Assembly (NCBI GenBank): GCA_019636335.1
Contig: JAHBXR010000020.1
Span: 62,001 to 126,000, forward strand
Length of the DNA: 64,000 nt
Source: Pirellulales bacterium
Lineage (GTDB): Bacteria > Planctomycetota > Planctomycetia > Pirellulales > JAEUIK01
Direction of reading: 5' to 3'
Shown: positions 1 to 64,000 of the stretch, piece after piece
Numbering within the stretch: position 1 is the stretch's first letter
Layout: each line of letters starts with the position of its first letter
Notes under the pieces: model-generated
Databases searched by the model: none
Told to the model about the DNA's origin: nothing
The model's input: the letters and a program-made list of their open reading frames with translations, nothing else
Made by a program: the position numbers and the translations under genes

Positions 1-1
1 C

Positions 2-1351
2 TTCGTCGATGCTTCGCGCATCGAGCGGCTCGACCGTGTGGCACTCAAGCTGCACGAGCCCTGTCACGCCGGCGCGGCCCTCGCCTTCGACCATCCCTGG
101 GAAGGTCCCTTCTGCGGCTACGTCACCCTCTTTCGCGATGGCGACAAGTTCCGCATGTACTACCGCGGCATGCACGAGGCAGACGCCGATGGCTCGCCGG
201 GCGAAACCACCTGTTACGCCGAAAGCACCGACGGCATCCATTGGGAAAAACCCAACCTCGGCCTCTTCGAAGTGCAAGGCACCCGCGAGAACAACGTCGT
301 GCTGGCCGACGCCGCGCCGGCCACACATAACTTCGCCCCCTTTCTCGATACCCGGCCCGACGTACCCGCCGACGAGCGTTACAAGGCGCTGGGGGGCACC
401 GCGCAGAGCGGCCTGATCGCCTACGTCTCGGCCGACGGTCTGCGCTGGCGCCCCCTCCAGGCCGATCCCGTCTTCCAAGACAGCGGTTGGGTCTTCGACT
501 CGCAGAACAACGCCTGCTGGTCCGAGGCCGAGCAGTGCTACGTCCTCTACTATCGCAAGTCGCCCGAAAAAGTCCGCTCGATCGCCCGCGCCACGAGTCC
601 CGATTTTCGTTCCTGGACCGCCGGCGAGATGATGGACTTCGGCCCCGCGCCGGTCGAGCATCTCTACACGAACCAGACGCAGCCCTACCACCGGGCGCCG
701 CAATACTACATCGGCGTGGCGGCCCGCTTCCTGCCCGGCCGGCAGGTAATCACCGCCGAAGAGGCCCAGCAGATCGGCGTCAACCCGAAGTACTTCGGCG
801 ATGTCTCCGACGCCGTGCTCCTCACCAGCCGCGGCGGGCTGCGGTACGACCGCGCCTTCGCCGAAGCGTTCGTCCGACCTGGCCCCGGCCTCGAGAATTG
901 GGTCTCGCGCACCAACTACCCGGCGCGGGGCATCCTCGACACCGGCCCCCACGAAATGTCCCTCTACGTGCAAAAGAACTACGGTCAGCCCACCGCCCGA
1001 CTCGACCGCTACACGCTTCGACCCGACGGTTTTATCTCGGCCCATGCCCCCTACGCGGGCGGCGAGCTGGTGACCAAACCTTTCACGTTCGGCGGGACGG
1101 ACGAGATCCAAGCCTTGCGTCTGAACTTCGCCACGTCGGCCGCCGGGGGGATCAAGGTCGAACTGCAAGATGCCGCCGGCAAGCCGATTCCTGGCTTCAC
1201 CCTCGACGAATCGATCGAGCTGGTGGGCGACGACCTCGACCGCGCGGTAAGCTGGAAATCGAGCCCGCAGCTCCACAAGCTCGCCGGCCAACCGGTCCGC
1301 CTGCGATTCGTCATGCACGACGCCGACCTGTACGCGTTCCAGTTCCGCTAG
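2..1351 (+). CDS. Beta-propeller glycosidase-like protein (5' end outside window)
   Basis: The frame is open from base 2 and reads FVDASRIERLDRV before the first possible internal start, a GTG at 38. That pattern fits the inside of a protein, so the true start lies upstream of the window. The visible part has about 449 residues. It contains repeated blades of the type 'YYRGMHEADADG..CYAESTDGIHWEKP' and 'FDSQNNACWSEAEQCYVLYYR', as in five-bladed beta-propellers related to the GH32/GH43/GH62 N-terminal fold. The C-terminal ~100 residues look like a beta-sandwich. Proteins of this build are frequent in planctomycetes and are usually annotated as hypothetical or glycosidase-like. The substrate cannot be read from the sequence. 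No catalytic residues are assigned. Confidence 0.75.
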   Translation, partial: FVDASRIERLDRVALKLHEPCHAGAALAFDHPWEGPFCGYVTLFRDGDKFRMYYRGMHEADADGSPGETTCYAESTDGIHWEKPNLGLFEVQGTRENNVVLADAAPATHNFAPFLDTRPDVPADERYKALGGTAQSGLIAYVSADGLRWRPLQADPVFQDSGWVFDSQNNACWSEAEQCYVLYYRKSPEKVRSIARATSPDFRSWTAGEMMDFGPAPVEHLYTNQTQPYHRAPQYYIGVAARFLPGRQVITAEEAQQIGVNPKYFGDVSDAVLLTSRGGLRYDRAFAEAFVRPGPGLENWVSRTNYPARGILDTGPHEMSLYVQKNYGQPTARLDRYTLRPDGFISAHAPYAGGELVTKPFTFGGTDEIQALRLNFATSAAGGIKVELQDAAGKPIPGFTLDESIELVGDDLDRAVSWKSSPQLHKLAGQPVRLRFVMHDADLYAFQFR

Positions 1352-1396
1352 AGTGGCCAGTGCAATGCTCCCTAACCCCTGACCACTATTCCCTGA

Positions 1397-2098
1397 ATGC
1401 AACCTCTCACCTGCCAGTACTGCCGCCAGCGTTTCACCCCCACGCCGTGGGAAGAGCCGGTGACGTGCCCGCACTGTGGCGAGGAGCTCACGAGCGAGGC
1501 GGCCACCGACACCATGCGCACGGTGGCGCGCGTCTCGAATCTCGCCGAGGTGGGATACTTCGAAGAAGTGCTGCAGGCGGCCGGCATCGAGACCAAGATT
1601 CTCGAGCACGACGACTACAACGCCGTCAGTGGCGACTGGAGCCGTACCTACGTCTTGCGCGTCGACCAGCAGCGGGCCGATGAGGCGGTCACGCTGCTCG
1701 AACGCGCGCTCGCGGCAACCACCGACGTGGACGACACCGAACGCATCCGGCCGGCCAACACACCAGGCCGTTTCACCTCGGCCGGCATCATCGCCCTGCT
1801 CGGCGGGGCCTTCCTGGTGCTCCTCTATATCGGCGCGGACCACCGCCGCGATCTGCTCGAAGGGGTGCGACTCCCCGAAGAACAAGCCGCCGGCCCGCGC
1901 CCCGCCCTCTGGCGTGCGCTCGCCGAAGAGCAAACGCCCCTCAGTTCCCCCCTCGACGGCAAGCGTCCCCGCCGACGAATCTACTACGACCAGGAAGGGG
2001 ACATCATCCTGCTCGAAGAAGATCGCGACGGCGACGGCCGCATCGATCGCACCCGCGGCTTCCGCGGCGCCGGAGTCGTCTTCGACCGAGACTGGTAA
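1397..2098 (+). CDS. Zinc-ribbon, DUF2007-like, single-TM protein
   Basis: This protein has 233 residues. An N-terminal zinc ribbon is formed by CQYC (residues 6-9) and CPHC (about 24-27). Next comes a region 'VARVSNLAEVGYFEEVLQAAGIETKILEHD' that fits DUF2007, a small ferredoxin-like putative signal-transducing domain. One hydrophobic helix follows (about residues 128-146, GIIALLGGAFLVLLYIG), then an acidic tail ending in 'EDRDGDGRIDRTRGFRG'. The tail resembles an EF-hand-like Asp-rich loop and may bind calcium. The gene starts 45 bp after the preceding one, so the two may be cotranscribed. Function is unknown. Confidence in the gene is good; the domain names are from family recognition only. 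Confidence 0.75.
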   Translation: MQPLTCQYCRQRFTPTPWEEPVTCPHCGEELTSEAATDTMRTVARVSNLAEVGYFEEVLQAAGIETKILEHDDYNAVSGDWSRTYVLRVDQQRADEAVTLLERALAATTDVDDTERIRPANTPGRFTSAGIIALLGGAFLVLLYIGADHRRDLLEGVRLPEEQAAGPRPALWRALAEEQTPLSSPLDGKRPRRRIYYDQEGDIILLEEDRDGDGRIDRTRGFRGAGVVFDRDW

Positions 2099-2100
2099 AA

Positions 2101-2259
2101 GCACGTCCGTATGCTCGGCGAACTTTCGTCGCCCTCAGCGCCTGCGAGATGGGGCTCGGCGATCTGCGCATCGGCGAGCGCGTCACCTACCGCTACGCCG
2201 GACGCGACTTCCGCCTGACCGACGTCGCCAGGCGCCTTTTGACCCCCGTCCTTGCATGA
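2101..2259 (+). pseudogene. Short open stretch with a CHAT-like motif, possible gene remnant
   Basis: Immediately after the stop of the DUF2007 gene, another frame reads FVALSACEMGLGDLRIGE from base 2125 and continues to a TGA at 2257. 'LSACExGLGD' is the cysteine-containing signature of CHAT-family proteases; the true one in this window is at about 21557. The rest of a CHAT domain is absent, and what follows (VTYRYAGRDFRLTDVARR) does not match it. No start codon with a ribosome-binding site is seen. It may be a decayed fragment, a small unrecognised gene starting at the ATG at 2149, or coincidence. Confidence 0.25.
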
Positions 2260-2684
2260 TCGTCATGCTCGGACCTCTCCCGACCCCGAAAATCCCCCCA
2301 ATCCGGGCCGCGGCCTCGCTGACTCCGCTCCGCGCTGCTAACGACCCCAGGGCGCCCAGCGGAAGCCCGGAAAACGTGGTAGCATCATCCCTGAACCAGG
2401 CTCTTTAGCCGCGCGGACAGCAATAAATGCTGGAAAATCCACCCGCCGCGTCGTAACCTCTGGAAGTGGGGGTCCTTCCCCCGTACCGCACAATCGGCAG
2501 CCTCGAAACCGGCAGACAGCCCGCTGCCAGACCTCCGCGGCCCGTGCGCCCCCCGTCGCGCCCGAGCCCCGTAGGAATCGCGGAAGCGTGGAACTTTTTG
2601 CGCCCCGTCGTCGTCCCAAACTGGCGAAGGCGACGACGTTCGGCGCCAGCATCGCAGTCAGAACTACACGTGGAGAACTGGAAG
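2260..2684. other. Intergenic stretch with no recognised gene
   Basis: About 425 bases of GC-rich sequence separate the remnant above from the next secreted protein. Frames are open here by composition only. I see no RNA gene or clear inverted repeat. The last 20 bases carry GGAG (about 2672) as the ribosome-binding site of the following gene. Confidence 0.5.
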
Positions 2685-3236
2685 ATGCCTAACAAAAAGA
2701 AACAACGCCTGTCGACCGTCGTGCTCCTGGCGAGCACGCTGGGCGCCCTGCCCGCCCTCGCGGACGAACCGGTCCCAACCAGTTTCACGCTCGAGGAAAT
2801 CGTCGTCGAACCGCGCGAAAACCCCACCGTCGAACAGCCCGCCAACCGTGCCGAGCTCGGCCGCCGCGGACAGGGAGACAAGGTCAACCGGCTCAAGATC
2901 AGCGGCGCGCCCAAGGCGGCCCTCGCCCCCCCCAGCGCCGCTTTCAACAAGCAGGCCCTCGCCGCCGGTGCTCGCGTCGAACCCCTCAACACCGAAAACA
3001 AATCGAGCATCGCCGCCGGCGCTGCCGACGGCCGCACGACCAAGGTGCAAAACCTGAACGCCAACCGCAAGACGGCCCTCACCGACAAAGACGCCGGCAA
3101 GATCAACAAGCTCAACACGAAGAAGCTCCAAAGCCGCCTCCTCTCGGACAGGTCCCCTGAGAAGTCGGCCGAACTCGCCCCCAACGAAGCGGCCGCCGTA
3201 CGCGATAATCCCGCTCAGGCCACCGCCAAACAGTAA
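2685..3236 (+). CDS. Secreted Ala/Lys-rich hypothetical protein
   Basis: The start at 2685 was chosen because it gives a clean signal peptide (MPNKKKQRLSTVVLLASTL... cleaved after ALA-DE) and sits behind GGAG with suitable spacing. A longer frame upstream has no such features. The mature part, about 155 residues, is low in hydrophobic residues and rich in Asn, Ala, Lys and Arg. It contains loosely repeated segments of the form 'KVNRLKISG', 'KVQNLNANRK', 'KINKLNTKKL', which suggests an extended or coiled architecture. There is no recognisable catalytic motif. It precedes an exported M48 protease, but the 227-bp gap between them contains two inverted repeats, so shared transcription is doubtful. 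Confidence 0.6.
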   Translation: MPNKKKQRLSTVVLLASTLGALPALADEPVPTSFTLEEIVVEPRENPTVEQPANRAELGRRGQGDKVNRLKISGAPKAALAPPSAAFNKQALAAGARVEPLNTENKSSIAAGAADGRTTKVQNLNANRKTALTDKDAGKINKLNTKKLQSRLLSDRSPEKSAELAPNEAAAVRDNPAQATAKQ

Positions 3237-3256
3237 CCAAAAGCTGTAACTCAGTG

Positions 3257-3277
3257 GCACAGGCCGCCCGCCTGTGC
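3257..3277. repeat. Short dispersed hairpin (GCACAGGC type)
   Basis: GCACAGGC is followed after five bases by GCCTGTGC, a perfect 8-bp stem. A near-identical hairpin lies at 47034-47054, before zwf. Both are intergenic and both are followed by 'GCAGAT/GGACAGAT'-like sequence. This looks like a dispersed intergenic repeat. Confidence 0.6.
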
Positions 3278-3292
3278 GGACAGATGATCTCG

Positions 3293-3372
3293 GGTGGCAC
3301 CGACGATTTCGCGTGGGCAGACTCTCCGCCAGCAAAACGATCAGAGTCGCGAAATCGTCGGCGTTGCCACCC
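3293..3372. repeat. Divergent copy of the dispersed CACCGA-CGGTG hairpin element
   Basis: The left arm CACCGACGATTTCGCG (3298-3313) pairs with CGCGAAATCGTCGGCG (3348-3363), and outer bases GGTGGCA/TTGCCACC extend the stem. Arm spacing and outer sequence resemble the copies at 6169, 37944, 41729 and 53040, but the core bases differ in both arms in a compensating way. This copy lacks the GTCGCGCAGCGAC tail. Confidence 0.5.
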
Positions 3373-3463
3373 AACGGCAGGGCACGTGCCGAGCCAGCGG
3401 CACGCCGACCCCCCAGCAACGGCTTCCACGCAAACAACGCCCGATCGATCGAGGAACCCTTCG

Positions 3464-5365
3464 ATGTCCGCCCTACGCAACAACCTTATGCTCGCGCGAA
3501 CGCTCGCCGCCGCCACGGTGCTGTGCGGCCTGCTCCTCGTGGCCCCTCCGGCCCGCGCCGAAATCAGTGAGTCCGATCAGAAGCTGGTCCAGGATGTCTG
3601 GGCCCGCCTGCTCGCCGTGGCCGAGCCCCCCGAAGGCTTCGCCTGGCCCCCCACGATCGAAATCGTCGAGAACAAAGATTGCAACGCCTACGCGACGATT
3701 CGCCCATCGAAAGAAGGGGACGACCCCAACCTCCGCTATCCGATTTCCGTGGTCTTCACCGGCATGCTCGATCAGATCATCCAGGGGGACCCCGATCGGC
3801 TCGCCTTCATCCTCGGTCACGAGCTTTCGCACATCACGTGCGGCCACGTCGTCACCCCCAGCACAGGCAAGCCCAAGTTCATCGAGATCGTCTACACCCG
3901 CATCGACGAGAACGAGGCCGACGTCGAAGGGGCCAAGCTCATGGTCAAGGCCGGCTACTCCCTGCCCAGGGGGATCAAGGGCATTCAGCGCATCATCGAG
4001 CTTGGCTTGGAGTACACCTCCTTCGAAGGTCTCAGCGTCGACCACCCCTCGTGGAAAGACCGCCTCGTCCTCATCGACGGCGAACAGTCGAAGATCTGGA
4101 AGAGCATGAGCGCCTTCGAGAATGGCAATATCTTCCTCGCCACCGAAAACTATCCCATGGCCGAGTCCTGTTTCCGCTTCGTTATCAAGGATTTTCCCAA
4201 CTGCTACGAAGCCTGGGCCAATCTCGGCTACGCACTCCTCATGCAATACTGCGATGGCCTCGAGGAAGAAGACCTCCGCAGCTTCGCCGTCGGCCAGATT
4301 CTTGTCGGTGGCTTTTACTCACGTCCCAATTCTCTCTCTGCCGGTCTGCGCGGACCCGACTCGGAAGTCTGGTTCGAGGCCATCGGCGCCCTGCGAGAAG
4401 CCCTCCGTCTCAAGCCCGACCTCACGCTCGCCAAGGCCAACCTGGGCGTCGCCTACCTCGTCTGCCCCGATGGCAAGGATGTCGGCAACGCCACCCGCTT
4501 CCTCACCGAGGCCGCCAGCGACGCCATGAAGGACGACTCGCTCGATCCCCTCATGCGGGCCGCCATCCTGCTCAACGCCGGCGTCGTCGATCTCGCCGGC
4601 GGCAACGCCACCGACGGCGAATCGAAGTTCACCGAAGTCGAAAAGCTGGGCAAGGAGCTTCCCGGAGGCAGGCCCGCCACCACCACGGCGCTGGCCACCG
4701 CGCTGCAATACAACCGCGCCACCATGCTCATGGCCTCCCCCAACGTCGATCAGCGCCGCCGCGCCCTCGACGAGTGGGAGCTGTACCTCCGCTCGGCCAC
4801 CCCCGCCTCGGCCTGGTGGGCCCTGGGTTACGACAGCTACGCCAAGCTCTGCAAGGAACTGAACGCCACTCCCAAGACCAAGGACGAACTGCAAAAGGCC
4901 GGCAAGGAAAGCTTCCGCCTCGTCGTCTCCGTGCCGCTCGCCTCGGGCGAAACGATCGACCTCGGCAATCCGGTCCAAGCCGAACTCGCCAAGCTCGGCG
5001 AACCAGAAACCCTCCCCATCGCCCCGCGCCGTGGCAAGCTCATGCGATATCGCTACAACGATCTCGGCCTCGAGGTGCTCGGGCTCGAAGACGTCATCGC
5101 CGTGCGACTCAGCGGCCCGAACGCCCCCGAGCTGCCCCTGCGTGGCTCCGGCCTCACCGGCGGCAAAAAGTCGATCAAGATCGGCATGACCAAAGACGAT
5201 CTCGAAAAGCTTCTCGCCGGCCAGGACTACGACTTCCGCGAGCTCGACGATCCCGAAAAATCCTACCGCTTTTATCGGAACCTGGGGCTCGCCGTCCGCA
5301 TCGAAGGAGGCAAGGTGGTCGAGCTCGTCGTCGCCCAGATTCCCCAGCGCGATCGCCAGACCTGA
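3464..5365 (+). CDS. Secreted M48-family metalloprotease with TPR region
   Basis: The protein has 633 residues from ATG 3464, which is preceded by GAGG and starts a clear signal peptide (residues 1-28, ending APPARA-E). An M48 zinc protease motif HELSH sits at residues 119-123, and the third ligand is in 'DENEADVEGAKLM' near residue 151. After the protease domain, about residues 210-460 show helical TPR-like repeats ('AWANLGYALLMQY', 'TLAKANLGVAYLVCP'). The C-terminal 150 residues resemble none I can name. M48 proteases of this kind (compare BepA/LoiP, which also combine M48 and TPR) act in envelope quality control; export here is inferred from the signal peptide. The next gene lies 96 bp downstream on the same strand. 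Confidence 0.85.
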   Translation: MSALRNNLMLARTLAAATVLCGLLLVAPPARAEISESDQKLVQDVWARLLAVAEPPEGFAWPPTIEIVENKDCNAYATIRPSKEGDDPNLRYPISVVFTGMLDQIIQGDPDRLAFILGHELSHITCGHVVTPSTGKPKFIEIVYTRIDENEADVEGAKLMVKAGYSLPRGIKGIQRIIELGLEYTSFEGLSVDHPSWKDRLVLIDGEQSKIWKSMSAFENGNIFLATENYPMAESCFRFVIKDFPNCYEAWANLGYALLMQYCDGLEEEDLRSFAVGQILVGGFYSRPNSLSAGLRGPDSEVWFEAIGALREALRLKPDLTLAKANLGVAYLVCPDGKDVGNATRFLTEAASDAMKDDSLDPLMRAAILLNAGVVDLAGGNATDGESKFTEVEKLGKELPGGRPATTTALATALQYNRATMLMASPNVDQRRRALDEWELYLRSATPASAWWALGYDSYAKLCKELNATPKTKDELQKAGKESFRLVVSVPLASGETIDLGNPVQAELAKLGEPETLPIAPRRGKLMRYRYNDLGLEVLGLEDVIAVRLSGPNAPELPLRGSGLTGGKKSIKIGMTKDDLEKLLAGQDYDFRELDDPEKSYRFYRNLGLAVRIEGGKVVELVVAQIPQRDRQT

Positions 5366-5461
5366 TCCCCCCAGCCCACGTACGTTCGAGAACGATCCAT
5401 CGATCCCATCACCAGATTTGTTGACTCCCGTTCAACACCATCCGCAGAAGGAACACGAACC

Positions 5462-6022
5462 ATGTCTCGCTTCATCCGTCGCAGCTTGCTCGCCCTGACC
5501 GCCGTCGCCCTGTTGAGCACCGCCGGGCTGTCGGTCGCCCAGGCTCAACCCAAGAACCCCAACGACGCCGCCGCCCCGGCCGCCTCGGCCGGTCCGTCGC
5601 TCGAGCAACTGCTCGACGCCGCCGGCTTCGCCTACTCGAAGCAAACCTTCGACGACGGCAACGTCGCCTACCGCATCACGGTCGAGGCCAACGGCGAAGT
5701 CTCCATCGTGGTCGCCAGCGAGCGCACCATGGGCTGGAAAGATTCCAAGGGGAACGACGTGAAGCTCGTCTACATCTGGACCACCATCACGCCGGTGGCC
5801 GACGGGGTCGAGCTGCCCGCTTCCATGCTCAAGCGCATCGCCGAGCTGAACGATCAGTACCTCATCGGCGGCGTCAGCGCCCCGAAGGGAGGCGTCTACT
5901 ACTGCAACTCGTTCTGGCTCCGCACGGCCGACCCCGAAATCCTCGCCGACGAACTCGTCCTGGCCCACAACTCCCGCCTCAGCCTCCGCAAGGAACTCCT
6001 CCCCTACATGAGCGAGAACTAG
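5462..6022 (+). CDS. Exported YbjN/CesT-like small protein (paralogue 1)
   Basis: This protein has 186 residues with a signal peptide (residues 1-28, ending AQAQ). The conserved part begins 'LEQLLDAAGFAYSK' and continues through 'YRITVEANGEVSIVVASERTMGWKDSKGNDVKLVY', an alpha-beta pattern like the YbjN or type III chaperone fold. That assignment is tentative. A clear paralogue is at 15434-15991 on the other strand, sharing 'GFAY', 'YRITVE', 'TMGWKDS.GNDVKLVY' and 'GVY.CN.F.LR.AD'. The two point towards each other and enclose the CRISPR-Cas locus. AAGGA precedes the start at 5462. Confidence 0.8.
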   Translation: MSRFIRRSLLALTAVALLSTAGLSVAQAQPKNPNDAAAPAASAGPSLEQLLDAAGFAYSKQTFDDGNVAYRITVEANGEVSIVVASERTMGWKDSKGNDVKLVYIWTTITPVADGVELPASMLKRIAELNDQYLIGGVSAPKGGVYYCNSFWLRTADPEILADELVLAHNSRLSLRKELLPYMSEN

Positions 6023-6041
6023 TAGCCGTAGTGACAATAAA

Positions 6042-6067
6042 GTAGGTCAGGTACGCCGTACCTGGCA
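6042..6067. repeat. Dispersed AGGTCAGGTAC-type intergenic repeat
   Basis: GTAGGTCAGGTACGCCGTACC contains the palindromic core GGTACGCCGTACC. The same unit occurs twice, in opposite orientations, at 27722-27801. It is intergenic with no gene assigned. Confidence 0.55.
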
Positions 6068-6087
6068 AACAACCAGGCAAAGTCCAC

Positions 6088-6126
6088 CAAACGCCCGGGC
6101 ACGAAAAAAATCGCCCCGGGCGTTTG
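6088..6126 (+). terminator. Hairpin downstream of the YbjN-like gene
   Basis: CAAACGCCCGGG (6088-6099) pairs perfectly with CCCGGGCGTTTG (6115-6126) across a 15-base A-rich loop. It is the right distance to end transcription from the gene stopping at 6022. No long T run follows, so it may be a structural boundary rather than a classical Rho-independent terminator. Confidence 0.45.
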
Positions 6127-6168
6127 CCTGCGCGTAGGCAATTTGAACAACACCGCGGACGAGTAGCC

Positions 6169-6255
6169 GGGTAGCACCGATCACCTTGCGGAAAAAGTCC
6201 TCCCTCGGAAACCACCCCCAGTCGCAAGAGGGTCGGTGTCGCGCAGCGACCAGAG
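6169..6255 (+). repeat. Dispersed inverted-repeat element, copy 1
   Basis: The copy reads GGTAGCACCGATCACCTTGCG, about 32 bases, CGCAAGAGGGTCGGTG, then the mini-hairpin GTCGCGCAGCGAC and CAGAGG. Arm pairing is less perfect than in the other copies (CACCTT against AAGAGG). It lies between the YbjN-like gene and the CRISPR leader. Confidence 0.65.
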
Positions 6256-6351
6256 GAACGCGGGACTGCTTGATCGAACGTTCGACAGAACGCGTAGGTC
6301 ACGCACCCATGTGCGTGACAATGTAAACGATTGCTCGTGGTAGAGGGATTG
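6256..6351 (+). promoter_or_regulatory. Putative CRISPR leader with two palindromes
   Basis: These 96 bases directly precede the first repeat. They contain a perfect 12-bp palindrome TCGAACGTTCGA (6274-6285) and a perfect 9-bp inverted repeat GTCACGCAC-CCAT-GTGCGTGAC (6298-6319). The stretch just before the first repeat is less GC-rich (AATGTAAACGATTGC). Because a degenerate repeat marks the other end of the array, this side is the likely leader, where new spacers are added. The palindromes could be protein-binding sites or RNA hairpins. Confidence 0.5.
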
Positions 6352-9350
6352 GTTGCGGATTGGTCGCAGGCCGGGATCAGGTACACTCCGTGCCCCAGCT
6401 CGTGGCACGCCACGGCGTTGCGGATTGGTCGCAGGCCGGGATCAGGTACACTTCGAAGGAGGTTGGAGAAAAACTACTTGACGTTGCGGATTGGTCGCAG
6501 GCCGGGATCAGGTACACTTGGGCGAATCTGGTCCGCAAACCCAACCACGTTGCGGATTGGTCGCAGGCCGGGATCAGGTACACTGCATGCCGCCGAAACG
6601 GCAGCCGGTCCTACGTTGCGGATTGGTCGCAGGCCGGGATCAGGTACACTCCCGCGGCTCGGTCCCCGCCGATGAGTTGTGTTGCGGATTGGTCGCAGGC
6701 CGGGATCAGGTACACTCTTTAGCCTGGCTGGGACAGTTGATTGAAGTTGCGGATTGGTCGCAGGCCGGGATCAGGTACACTCTGTAACAACAATTGCGCT
6801 GGGTTTAACGGGTTGCGGATTGGTCGCAGGCCGGGATCAGGTACACTTGGTCTGCATATCCAAGAGTGCATCGATGTGTTGCGGATTGGTCGCAGGCCGG
6901 GATCAGGTACACTATCGGCTTGATTCCGTTCGTCCTGCTGCTGGTTGCGGATTGGTCGCAGGCCGGGATCAGGTACACTCGTGAACGTGAAGTTCGACGT
7001 CCACGCATCGTTGCGGATTGGTCGCAGGCCGGGATCAGGTACACTTACCCCTGGCTGTGGTGTTCGTAGGGTTCTGTTGCGGATTGGTCGCAGGCCGGGA
7101 TCAGGTACACTCGACCTTTTTTGATCCAGTCAGCACTTTGAGTTGCGGATTGGTCGCAGGCCGGGATCAGGTACACTGCCGAGCGCGACGAGGATCACCC
7201 CCGACAGGTTGCGGATTGGTCGCAGGCCGGGATCAGGTACACTGCTCTCCGGAGTAGGTCATTGGTGGGAGGAGTTGCGGATTGGTCGCAGGCCGGGATC
7301 AGGTACACTCGTGTAGGTACACTCCCCCTCCTCGCTGCCGTTGCGGATTGGTCGCAGGCCGGGATCAGGTACACTGAAGAGGTTGGCGAAGATGCCACAG
7401 GCTCTGTTGCGGATTGGTCGCAGGCCGGGATCAGGTACACTATCGCCGGTCGCGCCGATCCATAGTCGAAGGTTGCGGATTGGTCGCAGGCCGGGATCAG
7501 GTACACTGCAGCAGCCAGACGCTGTCTCAAGTCGCTGTTGCGGATTGGTCGCAGGCCGGGATCAGGTACACTTGGATGGTGCCGTCGCAGACGATCATTT
7601 GAGTTGCGGATTGGTCGCAGGCCGGGATCAGGTACACTACAGCGAGTATGGCGGCATGTTGACGGTAGGTTGCGGATTGGTCGCAGGCCGGGATCAGGTA
7701 CACTCGAGTCGGCCGGCGCGCACGAACACGGCCGGTTGCGGATTGGTCGCAGGCCGGGATCAGGTACACTGAAGACGACCCTCTTCCGCCGGCTGCTCAC
7801 GTTGCGGATTGGTCGCAGGCCGGGATCAGGTACACTTTGCTGCCGCCAAGGTGCGCCGCGACTTGGGTTGCGGATTGGTCGCAGGCCGGGATCAGGTACA
7901 CTCCAGGGCAGCAGCTTCACGTCGCAGGTCGGTTGCGGATTGGTCGCAGGCCGGGATCAGGTACACTCGACCTGTTTGCCGACCATGTCGCGGGCAGGTT
8001 GCGGATTGGTCGCAGGCCGGGATCAGGTACACTGAGTGCCACAAAACACACACCGGGTCCGTGGTTGCGGATTGGTCGCAGGCCGGGATCAGGTACACTA
8101 CACCGCTCCAGCAGGCTGCTATCCGTCTGTTGCGGATTGGTCGCAGGCCGGGATCAGGTACACTCGGCGTCGCCTCGAGCGTGCGCGCCGGCCTGTTGCG
8201 GATTGGTCGCAGGCCGGGATCAGGTACACTCTTAGGCATACGTCCAAGCAACTGCCTAGCGTTGCGGATTGGTCGCAGGCCGGGATCAGGTACACTTTCC
8301 GCCAGAAAATTGACTTACAATAGAAGGTTGCGGATTGGTCGCAGGCCGGGATCAGGTACACTCTTGTCGACGATACGCTCGCCATTTACCACGTTGCGGA
8401 TTGGTCGCAGGCCGGGATCAGGTACACTGCGGAGTGCCCGGCATGGTGACGGTCGGCGTTGCGGATTGGTCGCAGGCCGGGATCAGGTACACTCGATCTG
8501 GCCAACCTGCGGGTGCTTGTTGGTTGCGGATTGGTCGCAGGCCGGGATCAGGTACACTCAAGCGATCATCGCGGGTACGTCAAGTTCGGTTGCGGATTGG
8601 TCGCAGGCCGGGATCAGGTACACTCCGCCCGATTCCACGTGCGTCGTGGGAGAGGTTGCGGATTGGTCGCAGGCCGGGATCAGGTACACTGAAACGCGGG
8701 TCACGGTCGTGACCTTGTGTGTTGCGGATTGGTCGCAGGCCGGGATCAGGTACACTGATTGCCCTGCTCAAGGGCTTCGGCGTGCCGTTGCGGATTGGTC
8801 GCAGGCCGGGATCAGGTACACTTCCGTGCCTCTCATGTCGCTGTTTGCCGTGGTTGCGGATTGGTCGCAGGCCGGGATCAGGTACACTGTATGTCTTGGC
8901 CCGCATTCTTGGCCTCCTGTTGCGGATTGGTCGCAGGCCGGGATCAGGTACACTGCGCTGGCCGTGCGGGGCCGTCACGCCGCGGTTGCGGATTGGTCGC
9001 AGGCCGGGATCAGGTACACTACGCCGAATAAATCGAAGAACTCCTCCTCGGTTGCGGATTGGTCGCAGGCCGGGATCAGGTACACTGGATCGTCGGCAGC
9101 GTGTGGCTCGTCCACTGTTGCGGATTGGTCGCAGGCCGGGATCAGGTACACTGGTGAAGATCGAGGCGGGGGTGCCACTCAGGTTGCGGATTGGTCGCAG
9201 GCCGGGATCAGGTACACTACAGCGGCGAAGCCGCGCCATCCGTCTCGTGTTGCGGATTGGTCGCAGGCCGGGATCAGGTACACTTCCGTGCCTCTCATGT
9301 CGCTGTTTGCCGTGGTTGCGGATTGGTCGCAGGCCGGGATCAGGTACACT
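6352..9350 (+). CRISPR. Type II-C CRISPR array: 46 repeats, 45 spacers
   Basis: The 36-bp repeat begins GTTGCGGATTGGTCGC and ends GATCAGGTACACT. I located 46 copies by position (first 6352-6387, last 9315-9350) and saw no sequence variants among them. The spacing is 66 bp in 38 intervals and 65 bp in 7, giving 38 spacers of 30 nt and 7 of 29 nt. The direction of transcription is plus: the tracrRNA anti-repeat at 13916-13952 is complementary to the plus-strand repeat, so crRNAs read spacer-GUUGCGG. Spacers 38 (8823-8852) and 45 (9285-9314) are identical. The repeat 3' end TACACT resembles a -10 box. All protein frames across this block are translations of the repeat, not genes. Spacer targets are unknown. 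Confidence 0.99.
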
Positions 9351-9381
9351 CCTTGTCCTGCAAACACCATGACAGCCACGA

Positions 9382-9404
9382 GTTGCGATCGTTCGGCCGT
9401 CAGA
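9382..9404 (+). repeat. Degenerate terminal repeat after the array
   Basis: Thirty-one bases after the last perfect repeat, GTTGCGATCGTTCGGCCGTC aligns to GTTGCGGATTGGTCGCAGGCCG with small gaps. The position is right for one more unit (spacer 9351-9381), and it runs into the 3' end of cas2. Degenerate repeats usually mark the old, leader-distal end of an array. Confidence 0.5.
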
Positions 9405-9729
9405 AAAGCTGCAACTGAGCGGGCGCAGTCTCGGGCGCACGGCGGATTTTCCCCCAGAAAATCCGCATCCGCTCAAACTGCTTGTCCGTGATGGTGAGAA
9501 TCCGTACCTCGCCGTCCGGGGGCACTCGACGCTCGACTCGGTACGTATGCACATCCGCATTCTCCTGGCTTGCGCAATGCCGCAAGTAAATTGAGTATTG
9601 CATCTGTGTGAACCCGTCTTCAAGCAGATCCTTCCGAAAGCGCGCGTAATTCCGCCGCGCCTTCTTCGTATCGACAGGCAGATCGAACATCACCACCAAC
9701 CACATGCAACGATATCCGCTTATTCGCAC
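9400..9729 (-). CDS. cas2: Cas2, CRISPR adaptation protein
   Basis: The protein has 109 residues with the Cas2 ferredoxin-like fold signature 'WLVVMFDLPVDTKKARRNYARFRKDLLEDGF'. The conserved Asp is residue 16. The sequence 'QYSIYLRHC' and the C-terminal 'ILTITDKQFERM' fit type II Cas2. It starts at GTG 9729 behind GGAG inside cas1; the ATG at 9705 is an alternative. It overlaps the end of cas1 by 10 bp, so the two are translationally coupled. With Cas1 it forms the integrase complex that captures new spacers. The 3' end touches the degenerate last repeat of the array. Confidence 0.95.
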   Translation of the reverse strand: MRISGYRCMWLVVMFDLPVDTKKARRNYARFRKDLLEDGFTQMQYSIYLRHCASQENADVHTYRVERRVPPDGEVRILTITDKQFERMRIFWGKIRRAPETAPAQLQLF

Positions 9730-10640
9730 GCGCGCGGAATCTCCAACTGGAGCGATTTCGATTCGTACGACCGCACTAGCGAACCAACATAACGGTGCAG
9801 CGCCACCATGAGTGGCCCCTCGACTCCCGCCGACGACGACATCGGCAGCGTCAACAGTTCCAAAAGCGCTGCCTTGGTGGGTTGGTCCAATTCATTCTGA
9901 CCTGCCCAGTACAACTCGCGGACGCGCTCGTCCACGATCGGTCGTAGCGGCTCGATCAAGTCGTCTGCTAGGCAGAAGGCGTTCGCGCGGTGGCGATGTT
10001 GAATCCCCAGCGCCGGCAACAATCCCGCCGCCACGAGCGCGCGTGCTAGCGCGGCGCGCAGGATGGCATAGCCATAGTTCAGCAGGGCATTCGGCGAAGC
10101 TCCGTCGCGGAGGCGCCGAAATCGTTCGTCCGTCACCCGGGCCTGCGGATCCTCGCTCAAGAGCCAGTGTTGCCAATACACACGCGCGGCCTGCGCCTCA
10201 CGCAGCGTGCCATCGCCTGAACGCACTTCATCGGCGAACGCCAGTAACTTGCGTTGTGCGATCGGCGTGCCGGCAAGATTCTCCGCCTGCGCGCGAATCT
10301 TCGCCGCGACGATCTGCTGCCAGAGACGCTTCTTCAGGGGGCGACTGACCGAGACCTGCAAATCGACACGCCACACGACCTCGGCGTGATCCGCCAAGGG
10401 TAACAGAATGCCGGCGGGCAAGTGGTCGTGCCCGCAAATCACGACGGCTGCGTCCGACTCCATGAGCGCCCGCAATGCGCCGTGCGAGTACGTCGTGGCG
10501 GGATGGTCTACCACCACCACGCCGACGTCCTCGCACGCCACGCGCCCAACGACTTCACCGTCGCGCTTGAGCAGCAATTGACGATGCTCCGTCGCGAGGT
10601 GGACCGGAGCCGAGGATATTTCGATCGTGTGCTTGATCAC
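9720..10640 (-). CDS. cas1: Cas1, CRISPR integrase
   Basis: This is a 306-residue Cas1 of the type II kind. Catalytic residues are visible: Glu148 in 'GTLREAQAARVYW', His215 in 'LGIQHRHRANAFCLADDLIEPLRP', and the acidic cluster Asp226-Glu230. The usual GIHH motif is GIQH here, with the second His kept. The start is a GTG at 10640 with GAGGGG upstream. It lies 97 bp downstream of cas9 and overlaps cas2, giving the order cas9-cas1-cas2. There is no csn2 or cas4, which defines subtype II-C. Confidence 0.96.
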   Translation of the reverse strand: MIKHTIEISSAPVHLATEHRQLLLKRDGEVVGRVACEDVGVVVVDHPATTYSHGALRALMESDAAVVICGHDHLPAGILLPLADHAEVVWRVDLQVSVSRPLKKRLWQQIVAAKIRAQAENLAGTPIAQRKLLAFADEVRSGDGTLREAQAARVYWQHWLLSEDPQARVTDERFRRLRDGASPNALLNYGYAILRAALARALVAAGLLPALGIQHRHRANAFCLADDLIEPLRPIVDERVRELYWAGQNELDQPTKAALLELLTLPMSSSAGVEGPLMVALHRYVGSLVRSYESKSLQLEIPRACE

Positions 10641-10737
10641 CGCCGGCGCCCCTCAAGAGAGAAGGAACGCCTCCGTGCAGAGTAGATCCAAAATGTCTAC
10701 CCATAAAGTATACGTTGTGACGATCTCATGTGCCACT

Positions 10738-13700
10738 TTAATCGTTGGCCCAACGAATCTGCCCCCGTGGATCCACGATCACTTTTCTTGCCCCTTGTAA
10801 GCTATTGGCTGTCTTGCCGATATCCTTTCGCTTTGCGCCTGGCCGAGCGTCCATTGCATCCACCACGTGAATACGCTTCTGCGTCGTAACCATTGTGGTT
10901 ACGAGGACGAGTCTTTTCTTTCCCAAGAACTCAGTCAACATCAAGTCACCTTTGCAGAGGGACATGACGAAACGCGATTGAGGGTTTTCTGGATCATGGC
11001 GTTGGACAAGTGCTTCATGACGCCTGATACGGCGCGCGGCATCAAGCATAGTTACGTATTTAGCGTACCATCGTATCTTTTTGCCGGTCACATCCTCGAA
11101 GATGCATACATGATGCACGCTTCCGGGTTTGACGAGCTTTTTTCCTGCGATGAGTGGGACCATTGATTCGTCGCGCTTCGTAAGTCGCACACGCCGAACA
11201 GGGATGCGCTTCTCAGCGTTTAACCAAAGCGGTTCGCGCCAAACATCAGCAGGGATCTTGTCTCCTCCCCGACCTGGAACGACTCCGAATTGTGCTAGGC
11301 GTTCGACAATCCGTTGCTGGACTATCGGATCACGAATGTCTGCGATCATAGAGGCAGTTAGGGCTGTAAGATCTTTGCGCACGGAGACCTCACCCGGTTT
11401 GGCCGTCGGTCCATAGATCGTGTCCTCGTGCAACACGCCAGCCACCTTACGCCGCACCCGATGCGAGACGTTAACGTCTCGGACTGCCTGCTCGACACTG
11501 CGCCGAAACTGCGGCCAGGGCTCCATGCCCACCGACCCCGGCTGTGCTTCGTCCGTCCCGAGATACGACGCCAATTGTTGCAACCGCGAACGGTTCATCA
11601 GCGCAATTACCACGGCGTCGATGGCATGATGCCGGTGGTCCAGACGATTTTTCTCGCCGGGTGGTAGCTCCAGGGCTTCGTGCCACGCGGGGCTGTCCTC
11701 CATCTCTCGCAGAATCGTGTCGAGCCCCCACAGTCGGCGGAGTGTGGCCGTGTGTTGCCCCTTGGGACAAATTACATCCGCTCCCAACGGTCGCACGTAC
11801 TCCGCAACCTGCGAAGTAATGTACGTCGTGTCGACGTACTGTCGCGCAAAGAAATCCTCCAAGTCGAGATCCCGCTGTGTAAAACGCTTGAACTTCGGAT
11901 ACGGGAGCTTCTTGGCACGCTGCTCTACCTGCTCGAACTTTTCAGGGTTGCTCGCGGCGAGCCATTCGTACGGCGTGCGATTGCCTTTCGCATCGCGATG
12001 CACCCCCTGACTGTTTTCCGCGCGGAAGCAGACCACTTTGTTCATCAACGAGTTATCGAGACTTCGTTGACGAGGCAAGATATGATCGATATCGATCTCG
12101 CCGCCGAATAGCTGCGAGACGCTGATCAAGCGACCGCTGTAGATACAGACCTTGTCTTGCTCCTCCCACAGCAAATAGCGATCAATGGCATCTCGCGTCG
12201 GCTTGTAACCCAGCTCGCGAATGCGCTCCGCGGCTCCATCGCGCAGCTTCTCACGGTCACGCATCTCCTTCGTTCGCTCCTGTCGCTGCCGTGCCGTGCC
12301 GCGCACCTCGCGCGCCAGCTCAACGTGAATTCTCGTAAGCCGATGCCCACGCCGGTAAACGAGATCTCGTAGGATCGCATTCACCACCTTGCGCACCTCG
12401 TGGAGCGCCTGTCGCACCAACGGATTCGTAATATTAGGTGGATGAGGGAGTTCTGCCTGCTTCTGCTGCGCTCGATCCCAGGGCATGAGGTAGCCAGCCT
12501 CGCGCAACGCACACGGTTCGTTCTCATCGCGCGACGAGAGCGGCAATCCTCGTTCGACGTGCGGCAATAGTCGCTTAATAGCGTGCAAGCTATAGCTGGC
12601 GTAACCCTCGGGCAGCGCCACGTCGAGCAGGTCGGCTGCTTTGACCGGATCCAGGTCACCTTGGCGCAGAAGATGTCGCAAGCGATCCTCGTCGGCATCG
12701 ATGATCGCGGCCACGATACGATCTTTCAGGCCTTCGTCGAGCTTTTGCCAGGTCTTCCCCAGCGCCTTGGGCTTCGACAATGCATCGTCCGACTGCATTC
12801 CCAATAGCTTCGACCGTCCGCCTCGCTCGAGATTGAAGAAAATCGATTCCGGTTGATCGAAGAGTTTCTTGCGAATCGCGTCGAAGCTGCGCTCCTTCGC
12901 GCTCGACAGATACTTGACTAATTGCGCGCGTTCCTCCGTGCTCAGCGCCCGCTCGAGCCCCGTACTAGCGTCGAGAATTCGCAAGTTGTTCACTTCCAGG
13001 TACAGCCGAAACCGCTGCGCGCGCCGATCCGCGCGCGCACAGCGCGGGAGCCTCCCCGTCTCGTCCAGCTCGCAGCGGCCGATCAGGCTCGGAGACGGCT
13101 TGTGCAGGGGGCGTTGGAAGAAAATCGCTCGCTGCACTTTCTCACGCAAGACGTCCGTCAGCAGATCAGAGTAGTACGCTGATTGCGCCTGCCAAATGGC
13201 CTTGAACTCTCGCTCATACATGTCACGCCGTGTATGCCGGCCGCGCAAACGCACTTGATGCTGCTGCCCTGCGTTCGTCCCACGTAGGTCGTGCAGATAC
13301 TGTCCCAATGTCTTTCCGTCTAGTTCAGCCTCGAGATCGCTGATCTCCTTCAGCATGTCGGACGTTTCTTTGGCACGCTCTTTATCGGCCTTCCGATTCG
13401 AGAGAAATCCTCGGCGCTGCGCCAGGTGCAATAATACTCGCCCGAGTTCATCGTGCGTCAGACGTTCGGAAAGGGCCTTCGCTCGCAGAAAGTACGGGTC
13501 CGCTGCTTGGAAGGCCTGCTGCTCCCATGCAACTCGATCCATATGCTCGCGAGGGTAGATGGCGCTTAGTGGCAGCAATCCAGCAGCCACAAGCAATCGA
13601 CGTAGTAGCCGCTTGCGTCGCGCTCGTCGCGCAATCTGTCTGCGAGCTGCTCGCGCAAGACGTCGTTGTGCGTTCTTGGAAAGCTCGGTGCCTTTGGTGT

Positions 13701-13824
13701 CGCGATCAACACCTTCGGGGAAAACGCGGACACCGCAACCGTGAATCTCTCCCCCTTGCTCGTCGATCAGCGCCCAACCTACCGACGTCGGTCCCAAATC
13801 CAATCCAAGCGTGAGATCGCTCAT
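10738..13824 (-). CDS. cas9: Cas9, type II-C RNA-guided nuclease
   Basis: The protein has 1028 residues from ATG 13824, which follows a strong GGAGGGG. A longer open frame to 14025 is rejected because it runs antisense through the tracrRNA. RuvC-I is 'LGLDLGPTSVGWA' with Asp9. The Arg-rich bridge helix follows at about residues 45-80 (RRLARAARRQIARRARRKR). RuvC-II Glu502 is in 'IHVELAREVRG'. The HNH domain has Asp580-His581 in 'IDIDHILPRQRSLDNS' and Asn604 in 'CFRAEN'. RuvC-III is 'DHRHHAIDAVVIALM' with His733 and Asp736. All catalytic residues are intact. Residues beyond about 745 form the divergent PAM-recognising region. The size and spacing are close to the compact II-C Cas9 of Neisseria (1082 residues). 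Target PAM is unknown. Confidence 0.98.
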   Translation of the reverse strand: MSDLTLGLDLGPTSVGWALIDEQGGEIHGCGVRVFPEGVDRDTKGTELSKNAQRRLARAARRQIARRARRKRLLRRLLVAAGLLPLSAIYPREHMDRVAWEQQAFQAADPYFLRAKALSERLTHDELGRVLLHLAQRRGFLSNRKADKERAKETSDMLKEISDLEAELDGKTLGQYLHDLRGTNAGQQHQVRLRGRHTRRDMYEREFKAIWQAQSAYYSDLLTDVLREKVQRAIFFQRPLHKPSPSLIGRCELDETGRLPRCARADRRAQRFRLYLEVNNLRILDASTGLERALSTEERAQLVKYLSSAKERSFDAIRKKLFDQPESIFFNLERGGRSKLLGMQSDDALSKPKALGKTWQKLDEGLKDRIVAAIIDADEDRLRHLLRQGDLDPVKAADLLDVALPEGYASYSLHAIKRLLPHVERGLPLSSRDENEPCALREAGYLMPWDRAQQKQAELPHPPNITNPLVRQALHEVRKVVNAILRDLVYRRGHRLTRIHVELAREVRGTARQRQERTKEMRDREKLRDGAAERIRELGYKPTRDAIDRYLLWEEQDKVCIYSGRLISVSQLFGGEIDIDHILPRQRSLDNSLMNKVVCFRAENSQGVHRDAKGNRTPYEWLAASNPEKFEQVEQRAKKLPYPKFKRFTQRDLDLEDFFARQYVDTTYITSQVAEYVRPLGADVICPKGQHTATLRRLWGLDTILREMEDSPAWHEALELPPGEKNRLDHRHHAIDAVVIALMNRSRLQQLASYLGTDEAQPGSVGMEPWPQFRRSVEQAVRDVNVSHRVRRKVAGVLHEDTIYGPTAKPGEVSVRKDLTALTASMIADIRDPIVQQRIVERLAQFGVVPGRGGDKIPADVWREPLWLNAEKRIPVRRVRLTKRDESMVPLIAGKKLVKPGSVHHVCIFEDVTGKKIRWYAKYVTMLDAARRIRRHEALVQRHDPENPQSRFVMSLCKGDLMLTEFLGKKRLVLVTTMVTTQKRIHVVDAMDARPGAKRKDIGKTANSLQGARKVIVDPRGQIRWAND

Positions 13825-13879
13825 TTGCCCCTCCAAAATGCACTCAAAGTCGTGATGATGAAAAATGCCGCCCTGTAGC

Positions 13880-13917
13880 TTGAAACATGATCGTACCACA
13901 GCTAAACTCGTTGACAG
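13880..13917. promoter_or_regulatory. Overlapping divergent promoters for tracrRNA (+) and cas9 (-)
   Basis: On the plus strand TTGAAA (13880-13885), a 17-base spacer and TAAACT (13903-13908) make a good sigma70-like promoter whose start falls at about 13914-13916, the first base of the anti-repeat. On the minus strand CTGTCA (complement of 13912-13917), 16 bases and TACGAT (complement of 13890-13895) could drive cas9 with a leader of about 60 nt. The minus -10 lies inside the plus-strand spacer, so the two promoters would compete. The plus promoter is the better supported of the two. Confidence 0.6.
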
Positions 13918-14043
13918 TGTACCTGATCTCGGCCTGCGATTCTTTTCGCAACAAAGATGACTCGCCTTCGGGCGGGAACATTCGCAGGCAACGCCCCACG
14001 GGGCGACCGCCGTAGCTCGTGTCAACGATCTGCGGCTTTTTTT
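13915..14043 (+). ncRNA. tracrRNA of the type II-C system
   Basis: The anti-repeat 13916-13952 matches the reverse complement of the CRISPR repeat in three blocks: 13 bases (AGTGTACCTGATC), 10 bases (CGGCCTGCGA) and 6 bases (CGCAAC). A G-U position and one internal bulge (7 nt against 6) separate them. This gives a long crRNA:tracrRNA duplex for RNase III, with a bulge next to the lower stem as in other Cas9 systems. It is followed by a hairpin CTCGCC-TTCG-GGCGGG with a UUCG tetraloop (about 13961-13976). A second hairpin is CGCCC-CACG-GGGCG (about 13992-14005), and a terminator hairpin ends in seven T. The predicted length is about 129 nt. It lies divergently upstream of cas9 and converges on the ArsR-type gene. 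Confidence 0.93.
14009..14043 (+). terminator. Rho-independent terminator of the tracrRNA
   Basis: GCCGTAG (14009-14015) pairs with CTGCGGC (14030-14036), an inner CGT/ACG pairing closes the loop, and TTTTTTT follows at 14037-14043. Confidence 0.9.
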
Positions 14044-14104
14044 GTTGCGCTATCTTGTAACGTGAGTAGTGTGCCACGCTCTGGAAATAGTATTGTCCCC
14101 CACC

Positions 14105-15073
14105 TCAAAACTTCCCAATCCACCCCCAGCGCAGCCGCTCCAACCTCGTCCCATCCAGATAACACTGCCCGCGCCGCCCACGGCGCCGCTCCGACCTCAC
14201 CAGTCCCGCACGCTCCAGCACCGCCACGTGCTTTCGCACCGTCTCGTGACCGCGCCCCACGGCTCGGGCTAACTGCGCCACCGTCTGCCCTCGCTCCTCA
14301 TACAAAGCATCCAGCATCCGCCGCCGCGTCCTGCTCGCCAGCGCCAGGAACACCTCATCCAGTTCCCGCTCCCATCGCTCCTCCCCCTCTGCCCCCTCGG
14401 CTTCTCTCCCCTCTGGCTCCGCGACGTCACTCTCCTCCCGCTCCTCGGCCTCTGGCTCCTCAGCACCGGAATCCCAGGTCTCCTCCCCCGCGCTGCGATC
14501 CTCGTACGCAGCACGTTTCCCCTTCCTCTTTCTTCGGCGCCGCCCCACAACATCCCCCGTCGCATTCCTCTCCCTCTCCTCCTCACCTGATCTCCCGCTC
14601 ACCTCTCTCGCGCCAAGCGCGCCGCTCTCCGCTCGGTCAGCCCGGACGTGCCGCATCAAGAGATCCCAAGTCGATTCCTCGACAGGGCCATCACCCCCAG
14701 CAGGGCGCTCCCCCACCCGCTTCTGCTGCTCAACCGACCTCCTGCTCTCCTCTCTCGCGCCGCGCGCGCCCTCCGCCTCATGTGCCCCGGCATTCTTTCG
14801 CGCCAGCCTGCGTTCCACCAAGAGCCGTCGCTCACGATCGTCGAGCGCTGCGAACTTCTTGAACGCCCGCATCAGCAACCGCGTGAACCGACGATCCGCG
14901 CGATTCCGCTCGTCCGCCTCGCGCTCTGCCGGCGTCATCGCCGCTAGTTCGGCCTTGCGTTTCGCACGCCGCTCTCGCCGCCGCTCGTTGATCGCCCGAT
15001 CCCGCGCCAATTCCTCCCGCGTGGGTGGACCCCAACGCTTATTGAGACTGAACCTGGGCATTTGTTTCGCCAT
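14105..15073 (-). CDS. ArsR-type winged-helix regulator with long charged N-terminus
   Basis: The protein has 322 residues from the ATG at 15073; an in-frame ATG at 15163 would add 30. Neither start has a strong ribosome-binding site. The last ~85 residues form an ArsR/HTH_20 winged helix: 'FLALASRTRRRMLDALYEERGQTVAQLARAVGRGHETVRKHVAVLERAGLV', then a basic wing and 'YLDGTRLERL..GWIGKF'. The N-terminal ~235 residues are almost entirely charged, with Arg/Lys-rich and Glu-rich blocks (for example 'GRRRRKRKGKR', 'EEPEAEEREESDVAEPEGREAEGAEGEE') and are probably disordered. No metal-binding Cys pair of classical ArsR sensors is present. It ends 62 bp from the tracrRNA terminator. Its target is unknown; control of the CRISPR locus is only a guess from position. 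Confidence 0.7.
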   Translation of the reverse strand: MAKQMPRFSLNKRWGPPTREELARDRAINERRRERRAKRKAELAAMTPAEREADERNRADRRFTRLLMRAFKKFAALDDRERRLLVERRLARKNAGAHEAEGARGAREESRRSVEQQKRVGERPAGGDGPVEESTWDLLMRHVRADRAESGALGAREVSGRSGEEERERNATGDVVGRRRRKRKGKRAAYEDRSAGEETWDSGAEEPEAEEREESDVAEPEGREAEGAEGEERWERELDEVFLALASRTRRRMLDALYEERGQTVAQLARAVGRGHETVRKHVAVLERAGLVRSERRRGRRGQCYLDGTRLERLRWGWIGKF

Positions 15074-15433
15074 GAACGCACCATATCCACCCGCGCGGCT
15101 GGATTGCCAGCGCATCTTTGCGCGACCGTCGCGACTCGGCAGGGGGATGTTTAAGGTACGCATCGTACGTCACTTACACCCCGCGCAAAAAAGAATCGGC
15201 CACCCACGCACCACCTCAGCAACCGACGAACCACCCTTCCAAAAACGCGGAATTGAAAAAGACCATCTTGAGACGTTCCGCGCACAAAAAAAATTCCACG
15301 CCCCACAAACGACCACAGCCCCAACGATCACCTCGGTGACCGCGGGGCCGTGTCGGGAGCCGCCTCATATTGCTTTCGCTCGGGGGAGCGTGGGCCTCGT
15401 TTCCCTCTCCCCGCCCGACGATTCGCTCCGCTC

Positions 15434-15991
15434 TTAACCCTGCAGCTTCTTCATCAGACCGCCAATCTGCTCCAAGGCTCCCAGCGCGTCGTTCGCCGTC
15501 AGGTAGACCTCGTCCGTCAGGCTCTCCGCGTCGGCACGTCGCAGGAAGAACGTGTTGCACAGGTACACGCCATAATCGTTCACCACCACGCGGCCGATAT
15601 AGCGGACATCGTTCAATTGATTGATCGCCGCCAGCAACTCCTCGGGACGATGCTCACCCTGCGGAAGATCGCCCAACCAACGGTACAGATACACCAGCTT
15701 CACGTCGTTGCCGGCCGAATCCTTCCAGCCCATCGTCACCTCGCGGGCAATCACCACCGACACCGTGCCGCTCAACTCGACCGTGATGCGGTAGCTGCCG
15801 TCCTCGATCTTGCGATAGGCGAAGCCGCTCTCGGCGAGCAGGCTTTCGAGCGTGGGCAGAGAGCTGGTTACCGCGGGGGCCGTCTCGGGCGTCGTGATCG
15901 GGGTCTTGTCTTGCCCCTTGGCCGTGCCCGCCAGGCAAACCGCCAAAGCCGCCAGCACATACAGCAGATCGTTCTTGAAGATGCGAGCCAT
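15434..15991 (-). CDS. Exported YbjN/CesT-like small protein (paralogue 2)
   Basis: The protein has 185 residues from the ATG at 15991, which begins a signal peptide (MARIFKNDLLYVLAALAVCLAGTAKGQ). It is a paralogue of 5462-6022: both share 'LESLLAESGFAYRK' or its equivalent, 'YRITVELSGTVSVVIAREVTMGWKDSAGNDVKLVYLY' and 'YGVYLCNTFFLRRADAESL'. The fold suggestion (YbjN or type III chaperone-like) is tentative. Orientation is opposite to the first paralogue, with the CRISPR-Cas island between them. Confidence 0.8.
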   Translation of the reverse strand: MARIFKNDLLYVLAALAVCLAGTAKGQDKTPITTPETAPAVTSSLPTLESLLAESGFAYRKIEDGSYRITVELSGTVSVVIAREVTMGWKDSAGNDVKLVYLYRWLGDLPQGEHRPEELLAAINQLNDVRYIGRVVVNDYGVYLCNTFFLRRADAESLTDEVYLTANDALGALEQIGGLMKKLQG

Positions 15992-16333
15992 GACACAAAC
16001 TCCCTGAGCAGAATCTTGAGGCGGGACCACGAGGTTGTTTTTGGTCGCGGAGAGTCCCGGTAATCCGCGTTCTGGTCATCACTTAGGCCGCCGGTTCGTC
16101 GTCTCGTCGGCCACGCGAATGAGACGCCGCGCCGCGCGGCAAAGTTCCTCGCCCGGCAAAAAATTTCACGCCTACCGGCGCTGAGAGGAAACGCGCCACG
16201 CGGTCCCCGCGTCGTAAGTCGTGTGGGGCTGTCGCACGCCCCGACCGAGCCTGAAACAAGGGAGGCTCGGCTCGGAAACGGCCCGTCCCAGGTGCTAGAA
16301 TTCATAGATTCGCCACTTTCCGGGAGGAGTTTG

Positions 16334-19300
16334 ATGCCCCATCCCAGTGACCGCCTCGGCGCGGATCGTGCCGTACCGCCGGCCGCCAGCGTAGCGCGCC
16401 TCGGCGGCCGGTTCGTGCTCGCCGCGATGCTCTGTCTCGGCGGATTTCGTGCGGCGCTGTGGGCCGATCCGCCTGTTCCCGGCCGCCAGGGCCCCCCCGA
16501 TGCCACGGCCGCGGCGCGACCGACTCTCGATCCGCGCTATCTCGAGCTAGAACGCCTCGAAGCGGACGTGCAGCGTCTGGAGCGCGAAGACCAGCTCGAC
16601 GAGGCCCTCGAAGTGGCGCTAAAATTGCTCGCGCTCGGTCGCGAGATCCATCAGGGCAAGCCCCACCGCGAGATTGCCGCCTCGTGCGATTATCTCGTGC
16701 GGCTGTACGAGCAGACTGGCGACTTCGACCACGCCCGGCGCTACGCCGACGAACAGATCAAGCTCGTCGAAGCCATCTACGGCCGCCAAGGCTGGCGCTT
16801 GGCCGAAGCGCGCCGCCGCCGGGCATTGGTCGATCGCCGCGCCGCGATGGACCCCGACGAGCGTTGGCAGCTCTTCAACGCCCGGCGCCAGGCCGACCGG
16901 CTCGCCAAAGAAGATCGCTTCAACGAGGCGCTCCCCTTGGCCCGCCAGGCCGCCGAGATCGAGATCCAGCGCCTGAAAGAAGGCGACTATTACGCCATCC
17001 TCGCCCTGCGGCGCACGGCCGAGCTCAGCTTGCAGGCCGGACAACTCGAGCAGGTCGAGCGGACGCTAAAAGCATGCCTGCGCGATCTCGAGCGCCTCGT
17101 GGGCCGCGATCACCCGTCGATCGGCGACACCCTCGATCTGCTGGCCGGCTACCACCGGGCACAGCGCGACTACGAAGCGGCACTCCCCCTGCATCGCGAG
17201 GCCGCCGAGAACTTCCGCCGCGTTTACGACGCCGACGATCCGCAAATGGCCGTGGCGCTCAATAACCTGGCCGTCTCGTACGACGAGTTGCAGTTCTACG
17301 ACGAGGCCGTGCCCCGCTACCGCGAGGCACTACGCATCATGCGGCTGCGCCACGCCGACAATTACCACGACGTGCGCTCCATACGCGAGAATCTCGCCCG
17401 CGTCCTCGTCAACCAGGGAGACGTCGCCTTCGCCGAAGAAGACTATACCGCGGCGATCAAGCTCTTCTCCGAGGCCGAGCAGGAACGCTCCTTATGCGCC
17501 GGGCCCGACCACTGGCAAACCATCGACGCGCGTCGCGCCGTCCTGCGGGCCAGGCGCCTCTTGGCGATGAGCGAAAAGCAACGCGCACAATACCGAGCGG
17601 CCGTCGAAGCGTACGACCAGGCCTCGCTGCTCGGGAGCGAAGGAAAACCGGCCGAGGCGCTGGCCGCCGCCGAAAAAGCCCTCGAGAGCTTCCGCGAGCT
17701 CTTCGGCGAGGAAGATCGCTGGATTCCCAACTGCCTCAACGAGATGGCCAACCACCTCTCCTCGCTCGAACGCTACGACGAATCACGCGCGCGATACGAC
17801 GAAGCCGGCATTCTCATTCGTCGCCTGCTGGGAGAAAACCACTTCGAGATCGGCATCAACCTGTACAACATGGGCAACCTGCTGGAGCGGATGGGCCAGA
17901 ACGATCAGGCCATCGAAAAATACCGCGAGGTCGTCGACCTGCAGGCCAAAATTCTCGGCAAGACCGATCCCGAGTACGCCGATTCCCTCCGCGTGCTGGG
18001 CTACTCGTACCGCGATCGGGGAGACTACCAACTGGCCGAGCCGCTGCTGCAAGAAGCGGTCGACATCCTGCGTCCCGCGCAGGCCGAGTATCCCGCCTAC
18101 TATACGAACGCTGTCTACGACCTGGCCGCCCTCTACCGTCTGCGGGGCGAATACGGCCGGGCCGAACCCCTGCTGCGCGAGGCGATGCTGAACTCCGTTC
18201 AGGTCTTCGGCGAAGAAAGTCACGAAACGGCGCTGTACACCAATCAGTTGGCCATCATCTACGACGAACAGCAAAAGCATGCCGAGGCGAGCGAGCTGTA
18301 CCAGCGCGCCATCGAACTGCACACGGCGCTCGAAGGACGCGACAGCTCGAATGTCGCCACGACGCTCGACAATCTCGGCCGGCTTTATGCCGAAGACAGG
18401 AAGTACGAGCTGGCCGAGCCCCTGCTGGCCGAGGCCCTGGCCATCCGCGTTCGCCTGCTCGGCCGCAATCACGCCGACGTCCACGCGAGCCTGGCCCACC
18501 TGGCGGGGCTCTACCTCGATCAGCAAAACTATCAGGATGCCGAGCCCTTGTTGGTCGAAGCGGCCGAAGTCTGCCGCAAAACCAATGGGCCGACCAGCCC
18601 TCTCTATGCCGAGCGCCTGATCGCGCTGGCCAGCCTCTACGACTCCACCTCGCGCGCCGCACTGGCAGCGCAACAACGCCAGGGGGCCCTCGACGCAATC
18701 GAGCAGGGCCTCGCCGACGAAGACAAGCAACGCCTGCAGCGACATCTAAACGACTTTGTCTCCACGCTCGACAATCTTGCCAATCAATTCCAGCAACACG
18801 ACGACTTTACCCCCGCCATTCGCGCGCGACGCCTGCGCTGGGATGCGGTCGAACGTCTCTTCGGCCAGGATCACTGGCGAACGACGAACGCGCGGTTCGA
18901 TCTGGCCGAATTGCAGCAGACGGCGGACATGCCGGCGGCCGACCGCACCGAACTGACCGAGGCCTCGAACCTGATGACCGCCGCGTCCGACGCGGAAAGC
19001 AAGGGACAGTTTCAAGAAGCCGCCGAGCTGACCACCCAGGCGCTAGAAATCCGCCGCCGCCTGCTGGGGGACGACAATCGTTACACGATCGTCTCCCTGA
19101 GCTCGTTGGGATCGCTCCACCGCAAGCTCGGCGACTACGAGCACGCCCGTGCCGAGGCCGAAGAGGCGCTCGCGCGGCGTCGCAAGCTCTTGGGCGAAGG
19201 GCATCCCGACGTCACGATCGACATGTCGTTCCTGGGTATCCTCTGCCGCAAGATGGGGGACTTCGAGCGGACCAAGGAGCTCTATCACGCCGTCCTCGAG

Positions 19301-21853
19301 CGCGATCTCGCGACTCATGGCGAGACGAGCACGCAGGTCGCCAGCGACATGAACAACCTGGCCGTGCTGTACGAGGACATGGGACGCCCCTCGCAAGCCT
19401 TGCCCTTCGCCCGGCACTCGGTCGAGATCCACACTCAGCTCAACGGCGAGCAGCACGTCGACACGCTCAATGCCATCAACACCCTGGCCGCGGTCTATTT
19501 GGCCATGGGAGATACCGAGCGTGCCGTGCCCCTCTTCGGCCGCATCATGCGGCTCTATCGCGAATTGTTGGGACCGGAGCATCCCGACTATCTCGAGAGC
19601 TTGAACACGGCCGCGATCGTCTGCTCGGATAATAGCGCTTACGACATGGCGGAAGATTTCTTTCGCCAGGCGCTCGAGGGGCGCGCCAAGGTGCTGGGCA
19701 AAGATCATCCCGACTACGCCAGCACCCTGAATGGGTTCGCCAATATGCATTGGCGCCAAAACAAGCTCGACCAGGCGGCCGCCGAGCACGCCGAGGTGCT
19801 CGCGATCCGCCAGCGTCGGCTCGGCCCCCGACACACCCTGACCGCGCAAACGCAGAGCAGCCTGGCCCGCGTCTACATCGAGATGGCGCGTTATGACGAA
19901 GCCGAGAAGTTGCTCCAGGCCGCACTCGAGACTCGCCGCGCCGTCCTCGAACCGACGAGCCCACACATCGCCAGCACGCTCTACGGACTGGCCATCCTCT
20001 ACCTGACCACCGATCGCCCTCAGGAGGCACTCGCCGCGCTGGAAGAGAGCATCTCGCTCGACCAGCGACAACTCGAAGGGATCGCCGCATTCGCCTCGGA
20101 ACCGTCGCTGCGCGAGTTCTTGCGGTCGATCGGATACAAGTACGATCGCCTGATGGCGCTCGCGGCGACGCGCCCCGACGACCCCGCCATGACCCGCGCC
20201 GCCCTGACGTGGACGCTGCGTCGCAAGTCGGTCATTCTCGACACGCTCTGCGAATACCGGGCCGCGGAAAGCGTCTTCCGTCACGACCCGCGCATCGCCG
20301 GCCAGCTCGATCAGGTGAAGCAACTCCGGCAGCAGGCGACCGATCTGGCCCTCTCGCCGCCGCCCGGTATGACGCTGGACGAGGTGAGCAAGAAACAGCT
20401 CGCGCTCCGCGACCAGGCGCGCGACATCGAGGAGAACATTCGCGAGGAGCTAAATCGCCGCCGCCTGCACCAGGAAAAAACCGAGGTCACGATCCAATCG
20501 GTGAGGGCCAGCCTCCCCCCAGGCTCGGCCCTCGTCGAGTACATTCGCTTTCCGACCTACGTCTACCAGGGTCCAAGCGCGAACCGCGAATTGGGCGATC
20601 ATTACGGCGCCTTCGTGATCGCCCCCGGCTCGACCGACGCGCAATTCGTCGATCTTGGACCCGCCGAGGCCATCGACGAAGCCGTGAGCCGCATGCGGCA
20701 GAGCATCGAGGATGCGCCGCGCGAGCTGCAACTCTCGTCCGAAGCCGACCTCGAAGCCGACTATGCAGAGGTCGGACGACACCTGGCAGAACTCATCTTC
20801 GACCCGTTGCGCCCCGCGCTCGGCAAGGCCCAAGAGATCTTCATCGCGCCCGATCGCGAGCTGAATCGAGTCCCGTTCGCGGCGCTCGTTGCCGACAGCG
20901 GGCAGTACCTGCTCGAGAATTTCGACATCGCTTATCTCTCCTGCGGACGCGATCTGCTGCGCGATTTTCCGCGCTCGGGCGAAGGCACGCTCGTCTTTGC
21001 CGGACCCGACTACGATCTGGCGACCCCCGCTCGTAAAGAACGGGCCGAAGAGGTGCTGGCCGCGGTCGACGAACCCCTCGAGATTCAACTGGCCGAACGT
21101 TCGGCCCCCGTCGACGTCGATCTGCGCGCGCTGCGCTGGAATCGACTGCCGGGAGCCGAGGGAGAAGCCAACGACGTCGACACCGCGCTCGTGGGAAGCA
21201 CCTACGCGCCGGTCTCCCTCTACGTCGGCCCGAACGCGCTGGAAGATGTCTTCAAGGCGGTCCATTCCCCCCGCATCCTGCACATCGCCACGCACGGCTT
21301 CTTTCTGACCGCCTCGGAGCAAGGACCCGGCAGCATCGAGCGCGGGCCGGGTGAATCGGCCGAGATCGGCGCCGGCGCGGCAGGGGGTATCGCCCGCCTG
21401 CGACTCAATGCGAATCCACTCTTGCGCTCGGGCATCGTGCTGGCCGGCGCCAACGATCTGGCCACCGATCCCGCCGCGGCCGCTTCGATCGAAGATGGCT
21501 GGGTCACTGCCGAAGAGATCTCTCTACTCGACTTCCGTGGCACGGAGCTCGTCGTGCTCAGCGCCTGCGAAAGCGGTCTGGGGGACATCGACACGCGCGA
21601 CGGCGTGTATGGGCTGCGTCGCGCCTTCTTCCACGCCGGAGCGCACAACCTGCTGACGAGCCTGTTCAAAGTACCCGACGTGGAAACGCGGCGCCTGATG
21701 GCGGCCTTCTACCGCAGCCTGGCCCAGGGACAAACCAAGCTCGCAGCCCTGCACGCCGCGCAGCGGAAGATCCTGGCCGATCGACGCGCCGAAGGCCAAG
21801 CGGCGCATCCGTTCTTCTGGGCCAGCTTCATCCTGGTCGGCGAAGGAGAGTAG
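16334..21853 (+). CDS. Giant TPR-CHAT protein (caspase-like protease)
   Basis: The protein has 1839 residues from ATG 16334, which follows GGGAGGAG. An N-terminal hydrophobic stretch (RFVLAAMLCLGGFRAALWADPP) looks like a signal peptide, so the protein is probably exported or membrane-tethered. Residues ~65-1290 are an array of roughly 42-residue TPR units of the kinesin-light-chain style ('LNNLAVSYDELQFYDEAVPRYREALRI'). The C-terminal ~400 residues form a CHAT domain. The catalytic dyad is His in 'ILHIATHGFFLT' (about residue 1653) and Cys in 'LVVLSACESGLGD' (about 1745). CHAT proteases are caspase relatives; TPRs usually bind the partner or trigger. Both catalytic residues are present, so it should be active. 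No substrate is evident. The gene stands alone on its strand. Confidence 0.92.
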   Translation: MPHPSDRLGADRAVPPAASVARLGGRFVLAAMLCLGGFRAALWADPPVPGRQGPPDATAAARPTLDPRYLELERLEADVQRLEREDQLDEALEVALKLLALGREIHQGKPHREIAASCDYLVRLYEQTGDFDHARRYADEQIKLVEAIYGRQGWRLAEARRRRALVDRRAAMDPDERWQLFNARRQADRLAKEDRFNEALPLARQAAEIEIQRLKEGDYYAILALRRTAELSLQAGQLEQVERTLKACLRDLERLVGRDHPSIGDTLDLLAGYHRAQRDYEAALPLHREAAENFRRVYDADDPQMAVALNNLAVSYDELQFYDEAVPRYREALRIMRLRHADNYHDVRSIRENLARVLVNQGDVAFAEEDYTAAIKLFSEAEQERSLCAGPDHWQTIDARRAVLRARRLLAMSEKQRAQYRAAVEAYDQASLLGSEGKPAEALAAAEKALESFRELFGEEDRWIPNCLNEMANHLSSLERYDESRARYDEAGILIRRLLGENHFEIGINLYNMGNLLERMGQNDQAIEKYREVVDLQAKILGKTDPEYADSLRVLGYSYRDRGDYQLAEPLLQEAVDILRPAQAEYPAYYTNAVYDLAALYRLRGEYGRAEPLLREAMLNSVQVFGEESHETALYTNQLAIIYDEQQKHAEASELYQRAIELHTALEGRDSSNVATTLDNLGRLYAEDRKYELAEPLLAEALAIRVRLLGRNHADVHASLAHLAGLYLDQQNYQDAEPLLVEAAEVCRKTNGPTSPLYAERLIALASLYDSTSRAALAAQQRQGALDAIEQGLADEDKQRLQRHLNDFVSTLDNLANQFQQHDDFTPAIRARRLRWDAVERLFGQDHWRTTNARFDLAELQQTADMPAADRTELTEASNLMTAASDAESKGQFQEAAELTTQALEIRRRLLGDDNRYTIVSLSSLGSLHRKLGDYEHARAEAEEALARRRKLLGEGHPDVTIDMSFLGILCRKMGDFERTKELYHAVLERDLATHGETSTQVASDMNNLAVLYEDMGRPSQALPFARHSVEIHTQLNGEQHVDTLNAINTLAAVYLAMGDTERAVPLFGRIMRLYRELLGPEHPDYLESLNTAAIVCSDNSAYDMAEDFFRQALEGRAKVLGKDHPDYASTLNGFANMHWRQNKLDQAAAEHAEVLAIRQRRLGPRHTLTAQTQSSLARVYIEMARYDEAEKLLQAALETRRAVLEPTSPHIASTLYGLAILYLTTDRPQEALAALEESISLDQRQLEGIAAFASEPSLREFLRSIGYKYDRLMALAATRPDDPAMTRAALTWTLRRKSVILDTLCEYRAAESVFRHDPRIAGQLDQVKQLRQQATDLALSPPPGMTLDEVSKKQLALRDQARDIEENIREELNRRRLHQEKTEVTIQSVRASLPPGSALVEYIRFPTYVYQGPSANRELGDHYGAFVIAPGSTDAQFVDLGPAEAIDEAVSRMRQSIEDAPRELQLSSEADLEADYAEVGRHLAELIFDPLRPALGKAQEIFIAPDRELNRVPFAALVADSGQYLLENFDIAYLSCGRDLLRDFPRSGEGTLVFAGPDYDLATPARKERAEEVLAAVDEPLEIQLAERSAPVDVDLRALRWNRLPGAEGEANDVDTALVGSTYAPVSLYVGPNALEDVFKAVHSPRILHIATHGFFLTASEQGPGSIERGPGESAEIGAGAAGGIARLRLNANPLLRSGIVLAGANDLATDPAAAASIEDGWVTAEEISLLDFRGTELVVLSACESGLGDIDTRDGVYGLRRAFFHAGAHNLLTSLFKVPDVETRRLMAAFYRSLAQGQTKLAALHAAQRKILADRRAEGQAAHPFFWASFILVGEGE

Positions 21854-21933
21854 GACGCGTACCGAGCCGTGAGCAGCTTCGCGGCGAACTTCTCGAAGCG
21901 GAAAGAAGCCACGCTGGCATTCTTTCCAGGCCG

Positions 21934-22647
21934 CTAGGAAATGAGCGCCTTCATCTCGCGGACGGCATCGCGCAGACCGACCATGATGGCGCGCGCGATG
22001 ATGCTGTGCCCGATGTTCAGCTCGCCCATGCCGGGAATCGCCGCGATCGGCTTCACGTTGCGGTACGTCAAGCCATGCCCGGCGTGCAACGTCAGGCCGG
22101 CATCGAGGATCGCCTTGGCCGCCGTCTGCAGGGCTGCCAGTTCTTCTTGCTGCGCCGCTCCAGGTGGCGCGAGCGCGTAGGCGCCCGTGTGCAACTCGAC
22201 GGCATCGGCCCCGACGGCGCGGGCCGCTTCAATCTGCTTCAGATCGGGATCGAGAAACAAGCTGGCTTCGATGCCCGCGTCGCGCAAGCGCCCCACCGCG
22301 CGCTCGACCCGCGCCCGCTGGCCGACCACGTCGAGCCCCCCCTCGGTGGTCACCTCTTCGCGGCGCTCGGGCACCAGCGTGGCCTGCGGCGGCACGAACT
22401 GGCAGGCGATCCCCACGATCTCATCGTCGCAGGCCAGCTCGAGATTCAACTTCACGGCCACCGTTTCGCGCAGCAGCCGCAGGTCACGATCCAAGATGTG
22501 CCGGCGATCTTCGCGCAGGTGAATGGTGATGCCGTCGGCTCCCCCCAGTTCGGCCAGTGCCGCGGCCCAGACCGGATCCGGCTCATTGGTGCGGCGCGCC
22601 TGGCGCACCGTCGCCACGTGATCGATATTCACACCCAACAGTGCCAT
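21934..22647 (-). CDS. pdxJ: Pyridoxine 5'-phosphate synthase PdxJ
   Basis: The protein has 237 residues, the normal PdxJ length. It condenses 1-deoxyxylulose 5-phosphate with aminoacetone phosphate in vitamin B6 synthesis, in the cytoplasm. Typical segments are '[23 protein letters not shown]' at the start, '[20 protein letters not shown]', 'VKLNLELA', 'ELHTGAYA', '[11 protein letters not shown]' and '[13 protein letters not shown]' at the end. The start ATG at 22647 lies 65 bp inside the upstream nagA frame, so the genes overlap and are probably translated together. No pdxA was seen in the window. Confidence 0.96.
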
Positions 22648-23851
22648 GCCGTGCGCTTTCTCCGTTAGTCGTCGATTTGCCGTAGACGAGCTCACCCCCG
22701 CGAAGCGTCCCCCGTACTTCAAGTTTCGCTGGCTCGCTCGACTCCCCCCGCTCGTCGAAATCGAACAGCACGAGATCGGCCGGGGCCCCCGCTTCGAGTT
22801 TTCCCTGCCACAGCCCCAGCAAGCGAGCCGGGTGCGTGGTGGCCATGTCGACCGCCGTCGCCAACGAGACACCGGCAAAGCGGATCACGTTCGCGATTCC
22901 CACGCCCAACGGCGCCGAGGCCCCCGCCAGCAGTTGATCCTGGCCGGCGATCACGAGCTTGCCATCGGGCAGGATCTCCAGCTCGCAACCGCTGGAAGGA
23001 TATCGCCCCGGGGGCAAACCGGCGAGCCCCGACTCGTCGCTCACCAGGATGATGCGCTCGGGGGTCTTCGCCCTGACCATCGACTTCACCACCTCGGCGG
23101 GAAGATGATGCCCGTCGACGATCAGGCTGGCCGACAGGCGATCTTCGGCCATTTGATCCCAGAGGTAGTTGGGATGCCGCCGCAACTGGCGATGCGCGCC
23201 GTTGCCCAAGTGAGTCGACAGGGTTGCTCCGGCATCGACCGCGGCGCGAATTTGCGTCGAGTCGGCCCCCGTGTGCCCGATCGAGATCACCACGCCGCTA
23301 GCCACCGCCCGACGAATGAACTCCGGCGCCTCTTCATACTCGGGCGACAACGTGAGCAGGCGAATGCGTCCGCCGGCGGCCTCCTGCAGTCGAGAGAATT
23401 CATCCCAGCAGGGGGGCCGGCAATGCGCCAGCGGATGCGCCCCGCGCGGACCATCCTCGCGCGCGATGTAGGGTCCCTCGACGTGAATGCCCGGCACGCT
23501 CGCGGCGATGGCCGCGTCGGCCTCGCAAGCAGCGGCGATCGTCCGCAGGCCGTGCGCAAGCACGTCGAAGCCTTCGGTGGTCAGCGTGGGACAAAGCCGC
23601 GTCACGCCGAATTCATAGTGACGCCGCACGATGCGCGCGACCAACGCGGGCGTGAGGGCCAGCGAGCTGAACTCCTGGCCGTCGTAACCGTTCACTTGGA
23701 TGTCGACCCAACCTGGCGACACCCAGGGGGGAATCGTGGTGTTCGCCGGCACGCGGCTCTCCGACACCTCGGCAATCTTGCCCTCTTCGAGACGCAAGCG
23801 TACGAGTTGTCCGTTGTCGAAACGTCGAGCCAGCAATTCCATCGCAGCCAT
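22583..23851 (-). CDS. nagA: N-acetylglucosamine-6-phosphate deacetylase
   Basis: The protein has 422 residues and belongs to the amidohydrolase family. It removes acetate from N-acetylglucosamine 6-phosphate during amino-sugar or peptidoglycan recycling. Metal and substrate motifs are visible: '[12 protein letters not shown]', '[10 protein letters not shown]', 'ISIGHTGAD', 'STHLGNGAH' and 'VSDESGLAG'. The family normally ends near 'GELVYG'. Here about 30 more residues ([11 protein letters not shown]...) read into pdxJ, producing a 65-bp overlap. The start is ATG 23851, with an adjoining GTG at 23854. Middle gene of the set 24350-21934. Confidence 0.9.
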
Positions 23852-23858
23852 CACCCTC

Positions 23859-24350
23859 TCACTCCGGCACGAAGAAGCTCAGATGCAGCTCGGCGTGCCG
23901 CAGATGAAACGTGTTCCACTGGTCGACGGAGAGTTTGCCGATGAGCGGGTGTGGGATGCGGTGATCGGTCTCGGCCAGTCGCGCCAGGCCGGCCCGCAGG
24001 CGCTGCATCCCTTCGTCGAACGAGAGCTCTTCCTGCGGCACGAGCTTGGCTTCGGCCCGCCGCGGCAACTTGAAGCCGGAGGGAAATTCTCGCAACAGGC
24101 GTCGCCGGAAGTACACCCGGCCGGCGAGTCGCATCCACCAAGGAACGAAGAAGGGGGTGCCATCGACGCAGCCGATCATGGCCTGGCCCAGGTGTCCCAC
24201 CGCACGCGGCAGCGTCCAGTTGCCCAAAGTCTGGTACGTGCCAGCATTCAACCGCTCGGCCTCGGCAAGCACCTCGTCAAAGCTGTTGAAGTGCAACTTG
24301 CGCCGCGCGACGACCGGCTTGTCCGCGGCCCTATGAGGAGCTGTCGCCAT
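23859..24350 (-). CDS. DUF1569 (DinB-like four-helix) protein
   Basis: The protein has 163 residues from the ATG at 24350; a longer frame reaches 24392. Family hallmarks are 'WTLPRAVGHLGQAMIGCVDG', 'FFVPWWMRLAGRVYFRRRLL' and the C-terminal 'HPLIGKLSVDQWNTFHLRHAELHLSFF'. They place it in DUF1569, related to the DinB/mycothiol-transferase fold with His residues able to hold a metal. The stop is only 5 bp from the start of nagA, so this is the first gene of that operon. Its role there is unknown. Confidence 0.8.
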   Translation of the reverse strand: MATAPHRAADKPVVARRKLHFNSFDEVLAEAERLNAGTYQTLGNWTLPRAVGHLGQAMIGCVDGTPFFVPWWMRLAGRVYFRRRLLREFPSGFKLPRRAEAKLVPQEELSFDEGMQRLRAGLARLAETDHRIPHPLIGKLSVDQWNTFHLRHAELHLSFFVPE

Positions 24351-24675
24351 GCCGAACTTCTCCAGGCGCAAAAGGAACCCACCAGACACCACTCACGACA
24401 CGGCTGGCAGCATAGCCGAGGGGCAATGGAGAGTCCAAATCCCATTGCAGGCCGCAAAGTTTGCGCAGAATGCCAGCGCCGTGTCGCAATCTGTGAAACT
24501 CCGTCGATTGCGGTCAGTTTAGCGGTTTTGCCGCAGGTGCCGAATGTGACGAACATTCCCTCAACGCCGGCCTTGCCGCTTGCCGATGGGAAGCTTGGGG
24601 GGCGAGGACCTCGCTCACCGACAGACTCGTCTCGTGCCGGACGCCCCGCGCGTCCCCTCTGGGGGGAATATTAAA

Positions 24676-25002
24676 ATGAATCGCCGGACCTTTCTCGCCG
24701 CGTGCGGCGCCCTGCTCATCGCCGGGGTCTTCAGCGTCTCGTCGGCCCAGGCTCAAAACGCCTACGGCCGCACGTGGAGTCGCACCTACAACACCCAGGA
24801 CTGGCAGCGCTTCTACCACTACCCGTACGTCTACTATCCCCAGAACTTCTGGGGACCGGACTACTACAAGAGCTCCGACGACTTGTACTACCGCTATCCG
24901 CAAGAAATGCGGATCCCGGTCTACAACAAGCAGTGGCACAACGAGTATCCGCAGGCGCGGCGCTACCACACCGGCCACCACTTCATTCTCGATACGTACT
25001 AA
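24676..25002 (+). CDS. Small secreted Tyr-rich protein
   Basis: The protein has 108 residues. The start at 24676 gives a Tat-like/Sec signal (MNRRTFLAACGALLIAGVFSVSSAQAQ); the 'RRTFL' pattern hints at Tat export. The mature part is rich in Tyr, Trp and Pro ('RFYHYPYVYYPQNFWGPDYYKSSDD') with a His-containing end 'RRYHTGHHFILDTY'. Similar small Tyr-rich exported proteins occur in planctomycetes with no known function. The ribosome-binding site is weak (GGGGGGAAT). Confidence 0.7.
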   Translation: MNRRTFLAACGALLIAGVFSVSSAQAQNAYGRTWSRTYNTQDWQRFYHYPYVYYPQNFWGPDYYKSSDDLYYRYPQEMRIPVYNKQWHNEYPQARRYHTGHHFILDTY

Positions 25003-25065
25003 ACCGAGCCTGACGTAGCCTCACGAACCGCAGCCGGGCGAGGACCTCGACCGGCTGCTACGCTG

Positions 25066-26259
25066 CTACAGCCCGCGGCGACCAAACTGGTAGAGCACCT
25101 CGCTCGCGCGGGCCACCTCGTCCAGCTCGACCCACTCGTCGCACGTGTGGGCCTGATCGATCGAACCAGGCCCGAACACGACCGACGGCACACCCGCCGC
25201 CGCCAGCTTCGAGGCATCGGTGCCATACGGCACGCCGATGCGATCGCCGGCGCCGAAATGTTCGCGGGCCACGGCCGACAGCGCCACGGCGAGCCGCTCG
25301 TTCGCCCCCTCGGAGAGCGTGGCGCCATCCATGAAGGGCGGATCGTGCCGCACCTCGAAATCGACCCCCGGATAATTGGCGATGAAATCGATCACGTGTT
25401 GCCGCGCCTGACGACTGTCGTCTCCCGGCACAAGGCGTCGATCGAGCTCGATCGTGCAGGCGTCGGGCACCGTGTTCACGCTCAGCCCACCACGGATCGT
25501 ACCGACACTCAACGTCACTCCGCCGCACAATGGATGCCGCGCGAGCGTCGGCGTCACGTCGCGGGCGTAGGTCTCGAGCGCGGCGATGACCTTGCTCATG
25601 CGGTAGATGGCATTCTCGCCCAGTTGCGGTTGCGAGCTGTGCGCCGCGCGCCCCGCGGTGTGGCACCTCCAGCGCAGCGTCCCCTTGTGCGCGACCACCA
25701 CTTTCAAGTTGGTCGGTTCCGCCACAACCGCGGCATCGGGTTGGCGCGGAATGATCGACTTGGCGCCATCCTTCCACAGCCGCGCCAAGTCGACCGCGCC
25801 ACTGTAGCCGTGCTCTTCGTTCACCGAGCAAGCCATGAGAATCGTCGGTCGGCCGGCGGGCGATTCCTCGGCCAGCCGCGAGACCGCCACCAGCATCGCC
25901 GCCATGCCTCCCTTGATATCGCACGACCCACGCCCATACAGGCGACCATCACGAACCGTGGGGGTCCAAGGTTCGATCGTCATCCCATCGACGGGCACCG
26001 TGTCCTGGTGCGCCTCGAACATGATGAGCTGTCCCCCCTGCTCGGGCGGAATCTCGCCGTCGAGCCGGGCGATGATGTTCTCGCGCTTCGGCTCCAGCGG
26101 CTGCCGTTCCCAGCGCAGCCCCAAACGGTCGAAGAGCCGCTCCAGGTAATCGGTCATCTGGTACTCGAAGAACTCGGGGCCCGAGACCGGCCGCCCCATC
26201 GGATTGACGCTCGGCGTGGCGACCAGTTCGGACAGCGTTTGCACCAGATCAAGAGGCAT
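25066..26259 (-). CDS. M20-family metallo-amidohydrolase (ArgE/DapE type)
   Basis: The protein has 397 residues. M20 signature segments are in order: 'MFEAHQDTVPV' (metal His and Asp), 'GRGSCDIKGGMAAML' (bridging Asp), 'SVNEEHGYSG' (catalytic Glu pair) and the C-terminal 'GPGSIDQAHTCDEWV' (His ligand). The dimerisation domain lies between ('VVAHKGTLRWRCHTAGRAAHSSQPQLGENAI'). It should hydrolyse an amide of an acylated amino acid, such as acetylornithine or succinyl-diaminopimelate, but the substrate cannot be fixed. The gene stands alone between opposing neighbours. Confidence 0.92.
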   Translation of the reverse strand: MPLDLVQTLSELVATPSVNPMGRPVSGPEFFEYQMTDYLERLFDRLGLRWERQPLEPKRENIIARLDGEIPPEQGGQLIMFEAHQDTVPVDGMTIEPWTPTVRDGRLYGRGSCDIKGGMAAMLVAVSRLAEESPAGRPTILMACSVNEEHGYSGAVDLARLWKDGAKSIIPRQPDAAVVAEPTNLKVVVAHKGTLRWRCHTAGRAAHSSQPQLGENAIYRMSKVIAALETYARDVTPTLARHPLCGGVTLSVGTIRGGLSVNTVPDACTIELDRRLVPGDDSRQARQHVIDFIANYPGVDFEVRHDPPFMDGATLSEGANERLAVALSAVAREHFGAGDRIGVPYGTDASKLAAAGVPSVVFGPGSIDQAHTCDEWVELDEVARASEVLYQFGRRGL

Positions 26260-26482
26260 GGCGTACGCACCAATTCAAACGAGGAACGAGACAACTCGAC
26301 GCAGTGGAGCCGAGAAAGCCGCCTATTGTAGCGGGCGAATCCGCAGGATACTGCCCACGAACCCCTGACCACGGATCTCAGTCCACGAACCCTTCCACGG
26401 ATTGGCCCAACAGCGGGGTAGTCGTTTTTCTACCTCAGGGCGATGATTGTTTTCGAGGACGTCAAACTCCTCACCCCATTGC

Positions 26483-26520
26483 CCTCTGTAGGTTCCTGCC
26501 CCGCCTACGGAGGGTTTTTT
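26483..26520 (+). terminator. Rho-independent terminator with no gene upstream
   Basis: CCTCTGTAGG (26483-26492) pairs with CCTACGGAGG (26504-26513) with one G-T pair, then six T follow. The only nearby gene upstream is on the opposite strand, so it may end a small RNA or a lost gene. Confidence 0.7.
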
Positions 26521-26521
26521 A

Positions 26522-26722
26522 TTGCGCCGAAATACCGGCACGCTCGACTACTCTTGCAGGCGCCTTTCAGATCTCGGTGAGGCAAGCTCAGACTTGCAAG
26601 CGACGTTACGCAAGATCGAGCAGCTCGAATACTCGTACAAAAAAGTTGCGTCCGAGGTGCGCGCCCTGGAGGTCGAACTGAAGGCGCCGCCGCGAGTCGA
26701 ATTGATTCAGAAGGCAATTTGA
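26522..26722 (+). pseudogene. Coiled-coil fragment, possibly the end of a chain-length-determinant protein
   Basis: The 66 codons contain 'ASSDLQATLRKIEQLEYSYKKVASEVRALEVELKAPPRVELIQKA'. A coiled coil followed by 'APPRV.LI..A' resembles the region before the second membrane helix in GumC/Wzz-type polysaccharide proteins. Everything before and after is missing, and it starts within two bases of a terminator. It is most likely a relic, or alternatively a small unknown gene. Confidence 0.3.
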
Positions 26723-27036
26723 TACGGCGCGAATCGACGCTCACCAGCGGCGCGCCACACGGTTTTGATCTAGCGCTAGCGCCGCTAGCACCGACCGAAC
26801 GCGCGCTTCGGCATGCGCGCTGGCGGCAGGTCACCTTGACCGTGCGCGGCTGGCATCTTCATAATCCCGCCCCGCTTGCGCGTGGCTGGCATGATGCCGG
26901 TCGCGTGCGACGTCGTGTCTGCATGTTCGCTCGCCGGTTGTTCGCCTGCCTCCCGCGCTGGGCGAGTGGCCGATTTGTCACGTCGCTGCCGAATCTGCGC
27001 TTTATCCACCACGACCCGCTACGAAGGACGCGCGCG

Positions 27037-27687
27037 ATGGAACGCCGCACTTTGCTCCTGCATGCCTTGTGCCTGGCCTCGGCGACGCTGGCCGCCGGCT
27101 GTTATTCTCCCTACCATGCCGATCGCGGCGCGCTGTTTGGCGGTCTCACGGGCGCGGGCGTCGGCGCGCTCGTCGGAAACGCCGTGGGACACACCGGCGC
27201 CGGCGCGGCCATCGGCGCTGGCGTGGGGGCGCTCTCCGGCGCGGCCATCGGCAGTGGCATGGACGAGATCGAAGCCCGCAACGCGGCGCACATCGACGCC
27301 GCCATGGCCGCACAGATGCCGACCGGCAGCGTGACGATCGACGACGTGCTGTCGATGACCAAGGCGGGGGTCGATCCCGAGCTCATCGCCAGCCACATCC
27401 GCACGAATGGCACGTTGCAGCCCTTGAACGCGAGCGATCTGATTCTGCTGCAGCAGCAGGGGGTCGCGACGTCGGTCATCCAGGCGATGCAATCGAGCTC
27501 TGGCCCCCGCGTCGTGGCGGGGGGACCGCCGATCGTGGCTGCGGCCCCACCGGTGATCGTCGAAGAGTATTACTACCCACCGCCGCCGCCACCCTACTGG
27601 TATGGTCCCGGTTGCTACCGACCCTATCGTCACCACCATCATCACCCTCGACCCGGCGTGAGTTGGGGCGTCTCGGTGAGCAATTGA
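27037..27687 (+). CDS. Glycine-zipper lipoprotein with proline/histidine tail
   Basis: The protein has 216 residues. The start at 27037 was chosen because it gives a lipoprotein signal (MERRTLLLHALCLASATLAAGC, lipobox LAAGC). Residues 32-70 are a glycine zipper ('GGLTGAGVGALVGNAVGHTGAGAAIGAGVGALSGAAIGSG') like the Rickettsia 17 kDa/YMGG families, which insert in membranes. A helical middle part ('VTIDDVLSMTKAGVDPELIASHIRTNG') is followed by 'YYYPPPPPPYWYG' and a His cluster (HHHHH). It probably sits at the outer membrane. The His run could bind metal. Confidence 0.8.
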   Translation: MERRTLLLHALCLASATLAAGCYSPYHADRGALFGGLTGAGVGALVGNAVGHTGAGAAIGAGVGALSGAAIGSGMDEIEARNAAHIDAAMAAQMPTGSVTIDDVLSMTKAGVDPELIASHIRTNGTLQPLNASDLILLQQQGVATSVIQAMQSSSGPRVVAGGPPIVAAAPPVIVEEYYYPPPPPPYWYGPGCYRPYRHHHHHPRPGVSWGVSVSN

Positions 27688-27721
27688 GACGCGAGTTGTT
27701 TCGCGTCGAGTGCGGCACTTT

Positions 27722-27801
27722 GTAGGTCAGGCTCGCCGTACCTGACAATTGCTCGACGGGGCGAACTCGAAGGAGTGTCAGGTACGGGGTACCTGACCTA
27801 C
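27722..27801. repeat. Inverted pair of the AGGTCAGGTAC intergenic repeat
   Basis: GTAGGTCAGGCTCGCCGTACC at the left and GGTACCTGACCTAC at the right face each other, with TGACA and TGTCA inside. The unit also occurs singly at 6042-6067. As RNA it could fold into a long hairpin between two convergent genes and end transcription from both sides. Confidence 0.6.
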
Positions 27802-27807
27802 GCCGCG

Positions 27808-30312
27808 CTAGTGGTTGAACAAGAACGCCGGGCTGTTGATGAGTGCCCAGGCCAGATCCTGCGCGCCGGTGAGTCGATCTTCCGCCTCGCGAATGGCCTC
27901 GGTGCCGGTGGCGATTTCCGCCTCGGTCGGCGGACGGCAGAGGATCGCCAGGAACAGCTCTTCGACGAGCCGCGTGTTCTCCGGCTCGCTCGCCACGAGT
28001 CGCGAGATACGGTTTTCCTGGCTCGCGATCGCATCGGCCACCGTGGGCCCATTCACCAGGTTCAACGCCTGCCCCAGCACGACGCCGCTCGAGCGTTCGC
28101 ACTCGCAGGCGCTTTCTCGCGGGGGGCGGCCGAAGAGGTCGAGGAAGCCCCCCGGCAGCGAAACGTGCGAGTCGGGGAGTTGCGTGGCAAGCTGGCCGGC
28201 GGGCAGGCCCGGCAGCTTGATCGGCGCGCCCGTGGCGCGCTGCACGGTGTCGTACAACGTCTCGGCCGGCAGCCGCCTTGCCATGGCGTGCGAGTAGTTG
28301 ATCTTGTCGTCGTCGTTCCAGCGATTCGTGGCCAGCGAATGCTGATAAACGCGCGACTTGGTGATCGTCTTCAGCAGGTGCTGGGTGTCGAAGCCGCTGG
28401 TGATGAAGTCGTCGGTCAGTTGCTCGAGCAGCGCGGGATTCGTCGGCGGATTGCCCGCGCGAATGTCATCCACCGGCTCGATGATGCCGATACCCAGCAG
28501 GTAGCTGAACAGTCGGTTCACGTAGCTCGTGGCGAAGTAGGGGTTCTCTATCGACGTGGCCCAATAGGCGAACTGCTCGCGGCGCGGCAGCCCATCGGGC
28601 GCTACGTCGGCATGCGCGTAGGGAAACTGCGGTGCGACGGGCTGCCCGGTGCGCGGATGCATCTCCTCGCCCCCCTGCATATCGAAGATCACCTCATCGC
28701 CGGGCACCAGCCCCGGCTTGCGCCCCACCTGCACGAAGTAAGCCGCCAGATCGTAATACTGATCCTGCGTCCAACGCTCGAAGGGATGGTCGTGGCACTT
28801 GTTGCAGTTGAAGCGCACGCCGAGAAACAACTGCGTCGAATTCTCCATCGCCAGCTCCGGCTCGCGCAGCACGCGCATGTAGCTGGCGGCCGGATTCTCG
28901 AACGTCGAGCCGCTCGCCGTGAGCACCGTCTTGGCGAACTGGTCGTAGGGCATGTTGTGCGCCACGGCGCGGCGGATCCAGTCGCGCAGGGCCCAGGCCC
29001 CCTTCTCCGTGAGGAAGGTGCGGTTCACCTGCAACAGGTCGGACCATTTGTTCGACCAGTGGGCCACAAACTCGGGGCTGCCGACGAGGCGGTCGATCAC
29101 CGCGTCGCGCTTCTCGCGCGTGGGACGGCTGTCGGCCAGAAAGGCACGAATCTCGGCCGGCTCTGGCGCCAAACCCATCAGGTCGAGATACACCCGCCGC
29201 AGAAACTCCGCGTCGGTGCAAAGTTCGCTCGGTTGAATCTTGACCCGCTTCAACTTCTCGTAGACGCGCGTATCGACGTAGTTGTGTTCGGGCACCTCTT
29301 GCCAGACGAATCCGGTGCGGTCTCCCATCACCGTGACGGTTGTGGCGGCATAGCGTCCTTCGTAGCGGGCCAACAGGGCCGCCTCGCCCCGACGCACCGC
29401 CGTGGCCAAACCTTGCTTGTCCACTTCAACGACTTCCCCCAAACTGGTTTCGACGAAGGCCTCGGCCGAGACGTCACGCGTCGTGCCGTCGCTGTAGGTG
29501 GCCACGACCGCCATCTGCTGGCGCATGCCGGGAAGGGGCAGTTGCGGATCCTGCGGACGAATCTCGATTGACGTCACGCGCGGACTATCGAGATCGAGCG
29601 TCACGCCATCGGCGATCCACTGCCGCAGCAATTCGTAGGCGGGCTCGCCCGGCTTCGTCAATACGCCCCCCTGATGCGGCACGCCCCCCGATGGCTTGAG
29701 CAACATCAGGCTTTGATCGGGCGCCACGCGGTTGAAGCGGCGGCCGGCCAGATCGTCGACCAGCGCGCGATGATCGAACAACGGGTCGTACCCGCGGAGC
29801 GAAAGCTTGAAGCCGTTCTTCCCCTTGTCGGCGCCGTGGCAGGTGCCCATGTTGCAGCCGAGCTTCGACATCTGCGGCATCACGTGTCGCACGAAGCTGG
29901 GATGAAACTCGTCGGCCTGGCCCGACACGGTCACCGGCACCTGGGCGGTCAAGCCGCCGACGGCGACCGTGAGCTCTCCTGCGCCGTCGGCCTGCGGACG
30001 TGCCAGACCGCGCGCGTCGATCGCCAGCAAATCGGAGGAGGACGTGAACGTGGCCATCCTCGTGGCGTCGACCGCTTCGCCCGTCTCGAGCCGCCCCGTC
30101 ACCAACAATTGCGCGTAGGCGAAGGGATGGGCCAGATCGATCCGTTCGGGCCATACCTCGAGCGAGACGATCTTCATCCCCTCGGACAGCTTCTCCGGCT
30201 CGTCGGCGCGCGACGACGAGACCAACGCAAGGCCCAGCAGGGCCGCAGCGCCGATCGCGACGGCGGCTACCCACGTACGGCGTCCTCGGTGTCGGGACAT
30301 CGGGCGCGACAT
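27808..30312 (-). CDS. DUF1549/DUF1553 planctomycete protein with Ig-like domain
   Basis: The protein has 834 residues from the ATG at 30312, which begins a signal peptide (ending SSSRADEP). An Ig-like (BIG2) domain covers about residues 45-125. A cytochrome-like segment 'LGCNMGTCHGADKGKNGFKLSL' (CX4CH) follows. Then come a second BIG2 domain, DUF1549 ('SELCTDAEFLRRVYLDLMGLAPEPAEIRAFL') and DUF1553 ending 'ALINSPAFLFNH'. This architecture is abundant and nearly restricted to planctomycetes and relatives, and is thought to be periplasmic. Its function is unproven. It is paired with the upstream cytochrome-WD40 gene, 23 bp away. Confidence 0.92.
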   Translation of the reverse strand: MSRPMSRHRGRRTWVAAVAIGAAALLGLALVSSSRADEPEKLSEGMKIVSLEVWPERIDLAHPFAYAQLLVTGRLETGEAVDATRMATFTSSSDLLAIDARGLARPQADGAGELTVAVGGLTAQVPVTVSGQADEFHPSFVRHVMPQMSKLGCNMGTCHGADKGKNGFKLSLRGYDPLFDHRALVDDLAGRRFNRVAPDQSLMLLKPSGGVPHQGGVLTKPGEPAYELLRQWIADGVTLDLDSPRVTSIEIRPQDPQLPLPGMRQQMAVVATYSDGTTRDVSAEAFVETSLGEVVEVDKQGLATAVRRGEAALLARYEGRYAATTVTVMGDRTGFVWQEVPEHNYVDTRVYEKLKRVKIQPSELCTDAEFLRRVYLDLMGLAPEPAEIRAFLADSRPTREKRDAVIDRLVGSPEFVAHWSNKWSDLLQVNRTFLTEKGAWALRDWIRRAVAHNMPYDQFAKTVLTASGSTFENPAASYMRVLREPELAMENSTQLFLGVRFNCNKCHDHPFERWTQDQYYDLAAYFVQVGRKPGLVPGDEVIFDMQGGEEMHPRTGQPVAPQFPYAHADVAPDGLPRREQFAYWATSIENPYFATSYVNRLFSYLLGIGIIEPVDDIRAGNPPTNPALLEQLTDDFITSGFDTQHLLKTITKSRVYQHSLATNRWNDDDKINYSHAMARRLPAETLYDTVQRATGAPIKLPGLPAGQLATQLPDSHVSLPGGFLDLFGRPPRESACECERSSGVVLGQALNLVNGPTVADAIASQENRISRLVASEPENTRLVEELFLAILCRPPTEAEIATGTEAIREAEDRLTGAQDLAWALINSPAFLFNH

Positions 30313-30335
30313 CGTTGTTCGATCCTTCCTGACAG

Positions 30336-31787
30336 TTACGGAGCGCTCACGCTCGCCACGGGCTCGGTCGAAATCGGAACGGGCACAAACTCGGACACCA
30401 GCGATCCCGTCGCGGGATCGTTGAAACGCACCAGGCCATCGAAGCCGGCTGAGGCCACGGCGGCGCCGTCGGGGCGAAACGCCACGGCGTAGACCGGTCC
30501 CCGGATGCCGGCAAAGCGCGACACGACCGCCCCGTCGTCGGTCTGGTGGACGCGGACCTCGCCCGTGCCGTCGCTGCTGCTGCCGACAGCAAAGCGGCTG
30601 CCATCGGCGTTGAACGCCACGGCGTAGATACGTCCCGGCATGCTTTCGTAGTTGCGCAGCAGATTGAAATCGTCGCCGATGACGCGCTTCTCGGTGCGGT
30701 ACATCTTGTAAAGCTTCGGCTGGCCGTCCGATCCCCCGGTGAGCAACTCGTCCTGGCCGGGGCGGCGATCGACCGAGATCAAGCCACCCTTGAGCGCCCC
30801 AGGCGTGATGCTCGTGATATTGTCTACGAAGCGCTCCGTCACCACTTCGGTGAGCTTCATCGCACCGTCGCGACTGACGGAGACGACGTGCGAGGCGTCG
30901 GTCGAGAAAGCGGTATCGAGCGCCCAATCGGTGTGAGCCCCTTGATACAACACCTGCGCGCCGGTCGTCGAATCGATCGCGCGGATGGCGTTATCGGTAC
31001 AGGCGAACGCCAAGAGCTTGCCGTCGGGTGACCAGCTACAGCCGGCGAGCGTATCGAAGGTGTAATTGACGGCTAACAACAGCTTGCGCGACTCGACGTC
31101 CCAGATCTGCACCTCGCCGAAGCGGGCCGGCGAGCCACCTGTCACCGCCAGTCGCTTGCCGTCCGGCGAAAATTTTACTGATTCGATGCGTTCCGAAAGA
31201 CCGACCAGCCGCGCGACCAGTTCCGAACCATCGGCCTTGTGCAGCAAGACCTCGTGATGTCCGGAGACGGCCAACAGCGAGCCGTCGGGCGAGTAGTCGA
31301 GCGACGTGACGACCGGCGCCTTCTGATACTGCGGCGGATGCGCGGCGTCGATCGTGTCGCGAACCGAGTCGGGCGTGTCGTCCACGCCCCCTTCGGCGAT
31401 CCAGCGGCGGACCAACTCGATCTGATCGGCACGCAGTGGCGGCTTGCCCTTCGGCATCAGCGCCATGCCATCCGTCGGAATGATCTGCACCAGCAGCAGG
31501 CTTTCGTCCGGCGTCTCGACGTTGATGGCCGGCTCTTCGCTGTCGCCTCCTTTGAGCATGCCGGCGACGCCCGTCAGGACGAGCCCACCCTCGGGGCGCG
31601 CCGGCTGATGGCAGCCCTGGCAGTTTTCGACCAGGATGGGCCGCACCTCGCGGTAATAGCTGACCTTGGGTGGTGCCTCGGCGGCAGGCTGAGCCGGGGC
31701 GGGGGCGTCTTCGGCCAGGACCGAAACGGCGCCGGCCAAGGCGATGATCAGCGTGCAAAGGGGGCCGCGGAAGGCAGTGCAAGGCAT
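30336..31787 (-). CDS. c-type cytochrome (PSCyt1) fused to WD40 propeller
   Basis: The protein has 483 residues from the ATG at 31787 (signal peptide MPCTAFRGPLCTLIIALAGAVSVLA). A haem motif CQGCH sits in 'YYREVRPILVENCQGCHQP' near residue 55, with the distal Met in 'DGMALMPKGKPPL'. From about residue 140 there are WD40 blades ('VTSLDYSPDGSLLAVSGHHEVLLHKAD', 'ESVKFSPDGKRLAVTGGS', 'YAVAFRPDGAAVASAGFDG'). The pair with the DUF1549/DUF1553 gene is a standard planctomycete operon. The role is probably extracytoplasmic electron transfer or binding of a partner by the propeller. Confidence 0.92.
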   Translation of the reverse strand: MPCTAFRGPLCTLIIALAGAVSVLAEDAPAPAQPAAEAPPKVSYYREVRPILVENCQGCHQPARPEGGLVLTGVAGMLKGGDSEEPAINVETPDESLLLVQIIPTDGMALMPKGKPPLRADQIELVRRWIAEGGVDDTPDSVRDTIDAAHPPQYQKAPVVTSLDYSPDGSLLAVSGHHEVLLHKADGSELVARLVGLSERIESVKFSPDGKRLAVTGGSPARFGEVQIWDVESRKLLLAVNYTFDTLAGCSWSPDGKLLAFACTDNAIRAIDSTTGAQVLYQGAHTDWALDTAFSTDASHVVSVSRDGAMKLTEVVTERFVDNITSITPGALKGGLISVDRRPGQDELLTGGSDGQPKLYKMYRTEKRVIGDDFNLLRNYESMPGRIYAVAFNADGSRFAVGSSSDGTGEVRVHQTDDGAVVSRFAGIRGPVYAVAFRPDGAAVASAGFDGLVRFNDPATGSLVSEFVPVPISTEPVASVSAP

Positions 31788-32256
31788 CGGCAGAACCTCG
31801 GGCGAAACAGAGCCGGTCGGACCAGCGACACGGCCATTCAGCAACCAGCCAGGCGGGAACGTGCGGGCAGGAAAACAACGGGCGGCCATCCCCTGCGGCC
31901 AACCGCTCAGAGTAGCACGAATTGGGGGCCGGGAAAAGAATTTTGATCGGTCGCGGAACGACCACCGGCCTTAAAATGCCGGGATGGCCGGAAACGATCC
32001 ACAGAAGCACGCAGATGGACGCAGATAAGGACAGAGTTTGCTGCTTGCCTGCGTCGTGCCGTGGTGTCGTCGTGGTTCAATTTGATTGAGCATGTATTTA
32101 CCACAACGGCACCACGGCACGACGTAGGTCAAGCACTGATTGCTCAACATCCATTGCCACTGATGCGTTCGGTATCTTGCGAATTCGACTCGCGCCCTCG
32201 TTGTTGCGGCCGATTACGATGACTCGTGGGGCCACGGCCGCCGCGGAGGGTATTTC
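31788..32256. other. 469-bp intergenic region with a long inverted repeat
   Basis: This stretch separates divergent genes and should hold both promoters. Apart from the inverted repeat at 32052-32124, I recognise no gene. 'CACAGAAGCACGCAGATGG' just before the repeat is a sequence type common in dispersed bacterial repeats. Confidence 0.5.
32052..32124. repeat. 25-bp inverted repeat, GTCGTGCCGTGGTG family
   Basis: The arm 32052-32076 and the reverse complement of 32100-32124 agree at 23 of 25 bases. The 23-bp centre is AT-rich (TCAATTTGATTGAGCATGTATTT). A related single arm with 8 bases missing is at 38855-38874. It may be a mobile or structural intergenic element. Confidence 0.6.
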
Positions 32257-32646
32257 ATGTTCGCCAGGCACGCCTCGCATCGTCTCTGTCTCGTTGTCCT
32301 CTTCGCGATCGCACTTGGCTGCGGACCGAATACGCGGCGCGATGACACGCTTTCACTCCATGACATGATCGGCCACGAGGTCTCCCTCTCCGGCACGCTC
32401 CGAGGACCGGGCGAGTTTGGCACTATCCTCAACACGCCCCTGGGGCAGGTCTATCTCGTCGGCGACGCCGGCATCGCGCGCTGGACCGCCGATCGCAATC
32501 TCGACAAGACGATCTACACCGTCACCGGCATCTTGCTGCTCCATCGTGCCGGAGAGCCGACCGATTCGCCCACCGCCACCGCCGCCGACTACTATTACTT
32601 CGAAGGTCCCACCACTAAAGTCGAAGTCGCCGAAGGCGTGCGGTAA
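32257..32646 (+). CDS. Small lipoprotein, unknown function
   Basis: The protein has 129 residues with a lipobox (LCLVVLFAIALGC). The mature part is a compact beta-rich domain ('MIGHEVSLSGTLRGPGEFGTILNTPLGQVYLVGD') that recalls OB-like or DUF4131-like folds, ending 'YYYFEGPTTKVEVAEGVR'. It is the first of three plus-strand genes, two of them lipoproteins. I do not recognise a named family. Confidence 0.65.
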   Translation: MFARHASHRLCLVVLFAIALGCGPNTRRDDTLSLHDMIGHEVSLSGTLRGPGEFGTILNTPLGQVYLVGDAGIARWTADRNLDKTIYTVTGILLLHRAGEPTDSPTATAADYYYFEGPTTKVEVAEGVR

Positions 32647-32677
32647 ATACCCAACCAATGTCAAGTTGTCCGTTGCG

Positions 32678-32893
32678 ATGAAACGACCATCAAAACCCAG
32701 GCAGCTTCCTCTCCAAACTGCCCGACGTTGGCGCGAGATCGATTTCGAACCGCGACAGTACATTCGCTCGGGCAGGTCGTCGCCTGCTCCGTTTTGGAAA
32801 TGGCTAACCATCTCAGTGTTGGTGCTAGTTCTCGTCGCCTGCTCGCTCTTGGTAGGGGTGCAATACATCGCGGCGCAGTTGCTCCTACATTAA
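32678..32893 (+). CDS. Small single-TM protein
   Basis: The frame has 71 residues from the ATG at 32678. It is basic at the N-terminus, then has one strong hydrophobic helix (FWKWLTISVLVLVLVACSLLVGVQYIAAQLLL). It sits between two lipoprotein genes with short gaps. No good ribosome-binding site is visible, so it may be a real small membrane protein or a chance frame. Confidence 0.4.
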   Translation: MKRPSKPRQLPLQTARRWREIDFEPRQYIRSGRSSPAPFWKWLTISVLVLVLVACSLLVGVQYIAAQLLLH

Positions 32894-32934
32894 CAATGAC
32901 CAGAAGTTCGCTCGCTACTGGGTTGGCCTCGACC

Positions 32935-34179
32935 ATGATTCGTCGGTTAGGCATTTCACTGGTCTGCTTTCTGCTGCTAGCCTGCACAAGTTCGGGTGGT
33001 GACCCCATCCCTTCAGTGCGACAGATCACGCACGGGCCCGCGCATCATTTCTTTGGCTACATCGGCCACGTGCGTACCATTCCCTGGAACGCGAGCGGGC
33101 GCTACATCCTTGCGCTGCGGGCGGCGTTTCAAGATCGCATGCCGGGTGGCGATGATGCGGCCGAGATTGTTTTGCTCGACAGCGAGCACGATTACGCCGA
33201 GCGCGTCGTCAATCGGACCCGGGCGTGGAACTTCCAGCAGGGGACGATGTTCTACTGGAATCCGGAGGCGCCCGAGACGCAGTTCTTCTTCAACGATCGC
33301 GATCCCAAGACGCAACAGATCTTCTGCGTGCTGTTCGATCTCTCGCGCGGCGAGCAGGGCGAGCGGATCGCCGAATACCGTTACGCCGACACGCCGGTGG
33401 GGAATAGTGGTGTCGCACAGACGGGGGGCGCGTTCGCGGCGATCAACTACGGGCGTCTCGCGCGGTTGCGGCCTGTGACGGGTTACCCAACGGCGTACGA
33501 CTGGACCGTCGATGAAAGGCATCCAAGCGATGATGGGGTGTTTCGCATCGACGTGGCGACTCGCGAGAAGCGGCTATTGGTCTCGTTCGAGCAACTGGCC
33601 GCGGCACTGCGGCCCACGCGACCCGACGTCGACGAGAAGGCGCTCTTCATCAATCACACGCTGTGGAGTCGAGGCGACGAGCGGATCTTCTTTTTCGTGC
33701 GGGGCGATTTCGACGATGGCAAGCGGCGGCTCGACGTGCCGTTCACGATGCGCGCCGACGGCACCGATCTGCGTATGATCGCCACGCACTTCGGCGGCCA
33801 TCCCGAGTGGCTAACCGATCGCCGGCTGATCGGCTCGCATGACGATCGGCAGATTATCTACGACCTCGACGAGCAGAAGATCGTCGGCACGCTGGGCAAC
33901 GAGGAGCTGATTCCCGAGCCAGGGGGCGACGTGGCCCTTTCGCCCGACGGGACGCGCTTCGTCAACGGCTACAGCCGGGGCGGGGAGAATCTTTACACGA
34001 TCCTCAACCTGGTGGACGACACGGCCACGCGCGCTAGTGGCATCGTGCGCGGCAAGTACCGCGCGGGGGAACTGCGCATCGATCCTTCGCCTTGCTGGAA
34101 TCGAGCGGGCACGCAGCTACTGGTGGGCGGGCTGGCCGAAGACGGCACGCGGCAGATGTTTTTGATCGACCTGCGTTGA
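32935..34179 (+). CDS. TolB-like beta-propeller lipoprotein
   Basis: The protein has 414 residues. The start at 32935 gives a lipobox (LVCFLLLAC). The mature part contains WD/TolB-like blades: 'NASGRYILALRAAF', 'AAEIVLLDSEHD', 'GVFRIDVATREKRLLVSFEQL', 'GDVALSPDGTRFVNGYSR' and 'CWNRAGTQLLVGGLAEDGTRQMFLIDLR'. Related proteins in marine bacteria are linked to oligogalacturonide or polysaccharide handling, but nothing here fixes a substrate. Confidence 0.75.
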   Translation: MIRRLGISLVCFLLLACTSSGGDPIPSVRQITHGPAHHFFGYIGHVRTIPWNASGRYILALRAAFQDRMPGGDDAAEIVLLDSEHDYAERVVNRTRAWNFQQGTMFYWNPEAPETQFFFNDRDPKTQQIFCVLFDLSRGEQGERIAEYRYADTPVGNSGVAQTGGAFAAINYGRLARLRPVTGYPTAYDWTVDERHPSDDGVFRIDVATREKRLLVSFEQLAAALRPTRPDVDEKALFINHTLWSRGDERIFFFVRGDFDDGKRRLDVPFTMRADGTDLRMIATHFGGHPEWLTDRRLIGSHDDRQIIYDLDEQKIVGTLGNEELIPEPGGDVALSPDGTRFVNGYSRGGENLYTILNLVDDTATRASGIVRGKYRAGELRIDPSPCWNRAGTQLLVGGLAEDGTRQMFLIDLR

Positions 34180-34368
34180 ATGAGCCGCCAGCTCCCCCAG
34201 CCTCCCTTTGCCCCGCCCCCTGAAACCTGTTAGCCTGCAAACGGGTAATCAAGATAGGACCCCAGGCTGTCGGTGTGTCGATAGATTCGAAATAACCGCT
34301 GCCTCCTTCCGAATCAGATGCCAGGCGGCATGGGCCGTTTCTGCTGCAAGTTACAAGGAATGAACGAG

Positions 34369-36225
34369 ATGCGACTTCAGGGATTGCGTTACCTCGCGGT
34401 GGCTGCCGCGCTGCTGGCAGTGCTGGCAGTGCTGGCGGGGACCACGGCGACCGCTCGTGCCGCCGAGGAAACCCGGATCGGTACCGAGATCAAGGATTTC
34501 AAGCTCGACGACTTCCACGGCAACGAACACATCCTGTCCGATTTCGATGACAGCAAGCTGCTGGTCGTCGCTTTCGTCGGGGTGGAGTGCCCGTTGGCCA
34601 AGCTCTATGCCCCGCGTCTCGAAGAGCTCTCCAAGGAGTTCTCGGACAAGGGGGTGGCCTTCGTGATGATCGACTCGAATCAGCAAGATTCGATCACCGA
34701 GCTATCGGCCTTCGCTCGCATCCACGGTGTGACGTTCCCGGTGCTCAAGGATCTCGACAACGTGGTGGCCGATCAGTTCGGCGCCGTCCGCACGCCCGAA
34801 GTGTTCGTGCTCGATGAAAACCGGGCGATCCGTTACCGCGGCCGCGTCGACGATCAATATGGTCTCGGCTCGAGCAGCGGTTATGCCCGACCGGAAGTAA
34901 AGCGCCGCGACCTGGGCATCGCGATCGAGGAGTTGCTCGAGGGTCGCGCCGTGAGCGAGCCGGTGACCGAGGCGGTGGGCTGCTTCATCGGCCGCGTCTC
35001 GCGCGTCACGCCGCACGGCGACGTCACGTATGCGAATCAGATCGCGCGGATCTTCCAGAACCGTTGCATCGAATGCCATCGCGAGGGGGAAGTCGCCCCC
35101 TTCACGCTGAAAGACTATGACGAGATCGTCGGCTGGGCCCCCACGATCCGCGAGGTGGTGAGCGACGGCCGCATGCCGCCGTGGTTCGCCGACCCCGCGC
35201 ACGGCGAGTTCAAGAACGACGCACGCCTCACTGACGAGGAGAAGCAGCAGATCTTCACCTGGATCGACAACGGCTGCCCCGAGGGAGACAAGGCCGACTT
35301 GCCCGAGCCGCGTCACTTCACAGACGGCTGGAAAATTCCCGAGCCCGATGCCGTGTTCTACATGGCGGACGAGGCCTACGACGTGCCGGCCGAAGGAGTG
35401 GTCGAGTATCAATATTTCGAGGTCGATCTGGGCTTCACCGAAGACAAGTGGATCCGCGTCGCCGAGGCCCGGCCGGGCAATCGCGCCGTGGTCCACCACA
35501 TCATCTGTTTCGTGCAGCCCCCGGGGGGCAAGGCCAGCGGCTTCAGCGAGAACCGTAGCGGTCTGGCCGGCTATGCTCCCGGCATGCCACCGGCGAGCTT
35601 CCCCGAGGGAGTGGCGATGTTCGTGAAGGCGGGCTCGAAGCTCATCTTCCAATTGCACTACACCCCCAACGGCAGCCCGCAACAGGATCGCAGCTACGTC
35701 GGCATGTGCTTCATCGATGCGAAGGATGTGAAGAAAAAAGCTTCTGGCGGCGTGGCGGGCAACCTGGGCTTCAAGATTCCGCCCGGCGACAACAACTACG
35801 AGGTCAAGGCGAAGCGGAAGTTCCGCCGCGATACGCTGCTCGTGAGCATGACCCCCCACATGCACCTGCGTGGCAAGTCGTTCCGCTACGAGGCCACCTA
35901 TCCGGACGGCACGACCGAAGTCCTGCTCGACGTGCCCAAGTACGATTTCAACTGGCAACTGCGCTACGACCTGACCCAACCGAAGTTGCTGCCGCAGGGG
36001 ACGGTCGTTCACACGACGGCCCACTTCGACAACTCGGAAGAAAACCTGGCGAATCCTGATCCCACGGCGGAAGTCCGCTTCGGCGATCAAACGTGGGAAG
36101 AAATGATGTTCGGCTTCATGACGACGCTCGATCCGAACCAGGATCTGCAAAAGGAGCCCCTTTCGGCCGAGAGTGAAGACGACGCCGAGGCGACGCGCCT
36201 CGACGACCAGGCTGCGGTGAACTGA
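34369..36225 (+). CDS. Redoxin - cytochrome c - copper monooxygenase-like fusion
   Basis: The protein has 618 residues. The ATG at 34369 is preferred because AAGGA lies 9 bases upstream; ATG 34360 is an alternative. The signal peptide ends at about residue 30 (ATARAAE). Residues ~35-200 are a thioredoxin-fold peroxiredoxin/redoxin ('LVVAFVGVECPLAKLYAPRL', single Cys, no CXXC). A haem site CIECH lies near residue 230 ('NRCIECHREGEVAPFTLKDY'). The C-terminal ~300 residues match the PHM/DBM-like copper type II monooxygenase fold, with His motifs 'AVVHHIICFVQPPGG', 'FQLHYTPNG' and 'TPHMHLRGKSF'. It likely acts in the periplasm. A strong terminator follows the gene. Confidence 0.88.
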   Translation: MRLQGLRYLAVAAALLAVLAVLAGTTATARAAEETRIGTEIKDFKLDDFHGNEHILSDFDDSKLLVVAFVGVECPLAKLYAPRLEELSKEFSDKGVAFVMIDSNQQDSITELSAFARIHGVTFPVLKDLDNVVADQFGAVRTPEVFVLDENRAIRYRGRVDDQYGLGSSSGYARPEVKRRDLGIAIEELLEGRAVSEPVTEAVGCFIGRVSRVTPHGDVTYANQIARIFQNRCIECHREGEVAPFTLKDYDEIVGWAPTIREVVSDGRMPPWFADPAHGEFKNDARLTDEEKQQIFTWIDNGCPEGDKADLPEPRHFTDGWKIPEPDAVFYMADEAYDVPAEGVVEYQYFEVDLGFTEDKWIRVAEARPGNRAVVHHIICFVQPPGGKASGFSENRSGLAGYAPGMPPASFPEGVAMFVKAGSKLIFQLHYTPNGSPQQDRSYVGMCFIDAKDVKKKASGGVAGNLGFKIPPGDNNYEVKAKRKFRRDTLLVSMTPHMHLRGKSFRYEATYPDGTTEVLLDVPKYDFNWQLRYDLTQPKLLPQGTVVHTTAHFDNSEENLANPDPTAEVRFGDQTWEEMMFGFMTTLDPNQDLQKEPLSAESEDDAEATRLDDQAAVN

Positions 36226-36276
36226 GTCGCACCGACGGTGAGGCTTGCATCATCCGCCGCGTCAATGTCAGCTCCA

Positions 36277-36311
36277 CCAGGCCCGGAAGTGAAACTCCGG
36301 GCCTGGTTTTT
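36277..36311 (+). terminator. Rho-independent terminator of the redoxin fusion gene
   Basis: CCAGGCCCGGA (36277-36287) pairs perfectly with TCCGGGCCTGG (36296-36306), followed by five T. Confidence 0.92.
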
Positions 36312-36346
36312 AACGCGTGGTCCGTGTGGCGTGCGCGGTTTTACCG

Positions 36347-36658
36347 TCAGGATTCTCGATTGCTGTGCGCGTACTGGCGCCATTTCATGCACAGTAGCGC
36401 GGCGATGCCGCTGGAGCCTGCTGCAACGATAAATCCGAGCGAGCAATTCCGCAGAAATGTGGAGAACTCGATGAACTCGCCGCCGTTGAAGCTGACAAAC
36501 GTCGTATTGGTCGTCGTACTCGCGTAGAGACATGCCACCGACGCGACGAGACAACCGGTCGCCGCTACTCCGAACAGCGCGCTCAGCCAAAAGGGCGGTA
36601 CAAACCGCCGGTTGGCGGTGACTTTGGCGACCGGCGCCTCGTAGGGATTCTGAACCAT
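36347..36658 (-). CDS. Small two-TM 'NPYEAP' membrane protein
   Basis: The protein has 103 residues. It begins MVQNPYEAPVAKV; 'NPYEAP' near the N-terminus is a recurrent start in planctomycete membrane proteins. Two hydrophobic helices are visible, about residues 22-46 (PPFWLSALFGVAATGCLVASVACLY) and 73-90 (LGFIVAAGSSGIAALLCM). It ends in a charged tail. A longer upstream frame is antisense to the dehydrogenase gene and was not used. Function unknown. Confidence 0.65.
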   Translation of the reverse strand: MVQNPYEAPVAKVTANRRFVPPFWLSALFGVAATGCLVASVACLYASTTTNTTFVSFNGGEFIEFSTFLRNCSLGFIVAAGSSGIAALLCMKWRQYAHSNRES

Positions 36659-36820
36659 CTCGCTATTGTAGTTTTGCGCGCTACCCGGTCCACTTTCGCG
36701 GCCTGCTGCCATGCCGTAAAATCGGGCCTTTCTCTCTCGGCCGCGGATGTGCCGAGGTGCGAGCGCTCCGTCCCTGTGTGCCGCCCCGAGGCGGCGCCAA
36801 CCGCCGCGAGGAATACTGCC

Positions 36821-37897
36821 TTGAGTTCGCAACAGACGATGAAGATCGCCGTCATTGGTGGCGATGGCACCGGTCCCGAAGTCGCCCGCGAAGGGCTCAA
36901 GGTCTTGGAAGCAGTCGCGCCGCTCGAAGGCTTCAAGTTCGAGACCACCGATTTCGATTTCGGCGGCGAACGCTACCTGCGCACGGGCGAGACGCTGCCG
37001 GCCGGCGCCGTCGACGAGCTGCGCAAGTTCGACGCCATCTTCCTGGGCGCGGTCGGCCACCCCGACGTCGCCCCGGGCATTCTCGAAAAGGGCTTGCTCC
37101 TCGAGCTCCGCTTTCAACTCGACCAGTACATCAACCTGCGCCCGGTCAAGCTCTTCCCCGGCGTCGAGACTCCGCTCGCCGGCAAGAAGCCCGAGGATAT
37201 CGACTTCGTCGTCGTCCGCGAGAACACCGAGGACATGTACTGCGGCACCGGCGGCTGGTTGAAGAAGAACACCGCCGACGAAGTCGCCACGCAGACCGCC
37301 GTCTATACGCGCAAGGGGTGCGAACGCTGCATTCGTTGGGCCTTCGAATACACGCGCAAGCGAAACAATCCGAAGAAGATGCTCACCCTGGTGGCCAAGA
37401 CGAACGTGCTCACCTACGGGCACGATCTCTGGTGGCGCACGTTCCAGGATGTCGCCCGCGACTATCCCGACATCAAGGCCGACTACAACCACGTCGACGC
37501 CTGCTGCATGTGGATGGTCAAGAACCCCGAATACTACGACGTGATCGTGACGACGAACATGTTCGGCGACATCATCACCGATCTCGGTGGCATCGTGCAG
37601 GGTGGCATGGGCGTGGCCGCCGGCGGCAATATCAACCCGGACAAGGGGGGCACCAGCATGTACGAGCCGATGGGGGGCAGCGCGCCCAAGTACACCGGCA
37701 AGAACGTGATCAACCCCATCGCCGCCATCAATGCCATGGCCATGCTGCTCGAGCACACGGGCCAGGAAAAAGCGGGCCAGCGCATCTTGAAGGCGGTACA
37801 GGAAGTCACAGGCACGAAGATGAAGAGTCAGGCCGCCGGCAAAATGGGCTACTCCACCACCGAAGTCGGCGACCTGGTCTGCAAGGCCCTCGGGTAG
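36821..37897 (+). CDS. 3-isopropylmalate dehydrogenase family enzyme
   Basis: The protein has 358 residues from TTG 36821, which sits 8 bases behind GAGGA; the in-frame ATG at 36839 (MKIAVIGGDGTGPEV) gives 352. Family motifs are 'GDGTGPEV', 'FLGAVGHPDV', 'LLLELRFQLDQYINLRPVKLFPG', 'VVRENTEDMYCGTGG' and the metal-binding 'TTNMFGDIITDLGG'. Such NAD-dependent decarboxylating dehydrogenases act in leucine synthesis (LeuB) or on tartrate or homoisocitrate. No other leu genes are nearby, so the substrate stays open. Confidence 0.88.
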   Translation: MSSQQTMKIAVIGGDGTGPEVAREGLKVLEAVAPLEGFKFETTDFDFGGERYLRTGETLPAGAVDELRKFDAIFLGAVGHPDVAPGILEKGLLLELRFQLDQYINLRPVKLFPGVETPLAGKKPEDIDFVVVRENTEDMYCGTGGWLKKNTADEVATQTAVYTRKGCERCIRWAFEYTRKRNNPKKMLTLVAKTNVLTYGHDLWWRTFQDVARDYPDIKADYNHVDACCMWMVKNPEYYDVIVTTNMFGDIITDLGGIVQGGMGVAAGGNINPDKGGTSMYEPMGGSAPKYTGKNVINPIAAINAMAMLLEHTGQEKAGQRILKAVQEVTGTKMKSQAAGKMGYSTTEVGDLVCKALG

Positions 37898-37943
37898 CTG
37901 CGCCCCTCGAACAACACCACGTAGCGACAGGGGTATCGGTAGG

Positions 37944-38032
37944 GGTAGCAGCGATCATCTTGCGCAAAAAACTCCCCTTCTAAAACCACCCCCGAGTCGC
38001 AAGATGGTCGGTGTCGCGCAGCGACCAGAGGA
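37944..38032 (+). repeat. Dispersed inverted-repeat element, copy 2
   Basis: The copy has GTAGCAGCGATCATCTTGCG on the left, then GAGTCGCAAGATGGTCGGTG, GTCGCGCAGCGAC and CAGAGG on the right. ATCTTGCG/CGCAAGAT pair exactly. It lies just after the dehydrogenase gene in plus orientation. Confidence 0.7.
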
Positions 38033-38204
38033 TAAGTAAAATCCCCACCAGCTCCTCCACGACCCCAAACGCAACTCCGCGTCTCCTCCTCACTCTGCGG
38101 CTCCCCGTGAGCTCAGTGCGAGTACCGGGTATTAGCAACCCGAGGGACAAGCAACCTGCGAAGTGACCTTCGATGCCTGCCAAGAATCAAGGTCTGACAC
38201 AGCG

Positions 38205-38831
38205 CTAGTAATTCAGCCGCACGCCGCGGGCGCGGAGGTCTTTGGCCAACTGATGGGCCGTCGTGTATTGCACGGCGTCGAAGCCGAACTCTCGCGCTCC
38301 TGCGACATGGTCGGCAATGTCGTCGACGAAGAAGATCTCTTGCGGCTCGACCCCTGCCAACTCGGCCGCCGCCTGGTAAATCTCCGCGTCGGGTTTCATG
38401 GCCTTGATGCGAAAGCTCAGGGCAAGCACCTCGAACGTGCCGGGCACGATCGGGTAGCGCCCGGACGCGAAGTAGTTGAAGTGCGACTCGCTCGTGTTCG
38501 AGAGCAGCCCGAGCCGATAGCGGGCCTGCCACAACTGCGCGACGATCGACGCCACCGGCGCATTCAGCTCGAAGATCGCGCTGCCTGCCCGTTCCAACTG
38601 GTCGTAGTCCGCGCGCGTGCCGGTCTCGCGGCAGAACGTCTCGTAGAACTCCTCGTTCGAGAGCGTGCCCTGTTCGAGACGCCGTTCGAGGTCGGTATCG
38701 AAGAGCAATTGCCAGACGCGCTCGGTGGTGGCGCCGGCCACTTCGGCCATTTGCCGGCACATGAGCTGATGACTGAAGTAAAGCAGGACGTTGCCCAGGT
38801 CGAAGTAGAAAAATTTGGGAGTCTTTATCAC
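38205..38831 (-). CDS. HAD-superfamily hydrolase
   Basis: The protein has 208 residues. HAD motif I is 'FYFDLGNVLLYF', where the usual second Asp of DxD is Gly-Asn (DLGNV, as in the YihX/DehII-like group). Motif II is 'LGLLSNTSESH', motif III is 'IKAMKPDAEIYQ' with the Lys, and motif IV is 'IFFVDDIADHVAGAREFGF'. The helical cap lies between motifs I and II. It fits HAD-IA phosphatases acting on small sugar phosphates or nucleotides; the substrate is unknown. The gene stands alone. Confidence 0.9.
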   Translation of the reverse strand: MIKTPKFFYFDLGNVLLYFSHQLMCRQMAEVAGATTERVWQLLFDTDLERRLEQGTLSNEEFYETFCRETGTRADYDQLERAGSAIFELNAPVASIVAQLWQARYRLGLLSNTSESHFNYFASGRYPIVPGTFEVLALSFRIKAMKPDAEIYQAAAELAGVEPQEIFFVDDIADHVAGAREFGFDAVQYTTAHQLAKDLRARGVRLNY

Positions 38832-38854
38832 GGGCTAGCGCCTTCTTCGATTGG

Positions 38855-38874
38855 CGTCGTGCCGTTGTGGTAAA
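38855..38874. repeat. Single arm of the GTCGTGCCGT repeat
   Basis: This 20-base sequence matches the reverse complement of the right arm at 32097-32124 with an internal 8-base deletion. It lies just upstream of the HAD gene's start. Confidence 0.45.
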
Positions 38875-38960
38875 CCCTTCGGCCAGCGAAATGGATCATA
38901 ACCTCGACGACACCACGCACGATGTTGCGATCCGTTGTTGGTCCCGATGAGACGCGATTT

Positions 38961-40889
38961 TTACTCGCGAGATTGATTTCGCAGGTAGTAGAGCCGGCCG
39001 TCTTCGGCGCCGACCAAGAGGTCGGGTACCTGATCGTTGTTCCAGTCGACCGTCGTGGGGCTGGTGGTGTGTCCGGCGAGAGGACGCTTGTCGAGGTTGC
39101 CCATCGAGCGGAAGCTATACTTGCCGTCTCGCTGCTCGACCTGCCGATACCAGGCGGCGTTCAGGCCATCGACGAGCAGGTCGAGCTTCCCGTCGCCGTC
39201 CCAATCGACGAGCTCCAGTTGCCGGCGGCCACTCTTGCCAGCGATCTTGTCGTTCAGATGCAAGGGGGCCCCCTGCTCGTCGACAAAGATGCGCGCGCCC
39301 GGTTTCAGACGCTGGTCCCCCTCGCTGCCCAGCCGCTCGAAGAAGGCCAGGTAGCCTTCGTGATCGAGCATGACCAGATCGTTGCGCGAGTCGCCGTTGA
39401 GATCGAGCACGAGGGGCTTGGTGCGCCATTGCGTCACCAACTCGTGCGGGGCGGGGTTCCACCAGTTCCAGGCGGGTTTCGGGGGCGTTCCTTCCCAGGC
39501 GACTTCGACGGGTTGCTCGGCCGCGAAACTCGGTTCCTGCCGCGTGCCGGTATTGCGATACCAGACCACGCGACCCCAGATCGAGTTGAGCACCAGATCG
39601 AACAGTCCGTCGCCGTCCCAATCGGCCACGGTCGGCGTGGTGTAACCCCATTTCGCTTCGCAGGGACCTTGAATCGAACCGTTGGGGCCCGCCTGGATAT
39701 GGATCGGCTTGCCCTGGGCCAGAATCTCTTGCGGCGCCGACCAGCTCGGTCGTTCGACGCCCGGGCCACTCTCGTTCTTGAACAGCAGCACCCGGCCCGC
39801 GGTATTGCCGCAGACGATGTCGAGATCGCCATCGGCATCCCAATCGATGGTGACCGGGGTCGCCAGCGCGCCGCACTTCACGTCGGCGGCCTGCTGCTGG
39901 AAATAGACGGGAGGCAGGAATTGCGGCACGCCCTCGTCGATCTTGCCCGTGTGTTCCATCAGCGCCACGCCGCCATCTTCGTCACCAACGATAAGATCCT
40001 GATCGCCGTCTCCATCCCAATCGATGGCCACGGGCACGATCATCTGCACGTCCATCGCCAACGGCTGGCCGTCGTGCGACAGCCGTACGCCAGCGGCGTA
40101 CTGGGGTGCGGTGCGCGTGCCAGTGTTCTGGAAGTAGGTGAACCCGTCGAGGAATTCTCCACACACCAGGTCGAGATCGCCGTCGCCGTCGAAGTCGGCG
40201 AAGTTGGGAGAGGGCATGCCGAACGTGTCGATCGGCTTTCCGTCCGCTTCGAGCTTGCGCGGCTCGTCGTACTTGGGAGCGCTGGTAGTGCCCGAGTTGC
40301 GCAGCAGGTAGACGTAGCCATGCAACGGGCCGTTCGTCCAGCGGCCCGAGGCATCGTAGGCATTGTCCCAGCCGTACTCGGTCCAGTCTTCGACGCCGAC
40401 GACGAGATCGAGCGCCCCGTCGCCGTCGAAATCGACGTACTTCCAGACGTTCGCGCGGACCTTGTTGGGGTGGATGTTTTCTGCCAGCGGCAGCTTCGCC
40501 GGCTGTCCGAGTCCGACAGAGCGGAACTGGGGATGCTCGCGCGCGGGGCTCAGGATACGCACTCCCCCGTCGACGTACGAAGGGGAGACGTTGGACAATC
40601 CCTGGCTGATGCGCTTGCCTGCTTTGAAGACCGGCAGCTTGACTTTTCCCTCGACGTTCTCGAACAGCCAGGCGCCGTTCGAGGGTTTGTCGGGGCAGAC
40701 GACCACGAGGTCGAGATCGCCATCTTCGTCGAAGTCGATCGGCACCGGCCAGGCCCAGAGTCCGGCCCCCAGCTTGACCGTCAGACCGGGATGGTTGTAC
40801 GCGATCGGTTCAAGCTCATCGGCCGGTGCGGGCCAAGGCAGCAAGAGCAGCAAGGCGACGAGCGGCAACGAGAGTCGCGGAGACGACAT
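38961..40889 (-). CDS. Secreted FG-GAP/VCBS-repeat protein
   Basis: The protein has 642 residues. The start ATG 40889 follows GGAAGGAA and begins a signal peptide (PLVALLLLLPWPAPADE). The mature protein is a chain of integrin-like repeats with Ca-binding loops, for example 'IDFDEDGDLDLVVV', 'DFDGDGALDLVVG', 'DFDGDGDLDLVCG', 'DWDGDGDQDLIVG', 'DWDADGDLDIVCG' and 'DWNNDQVPDLLVG'. Such repeats fold into beta-propellers and serve in adhesion or surface display. There are at least eight repeats; no enzymatic motif is seen. Confidence 0.9.
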   Translation of the reverse strand: MSSPRLSLPLVALLLLLPWPAPADELEPIAYNHPGLTVKLGAGLWAWPVPIDFDEDGDLDLVVVCPDKPSNGAWLFENVEGKVKLPVFKAGKRISQGLSNVSPSYVDGGVRILSPAREHPQFRSVGLGQPAKLPLAENIHPNKVRANVWKYVDFDGDGALDLVVGVEDWTEYGWDNAYDASGRWTNGPLHGYVYLLRNSGTTSAPKYDEPRKLEADGKPIDTFGMPSPNFADFDGDGDLDLVCGEFLDGFTYFQNTGTRTAPQYAAGVRLSHDGQPLAMDVQMIVPVAIDWDGDGDQDLIVGDEDGGVALMEHTGKIDEGVPQFLPPVYFQQQAADVKCGALATPVTIDWDADGDLDIVCGNTAGRVLLFKNESGPGVERPSWSAPQEILAQGKPIHIQAGPNGSIQGPCEAKWGYTTPTVADWDGDGLFDLVLNSIWGRVVWYRNTGTRQEPSFAAEQPVEVAWEGTPPKPAWNWWNPAPHELVTQWRTKPLVLDLNGDSRNDLVMLDHEGYLAFFERLGSEGDQRLKPGARIFVDEQGAPLHLNDKIAGKSGRRQLELVDWDGDGKLDLLVDGLNAAWYRQVEQRDGKYSFRSMGNLDKRPLAGHTTSPTTVDWNNDQVPDLLVGAEDGRLYYLRNQSRE

Positions 40890-41232
40890 GGCATTCCTTC
40901 CGGCGGGCAAGAATGGGCGGGCAAGCAGGGCAAAAGCGGCCTGTAGGTTCGCTAACAGGATAACGGCACGGTTCGGTCTGCGCAACCCAGGCAGAGTGCG
41001 CGGCTCGTGTCCCCGGCGCCTCGCCATGACGGCCGCTAGCATGGCGGTGCTGTCGCCGCTTTCAATCGCTATTTCCGTGATTTTTTGTCAAACCCGCACC
41101 ACGGTTGCTGCCGATATTTTCCAACGATGCACAGGGTGGGTGTATGCGGCGACAGATGCGCCGCGTGGGCATTGCGTTCGGCCAGCGGGCCGGCGCGGCC
41201 ACGATTACGACCGCACGTAAGGAAGCGTTGCG

Positions 41233-41475
41233 ATGACACCAAGCCGGCTTCGCGTCTACTACGGCCCCGAAGAGAACTGTGCCACCGTTACGGAATCGAA
41301 GGTCGACGAGCATCGCGTGACGGTGCCGTTGAGCGAGATCATTCCGCTCCTGGCCGACGCGGTGGAAAGCCGCCGCACCTGGCTGCGCGACTTCGAGGAC
41401 GACGAAATCACGATCTCGGCCGATCTCTACGGCGTGATCCTGGCCTACCAGCACTGCCGACGACCGGTGGCCTAG
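41233..41475 (+). CDS. Small conserved-looking hypothetical protein
   Basis: The protein has 80 residues with a good ribosome-binding site (AAGGAAG, 41219-41225). It is soluble and alpha-beta in character ('RLRVYYGPEENCATVTESKVDEHRVTVPLSEIIPLL', 'DFEDDEITISADLYGVILAYQHCRR'). A perfect terminator follows 31 bp after the stop, which supports a real single-gene transcript. No family recognised. Confidence 0.7.
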   Translation: MTPSRLRVYYGPEENCATVTESKVDEHRVTVPLSEIIPLLADAVESRRTWLRDFEDDEITISADLYGVILAYQHCRRPVA

Positions 41476-41505
41476 CTCTCGTCGACAATCCGTCAAATCA
41501 ACAAC

Positions 41506-41541
41506 AAAGCCCTGGCGATCGAGTTCGATCGCCAGGGCTTT
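41506..41541 (+). terminator. Perfect 17-bp hairpin terminator
   Basis: AAAGCCCTGGCGATCGA (41506-41522) pairs with TCGATCGCCAGGGCTTT (41525-41541) across two bases. The A and T tracts on each side let it work in both directions. Confidence 0.85.
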
Positions 41542-41635
41542 GCTCGTTTTCCTCCTAATCCCGTAGGAGGAGGCGCGGAGTTAAGCATTGAGCAGATAAT
41601 ATTCCGGAGCGGCGCCGGTTAGCGTGATAAGGCCG

Positions 41636-41671
41636 GAGTCGGAAAATCGTTCGTGTCGCGCAGCGACCAGA
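41636..41671 (+). repeat. Partial copy of the dispersed inverted-repeat element
   Basis: GAGTCGGAAAATCGTTCGTG then GTCGCGCAGCGAC and CAGA matches the right half of the element. The left arm is not recognisable. It lies 57 bp from the full copy at 41729, in opposite orientation. Confidence 0.45.
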
Positions 41672-41728
41672 AGATCGGTGGGCGGCCCATTTTGCTGGGT
41701 GGTGAGATTTGGAGCGTTTCCACTCATC

Positions 41729-41815
41729 CTCTTGTCGCTGCGCGACACCGACCATCTTGCGACTGGGGCTTGTTTCCTGGAGAGAGCTTTTTCCGCAAGA
41801 TGATCGGTGCTACCC
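41729..41815 (-). repeat. Dispersed inverted-repeat element, copy 3
   Basis: In minus orientation the plus strand reads GTCGCTGCGCGACACCGACC, ATCTTGCGACT, about 30 bases, then CCGCAAGATGATCGGTGCTACC. ATCTTGCG/CGCAAGAT pair exactly. Confidence 0.7.
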
Positions 41816-41869
41816 CGTCTGCTCACTTGTCACGGCGCGCGGGGGAGCTATCAGAGGGTGTTTCCCGCG

Positions 41870-42163
41870 TCAGGTCTTCTTGGGTGCTGGCGAGATCGTG
41901 CTGCTGGCGCGGTCGCGTAGAAACTGGCACAACCGCACGAGCCCAGGATGCGTCGGCACGCGTGGCGTTGCGGCGGGGCTGCTATCGGACTCCGGACGCA
42001 CCACGCGCGGCGCCGGCGGCAGGGCCGCAGAAGAGGGTTGCGGCAACGCTGCCGGCAGACCGGTGATCCGATTGACGGGAGCAGGCGCATCGGCAGCGCG
42101 AGCGTGTTTGCGCGCCGGTTTCGCTTCGGACTTCCTGTGACTGGCTTTGTGCTTCTTCCCCAT
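41870..42163 (-). CDS. Small basic, Pro/Ala-rich hypothetical protein
   Basis: The protein has 97 residues from the ATG at 42163, which follows GAGGTGGG. The N-terminus is strongly basic (MGKKHKASHRKSEAKPARKHARA); the middle is Pro/Ala-rich ('LPAALPQPSSAALPPAPRVVRPE'); the last part may form a helix ('PGLVRLCQFLRDRASS'). It is probably disordered and could bind nucleic acid. The longer frame upstream was not used because the SD fixes this start. No family recognised. Confidence 0.5.
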   Translation of the reverse strand: MGKKHKASHRKSEAKPARKHARAADAPAPVNRITGLPAALPQPSSAALPPAPRVVRPESDSSPAATPRVPTHPGLVRLCQFLRDRASSTISPAPKKT

Positions 42164-42450
42164 AACCCACCTCGTGTGTGTGCCCAACGAGGGCGTTCGT
42201 TCCTGTTGTTCGGCTGAGCGACTCATGGCGGAACATCCGACGACGAGACACGAGGTCTTCCACTGCTGGAATTGTACGCGGCTCGCCAAGGGCGCGCGGA
42301 AACCTGCCTGATATTCCGTCGCGGAGGACGCGACCTTTGTTCGCACGTGCCGCACAAATCGCGGGTGTGCTCAAACGGATCGCGCGGAAGTGCTGGCGCG
42401 ACCTTTTCCCCCGACAGACGGGCCGGCGCCCGTCGCACAGTACGAGACGT

Positions 42451-42693
42451 TCAGACCGTGCCGTGGTTGTGCTCGAGGCCAGAGGCGCTCGGCAGCGTTT
42501 CGACCACTGGGGCGGGAATGTCTGTCTCGCCCCGCTCGGCCTTGCGCCGCCGCAGTTCCATGCGCTCGATCAGCACATCGCCCGGCGCACTGATTCCTAG
42601 CCGTACCCGTTTGCCCGAGATGCCCAGCACGGTGATACAGATATTTTCACCGATCAGAATGTGTTCGTTTTCTCGCCGCGATAGAACCAGCAT
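42451..42693 (-). CDS. csrA: CsrA, post-transcriptional regulator
   Basis: The protein has 80 residues from ATG 42693 (GGAGG four bases upstream). It has the classic CsrA sequence 'MLVLSRRENEHILIGENICITVLGISGKRVRLGISAP', with the RNA-binding Arg in strand 5 ('VLIERMELRRRK'). A C-terminal extension of about 25 residues is unlike enteric CsrA (61 residues). It binds GGA-containing hairpins in mRNA leaders. No flagellar genes or FliW are adjacent in this window. Confidence 0.93.
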   Translation of the reverse strand: MLVLSRRENEHILIGENICITVLGISGKRVRLGISAPGDVLIERMELRRRKAERGETDIPAPVVETLPSASGLEHNHGTV

Positions 42694-43051
42694 GGTGCCT
42701 CCTCTCTCCACTCCCTGTCACGCGTCACGGCCTGCCGATTACTACTACGACAACCGCGCCAAGTTGTTTTTCAGAATCTTTTCGAGGCACGAAGAGTCTT
42801 GTTTTTGGCCACAATTTGAACACATGCCGGACAGTTGGTGGCCACGCTGAAAACAAATCGCGCAGCGCACCACGACAAGGAGCCCGCGGTCTGCTGGAAC
42901 GTGTGAATCCTTTCACAAGCTCGAACGTTTCGGCCTATAGCGCTCGTAGAGATGGTACCGGGCTTGCGTGCGCACGACGTGATAAGGTGGCACGGCCCGT
43001 TCGAGCACCATCCATTCAAGACGAATCGTTATGAGGAGGAGGCATTCGCCC
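42694..43051. promoter_or_regulatory. Divergent promoter region between csrA and htrA
   Basis: These 358 bases separate the starts of csrA (minus) and htrA (plus) and so must carry both promoters. No small gene or clear hairpin is evident. GAGGAGGAGG at 43034-43043 is the unusually long ribosome-binding site of htrA. Confidence 0.45.
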
Positions 43052-44695
43052 ATGCAGGAAAGGAACCCTACTCGCAGTCAGAAATTCGCCGTCGCGTTGG
43101 CGGCCGTCGTGACCGTGGCCAGTGCCGCCATCGCGACCTCGTTGCCGTCGATCGCCGCCCCCGACCAGCCGAGGCCGGGTAAGCTCGCGGCGCCCCCATT
43201 GAACTCTTCTCCCACGACGAGAGCCGCCAATAGCGCGAACAGTCCGGCGCAGGATCCCGTCGCGGCGGCCGAGACGAATTATGCGCGGAGCCTGTCGCGG
43301 GCCTTCCGTCATGCCGCGGAGCAGGTGTTGCCGGCGGTGGTGATGATTCAGACCACCCCGCACGAAGAACATGTCAGTCGGGGAAGCGACCAGTCGAACG
43401 AAGCTGAAAGGCCGGCACAAGGAGATAACCCCTCAAGCGAGCGTTTTCGCCAGCAGCATCCCGAGCTGGCTCCCTTCTTCCGGCAACAGCCCGAGCACCC
43501 GCAACCGCACGGGCAGGTCGGTCTGGGCTCGGGAGTGATTATCGACCCGGCGGGTGTGATCCTCACGAATAACCACGTCGTTGCGGGGGGCGGCCGTGTA
43601 CGCGTCCGTTTACACGACGGGCGCGAATATATCGCCACCGACGTGAAGACCGATCCCAAGACCGACATGGCCATCGTCCGGATCGAAGCGGGGGAGCACC
43701 TGCCCTTCGCACGCACCGGCGATAGCGAACAGATGCAGGTGGGCGATTGGGTCTTGGCGCTCGGGCAGCCTTTCGGCCTGGAGGGGACCGTCACCTCGGG
43801 CATCATCAGTGCCAAGGGACGAGGCATCGGCATCACGGCCCGCGAAAACTTCCTGCAGACCGATGCGGCCATCAATCCCGGCAATTCGGGTGGTCCGCTC
43901 GTGAATCTCGATGGCGAGGTGATCGGCATCAACACGGCCATCTCGTCGCGTACGGGCAGCAACAGCGGCGTTGGCTTTGCCGTGCCGATGAACCTGGCGC
44001 GTTGGGTCAGCGATCAGCTCGTGAAGACCGGCTCGGTGCGACGTGCCTATCTCGGCGTGGCGATTCAACCCGTCTCGCACGACCTGGCCATGCAGTTCGG
44101 CGTGAAGACGCGCGAAGGCGTGCTGGTCACCGATGTGTTTCCGAACACGCCGGCCGCCGACGCAGGCCTGAACGCCGGAGACGTGATCCTGCACTTCGCG
44201 GGACACCCGGTGAGCGAGCCTCGTGAGTTGCAGGGATTTGTCGAGCAGGCCGAGATCGGTTCGCGCCAGCCGCTGTTGGTGTATCGCGGCAAGGAGCGCA
44301 TCACGCTCCAGATGACGATGCGCGAACAGCCGGGTGACTTTGGCCAGGTGGCCCTGGCGACCGGCGAAGAGGAACAGCCCGCGCAGCCGAAGGTCGATTC
44401 GGCCGAGTTCGAGCAGTTCGGCTTCGAGGTCGGCACGCTGACGCCGGAGGTCGCCAAAAAGCTGAAGGTGGCGGTAGGTACCGGCGTGGTGGTGACGAAC
44501 GTCACGCCGGGTAGTGCCGCCGCCGAAGTTGGGATCGAGCCCGGCATGGTGATCGGCGAAGTGAATCGCACCGCGGTGCATTCGCTCGACCACTTCCGTA
44601 CCGCGGTCAAGGCCAATGACAATCGCGACGAAGTCTTGCTGCTCGTGCGCACGCAGGGTGGCTCGCGCTTCGTGGTGTTGAAGCAGGCCCGGTAA
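43052..44695 (+). CDS. htrA: HtrA/DegP-family serine protease with two PDZ domains
   Basis: The protein has 547 residues. The ATG at 43052 is chosen over 43031 because GAGGAGGAGG lies between them at the right distance. An N-terminal membrane or signal helix covers residues 11-31. The protease domain has the triad His175 ('LTNNHVVAG'), Asp205 ('KTDMAIVRI') and Ser279 ('NPGNSGGPL'). PDZ1 begins around 'AYLGVAIQPVSHDLAMQFGVKTREGVLVTDV' and PDZ2 around 'GTGVVVTNVTPGSAAAEVGIEPG'. It degrades or refolds damaged envelope proteins. A Gln/Pro-rich linker precedes the protease domain. Confidence 0.94.
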   Translation: MQERNPTRSQKFAVALAAVVTVASAAIATSLPSIAAPDQPRPGKLAAPPLNSSPTTRAANSANSPAQDPVAAAETNYARSLSRAFRHAAEQVLPAVVMIQTTPHEEHVSRGSDQSNEAERPAQGDNPSSERFRQQHPELAPFFRQQPEHPQPHGQVGLGSGVIIDPAGVILTNNHVVAGGGRVRVRLHDGREYIATDVKTDPKTDMAIVRIEAGEHLPFARTGDSEQMQVGDWVLALGQPFGLEGTVTSGIISAKGRGIGITARENFLQTDAAINPGNSGGPLVNLDGEVIGINTAISSRTGSNSGVGFAVPMNLARWVSDQLVKTGSVRRAYLGVAIQPVSHDLAMQFGVKTREGVLVTDVFPNTPAADAGLNAGDVILHFAGHPVSEPRELQGFVEQAEIGSRQPLLVYRGKERITLQMTMREQPGDFGQVALATGEEEQPAQPKVDSAEFEQFGFEVGTLTPEVAKKLKVAVGTGVVVTNVTPGSAAAEVGIEPGMVIGEVNRTAVHSLDHFRTAVKANDNRDEVLLLVRTQGGSRFVVLKQAR

Positions 44696-44925
44696 GTTGG
44701 ACTATTTTCTAGGTGCGAGCTTCGCACCAGCATGAACCTCCTCCGTCGCGCCACGAGGTATCACCTCGGCCGGATGCCGGCGTCGGGAACCCCACCCGTC
44801 GCCGGCGTCCGGACGCGATTTTCTACTCTCGTCGAGCGTATTTCTCGAGTGCAGCGGGTCCTCGAACGCCGTCGATGCGGGCGTGAAAATCGACATCGTG
44901 CCTGGGCCGATGTTAGACTAAGGAT

Positions 44926-45159
44926 ATGACCCAACTCGAATGGCAAAAGCTGGAAGAGCTTGTCTTGCACATGACGCCCGAGGAAAAGGCGCGTCTTGTG
45001 GCATTGGTTCAAGCCGCACCAGCCGCTCCCTTGTCAGATCGAAAGAAGAGCCGACTCGTAGGGTTGATGGCAGATGCTCCCGAGCTCATGGATGCCGTGG
45101 TAGAGTCTGCGAATTCCGCTCGAGAGAAGCATCCTCTCCGGCTTCCCACCGATGAATAA
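44926..45159 (+). CDS. VapB-like antitoxin candidate
   Basis: The protein has 77 residues, all helical in character ('EWQKLEELVLHMTPEEKARLVALVQA', 'LMADAPELMDAVVESANSAREKHPLR'). It overlaps the following PIN-domain gene by 8 bp, the usual layout of toxin-antitoxin pairs. The C-terminal 'ANSAREKHPLRLPTDE' resembles the toxin-binding tail of some VapB-like antitoxins. No classical AbrB or ribbon-helix-helix motif is evident. Confidence 0.7.
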   Translation: MTQLEWQKLEELVLHMTPEEKARLVALVQAAPAAPLSDRKKSRLVGLMADAPELMDAVVESANSAREKHPLRLPTDE

Positions 45160-45571
45160 GGTGCTCCTCGATACGGACATCCTGTCCGAAATCTTGAAGG
45201 ACCGTAATCGCCAAGTCGCGCAGCGAGCCGAGCTCTATCATCAACAGTTCGGGAGATTCACATTCTCCAGCATTACCGTTATGGAAGTCATCAAGGGCTT
45301 CCGTCAAGCAAGACAGTCCGATCGCATCTTCCGTTTCCTCACGAACCTGGTCGACGATGAAGTGCTCGCTTTTGACGTAGACGCCGCGAGCATTGCCGGA
45401 GAAATCTACGGCGAACTGGAGCGTACAGGTCAATCGATCGGTCGGGCCGATCCCATGATCGCCGCGATCGCCTTGCAGCACGATTTGGTGCTCGCCACGG
45501 CTAATACAAAGCACTTTCAGCGGATTGCAGATCTGGGCTACTCTCTTTCGCTTGAAAATTGGCGCGAATAG
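45152..45571 (+). CDS. PIN-domain toxin (VapC-like)
   Basis: The protein has 139 residues with a PIN-domain RNase pattern: 'KVLLDTDILSEIL' (Asp7), Glu in 'SSITVMEVIKGF', and Asp in 'GRADPMIAAIALQHDLVLATANTKHFQRI' with a further acidic or Asn position at the end. These acidic residues bind Mg2+ in the active site. The gene is translationally coupled to the upstream antitoxin candidate. VapC toxins cut tRNA or rRNA; the target here is unknown. Confidence 0.9.
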   Translation: MNKVLLDTDILSEILKDRNRQVAQRAELYHQQFGRFTFSSITVMEVIKGFRQARQSDRIFRFLTNLVDDEVLAFDVDAASIAGEIYGELERTGQSIGRADPMIAAIALQHDLVLATANTKHFQRIADLGYSLSLENWRE

Positions 45572-45658
45572 TCGCGTCGGCCGGCAACTCCGCTCCATCC
45601 CTCTTGGGCCCTAGTGCGAAAAAGCGGCAGCGGGCGAGCTTGATATCCATCCGCAATC

Positions 45659-45910
45659 TCATTGGTCGCATGGTTCGATTTCCTTGCGGAGCGCGCGCAA
45701 GGTGGCTCTAACCAAATCGAAGTCCGGTGTAACGTTCTGCCAATACGGCCAATTGTCAAACAGCACCTGGCCTACCCGTTCCTGGATAGATTCAAAGCCC
45801 GGAAGTGCAGCCAATTCAAGAACGGTGTCGTTGATGTCAGGCGGATATACCCCGCCCCCATGTACGAGTATGTCTGTAAGTGGATGATCGCTGTATTTTC
45901 CATTTGGCAT
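45659..45910 (-). CDS. Small hypothetical protein
   Basis: The protein has 83 residues: 'MPNGKYSDHPLTDILVHGGGVYPPDINDTVLELAALPGFESIQERVGQVLFDNWPYW...'. The composition looks like a real soluble protein, unlike the neighbouring shadow frames, and it ends in 'LRALRKEIEPCDQ'. It converges with the PIN toxin gene. No family recognised. Confidence 0.6.
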   Translation of the reverse strand: MPNGKYSDHPLTDILVHGGGVYPPDINDTVLELAALPGFESIQERVGQVLFDNWPYWQNVTPDFDLVRATLRALRKEIEPCDQ

Positions 45911-46030
45911 TTTCTCATCATAGCCGAAAAATCGCTCTTCCTGCTGCGGTCGCCCTCCAGCGCGTTATATTTCTGAAACGCCGGATTTGCCGGTGGACGT
46001 GACGCGACCGCTTTCGAGAGGAGCTTGCGC

Positions 46031-47008
46031 ATGCAATTGGGCATGATCGGTTTGGGGCGGATGGGGGCGAACATGGTTCGCCGACTGATCGCCGGTGGCC
46101 ACGAGTGTGTCGTCTTCGACCTCAGCCCCGACGCGGTCAAAAAGGTCGCGGCAGAAACCGGGGCCACGGGCGCGACGAGCCTGGAAGATCTCGTCGCCAA
46201 GCTGAAGGCCCCTCGAGCCGTGTGGGTCATGGTGCCCGCCGGCGGCCCCACCGAAAGCACCGTGCAGGCGCTGGCCAAGCTCCTCGCGAAGGGAGACGCC
46301 ATCATCGACGGTGGCAACTCGTTCTATCAGGACGACGTCCGCCGCTCGGAGCTGCTCGCTCCGCTGGGTATCGACTATCTCGACGCCGGCACCAGCGGAG
46401 GCGTGTGGGGGTACGAACGCGGTTACTGCCTGATGATCGGCGGGCCGAAGGGGGCCGTGGCGCGGATCGAGCCGATCTTCGCCACGCTGGCGCCGGGCCA
46501 GGGGGATATCCCACTCACGCCGGGGCGCGATCCGAAGGAGAGCACCGCCGAGAAGGGCTACCTGCACTGCGGTCCCGCAGGAGCCGGCCACTTTGTCAAA
46601 ATGGTTCACAACGGCATCGAGTATGGCGTCATGCAGGCCTACGCCGAAGGCTTCGACATCATGCGCAACGTGTTGCAGGAGGCCATTCCGGCGAATCGCC
46701 GCTACGAACTGAACCTGGCCGACATCGCCGAAGTCTGGCGCCGCGGCAGCGTGATCGGTTCGTGGCTGCTCGATCTCACCGCGATGGCGTTGGCAGAAGA
46801 CGAACAACTCAAGGAATTCACCGGCTACGTACACGACTCGGGCGAAGGGCGCTGGACGATCGCCGCAGCGCTGGAAGAAGCCGTGCCCGCCGAAGTCCTC
46901 TCGGCGGCGCTCTACACGCGCTTCCGCTCCCGAGAAGAGCACAGCTTTGCCGAGAAGGTGCTCTCCGCGATGCGGAACAAGTTTGGCGGGCATGTCGAGG
47001 CGCACTAG
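46031..47008 (+). CDS. gnd: 6-phosphogluconate dehydrogenase, short form
   Basis: The protein has 325 residues from ATG 46031, behind GAGAGGAG. The N-terminal Rossmann motif is '[17 protein letters not shown]'. The 6PGDH signature appears in '[12 protein letters not shown]', '[15 protein letters not shown]' and '[25 protein letters not shown]', with the catalytic Lys in '[12 protein letters not shown]'. The short C-terminal domain matches the NAD-type GndA/YqeC group rather than the 470-residue form. It oxidises 6-phosphogluconate to ribulose 5-phosphate. It is followed by zwf 90 bp downstream. Confidence 0.94.
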
Positions 47009-47033
47009 CGCTCGCAGAAAGGGCGTTCGCCAT

Positions 47034-47054
47034 GCACAGGCTGCCAGCCTGTGC
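47034..47054. repeat. Short dispersed hairpin (GCACAGGC type), second copy
   Basis: GCACAGGCTG pairs with CAGCCTGTGC around one base. It shares sequence with the hairpin at 3257-3277 and lies in the gnd-zwf gap, where it could affect zwf translation or transcription. Confidence 0.6.
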
Positions 47055-47098
47055 AGATCGATGACCGAGCGAAGCATGATCCTCAACAGGAGTTTCCC

Positions 47099-48655
47099 AT
47101 GACGGACGGCCAGGCCGTGCCGCAGGTCGATGCGAACAGTCCAGCTCCGGCCGGTCCCTGCCTCTTTGTCGTCTTCGGGGCGACCGGCGACCTGACGAAG
47201 CGCAAGCTGATGCCCTCGCTCTACAATCTGGCGCAGGGGGGGCATCTCAGCGAAAACTTCGCCGTGATCGGCGTGGCCTTCGACGAGCTGTCGACCGACG
47301 AGTTCCGCCGTCGTATGACCGAAGAGGACGTGCAGTACCAGTCGAACAAGATCGACCCCGCGGTCTTGGAACGATTTGCCTCGCGGATGCATTACGTGAA
47401 GGGGGACTTTCACGATCCCGATCTGTATCGCCGACTGGGCGAGACCATCTCGCAGGTCGATCACGAGTGCCAGACCGGGGGCAACTGCCTGTTCTACCTG
47501 GCGATCTCGCCGACGCTGTTCGGCGAGGTGGTGCGACAATTGGGCGCTGCCGGCCTGACGCGCGAAGGGGCGCCTCCCGCTGGCTCGGCAGCCACCGATA
47601 TGCCGGCTCACGGCTGGCGCCGAGTCATTGTGGAGAAACCGTTCGGGCGCGATCTGGAATCGGCCGCGGCGCTGAATCGCGAGCTGGGCTCCGTGCTCGA
47701 CGAGAGCCAGATCTATCGCATCGATCACTATCTCGGCAAAGAAACGGTCCAGAACATCCTCGTCTTCCGCTTTGCCAACGGTATCTTCGAGCCGATCTGG
47801 AACCACCGTTACATCGACCACGTGCGCATCACCGTGGCCGAAAGCCTGGGCGTGGAAGAACGGGGCGGATACTACGATCATTCGGGCGCGCTACGCGATA
47901 TGATCCCCAACCACCTGTTCCAACTGGTGGCGATGGTGGGCATGGAGTCTCCCATCTCGTTCGATGCCGATGCCGTGCGCGATGAAAAGGCGAAGGTGCT
48001 CCGTGCCATTCATCCGCTCGCCCCAGAGGACGTGCTACAGAATGCCGTCCGTGGGCAATACGGCGCGGGGAAGATCGGCGACCGCCAGATCATCCCCTAT
48101 CGCTCGGCGCCCCAGGTCGCGCCCGACTCGCACACCGAGACGTTCGTCGCCCTGCGCCTGATGATCGACAACTGGCGTTGGGCCGGCGTGCCGTTCTATC
48201 TGCGCACGGGCAAATGCCTGCCCGAGCGAGTTACCGAGGTGGTGATCCAGTTCAAGCGGGCGCCGTTCTCGCTGTTTCGGGGCACGCCGGTCGAACATCT
48301 GGCGGCGAATCAGCTCGTGCTGCGCATCCAGCCCGACGAAGGGATCTCGCTGCGCTTCGCGGCGAAGCTGCCAGGGCTCGAGGTGCGCACCGGCGGCGTA
48401 AACATGGATTTTTCGTACGAGGATTACTTCGGCGGCACGACGATGACCGGTTACGAGACGCTGATCTACGACTGCATGATCGGCGACGCGACCCTCTTCC
48501 AACGCGACGACTTCGTCATGGCGGGCTGGTCGGTGGTGCAGCCGGTGATCGACGTGTGGCAATCGCTCCCGCCGCGCGACTTCCCCAACTACACGGCCGG
48601 CACGTGGGGCCCCCCCGCGGCAGAAAAACTCTGGGCCGCTGGGCGGAATTTCTAA
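47099..48655 (+). CDS. zwf: Glucose-6-phosphate 1-dehydrogenase
   Basis: The protein has 518 residues; the start ATG 47099 follows CAGGAG. The NADP site is '[22 protein letters not shown]'. The active-site motif is '[22 protein letters not shown]', with the Lys and His of the G6PDH signature. Other family segments are '[11 protein letters not shown]', '[12 protein letters not shown]' and '[10 protein letters not shown]'. It produces 6-phosphogluconolactone and NADPH, feeding the adjacent gnd product. A 6-phosphogluconolactonase gene is not seen between them. Confidence 0.97.
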
Positions 48656-48747
48656 AAGCCGGGTAGTGACGGCATATACTCTGTGTGGCACTACAAGCTT
48701 GCCCGAGACTGTCCGGAAGTTGGTGTTAGCCCCGAAGTGGCGAACAC

Positions 48748-50022
48748 ATGAGCAGTGTTGACGCCGCACACGTTCGCCAGACGCTGGACGAGAGTTACCG
48801 CACCGATTCGCGGCGAGTGTTTGCGACGCTGGTGCGGTTGCTGGGCGACTTCGATCTCGCCGAGGAGGCCTTGAGCGACGCCTACGCCTCGGCCGCCCAG
48901 CAGTGGCCCCGCGAAGGCGTGCCGGCAAATCCCCGAGCGTGGCTCGTCTCGGCCGGTCGCTTCAAGGCGATCGATGCGGTGCGGCGGCGGGCACGCTTCG
49001 ACGCTTCACTCGAAACAATCTCGCGCCGGCTCGACAAAGCCACGAGCAGCGGCCAGGATTTCGACGACGAGAAGATCGAAGACGATCGTCTGCGGCTGAT
49101 CTTCACCTGCTGCCATCCGGCGATCGACCCGAAGGTGCAAGTGCCGCTGACGCTGCGCGAGGTGTGCGGCCTGACGACCGAAGAGATCGCCAGCGCCTTC
49201 CTGACGGCTCCGGCCACGATGGCGCAGCGCATCGTGCGCGGCAAGGCGAAGATCCGCGACGCGGGCATTCCGTTTGCTATTCCCCGCGCTGCCGACTTTC
49301 CGGAACGAGTCGCCTCGGTGTTGGGGGTGATCTACCTGGTGTTCAACGAGGGATACGCCGCCTCGTCGGGCGATACGCTGACGCGTCCCGATGTCTCGCA
49401 GGAGGCGATCCGGTTGGGTCGTTTGCTGAGCGAGTTGCTGCCCGACCCTGAGGTTAAAGGACTGCTGGCTCTGATGCTGTTGCAGGAGTCTCGCCGCGAG
49501 GCGCGTGCCACGGCCGAGGGAGATATCATCCTGCTCGAGCAGCAAGACCGGACGAAGTGGGATGCGAGCCTGATCGCCGAGGGTTTGGAACTGGTCGAGC
49601 GGGCAATCGCGAGCCGGCAGTTTGGCGCCTATACGGTTCAGGCGGCGATCGCGGCGGTACATGCCAGCGCCAAAAACGCCGCTGATACGAACTGGCCGCA
49701 GATCGTCGCGCTGTACGATGCGCTGCTGGCGATCCATCCTTCGCCGGTGGTCGAATTGAATCGCGCGGTGGCCGTCGCCCTGAGCTCCGGTCCCGAGGCG
49801 GGGCTCGCCCTGATCGAGGCGATTCTCGAACGGGGCGATCTGGCGGAGTATCATCTTGCCCACGCGGCCGCGGGCAAGTTCAACTCGCAACTGGGCCGGC
49901 GCGAAGCTGCCCGAACCGCGTACGAACGGGCCCTGGCTCTCGCCCGGCAGGAGCCCGAGCGGCGATTTCTGCGGCAATGTCTGCACGAGCTGGCCGAGCC
50001 AGGCGCCGGCCAGCCGTCGTAA
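48748..50022 (+). CDS. ECF42-type sigma factor with C-terminal TPR-like extension
   Basis: The protein has 424 residues. The sigma70 region 2 lies near 'VFATLVRLLGDFDLAEEALSDAYASAAQQWP', and region 4 near 'LTLREVCGLTTEEIASAFLTAPATMAQRIVRGKAKIRDAGI'. A long extension of about 220 residues follows, with 'GVIYLVFNEGYAASSG' (DUF6596) and TPR-like repeats ('WPQIVALYDALLAIHPSPVVELNRAVAVAL'). This architecture defines ECF42. In that group no anti-sigma factor is encoded nearby; the extension is required for activity, and target genes encode DGPF (YCII) proteins. Such genes follow directly here, which supports the assignment. Confidence 0.92.
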   Translation: MSSVDAAHVRQTLDESYRTDSRRVFATLVRLLGDFDLAEEALSDAYASAAQQWPREGVPANPRAWLVSAGRFKAIDAVRRRARFDASLETISRRLDKATSSGQDFDDEKIEDDRLRLIFTCCHPAIDPKVQVPLTLREVCGLTTEEIASAFLTAPATMAQRIVRGKAKIRDAGIPFAIPRAADFPERVASVLGVIYLVFNEGYAASSGDTLTRPDVSQEAIRLGRLLSELLPDPEVKGLLALMLLQESRREARATAEGDIILLEQQDRTKWDASLIAEGLELVERAIASRQFGAYTVQAAIAAVHASAKNAADTNWPQIVALYDALLAIHPSPVVELNRAVAVALSSGPEAGLALIEAILERGDLAEYHLAHAAAGKFNSQLGRREAARTAYERALALARQEPERRFLRQCLHELAEPGAGQPS

Positions 50023-50248
50023 GGCGTTTCGCGCCAGCGTGTTGCCGTGGCCCCCTCCCCCTGCTTGCGGCTGGCGGAGAAAATCTTGGCGAAGATTTGC
50101 CCGGCGGATGTCGATTCGTGGCGGCGGCGCTCGACTACTGGTTGAAAGACAAATTCGACATCCAGAAGCTCCAAGAAGCGTACGACGGCAAGTGATCGTG
50201 CAGGGCCGGACGACATTCGACGAGAGAAACCTCGCAGAGGAGATCGCG

Positions 50249-51016
50249 ATGAAATACATGCTGTTGATCTACAGCCCGGAGCAAGCCTGGACCTCCGACG
50301 AATGGAACCAATGCGTGGGGACCTCGCTGGAGATTTGCCAGGAGTTGGCCGCAAAGGGGCAACTCATCGGGGCCTCGCCGCTCCATCCGGTGGCGACGGG
50401 GGCCACGGTGCGCGTCCGCGAGCAGAAGCCACTCGTCACCGCCGGGCCCTTTGCCGAGACCGTCGAACAACTCGGGGGCTATTACCTCTTGGATGTCGAG
50501 AACCTGGACGAGGCCATCGCCATCGCCAGTCGGCTTCCTCCAGCCAAGAAGGGGACCGTCGAGATCCGGCCCATCATGCCACTCGAGGGATTGCCCAGCG
50601 AAAAGCTGAAAGCCGAGCCTTCGGGCGCCGCATCGCAACTCAAGAAGTTCATGTTCCTGTGCTACGACGACGAAGAGTATTGGAACAACGCAGGCCCCGA
50701 GGCCCTGCGTGCGGCGATGGACGAGGCCGCCGCGCTGGCGCATCGTATCGACGCGAAAGGCCAGTATCTGAGCGCCTCGCCATTGCATCCGACTTCGACC
50801 GCCACTAGCGTGCGCGTGCGCGATGGCGTGAAGTCGGTGACCGACGGTCCCTTTGCCGAGACGCGCGAAGTCTTGGGGGGCTTCTATCTGATTCTGGCCA
50901 GGGACCAGGACGAGGCGCTCGACTATGCAGCCCAGCACTCGGGGGCAAGAGTGGGTGCGGTCGAGGTGCGCCAAGTGTACGACCTGCCCGCGCCGGTGCT
51001 GACGACAGAAAAATAA
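50249..51016 (+). CDS. Tandem YCII/DGPF-domain protein
   Basis: The protein has 255 residues. The start at 50249 follows GAGGAG. Two YCII domains are in tandem: residues 1-~110 ('MKYMLLIYSPEQAWTSDEWNQC... VTAGPFAETVEQLGGYYLL') and ~130-245 ('KKFMFLCYDDEEYWNNAG... VTDGPFAETREVLGGFYLI'). The second has the DGPF signature; the first has AGPF. This family is the typical target of ECF42 sigma factors; its biochemical role is unknown. Confidence 0.88.
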   Translation: MKYMLLIYSPEQAWTSDEWNQCVGTSLEICQELAAKGQLIGASPLHPVATGATVRVREQKPLVTAGPFAETVEQLGGYYLLDVENLDEAIAIASRLPPAKKGTVEIRPIMPLEGLPSEKLKAEPSGAASQLKKFMFLCYDDEEYWNNAGPEALRAAMDEAAALAHRIDAKGQYLSASPLHPTSTATSVRVRDGVKSVTDGPFAETREVLGGFYLILARDQDEALDYAAQHSGARVGAVEVRQVYDLPAPVLTTEK

Positions 51017-51127
51017 CTCGCGCTGGTCGATTCGCCTGCGTCGCGCACGACTAATGAACGAAGGGACTTCGAGATCCCAGCCTTGCGAATCCGCCGCCAC
51101 GGAAAACGACACGCACCAGGAGCAATC

Positions 51128-51559
51128 ATGACGACCGCCATTACCCCCTATCTGTTCTTTTCCGGCCGCTGCGAAGAGGCGCTGGAGTTTTATCGCCAGG
51201 CGCTCGACGCCGAGATCGAAATGGTCATGCGGTTCAACGAGAGCCCCGACGCTCCCCCTCCCGGCATGTTGCAGGCAGGCTTCGAGACGAAAGTGATGCA
51301 TGCCTCGTTCGTCGTGGGAAACTGCCGAGTCATGGCCTCCGACGGCTGCGACGACCAATCGAAGTTCGACGGATTCCGCCTGGCGCTGACCATGGCGGAT
51401 GAGGCTGCCGCTCACAAAACGTTCAACGCCCTGGCCGACGGCGGCAACGCCGATATGCCGCTCGGCAAGACCTTCTGGTCTCCCTGCTATGGCATGGTCA
51501 CCGATCGATTCAATGTCGGTTGGATGGTGATGGTGCCGGGCGAAGCGCCACAATCGTAG
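51128..51559 (+). CDS. VOC-superfamily (PhnB/glyoxalase-like) protein
   Basis: The protein has 143 residues from ATG 51128 behind AGGAG. It begins 'ITPYLFFSGRCEEALEFYRQALDAEIEMVMRFNES', the PhnB-type VOC start, and ends 'FWSPCYGMVTDRFNVGWMVMVPG'. The middle holds 'KVMHASFVVGNCRVMASDG'. VOC proteins bind a metal or small electrophile; PhnB-like members are often in ECF/DGPF operons. It lies 111 bp after the YCII gene. Confidence 0.88.
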   Translation: MTTAITPYLFFSGRCEEALEFYRQALDAEIEMVMRFNESPDAPPPGMLQAGFETKVMHASFVVGNCRVMASDGCDDQSKFDGFRLALTMADEAAAHKTFNALADGGNADMPLGKTFWSPCYGMVTDRFNVGWMVMVPGEAPQS

Positions 51560-51606
51560 ACAAAAAATCACAGGCAATCCATTTCAGTTCAGGTCAGCAC
51601 AACACC

Positions 51607-51996
51607 ATGTCCTCGAAAACACCACGCATCATCGGCTGGGTTCTGAGTGTGCTCATCTCGCTGTTCCTGATCGGCGCGAGCGGGGTTCCCAAATTCATCG
51701 AGTGGGAAGGCAAAGCCGAGATGTTCGACAAGATGGGAGTCACCAACGACCTGATCATGAAGATCGGCGTCTTGGAGATCGCCCTGGCCCTCTTGTTCCT
51801 GGTGCCGCGAGCAGGTTTCGTCGCCGCGATTCTGTTGACGGGCTACCTCGGCGGCGCGGTGATGACACACGTGCGAATCAGCGATCTGTTTTACTTTCCG
51901 ATCCTCCTGGGCATCGTTATGTGGATCGCCCTGGGCCTGCGGCAACCCGGGATATTCACCTTGGCGCTAGGCAAGCAAGTGGCGCCTCGCGACTAG
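51607..51996 (+). CDS. DoxX-like membrane protein
   Basis: The protein has 129 residues and four hydrophobic helices: 'IIGWVLSVLISLFLIGASGVPKF', 'IMKIGVLEIALALLFLVP', 'AGFVAAILLTGYLGGAVMTHVRI' and 'FYFPILLGIVMWIALGL'. The 'GYLGGAVMTHVRIGD'-like segment is a DoxX/DUF6653-type signature. Such proteins are linked to oxidative and thiol stress in some bacteria. The short gap of 47 bp to the VOC gene places it in the ECF42 operon. Confidence 0.85.
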   Translation: MSSKTPRIIGWVLSVLISLFLIGASGVPKFIEWEGKAEMFDKMGVTNDLIMKIGVLEIALALLFLVPRAGFVAAILLTGYLGGAVMTHVRISDLFYFPILLGIVMWIALGLRQPGIFTLALGKQVAPRD

Positions 51997-52033
51997 AACT
52001 CACAAGCATCCACAGCACCGGGAGATTCCCCCC

Positions 52034-52918
52034 ATGAAAGTCATGGTCATGGTCAAGGCAACCCAGGATTCGGAAGCGGGCGTGATGCCCAGCGAAGAGC
52101 TGCTCAACGAGATGGGCCGCTACAACGAAGAGCTGGTCAAGGCGGGCATCATGCTCGCCGGCGAAGGACTGCACCCCAGCTCGGCCGGCAAACGAGTGCT
52201 CTTCTCGGGCAAGAACCGCACGGTCATCGACGGGCCTTTTGCCGAGACGAAAGAGCTGGTCGCCGGCTACTGGATGTGGCAGGTCAAGTCGATGGAAGAG
52301 GCCATCGAATGGGTAAAGCGCTGCCCCAACCCGATGCTCACCGATTCGGAGATCGAAATCCGGCCGGTTTACACCCTCGAGGATTTTGGTGAGCATGCCA
52401 CGCCCGAGATACGCGAGCGCGAGGAACGCCTAGCCGCGGAGATTGAACGCTACAAGCTCGACCCGCCGCGCTTCGAGCGGGGGCGCGAGCGTCTGGTCGC
52501 CGGACTGAACGAGACGTACACCTTCGAGACGCGCGTCAACATTCCCACGCAGTGGGAGCGACTCGCGCGGCAACTCGGCAATTCGCCGAGCCAGGTGGGG
52601 CAGGCGTCGTACGGCGTCTGCTGGAACTACAAGCCGGGCGTCGGCTTCGACTATCTGGCCGGCATCGAAGTGACCGACACGGGAACGCTGCCGCGGAACT
52701 TCACGCAGGTGCAACTGCCCGCCGCGCGTTACGCGGTGTTCACGCATCGCGGACACGTCTCGAAGATCTCCGAGACGCTCGAGGCGATCTGGTCGAAGTG
52801 GCTGCCGAACTCGGGGCACACGCCGGCCGAATCCCCCAGCTTCGAGCGCTACAGCGAAGACTTCAACCCACAGACTGGCATGGGGGGCATCGAGATCTGG
52901 GTAGCGCTGGCTTCGTAG
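52034..52918 (+). CDS. YCII (DGPF) fused to GyrI/AraC effector-binding domain
   Basis: The protein has 294 residues. Residues 1-~120 are a YCII domain ('MKVMVMVKATQDSEAG', 'TVIDGPFAETKELVAGYW'). Residues ~125-160 are a charged helical linker. The rest is a GyrI-like/AraC effector-binding domain ('TRVNIPTQWERLARQLGN', 'YGVCWNYKPGVGFDYLAGIEVTDTG', 'ARYAVFTHRGHVSKISETLEAIWSKWLPNSGH'). GyrI-like domains bind small drug-like ligands, so the fusion hints at a sensing or sequestering role. The last gene of the ECF42 operon. Confidence 0.88.
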   Translation: MKVMVMVKATQDSEAGVMPSEELLNEMGRYNEELVKAGIMLAGEGLHPSSAGKRVLFSGKNRTVIDGPFAETKELVAGYWMWQVKSMEEAIEWVKRCPNPMLTDSEIEIRPVYTLEDFGEHATPEIREREERLAAEIERYKLDPPRFERGRERLVAGLNETYTFETRVNIPTQWERLARQLGNSPSQVGQASYGVCWNYKPGVGFDYLAGIEVTDTGTLPRNFTQVQLPAARYAVFTHRGHVSKISETLEAIWSKWLPNSGHTPAESPSFERYSEDFNPQTGMGGIEIWVALAS

Positions 52919-53301
52919 CGCTTCGTTCGTTTTTCAATCGAGATGGGAAAAGTCTCTGCATCGTGCCGTCGTGCAGCGACAAAAGGACATGCGGGGCAGG
53001 GCACTTGCCGGTTGTCTTGTAAAATCGCGCCAATCCTCGGGTTGCTGCGCAACACCGACCATTTTGCGACTCGACGTCGTGTGTAGTCGCCAAGCCCCTT
53101 CCGCAAAATGATCGGTGCTACCCGACCTTGGTCGCGCACGCTGAGTTCCAGCATGCGTGCTATCACGCCCTGCTAGCGAAAAGCGCCCTTTGAGCAGTGG
53201 CGCAGGCCAATTACACTGCCGCCGCTTCGGTTTCTGCCCAAGCGCCGCCGCGCTTGCGCCTGCGCTCACTGCGAGCGTGCCAGGGAGGAAGGGATTCTGC
53301 C
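52919..53301. other. 383-bp intergenic region with a repeat copy
   Basis: The only recognisable element is the dispersed inverted repeat at 53040-53123. The end holds the strong ribosome-binding site (GGGAGGAAGGG, 53283-53293) of the next gene. No gene is supported. Confidence 0.5.
53040..53123 (-). repeat. Dispersed inverted-repeat element, copy 4
   Basis: On the plus strand CACCGACCATTTTGCG pairs with CGCAAAATGATCGGTG. Compared with copies 2 and 3 the stem has TTTTGCG/CGCAAAA instead of TCTTGCG/CGCAAGA, a paired change that keeps the helix. Confidence 0.65.
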
Positions 53302-55371
53302 ATGTCCGGGTTGCCGATTTCGCCACTGCACCGCGCCTTGTCCGTCGCCATCATCGTGCGCGACGATGCCGAGGGCCTGAAAGCCACGCTCGAAAGCGTG
53401 CGCGCGATCGCCGACGAGATTGTCGTGGTCGACACGGGTTCGACCGATAAGACGCTCGACGTTGTCGCCCGCTATGGCGCGCGGCAGATCGTGCGTCCCT
53501 GGAGCGACGATTTTTCCGCGCCGCGCAACGCCGCCTACGACGCCTGCCGAGGGACCTGGGTGCTGTGGCTCGACGCGGGCGAGACTCTCGACGCCGCATC
53601 GGCCCCCGACCTGCGCCGCGCCCTCGACACGATCGTCGATCTGACCAAGGCCTACGTCTTGATGGTCTCGGTCCCGGCGGCCCCCGCATCGCAATACGCC
53701 GAGCAAGTCGGCCGCATTCGACTCGTGCCGAAGATGCGCGGGCTAACCTTCACCGGGCGCGTGCGGGAATCGATGCGTCGCTCGATCATCGATCAAGGGC
53801 TGGCCATCGAAATCGCCCCGTGGCGGATTCATCGTCCCGCGCGAGATCATCAGGCCGAGCTCAAGAAGCTGAAAGCGCAGCGCGACGTCCGCCTCGTGGA
53901 GCTCGAGATCCGCGAGCAAGGAGAACAGCCGCGCCTGCTGCTGGCCCTGGGGGACGCGCTGGTGAACCTGGGACAGACGAAGCAGGCCGCCGGCTGCTAT
54001 CGCGCGGCGGTCGAACGCTCGGAACGCGGCTCCACCGAGATGCTCGAAGGCTACTACGGCCTGCTGGCCGAGTCGTGTGCCGCGCACCAGACGCTCGACG
54101 CGCGCATCGCGACGTGCCTGACCGCGCTCGAAGTCTTTCCCTTCGACGCACAGTTGCTGTGCGTGATGGGGGGCTTCCTGCAGGCCCAGGGACACCAGGA
54201 TCTCGCCGCGCGGTCCTACCGCACGGCGGTCGACTACGGACAGATCAATCCCGAGACGTGGCACGTGGCCGAAGTAGCCCAGGTGGCCACGATCTGCCTT
54301 TCGCTGCTGCTGCAGATGAAAGGAGACGTGGCCGCCGCACGCAACGTGCTCGAAGGACATCTCCAGCGGCACGGCCGCGTCCAACGCATTCAGATGCGGC
54401 TCATCGACATCCTGGTGCGCCTGGGGGATGGCCAGCGTGCCTTGGCCGTCGTCGACGAGTTGCCCGCCGACATGCCCCAACGCGAGGCGTTTCGCAGCGC
54501 CGTGCGGGGCGCGATCGAGGCACATCGCCAGAACTGGATTTCCGCCGCCGCCTATCTCGAAACGGCCTACCAGGGTGGCTGTCGAGGCCCCATGTGCCTG
54601 CGCTGGTTGAGCGTCTCGCGCCTGGCGAATGGCGATCTGCACGCAGCCCAACCGATCCTCGAAGAATGGCTGGCGCTCGAACCGCAAAACCCGGAGATCC
54701 CGCAATACCTGGCCGCCTTGGAGCCGATCCTGCGCCATGGCGCCGTCGGTTCGGATACCGCCACGGCGACCAGGACCGCGGTCGCGCCGGCTGCCGATGG
54801 CGCTGCCTGGCAGGTGGGCGAGTTCCAAGTCAACGCGGGGCTGCCGGCGTCCGCCGGGGCGATCCCATCTCAGGCCGCGGCGGCGACACCGCCAGCCTCG
54901 GCCGCCGCGACGCTGCAAGCGCGTTGCGAAGAGTTGCTCCTGGCTGATCGCACGGATGAGGCCGTCGAGCTCACCGCCCGTTCGGCGAGCAAGGTCGAGT
55001 TGTCGCGGGGCTTTGCCGAATTCATGGCGGCGGTCGTGCTGTCGAGTCGTGGGTTCTGGCAGCCGGCCCTCGATCAACTCGCTGCCGCGCGGCGCAGCGG
55101 CTACGCGCATCCGCTGGTGGCCTATCAAGCGGCCTATTGCCTCTCGACCCTGGGACGTCATGCAGAAGCCGAGTCCATGCTGCGCCATGAAATGGCGCGC
55201 AGTGGCGATTCGCGCGACACGCAAGAAAGGCTAGCGCGTTTAAAACCGGCGGCCCCGGCCCCAGTCGCCACCCCCACTGCCGCCAAGCCCGCGGCCAAAC
55301 AACCGCCCCGGCCGCACATGATCTCACCGGCCAAGATCGAACCCTTCCGTCTGCCGACGCGACCGCAATAG
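53302..55371 (+). CDS. Family-2 glycosyltransferase with TPR domain
   Basis: The protein has 689 residues; the start ATG 53302 follows GGGAGGAAGGG. Residues ~12-120 are a GT-A/GT2 domain ('SVAIIVRDDAEGLKATLESVRAIADEIVVVDTGSTDKTLDVV', 'NAAYDACRGTWVLWLDAGETLD'). The nucleotide-sugar DxD equivalent is 'LDAGE', an unusual form that needs checking. The remainder, from about residue 180, is TPR-like ('LLLALGDALVNLGQTKQAAGCYRAAVERSERG'). An Ala/Pro-rich linker at ~480-540 precedes a last helical block. It may glycosylate proteins or act in surface polysaccharide assembly. Confidence 0.86.
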   Translation: MSGLPISPLHRALSVAIIVRDDAEGLKATLESVRAIADEIVVVDTGSTDKTLDVVARYGARQIVRPWSDDFSAPRNAAYDACRGTWVLWLDAGETLDAASAPDLRRALDTIVDLTKAYVLMVSVPAAPASQYAEQVGRIRLVPKMRGLTFTGRVRESMRRSIIDQGLAIEIAPWRIHRPARDHQAELKKLKAQRDVRLVELEIREQGEQPRLLLALGDALVNLGQTKQAAGCYRAAVERSERGSTEMLEGYYGLLAESCAAHQTLDARIATCLTALEVFPFDAQLLCVMGGFLQAQGHQDLAARSYRTAVDYGQINPETWHVAEVAQVATICLSLLLQMKGDVAAARNVLEGHLQRHGRVQRIQMRLIDILVRLGDGQRALAVVDELPADMPQREAFRSAVRGAIEAHRQNWISAAAYLETAYQGGCRGPMCLRWLSVSRLANGDLHAAQPILEEWLALEPQNPEIPQYLAALEPILRHGAVGSDTATATRTAVAPAADGAAWQVGEFQVNAGLPASAGAIPSQAAAATPPASAAATLQARCEELLLADRTDEAVELTARSASKVELSRGFAEFMAAVVLSSRGFWQPALDQLAAARRSGYAHPLVAYQAAYCLSTLGRHAEAESMLRHEMARSGDSRDTQERLARLKPAAPAPVATPTAAKPAAKQPPRPHMISPAKIEPFRLPTRPQ

Positions 55372-55759
55372 CACCACATGGCAATCGCCCAGCACAACCG
55401 CGCAGACCGTCCTGCATAGCGGTAACATCACGGCTGCTTCCCCACCAAGCCACGCGCCCGCAGCCCGTGCCACTGAAGATTTTTTTATTGCATTTGCGTT
55501 TTCATTCGCTAGTATCGCGCATTGACGCGGTTTCATTCTGAATGGGCTGGCCACCGCGCGAGATCAACTCGCGGGTTTCTATGGTCAGGGGACGAAATCG
55601 CTTCTGGGCAGCAATGATTCTCTGGGCAATGCTTCGACAAGCTTCTCTTTCTGCGTAGTGTTTTGCGTGCATCAGTGTTCTCGCGCGCAATTGCGCCGGC
55701 GGTGCGTACTTGCAGCGCGGTGTGGCCGATTGTGTGTCCCTTAAGCAGGAGGACTCCAC
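55372..55759. other. 388-bp intergenic region
   Basis: An AT-richer stretch at about 55468-55505 (ATTTTTTTATTGCATTTGCG) may carry the promoter of the RTX-like gene. A minus-strand frame at 55502-55672 (about 56 codons) has no ribosome-binding site and is not called. GCAGGAGGA at 55747-55755 is the ribosome-binding site for the next gene. Confidence 0.45.
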
Positions 55760-57214
55760 ATGTTTCGTCATCATCGCTCACCCATCTCGAATCGCAAGAC
55801 ACGTGTACTCTTTCTGTCCCGATCTATGTTGCGGCTCGAGCCGCTCGAATCGCGCTGGCTGCTAACCGCATCCGCTTTCTTCAGCGCCGGGCAGTTGACG
55901 GTCGTCGGTGATGGCGCCGCGAACGAAATCGCGATTACCTATGACACCGTCAGCTCGATCAATTATCTGATTGTGACGGACGGAAACATCGAAATCTTCG
56001 ATGGACGTCCTATGGGCGACAATGTCCGTGCCGATGACGTAACCAGCATCCTGGCGCTGGGTGAGGGTGGAGACGATACCATTGACTGCCAAGACGTAAC
56101 GGCGGCCAACGACTTCACCGAGATTGAAACCGTCTACCTCAGGGGTGGCGATGGCAATGACTCGCTCATCGGAAGTGCGTACGATGACTTTATGGCGGGT
56201 GACGTGGGCGACGACACGCTCGCAGGTGGGGCAGGAAACGACCTCTATGCGTTTATACGCACCGCCAGCGAAGATCTTGGTGTCGATACCCTTGTCGAAG
56301 GGACAGGAGCGTTCAATGACGACGCAGACATGTTGTATTTCCCGGCTTTCAACACAGGCATCTCGTTGGATTTGAGCGATACGTCGCAAACGGTCGCTTC
56401 CGGAGCCTTGGACTTGAACTTAAACGCCGACGACGCGTTCGAGTTCGTGATTGGAACTGCCTATTCAGATTCGATTACCGGGAATGCTCGAACCAATCTA
56501 CTCGAGGGTGGAGCAGGTGACGATACGTTGGCAGGGGGCGCGGGGAGCGACTGGTACAATTTCACCGGTTCTGGACTCGGCAGTGATACGATCATCGAAG
56601 CCGGAAGTGTTGCGGGTGAGTACGACATTCTTGGCTTCGACGGATTTACTGGTGGAGGGCTGACCATCGACCTGAGCTGCACTTCGACGCAAACGGTGAG
56701 CCTAGGCAATCTCAGCCTTACGCTATCCAGCGGGACGGGCATCGAAGGGGTATTTGCCTCCGACGACAATCAGAACGATATGATTACGGGGAATTCGCAA
56801 GCCAACCTCTTATGGGGTGGTGGTGGCAACGACACGATCTTCGGCGGGGACGGACGAGACATTATCGCTGGCGGCGACGGCGCCGATTTGCTCGACGGCG
56901 GTGCTGACGACGACATCGTCATCTCCGGGGAAATCGATCTTCCGTCTAACTTCGCGTTCATCATGATGGCTATTGACGTGATCCTGACGGAATGGCAATC
57001 CGAGAACGATTTCGAAGAACGCGTCGACAACATCAAAGGTATCGGTCCGAACCCGATCGACGAAGACTTCCGCTTGATACCGGAAGACACCGTCAATGAT
57101 ACGGACAACGACGCCGACACGCTGGTCGGCGGCGCCGGCGACGACTGGGGCATGTACGACTTCGGTGAAGATTCGGCGAGTGGATTCGAGGAGACGGACA
57201 ACATTGGATTCTAA
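55760..57214 (+). CDS. LEPR-XLL-type surface protein with RTX-like repeats
   Basis: The protein has 484 residues. The N-terminus carries 'LRLEPLESRWLLTAS' (residues ~25-38), the LEPR-XLL motif placed at the start of many large planctomycete surface proteins. Calcium-binding RTX/hemolysin repeats follow: 'GGDGNDSLIGSAYDDFMAGDVGDDTLAGGAGNDLY', 'GGAGDDTLAGGAGSDWY', 'GGGGNDTIFGGDGRDIIAGGDGADLLDGGADDD' and a last 'GGAGDDW'. Between repeats are beta-strand segments. It is likely exported and surface-attached; no catalytic domain is present. Confidence 0.9.
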   Translation: MFRHHRSPISNRKTRVLFLSRSMLRLEPLESRWLLTASAFFSAGQLTVVGDGAANEIAITYDTVSSINYLIVTDGNIEIFDGRPMGDNVRADDVTSILALGEGGDDTIDCQDVTAANDFTEIETVYLRGGDGNDSLIGSAYDDFMAGDVGDDTLAGGAGNDLYAFIRTASEDLGVDTLVEGTGAFNDDADMLYFPAFNTGISLDLSDTSQTVASGALDLNLNADDAFEFVIGTAYSDSITGNARTNLLEGGAGDDTLAGGAGSDWYNFTGSGLGSDTIIEAGSVAGEYDILGFDGFTGGGLTIDLSCTSTQTVSLGNLSLTLSSGTGIEGVFASDDNQNDMITGNSQANLLWGGGGNDTIFGGDGRDIIAGGDGADLLDGGADDDIVISGEIDLPSNFAFIMMAIDVILTEWQSENDFEERVDNIKGIGPNPIDEDFRLIPEDTVNDTDNDADTLVGGAGDDWGMYDFGEDSASGFEETDNIGF

Positions 57215-57731
57215 GTCGCGAAATCGAGGCAGCATGGGCGCGCGTCCTTGCCGTGCTTTCTTCGGCAAGCGACGCGCCGCCGTGCTTCGTCATCTCTCCC
57301 TTCGCGCTTGCTGATCGGTTCCCGAGCGTCACCGGCCGACGGTGCGCCAGGAGGACTGCAAAGTCATGTGAGTCCGAGGGTGGGTTTCCAGGCGATCTGA
57401 TCGGCGAGAGCGCGGAGGGGAGCTTGGGAAAAAACGGCAGCCAGTGGCGCCAATTCTGAATCAGACATGCCAGGGGCTCTATCCAAAAAGAAAGTTCTTC
57501 CATGAGCCAGCCCTGGTCCGATGCAACGGCCGCAAGAACAGCGACCATCCATCACTACGAACGCTAGCGCCCCCAAGGTTCGCAAAATCCGAGAATGCAG
57601 TCCTCCTGGACTTCCGATAGCAACGGTTGCCTCACGCTGTTATTCTGGAATTCGTCCGCCGGCAGGCTGGAAAGCCTCGGCCAACTTGCATTTCAGAGCG
57701 TCTTGGCTCCAAGCATCGCTCAACCCACGGC
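57215..57731. other. 517-bp intergenic region with a hairpin
   Basis: Just after the RTX-like gene, GGCGCGCGTCCTTGCCG and CGGCAAGCGACGCGCC (57237-57278) form an imperfect stem around TGCTTTCTT, possibly a terminator without a T run. The rest has no gene I can support; open frames there lack start signals. Confidence 0.5.
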
Positions 57732-58880
57732 ATGAAACTTGACAGCCAGTCATCTTCTCGAGCACCGGACGAGTCTCTCACTCCACCGTCGCGCAAGAAT
57801 GCAACCAAGAGGCTCTCGTTCCGACTAGCCGCTCTCTTGTTGGGCCTGCTCGTGCCGTTGGTCCTCGGTGAATTGGTGGTGCGAGTTGTTCGCGGAAGGG
57901 TGTTCTCGTTGGCCAGTCCGCGCCGTGAACTGATCACGTTGTTGAACTCGAGCCAGGCGCATCAGTACCATCCGCGGCTCGGCTGGCTGCCGACACCGAA
58001 CACAAAGGTGGATCACCGCTGGAACGTGCCGGCACAGGTCACTATCGACGCGTTTGGTCTGCGCAGCAATGGCGGATTCAAAGACTTTAGCGAGACGCGG
58101 CCGATCGTCGCAGTCGGCGATTCCTTTACATTTTGCGAATTCGTTTCCGACGACGAAACCTGGCCTGCGTACCTCGAACGTGCCTTGCGGCGGCCGGTCG
58201 TCAACGCTGGGGTTGACGGTTATGGCTTCGATCAGACCGTGCTGCGAGCGGAGGAGTTGGTGCTGGCACCAACAACCAACCCAGAGTGTCTTGTGGTTTC
58301 GTTGATTCCAGACAATGTACGTCGCTGCAAGATGGCGTATCGCTTCGCCTGGAAGCCCTATTTCTATTTGGAGTCGAGCGGACTGCAGTTGCGAAACGTT
58401 CCGGTCCCGCGTTCCCACCTGGACGATGGCATGGGCGCACTTTGGGAAACCATTGGCTATAGCCATCTGCTGGATGCTGTTTTCTTGCGGGCTGCCCCAG
58501 GGGTCTATCTTTCCGAAGCAGGCTGGGCGGTTGAATGTCCGGAGAACGACGGCATCCCTCCAAGTCATATTGCGGCCCTATTGGTGGATCGGCTTAGCGA
58601 GCTGCAAGACAAGACGCATGTGCCGATACTGCTGGTCCTCCAGCCTGAGTTTGCCTACCGCTCGGGAAACGAACAACTCGTGGAGCCGCTTATCGATCGT
58701 GCGCCGCAGCGGGGCATTCGGGTGCTCAACTTGATCACGGCCGTCCACGCGATGTCGCCGGACGAATCCGCACCGCTGTTTTTTCCCGACTGGTTTGGCC
58801 ACATGACGCCGGCAGGAAACCGCTGGGTGGCGGAGCAGATTGCCGAGGCCCTGAAGCGGGAGTTTGGAATTCGGCCGTGA
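57732..58880 (+). CDS. Membrane-anchored SGNH-hydrolase-like protein
   Basis: The protein has 382 residues from ATG 57732. A membrane helix covers residues ~30-50 (LAALLLGLLVPLVLGELVVRV). An SGNH/GDSL-like domain follows: block I 'PIVAVGDSFTFCEFV' with the Ser, block III near 'NAGVDGYGFDQTVLRAEEL', and a C-terminal block V with 'DWFGHMTPAGNRWVAEQI', where the His is placed as in GDSL esterases. Such enzymes add or remove acyl groups from surface polysaccharide. No operon partner is apparent. Confidence 0.82.
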   Translation: MKLDSQSSSRAPDESLTPPSRKNATKRLSFRLAALLLGLLVPLVLGELVVRVVRGRVFSLASPRRELITLLNSSQAHQYHPRLGWLPTPNTKVDHRWNVPAQVTIDAFGLRSNGGFKDFSETRPIVAVGDSFTFCEFVSDDETWPAYLERALRRPVVNAGVDGYGFDQTVLRAEELVLAPTTNPECLVVSLIPDNVRRCKMAYRFAWKPYFYLESSGLQLRNVPVPRSHLDDGMGALWETIGYSHLLDAVFLRAAPGVYLSEAGWAVECPENDGIPPSHIAALLVDRLSELQDKTHVPILLVLQPEFAYRSGNEQLVEPLIDRAPQRGIRVLNLITAVHAMSPDESAPLFFPDWFGHMTPAGNRWVAEQIAEALKREFGIRP

Positions 58881-59146
58881 AGGAGGCCGCTAGGAACGGG
58901 GATCGTCATCTTGTGAGAGCAACTCGCGGCGGGCAACACGCGGTGCATGTCTCGGTCGACTCGAACCAATAGAAGCGACCGGAGCGGAGTAACGGCACCG
59001 GAGCGATGCTTGGCCGCGCGAATTCTTTTGGAGTCGCGCGGCGGACGAAGATATACTGCGCTTACGTCGGCGCCCGGTTCGCACCTGGGGTCGCCGCGTT
59101 CGCCGCGTCGCTCTACCCTTCTCCGGAACAGCAGGGGCTCGTCGCC

Positions 59147-60199
59147 ATGTCGGCATCAGTACAGCCGGACTCGCCTGCGGGCGAGATCCCGCTCGAGACG
59201 CTCGAATTCATCCGTAAGGTGCGCGAGCGCATCGCCACGGTCGTCGTCGGTCAGGACACCGTCGTCGAGCGGATGCTGATCGCGCTGTTCACCGGCGGCC
59301 ACCTGCTGCTGCAGGGGGTACCGGGCGTGGCCAAGACTTTGCTCGTCTCGGTTCTCTCGCGCTCGATCGATCTCCAATTCAGCCGCATTCAATTCACGGT
59401 CGACCTGTTGCCTTCGGACATCGTCGGCTCCGAGATCCTCGATCAGCGGACCAATGAGTTCCGCACCCACAAGGGTCCGATCTTCACGAACCTGCTGCTG
59501 GCGGACGAAATCAACCGCGCCGCCCCGAAGGTGCAAAGCGCCCTGCTCGAAGCCATGCAGGAACGCAAGGTGACGATCGGCAACGAAACCTATCCGCTGC
59601 CCGCTCCGTTCCTGCTGATTGCCACGCAGAACCCGGTCGAGCAGGCCGGCACGTTCGAGCTGCCCGAAGCGCAACTCGACCGCTTCTTGCTCTGCCATCG
59701 ACTCGGCTACCCCACGCCGGCCGAGGAGAAAGAAGTCCTCAAACGCAACGCCTTGCTGGGCATTCGCCGCGAGCAGGCCGGCGCCATTGCACGCACCGAG
59801 TTCGACGTGCTCGAGCATCAGCCGGTGGCGACCAGCGAGGATCTCGTCCGCGCCATGGAAGTGGCGCATCAGATTCACGTCAGCGAGACCTTCACCGATC
59901 ACGTGGTCGAGCTGGTGCATCGCACGCGCAAGCACCCGCAGATCGAGTTGGGATGCAGCCCGCGCGCCGGCATTGCGCTGGTCAAGACGTCGCGTGCTCG
60001 GGCCTTGATTCATGGCCGGCACTACGTCGTGCCCGAGGATCTGTATGCCTTGGCCGAAGACGTGCTGCTGCACCGCATGCGTTTGAACTACGAAGCGCTC
60101 GCCGACGGCTACACGACGACCGACGTGCTGCAATCGATCCTGGGCGACCTCGGCGGGGCTCCGCAGAAGAATGGCCACGCCGCTTCGCTCGCGCGCTAG
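59147..60199 (+). CDS. MoxR-type AAA+ ATPase
   Basis: The protein has 350 residues from the ATG at 59147. Walker A is 'LLQGVPGVAKTLL' (residues ~57-64). Walker B is 'NLLLADEINRA' (116-125). The sensor region is 'PFLLIATQNPVEQAGTFELPEAQLDRFL', the MoxR fingerprint. The C-terminal lid follows ('RTRKHPQIELGCSPRAG'). MoxR proteins work as chaperone-like ATPases with the von Willebrand proteins encoded beside them. First gene of an operon that continues to the window end; it is 12 bp from the DUF58 gene. Confidence 0.95.
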   Translation: MSASVQPDSPAGEIPLETLEFIRKVRERIATVVVGQDTVVERMLIALFTGGHLLLQGVPGVAKTLLVSVLSRSIDLQFSRIQFTVDLLPSDIVGSEILDQRTNEFRTHKGPIFTNLLLADEINRAAPKVQSALLEAMQERKVTIGNETYPLPAPFLLIATQNPVEQAGTFELPEAQLDRFLLCHRLGYPTPAEEKEVLKRNALLGIRREQAGAIARTEFDVLEHQPVATSEDLVRAMEVAHQIHVSETFTDHVVELVHRTRKHPQIELGCSPRAGIALVKTSRARALIHGRHYVVPEDLYALAEDVLLHRMRLNYEALADGYTTTDVLQSILGDLGGAPQKNGHAASLAR

Positions 60200-60210
60200 G
60201 GTGGAGAGAG

Positions 60211-61074
60211 ATGATGGAAGGGGTCATCCGCGACCATCGCTTGCTCGACTATCGGCAGTTTCACGTGGCCGTGAAACGCCTGGCTGATAGCCTCAACTAC
60301 GGCACCGATCGCTCTCCCTTCCTGGGCAGCGGCGTCGAGTTCGTGCAGTCGCGCCCCTATCAGCCGGGCGATTCGATTCGCGCCATCGACTGGCGCGTCA
60401 CCGCGCGGATGGGCAAGCTCTTCGTCAAGGAGTACGAAACCCCCAAGCGGATGCCGGTCTACCTGCTCGTCGACACGTCGGCCTCGATGACCGTGCGCTC
60501 GGGCAAGCGCAGCAAGTACGAAACGGCCGTGTTCGTGGCCGGGGGCGTGGCCCTGGCGTGCCTCGAGCGAGTCAGTCCCGTCGGGCTCCTGGCCGTCGGC
60601 AGCCGGCAACTGCACATCCAGCCCACTATGTCGCGCGATATCGCGCTGCAATGGCTGCACCGGCTGCGGACCTACCGCTACGACGAATCGACCTGCCTGG
60701 CCCACCGTCTGCGCGAGTTGGGCCCCAGCTTGAAGCAGCGCTCGCTGATCGTCGTCTTGAGCGACTTGCACGACCCGGCCGCGCTCCCCGTCTTAAAACG
60801 TATAGGCCAGCAACACGACTGCGCCGTGCTCCACTTCCGCGACCCGGCCGAAGAGGGCCTGCGCGGCGCCGGGTTCTTCCGCGCTCGCGAGGCGGAAACC
60901 GGCGAACCGTTCGTAACCCACGGTCGCGCGTCGTGGCTCGATCCGAAGCAAGCGGAGCGCGAACTGAAGCGGGCCGCGATCGACTGCCTCGGCATCGATA
61001 CGGAGCAACCCTTCGCGCATCGGCTGCGATACTTCTTCCGCGCGCGAGGCCTGCTCGGCCGGGGAGCCCGCTGA
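60211..61074 (+). CDS. DUF58 protein with von Willebrand A-like domain
   Basis: The protein has 287 residues. Start 60211 or the next codon 60214, both ATG, behind GGAGAG. The DUF58 signature is 'RPYQPGDSIRAIDWRVTARMGKLFVKEYE'. A MIDAS-type metal site is 'VDTSASM', with an aspartate in 'VVLSDLHD'. Typically partners MoxR; the pair is suggested to help assemble or activate envelope complexes. Stop codon is 3 bp before the next start. Confidence 0.93.
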   Translation: MMEGVIRDHRLLDYRQFHVAVKRLADSLNYGTDRSPFLGSGVEFVQSRPYQPGDSIRAIDWRVTARMGKLFVKEYETPKRMPVYLLVDTSASMTVRSGKRSKYETAVFVAGGVALACLERVSPVGLLAVGSRQLHIQPTMSRDIALQWLHRLRTYRYDESTCLAHRLRELGPSLKQRSLIVVLSDLHDPAALPVLKRIGQQHDCAVLHFRDPAEEGLRGAGFFRAREAETGEPFVTHGRASWLDPKQAERELKRAAIDCLGIDTEQPFAHRLRYFFRARGLLGRGAR

Positions 61075-61077
61075 CCC

Positions 61078-61950
61078 ATGAAGCAAGTCTGCTCGAATCT
61101 CGACCTTCGTCGCCTGACGCGCTGCGTGGCGCTCGTCGTCTGGGCCGGCGCGTCGGCCTGGTCGGCCACGGCCGCCGAGGCGCCCGTGCCCCCGCCGTCG
61201 AAGGTGGGACTGACGGCGCGCCTGTCCGACGTGATTCTCGCCGGAACGGAGCTCGAAGCCCGACCGTGGGACGATCGCACGCTGCCGCTCGTGCTGCGCA
61301 TCGAGGCGACCTATCCGCATGGCGATCGCTGGCGCTACGACTTCGCCTATTTTGGTCTCGAACCGGGCAAATATTCGCTGCGAGATTATCTGCGCCGCAA
61401 AGACGGCTCCTCGACCGACGACCTGCCACCGCTCGAAGTCGAGATCTCGGGCGCGCTCCCCACGGGCCACGTCGCGCCGCACGAACTGGCCGCCACCGAG
61501 ATTCCCCAGGTCGGCGGTTATCGTCAGCTCATGATCGCCGCGACGATCGTCTGGCTCGTGGGTCTCGCCCTGATTCTTTTCGCGCGGCGTCGTCACCAGC
61601 AGGCGCAGGCCGCCGCGGTCGAACGGCCGCGCACCCTGGCCGAGCGTCTGCGGCCGATGGTCGAAGAAGCCCTGCAGGGCAAGTTGGCGCCGGAAAGCCG
61701 CGCCGAACTGGAACGCCTGCTCTTGACCTACTGGCGGCGTCGCCTGCAACTCGAGAACCTCAAGGCGGCCGATGCCATGGCACGGCTGCGCGAGCACGAA
61801 GAGGCGGGCGCCATGTTGCGGCAGCTCGAACTGTGGCTCCATCATCCGACGGCGCGCGAGTCGGTCGACCTCGCCGCGCTGCTGCGTCCCTACCAAGATT
61901 TGCCGGCCGACCAGGACGCCCTCCAGCCAGCCGCGGAGATGGCGCGATGA
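61078..61950 (+). CDS. Membrane protein of the MoxR operon (DUF4381-like)
   Basis: The protein has 290 residues. A signal peptide (residues ~1-32) is followed by a beta-rich extracytoplasmic part of about 110 residues, one membrane helix at ~146-165 (LMIAATIVWLVGLALILFA) and a helical cytoplasmic part ('LAERLRPMVEEALQGKLAPESRAELERLLLTYWRRR'). This layout and position match the DUF4381-type gene found between DUF58 and VWA genes. The ATGA overlap with the next gene indicates coupling. Confidence 0.8.
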   Translation: MKQVCSNLDLRRLTRCVALVVWAGASAWSATAAEAPVPPPSKVGLTARLSDVILAGTELEARPWDDRTLPLVLRIEATYPHGDRWRYDFAYFGLEPGKYSLRDYLRRKDGSSTDDLPPLEVEISGALPTGHVAPHELAATEIPQVGGYRQLMIAATIVWLVGLALILFARRRHQQAQAAAVERPRTLAERLRPMVEEALQGKLAPESRAELERLLLTYWRRRLQLENLKAADAMARLREHEEAGAMLRQLELWLHHPTARESVDLAALLRPYQDLPADQDALQPAAEMAR

Positions 61951-62861
61951 GCTTTACCCATCCCGCGATGCTCCTGCTGCTGGTCTTTCCGATCGCGCTC
62001 CTCGTGCGCGTCTGGCGTCACGAGGGGCACCGGGTCGTGCTCCCCTGGGATCACGCTCCGCGCCGCCGCTCGCACTGGATGCGTTTTCCCATCGCTTTGG
62101 CCGAGTGTCTTCCGGCGCTCCTGCTGGGCGTGGTCATCGTCTTGCTGGCGGGTCCGCAAAAACTGGGCCAACCGCAAACGCGCCGCGCGCTGACGAACAT
62201 CGAGTTCTGCGTCGACGTCTCGGGGAGCATGACCGCCCCCTTCGGCGAAGGAACGCGCTACGACGCCTCGATGGCGGCGATCAACGAGTTTCTCGACTAT
62301 CGCCACGGGGACGCGTTCGGGCTGACCTTCTTCGGCAACAACGTGCTGCACTGGGTGCCGCTGACGAGCGATCCCTCGGCTATCCGCTGCAGCCCCCCCT
62401 TCATGCGGCCCGAGGTGGCGCCCCCCTGGTTCGGCGGCACCATGATCGGCAAGGCACTGCTGGCCTGCCGCCAAGTGCTGACCAGTCGCGAAGAGGGCGA
62501 TCGCATGATTATCCTCGTCTCCGACGGCGACAGCTTCGATCTCGGCGGCGGCAACGACGAGGAGCTCGCCGCCCTGTTTGCCGCCGACAATATCGCGATC
62601 TACGCCGTCCACATTGGGGGAGGAGATGCCCCCGCGCCGATCGTGAATCTCACGGGACTGACGGGGGGCGAGATCTTTCAGCCCGGCGATCGCGCGGGGC
62701 TCGAGGCGGTCTTTCGGCGCATCGACGCCATGCAGCAGACGCGGCTCGAAAAGGTCGAGGCCGAGGCCATGGATGATTTCGCCCCCTATGCCCTGATCGG
62801 CCTCTCGCTCGTCGGCGCCGGTACCTTGAGCCTGTTCGGATTGAGGTACACGCCATGGTAG
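61947..62861 (+). CDS. BatA-like von Willebrand A membrane protein
   Basis: The protein has 304 residues. Two N-terminal helices (residues ~6-20 and ~50-68) are followed by a VWA domain with MIDAS 'FCVDVSGSM', Thr in 'FGGTMIGKAL' and Asp in 'IILVSDGDSF'. A last helix lies at ~280-300 (YALIGLSLVGAGTLSLFGL). Ion-dependent protein binding is expected. It overlaps both neighbours (4 bp and 7 bp). Confidence 0.93.
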   Translation: MSFTHPAMLLLLVFPIALLVRVWRHEGHRVVLPWDHAPRRRSHWMRFPIALAECLPALLLGVVIVLLAGPQKLGQPQTRRALTNIEFCVDVSGSMTAPFGEGTRYDASMAAINEFLDYRHGDAFGLTFFGNNVLHWVPLTSDPSAIRCSPPFMRPEVAPPWFGGTMIGKALLACRQVLTSREEGDRMIILVSDGDSFDLGGGNDEELAALFAADNIAIYAVHIGGGDAPAPIVNLTGLTGGEIFQPGDRAGLEAVFRRIDAMQQTRLEKVEAEAMDDFAPYALIGLSLVGAGTLSLFGLRYTPW

Positions 62862-63901
62862 CCGAAGCCGCTGCCTTGATCGTGGCCATCTTCGCGCTGG
62901 GCGCCGAGCTTCTCCACGCGCGTCGCGTGCGTCGCCTGGCGCAGCTCAGCTTCGGGCCGGGAGAACGCCCCCGTGCCTGGGCCAGATTTGCCCCGCTGGC
63001 GCGCGTACTCTCCCTCTCCGCGCTCGCCTGGGGGCTGAGCACCCTCTATCTGCTTCAGCCCAAGGTCCACGCGGCAGAGAAGATCGCCGACAACGAGAAG
63101 CGGCATCTCATGCTGGTGCTCGATGTCTCGCCCAGCATGCGTCTGCAGGATGCCGGCCCCACGCACAAGCAAAGCCGCACGCAACGCGCGGCCGACCTGA
63201 TCGAATCGCTCTTCCAGCGCAGCATCAGCGGCCAGTTTCTCATCAGCGTGGTGGCCGTGTACAACGGCGCCAAACCGGTCGTCGTCGACACGAGCGACAT
63301 GGCGGTCGTCGAGAACATCCTGCGCGACCTGCCCATGCACTACGCGTTCGAGGTCGGGCAGACGCGCATCTTCGACGGACTGGAGGAAGCCGCCAAGATC
63401 GCTCGTCCCTGGCAGCCGAAGAGCACCACGCTCGTGCTGTTGAGCGACGGCGATACGGTGCCGGCCACCGGCATGCCGGCACTGCCAGTCTCGGTATCGC
63501 ACGTGCTGGTGGTCGGCGTGGGCGATCCGCTTGTCGGCACCTTCATCGACGGACACCAGTCGCGGCAAGACACCTCGACGCTGCGTCAGGTCGCCGCTCG
63601 GTTGGGTGGCGTGTATCACAACGGCAACGAACAGCACATCGCCACCGATACCCTGCGCACCATGACGCAGAACGTCGACGCCAGCCGCTTCGAGCAGCTT
63701 ACGCGCCGGGAATACGCCCTGCTGGCATGTGCCATCGGGGCCCTCGTCTATGCGCTGTTGCCCGTGTTGTTACAGGCCTGGGGGACGACCTGGAAACCGG
63801 GGGTGCCGTGCGGCACGGATGTTACACGTGTCGCGCCGATCGACACGGCCCGGCGCCAGCAGCAGGAATTTGCCTCGTCGCCGAGCGGGGCGTTATCATA
63901 G
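62855..63901 (+). CDS. BatB-like von Willebrand A membrane protein
   Basis: The protein has 348 residues. The N-terminal helix (AALIVAIFALGAELL) and a second (~50-68) come first. The VWA domain has MIDAS 'LMLVLDVSPSM' and 'TTLVLLSDGDTVPATG'. A C-terminal helix is at ~285-305 (YALLACAIGALVYALLPVLL). A paired VWA protein next to the BatA-like one is the usual Bat operon order. The last 30 residues are polar and variable. Confidence 0.92.
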   Translation: MVAEAAALIVAIFALGAELLHARRVRRLAQLSFGPGERPRAWARFAPLARVLSLSALAWGLSTLYLLQPKVHAAEKIADNEKRHLMLVLDVSPSMRLQDAGPTHKQSRTQRAADLIESLFQRSISGQFLISVVAVYNGAKPVVVDTSDMAVVENILRDLPMHYAFEVGQTRIFDGLEEAAKIARPWQPKSTTLVLLSDGDTVPATGMPALPVSVSHVLVVGVGDPLVGTFIDGHQSRQDTSTLRQVAARLGGVYHNGNEQHIATDTLRTMTQNVDASRFEQLTRREYALLACAIGALVYALLPVLLQAWGTTWKPGVPCGTDVTRVAPIDTARRQQQEFASSPSGALS

Positions 63902-63976
63902 AGTCTTGTGCCGGCCTGCCGCACGCACCTGGATCGATTCATTCGAGATTCACACTTATCGCGGGGAGGAAGAGCG

Positions 63977-64000
63977 ATGAGGACTGCATTCTTGCTCGTT
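63977..64000 (+). CDS. Start of the next gene of the MoxR operon (truncated by window end)
   Basis: A strong ribosome-binding site (GGGGAGGAAG, 63961-63970) precedes ATG 63977, and the first codons read MRTAFLLV, the beginning of a signal peptide or membrane helix. In this operon type a TPR/BatC- or BatD-like gene would be expected, but eight codons do not allow identification. Confidence 0.6.

Follow-up and report, generated by a model that had tools for sequence, protein, structure and literature searches.

We assign a short plus-strand region between cas9 and an ArsR-like gene of a Pirellulales bacterium, with a probability of about 0.96, to the tracrRNA gene of a type II-C-like CRISPR-Cas9 system. 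The region lies within a stretch of 64,000 nucleotides that was analysed as a whole, hereafter the window, and its features are collected in Table 1. The tracrRNA is an ordinary one, namely, a new example of an already known kind. In the original prediction, four elements had been recognized here, that is, a 37-nt stretch complementary to the CRISPR repeat, a UUCG-capped hairpin, a second hairpin of 5 bp and a terminator followed by seven T, and all of them are present at the places given for them on the plus strand.

Table 1. Features of the CRISPR-Cas9 locus, in window coordinates.
Feature	Position	Strand	Description and basis
tracrRNA promoter (predicted)	13880-13908	+	TTGAAA 13880-13885, 17-nt spacer, TAAACT 13903-13908; consensus scan
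tracrRNA gene (putative)	13916-14043	+	predicted start 13915/13916, end in T run; covariance model
Anti-repeat	13916-13952	+	37 nt, AGTGTACCTGATCTCGGCCTGCGATTCTTTTCGCAAC; upper helix 13916-13941, internal loop, lower helix ending CGCAAC
Nexus hairpin GATG/CATT	13956-13982	+	enlarged by UUCG-capped hairpin 13961-13976; fold of tail and of complex, alignment of 32 tracrRNAs
Conserved core TTCGCAGGCA	13981-13990	+	nearly invariant in 32 relatives
Hairpin 2 (CGCCC CACG GGGCG)	13992-14005	+	5 bp, enclosed by GG 13987-13988 / CC 14007-14008; fold
Intrinsic terminator	14009-14043	+	stem of 7 + 4 bp 14009-14036, then exactly seven T 14037-14043; fold
ArsR-like gene	14105-15163	-	far side of the tracrRNA from cas9
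cas9	10738-13824	-	1028 aa; TIGR01865 637.7 bits; Pfam HNH_4, RuvC_III; RuvC and HNH catalytic motifs
cas1, type II (NMENI)	9720-10640	-	TIGR03639 218.3 bits
cas2	9400-9729	-	TIGR01573 65.9 bits
CRISPR array	6352-9350	+	46 identical 36-nt repeats GTTGCGGATTGGTCGCAGGCCGGGATCAGGTACACT; 45 spacers of 29-30 nt

The order of the locus is tracrRNA, on the plus strand, then cas9-cas1-cas2, all on the minus strand, and then the repeat array, which is read on the plus strand. The 1028-residue Cas9, as it had been described before, appears to be intact, judging from its TIGR01865 score and its RuvC and HNH motifs: GLDLG, HVELARE, IDHILPRQRSLDNS and HHAIDAV are matched by alignment with a solved Cas9, and the closest chains of known structure are those of Cas9 proteins with 1082-1095 residues. 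Neither csn2 nor cas4 was found at the locus, where cas9, cas1 and cas2 stand together and the neighbours are the array and the ArsR-like gene. Because cas9-cas1-cas2 are adjoined by no further cas gene, and with a Cas1 of type II, the system would fit a type II-C-like one on the basis of gene content. All the parts of a compact II-C effector had been claimed to be present, and cas9, type II Cas1, Cas2 and the tracrRNA gene were found, with II-C being assigned by gene content; and the attribution to a planctomycete agrees with the presence of PSCyt1, a planctomycete cytochrome-c domain, at positions 30336-31889 of the window.

The anti-repeat forms 31 Watson-Crick and three G-U pairs with the 36-nt repeat of its own array, with two mismatches and one bulge, and the predicted energy of this duplex is -62.1 kcal/mol. 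Thus, the complementary stretch does span 37 nt, but as two helices around an internal loop rather than as one perfect stretch. Base 13915, a C, is unpaired with the repeat. Co-folding with the repeat, which had been proposed as a check, gave for the complex of tracrRNA and repeat a predicted energy of -104.1 kcal/mol, and the expected structure: a bulged duplex whose two helices enclose the internal loop, with the nexus, hairpin 2 and the terminator as separate hairpins on its 3' side. The pairing is also confined to this place in the 6.4-Mb genome, since a search with the 24-nt upper anti-repeat, allowing up to three mismatches, returned only the 46 array repeats and the tracrRNA site itself (one mismatch), where by our own estimate about 0.003 such matches would be expected by chance outside the array. 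A better anti-repeat, which the original prediction had allowed might lie elsewhere in the genome, was found nowhere by this search; within the window, the anti-repeat scores 49.5 and the runner-up place 30. As a separate observation, the last bases of the repeats in this family, TACACT, TACAAT or TATAAT, look like a -10 box, and positions 13916-13921 of the anti-repeat, read on the minus strand, keep this -10-like end; such repeat ends would fit promoters located inside II-C repeats.

Relatives were drawn from a Cas9 search of approximately 1,380 genomes, since scanning genome contigs with Cas9 had yielded a single remote relative. The Cas9 relatives obtained in this way, mostly at 30-56% identity, come from many genera of the order, the class and the phylum, and tracrRNAs could be read from about 65 of their loci; at least 31 relatives in the phylum have a tracrRNA of the same kind. 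For the 12 loci that share the repeat type and have a clear array, we compared the pairing of each anti-repeat with its own and with swapped repeats over 22 positions, and obtained 21.4 versus 19.0 total pairs and 20.4 versus 16.9 Watson-Crick pairs, respectively (permutation p = 1e-5 for the latter). Repeat and anti-repeat therefore change together across the relatives. A covariance model built from the tracrRNAs of 26 relatives, from which the window sequence was excluded, matched positions 13916-14042 of the plus strand with 68.3 bits and a genome-wide E of 2e-13, so that the covariance search that had been suggested does recover this tracrRNA. No second match in the whole genome passed E 0.001, and the 42 other weak matches of the model in the window all lie on the other strand, within the array, which is where they would be expected. 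An Rfam scan of the tracrRNA returned no match at the gathering score, and no tracrRNA family at E ≤ 10; it thus has no Rfam family assignment, and this leaves its role as a tracrRNA unaffected. Two relatives have arrangements of their own: L044 carries two tracrRNA genes (12381-12497 and 13093-13202), each with promoter-like boxes and a terminator, and in L048 the tracrRNA (4834-4967) lies about 1 kb from cas9, and a short array near 145-298 seems to be oriented opposite to those found in the other relatives.

Downstream of the anti-repeat, hairpin 2 shows changes on both sides of its stem in relatives with its pairing kept, and in the terminator both-sided changes are found at all seven pairs of the outer stem in the alignment. 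The UUCG-capped hairpin is of a different nature: it is present, but as a GC-rich insertion in the loop of the nexus that none of the other 31 aligned family members has, and not as a general part of the tracrRNA. The distance from anti-repeat to core is mostly about 11 nt in relatives (AAGACGAAACA or AAGAAGAAAAA), and reaches 28 nt in the window because this hairpin is inserted in the loop. From the alignment, the insertion is a feature of the window lineage, and it marks a spot where nature tolerates extra nexus sequence.

The ends of the RNA can be placed with similar evidence. Against the consensus, the TTGAAA box (-35) is off at one position and the TAAACT box (-10) at two. In most relatives the anti-repeat is preceded at 34-36 nt by the start of a TTGACA-like box and at 12-13 nt by an AT-rich -10 box; indeed, matches to at least five of the six positions of TTGACA within the -40 to -33 interval occur in 46 of 65 loci, versus 2.6 in shuffles. 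Since the promoter keeps a fixed spacing in most relatives, a start at 13915/13916 is supported, in keeping with the earlier proposal that the RNA begins directly with the anti-repeat. The 3' end is placed by the seven T.

These elements bear on two other readings of the region. First, recombination can leave a lone repeat-like copy, and lone repeats do occur near cas9 in the relatives L047 and L056, so that the region might be no more than a leftover CRISPR repeat in inverted orientation, silent and not transcribed. Such a remnant would not be expected to come with a conserved promoter, nexus core, hairpin 2 and terminator, nor would the anti-repeats of the family follow their repeats, and we consider it extremely improbable. 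Second, the functional RNA may be longer or start elsewhere, for instance, as an upstream-started form acting as a natural single guide. Long tracrRNA forms are found in type II-A systems, as with tracr-L of Streptococcus pyogenes, a form extended at the 5' end that directs Cas9 to its own promoter (PMC11417352). In the window, however, just 91 nt separate the anti-repeat from cas9, the conserved promoter lies 34-36 nt before the anti-repeat, and neither the array guides nor the 30 nt before the first repeat provide a seed match of at least 9 nt in the interval between cas9 and the tracrRNA; this reading is very unlikely. A self-guiding tracrRNA was likewise rejected for the window, because the array guides have no seed match near cas9. 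Separately, the lone repeat of L047 (region 8700-9122), about 171 nt upstream of its cas9, follows a guide-like stretch; the 13 nt at the end of this stretch, AATAGGGTGAGTA, are found again on the strand of cas9 at a place closer to that gene, and it is possible that the repeat belongs to a self-regulating crRNA whose seed match is short.

Examples of type II-C tracrRNAs are those of Neisseria meningitidis and Campylobacter jejuni. With tracrRNAs of this type the one in the window shares a 5' anti-repeat, a short nexus, 3' hairpins and an intrinsic terminator, whereas it differs from them in having its own nexus core, UUCGCAGGCA, the UUCG-capped insertion in the nexus loop, and no match in Rfam. 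The repeat:anti-repeat duplex of type II systems is usually trimmed by RNase III, and Cas9 cuts DNA with the dual RNA. By extension from these systems, the sigma-70-type promoter would start an RNA of about 128 nt, whose 5' 37 nt would pair with the repeat part of crRNAs transcribed from the array in the plus direction; Cas9 would hold the RNA by a handle consisting of the nexus hairpin, hairpin 2 and the terminator; and the duplex would be trimmed, probably by RNase III, so that the dual RNA may direct DNA cutting by Cas9. The parts list of a compact Cas9 of 1028 residues is complete, with the protein, the repeat and a tracrRNA with predicted start and end, and the design of a single-guide RNA for use in laboratory strains therefore becomes possible. 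The tracrRNA is located upstream of, and divergent from, cas9, which is the commonest arrangement in type II systems, where 79.2% of tracrRNAs are upstream of cas9 and 69.8% are reverse (PMC10278012). Covariance clusters of tracrRNAs have been described for characterised Cas9 orthologs, and planctomycetes are not named in the main text of that study (PMC7606464).

The tracrRNA may also have a second conformation. In the minimum-energy fold of the free RNA, the anti-repeat sequence GCCUGCGA pairs with the core sequence UCGCAGGC, and the repeat-bound handle is not formed; core bases 13982-13989 can pair with positions 13932-13939 of the anti-repeat (GCCTGCGA). Pairs between anti-repeat and nexus appear in the minimum-energy folds of the window and of all 19 close relatives examined first, and in these folds the first 15 nt or so are mostly open. 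It is conceivable, though we regard it as rather doubtful, that planctomycete II-C-like tracrRNAs maintain such a closed state, in which the middle and 3' parts of the anti-repeat would hide the nexus core and a 5' toehold of about 15 nt would be left exposed. The 3' end of the crRNA repeat would then land on the toehold, remove the hairpin by strand displacement and free the nexus for Cas9, which would load only paired guides; the window would hold a variant with a stable hairpin in the nexus loop. This switch would add to the identity of the RNA as a tracrRNA and not replace it. What comes closest to a precedent for regulation of this kind is tracr-L, a tracrRNA with a second role (PMC11417352), but it acts via a longer 5' form, whereas any inner pairing in the window would involve the nexus, which lies 3'.

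Three comparisons argue for the closed state, all of them on related loci that are not independent samples and by tests picked after the pattern had been seen. First, the energy gained from anti-repeat:nexus pairing exceeds that of shuffled anti-repeats with p ≤ 0.04 in 18 of the 19 close relatives, and p = 0.059 in the remaining one. Second, in swap tests, own anti-repeats pair better with the nexus than swapped ones (p = 0.016, 0.0008 and 0.00009 for 8, 19 and 28 clusters, respectively); the controls, i.e. the toehold part, the 3' hairpins and reversed anti-repeats, gave no significant effect. Third, the cis gain with the own nexus is -7.0 kcal/mol for real anti-repeats and -3.7 kcal/mol for a perfect complement of the repeat (Wilcoxon p = 2e-5, n = 38), with p = 0.0046 when evaluated as a duplex (n = 38). 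What gives the last comparison its weight is that its result is beyond what repeat pairing alone can explain.

Other results point the opposite way. The consensus of close relatives obtained with MAFFT and RNAalifold leaves the bases of the closed helix unpaired (pair probability ≤ 0.13), and the changes within this clade are mostly one-sided and of the G-U type, with few two-sided ones, which weakens the case since pairing with the repeat would explain them too. L125 gains little from anti-repeat:nexus pairing, the pairing in L089 is weak as judged by eye, and the closed fold is absent from three outgroup tracrRNAs, these being the usable ones from outgroup plasmid loci and too few for judging how widely it is spread. 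We found no natural tracrRNA folded shut in the open-access literature, which is not proof of absence. A conserved closed state of planctomycete II-C-like tracrRNAs is possible, and it might then act as a switch. The window itself is a weak example, its own gain being within that of shuffles (p = 0.23), and relatives such as L040, L053, L058 or L148 are better suited for study. If the closed state is real, a little-studied question, namely, how Cas9 avoids being loaded with crRNA-free tracrRNA, becomes testable.

Some features in and around the locus deserve mention in their own right. The ArsR-like gene was considered as a part of the system and dropped, because it has no homolog in the locus of any relative. 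Within the array, the spacer TCCGTGCCTCTCATGTCGCTGTTTGCCGTG is present twice. The CRISPR-Cas locus is flanked by a pair of paralogous genes that are 44% identical (5462-6022, plus strand, and 15434-16030, minus strand). Beside it, an open frame of 1876 amino acids (16223-21853, plus strand) contains internal repeats of about 42 residues, with direct repeats in the DNA spaced by 126 nt and multiples thereof.
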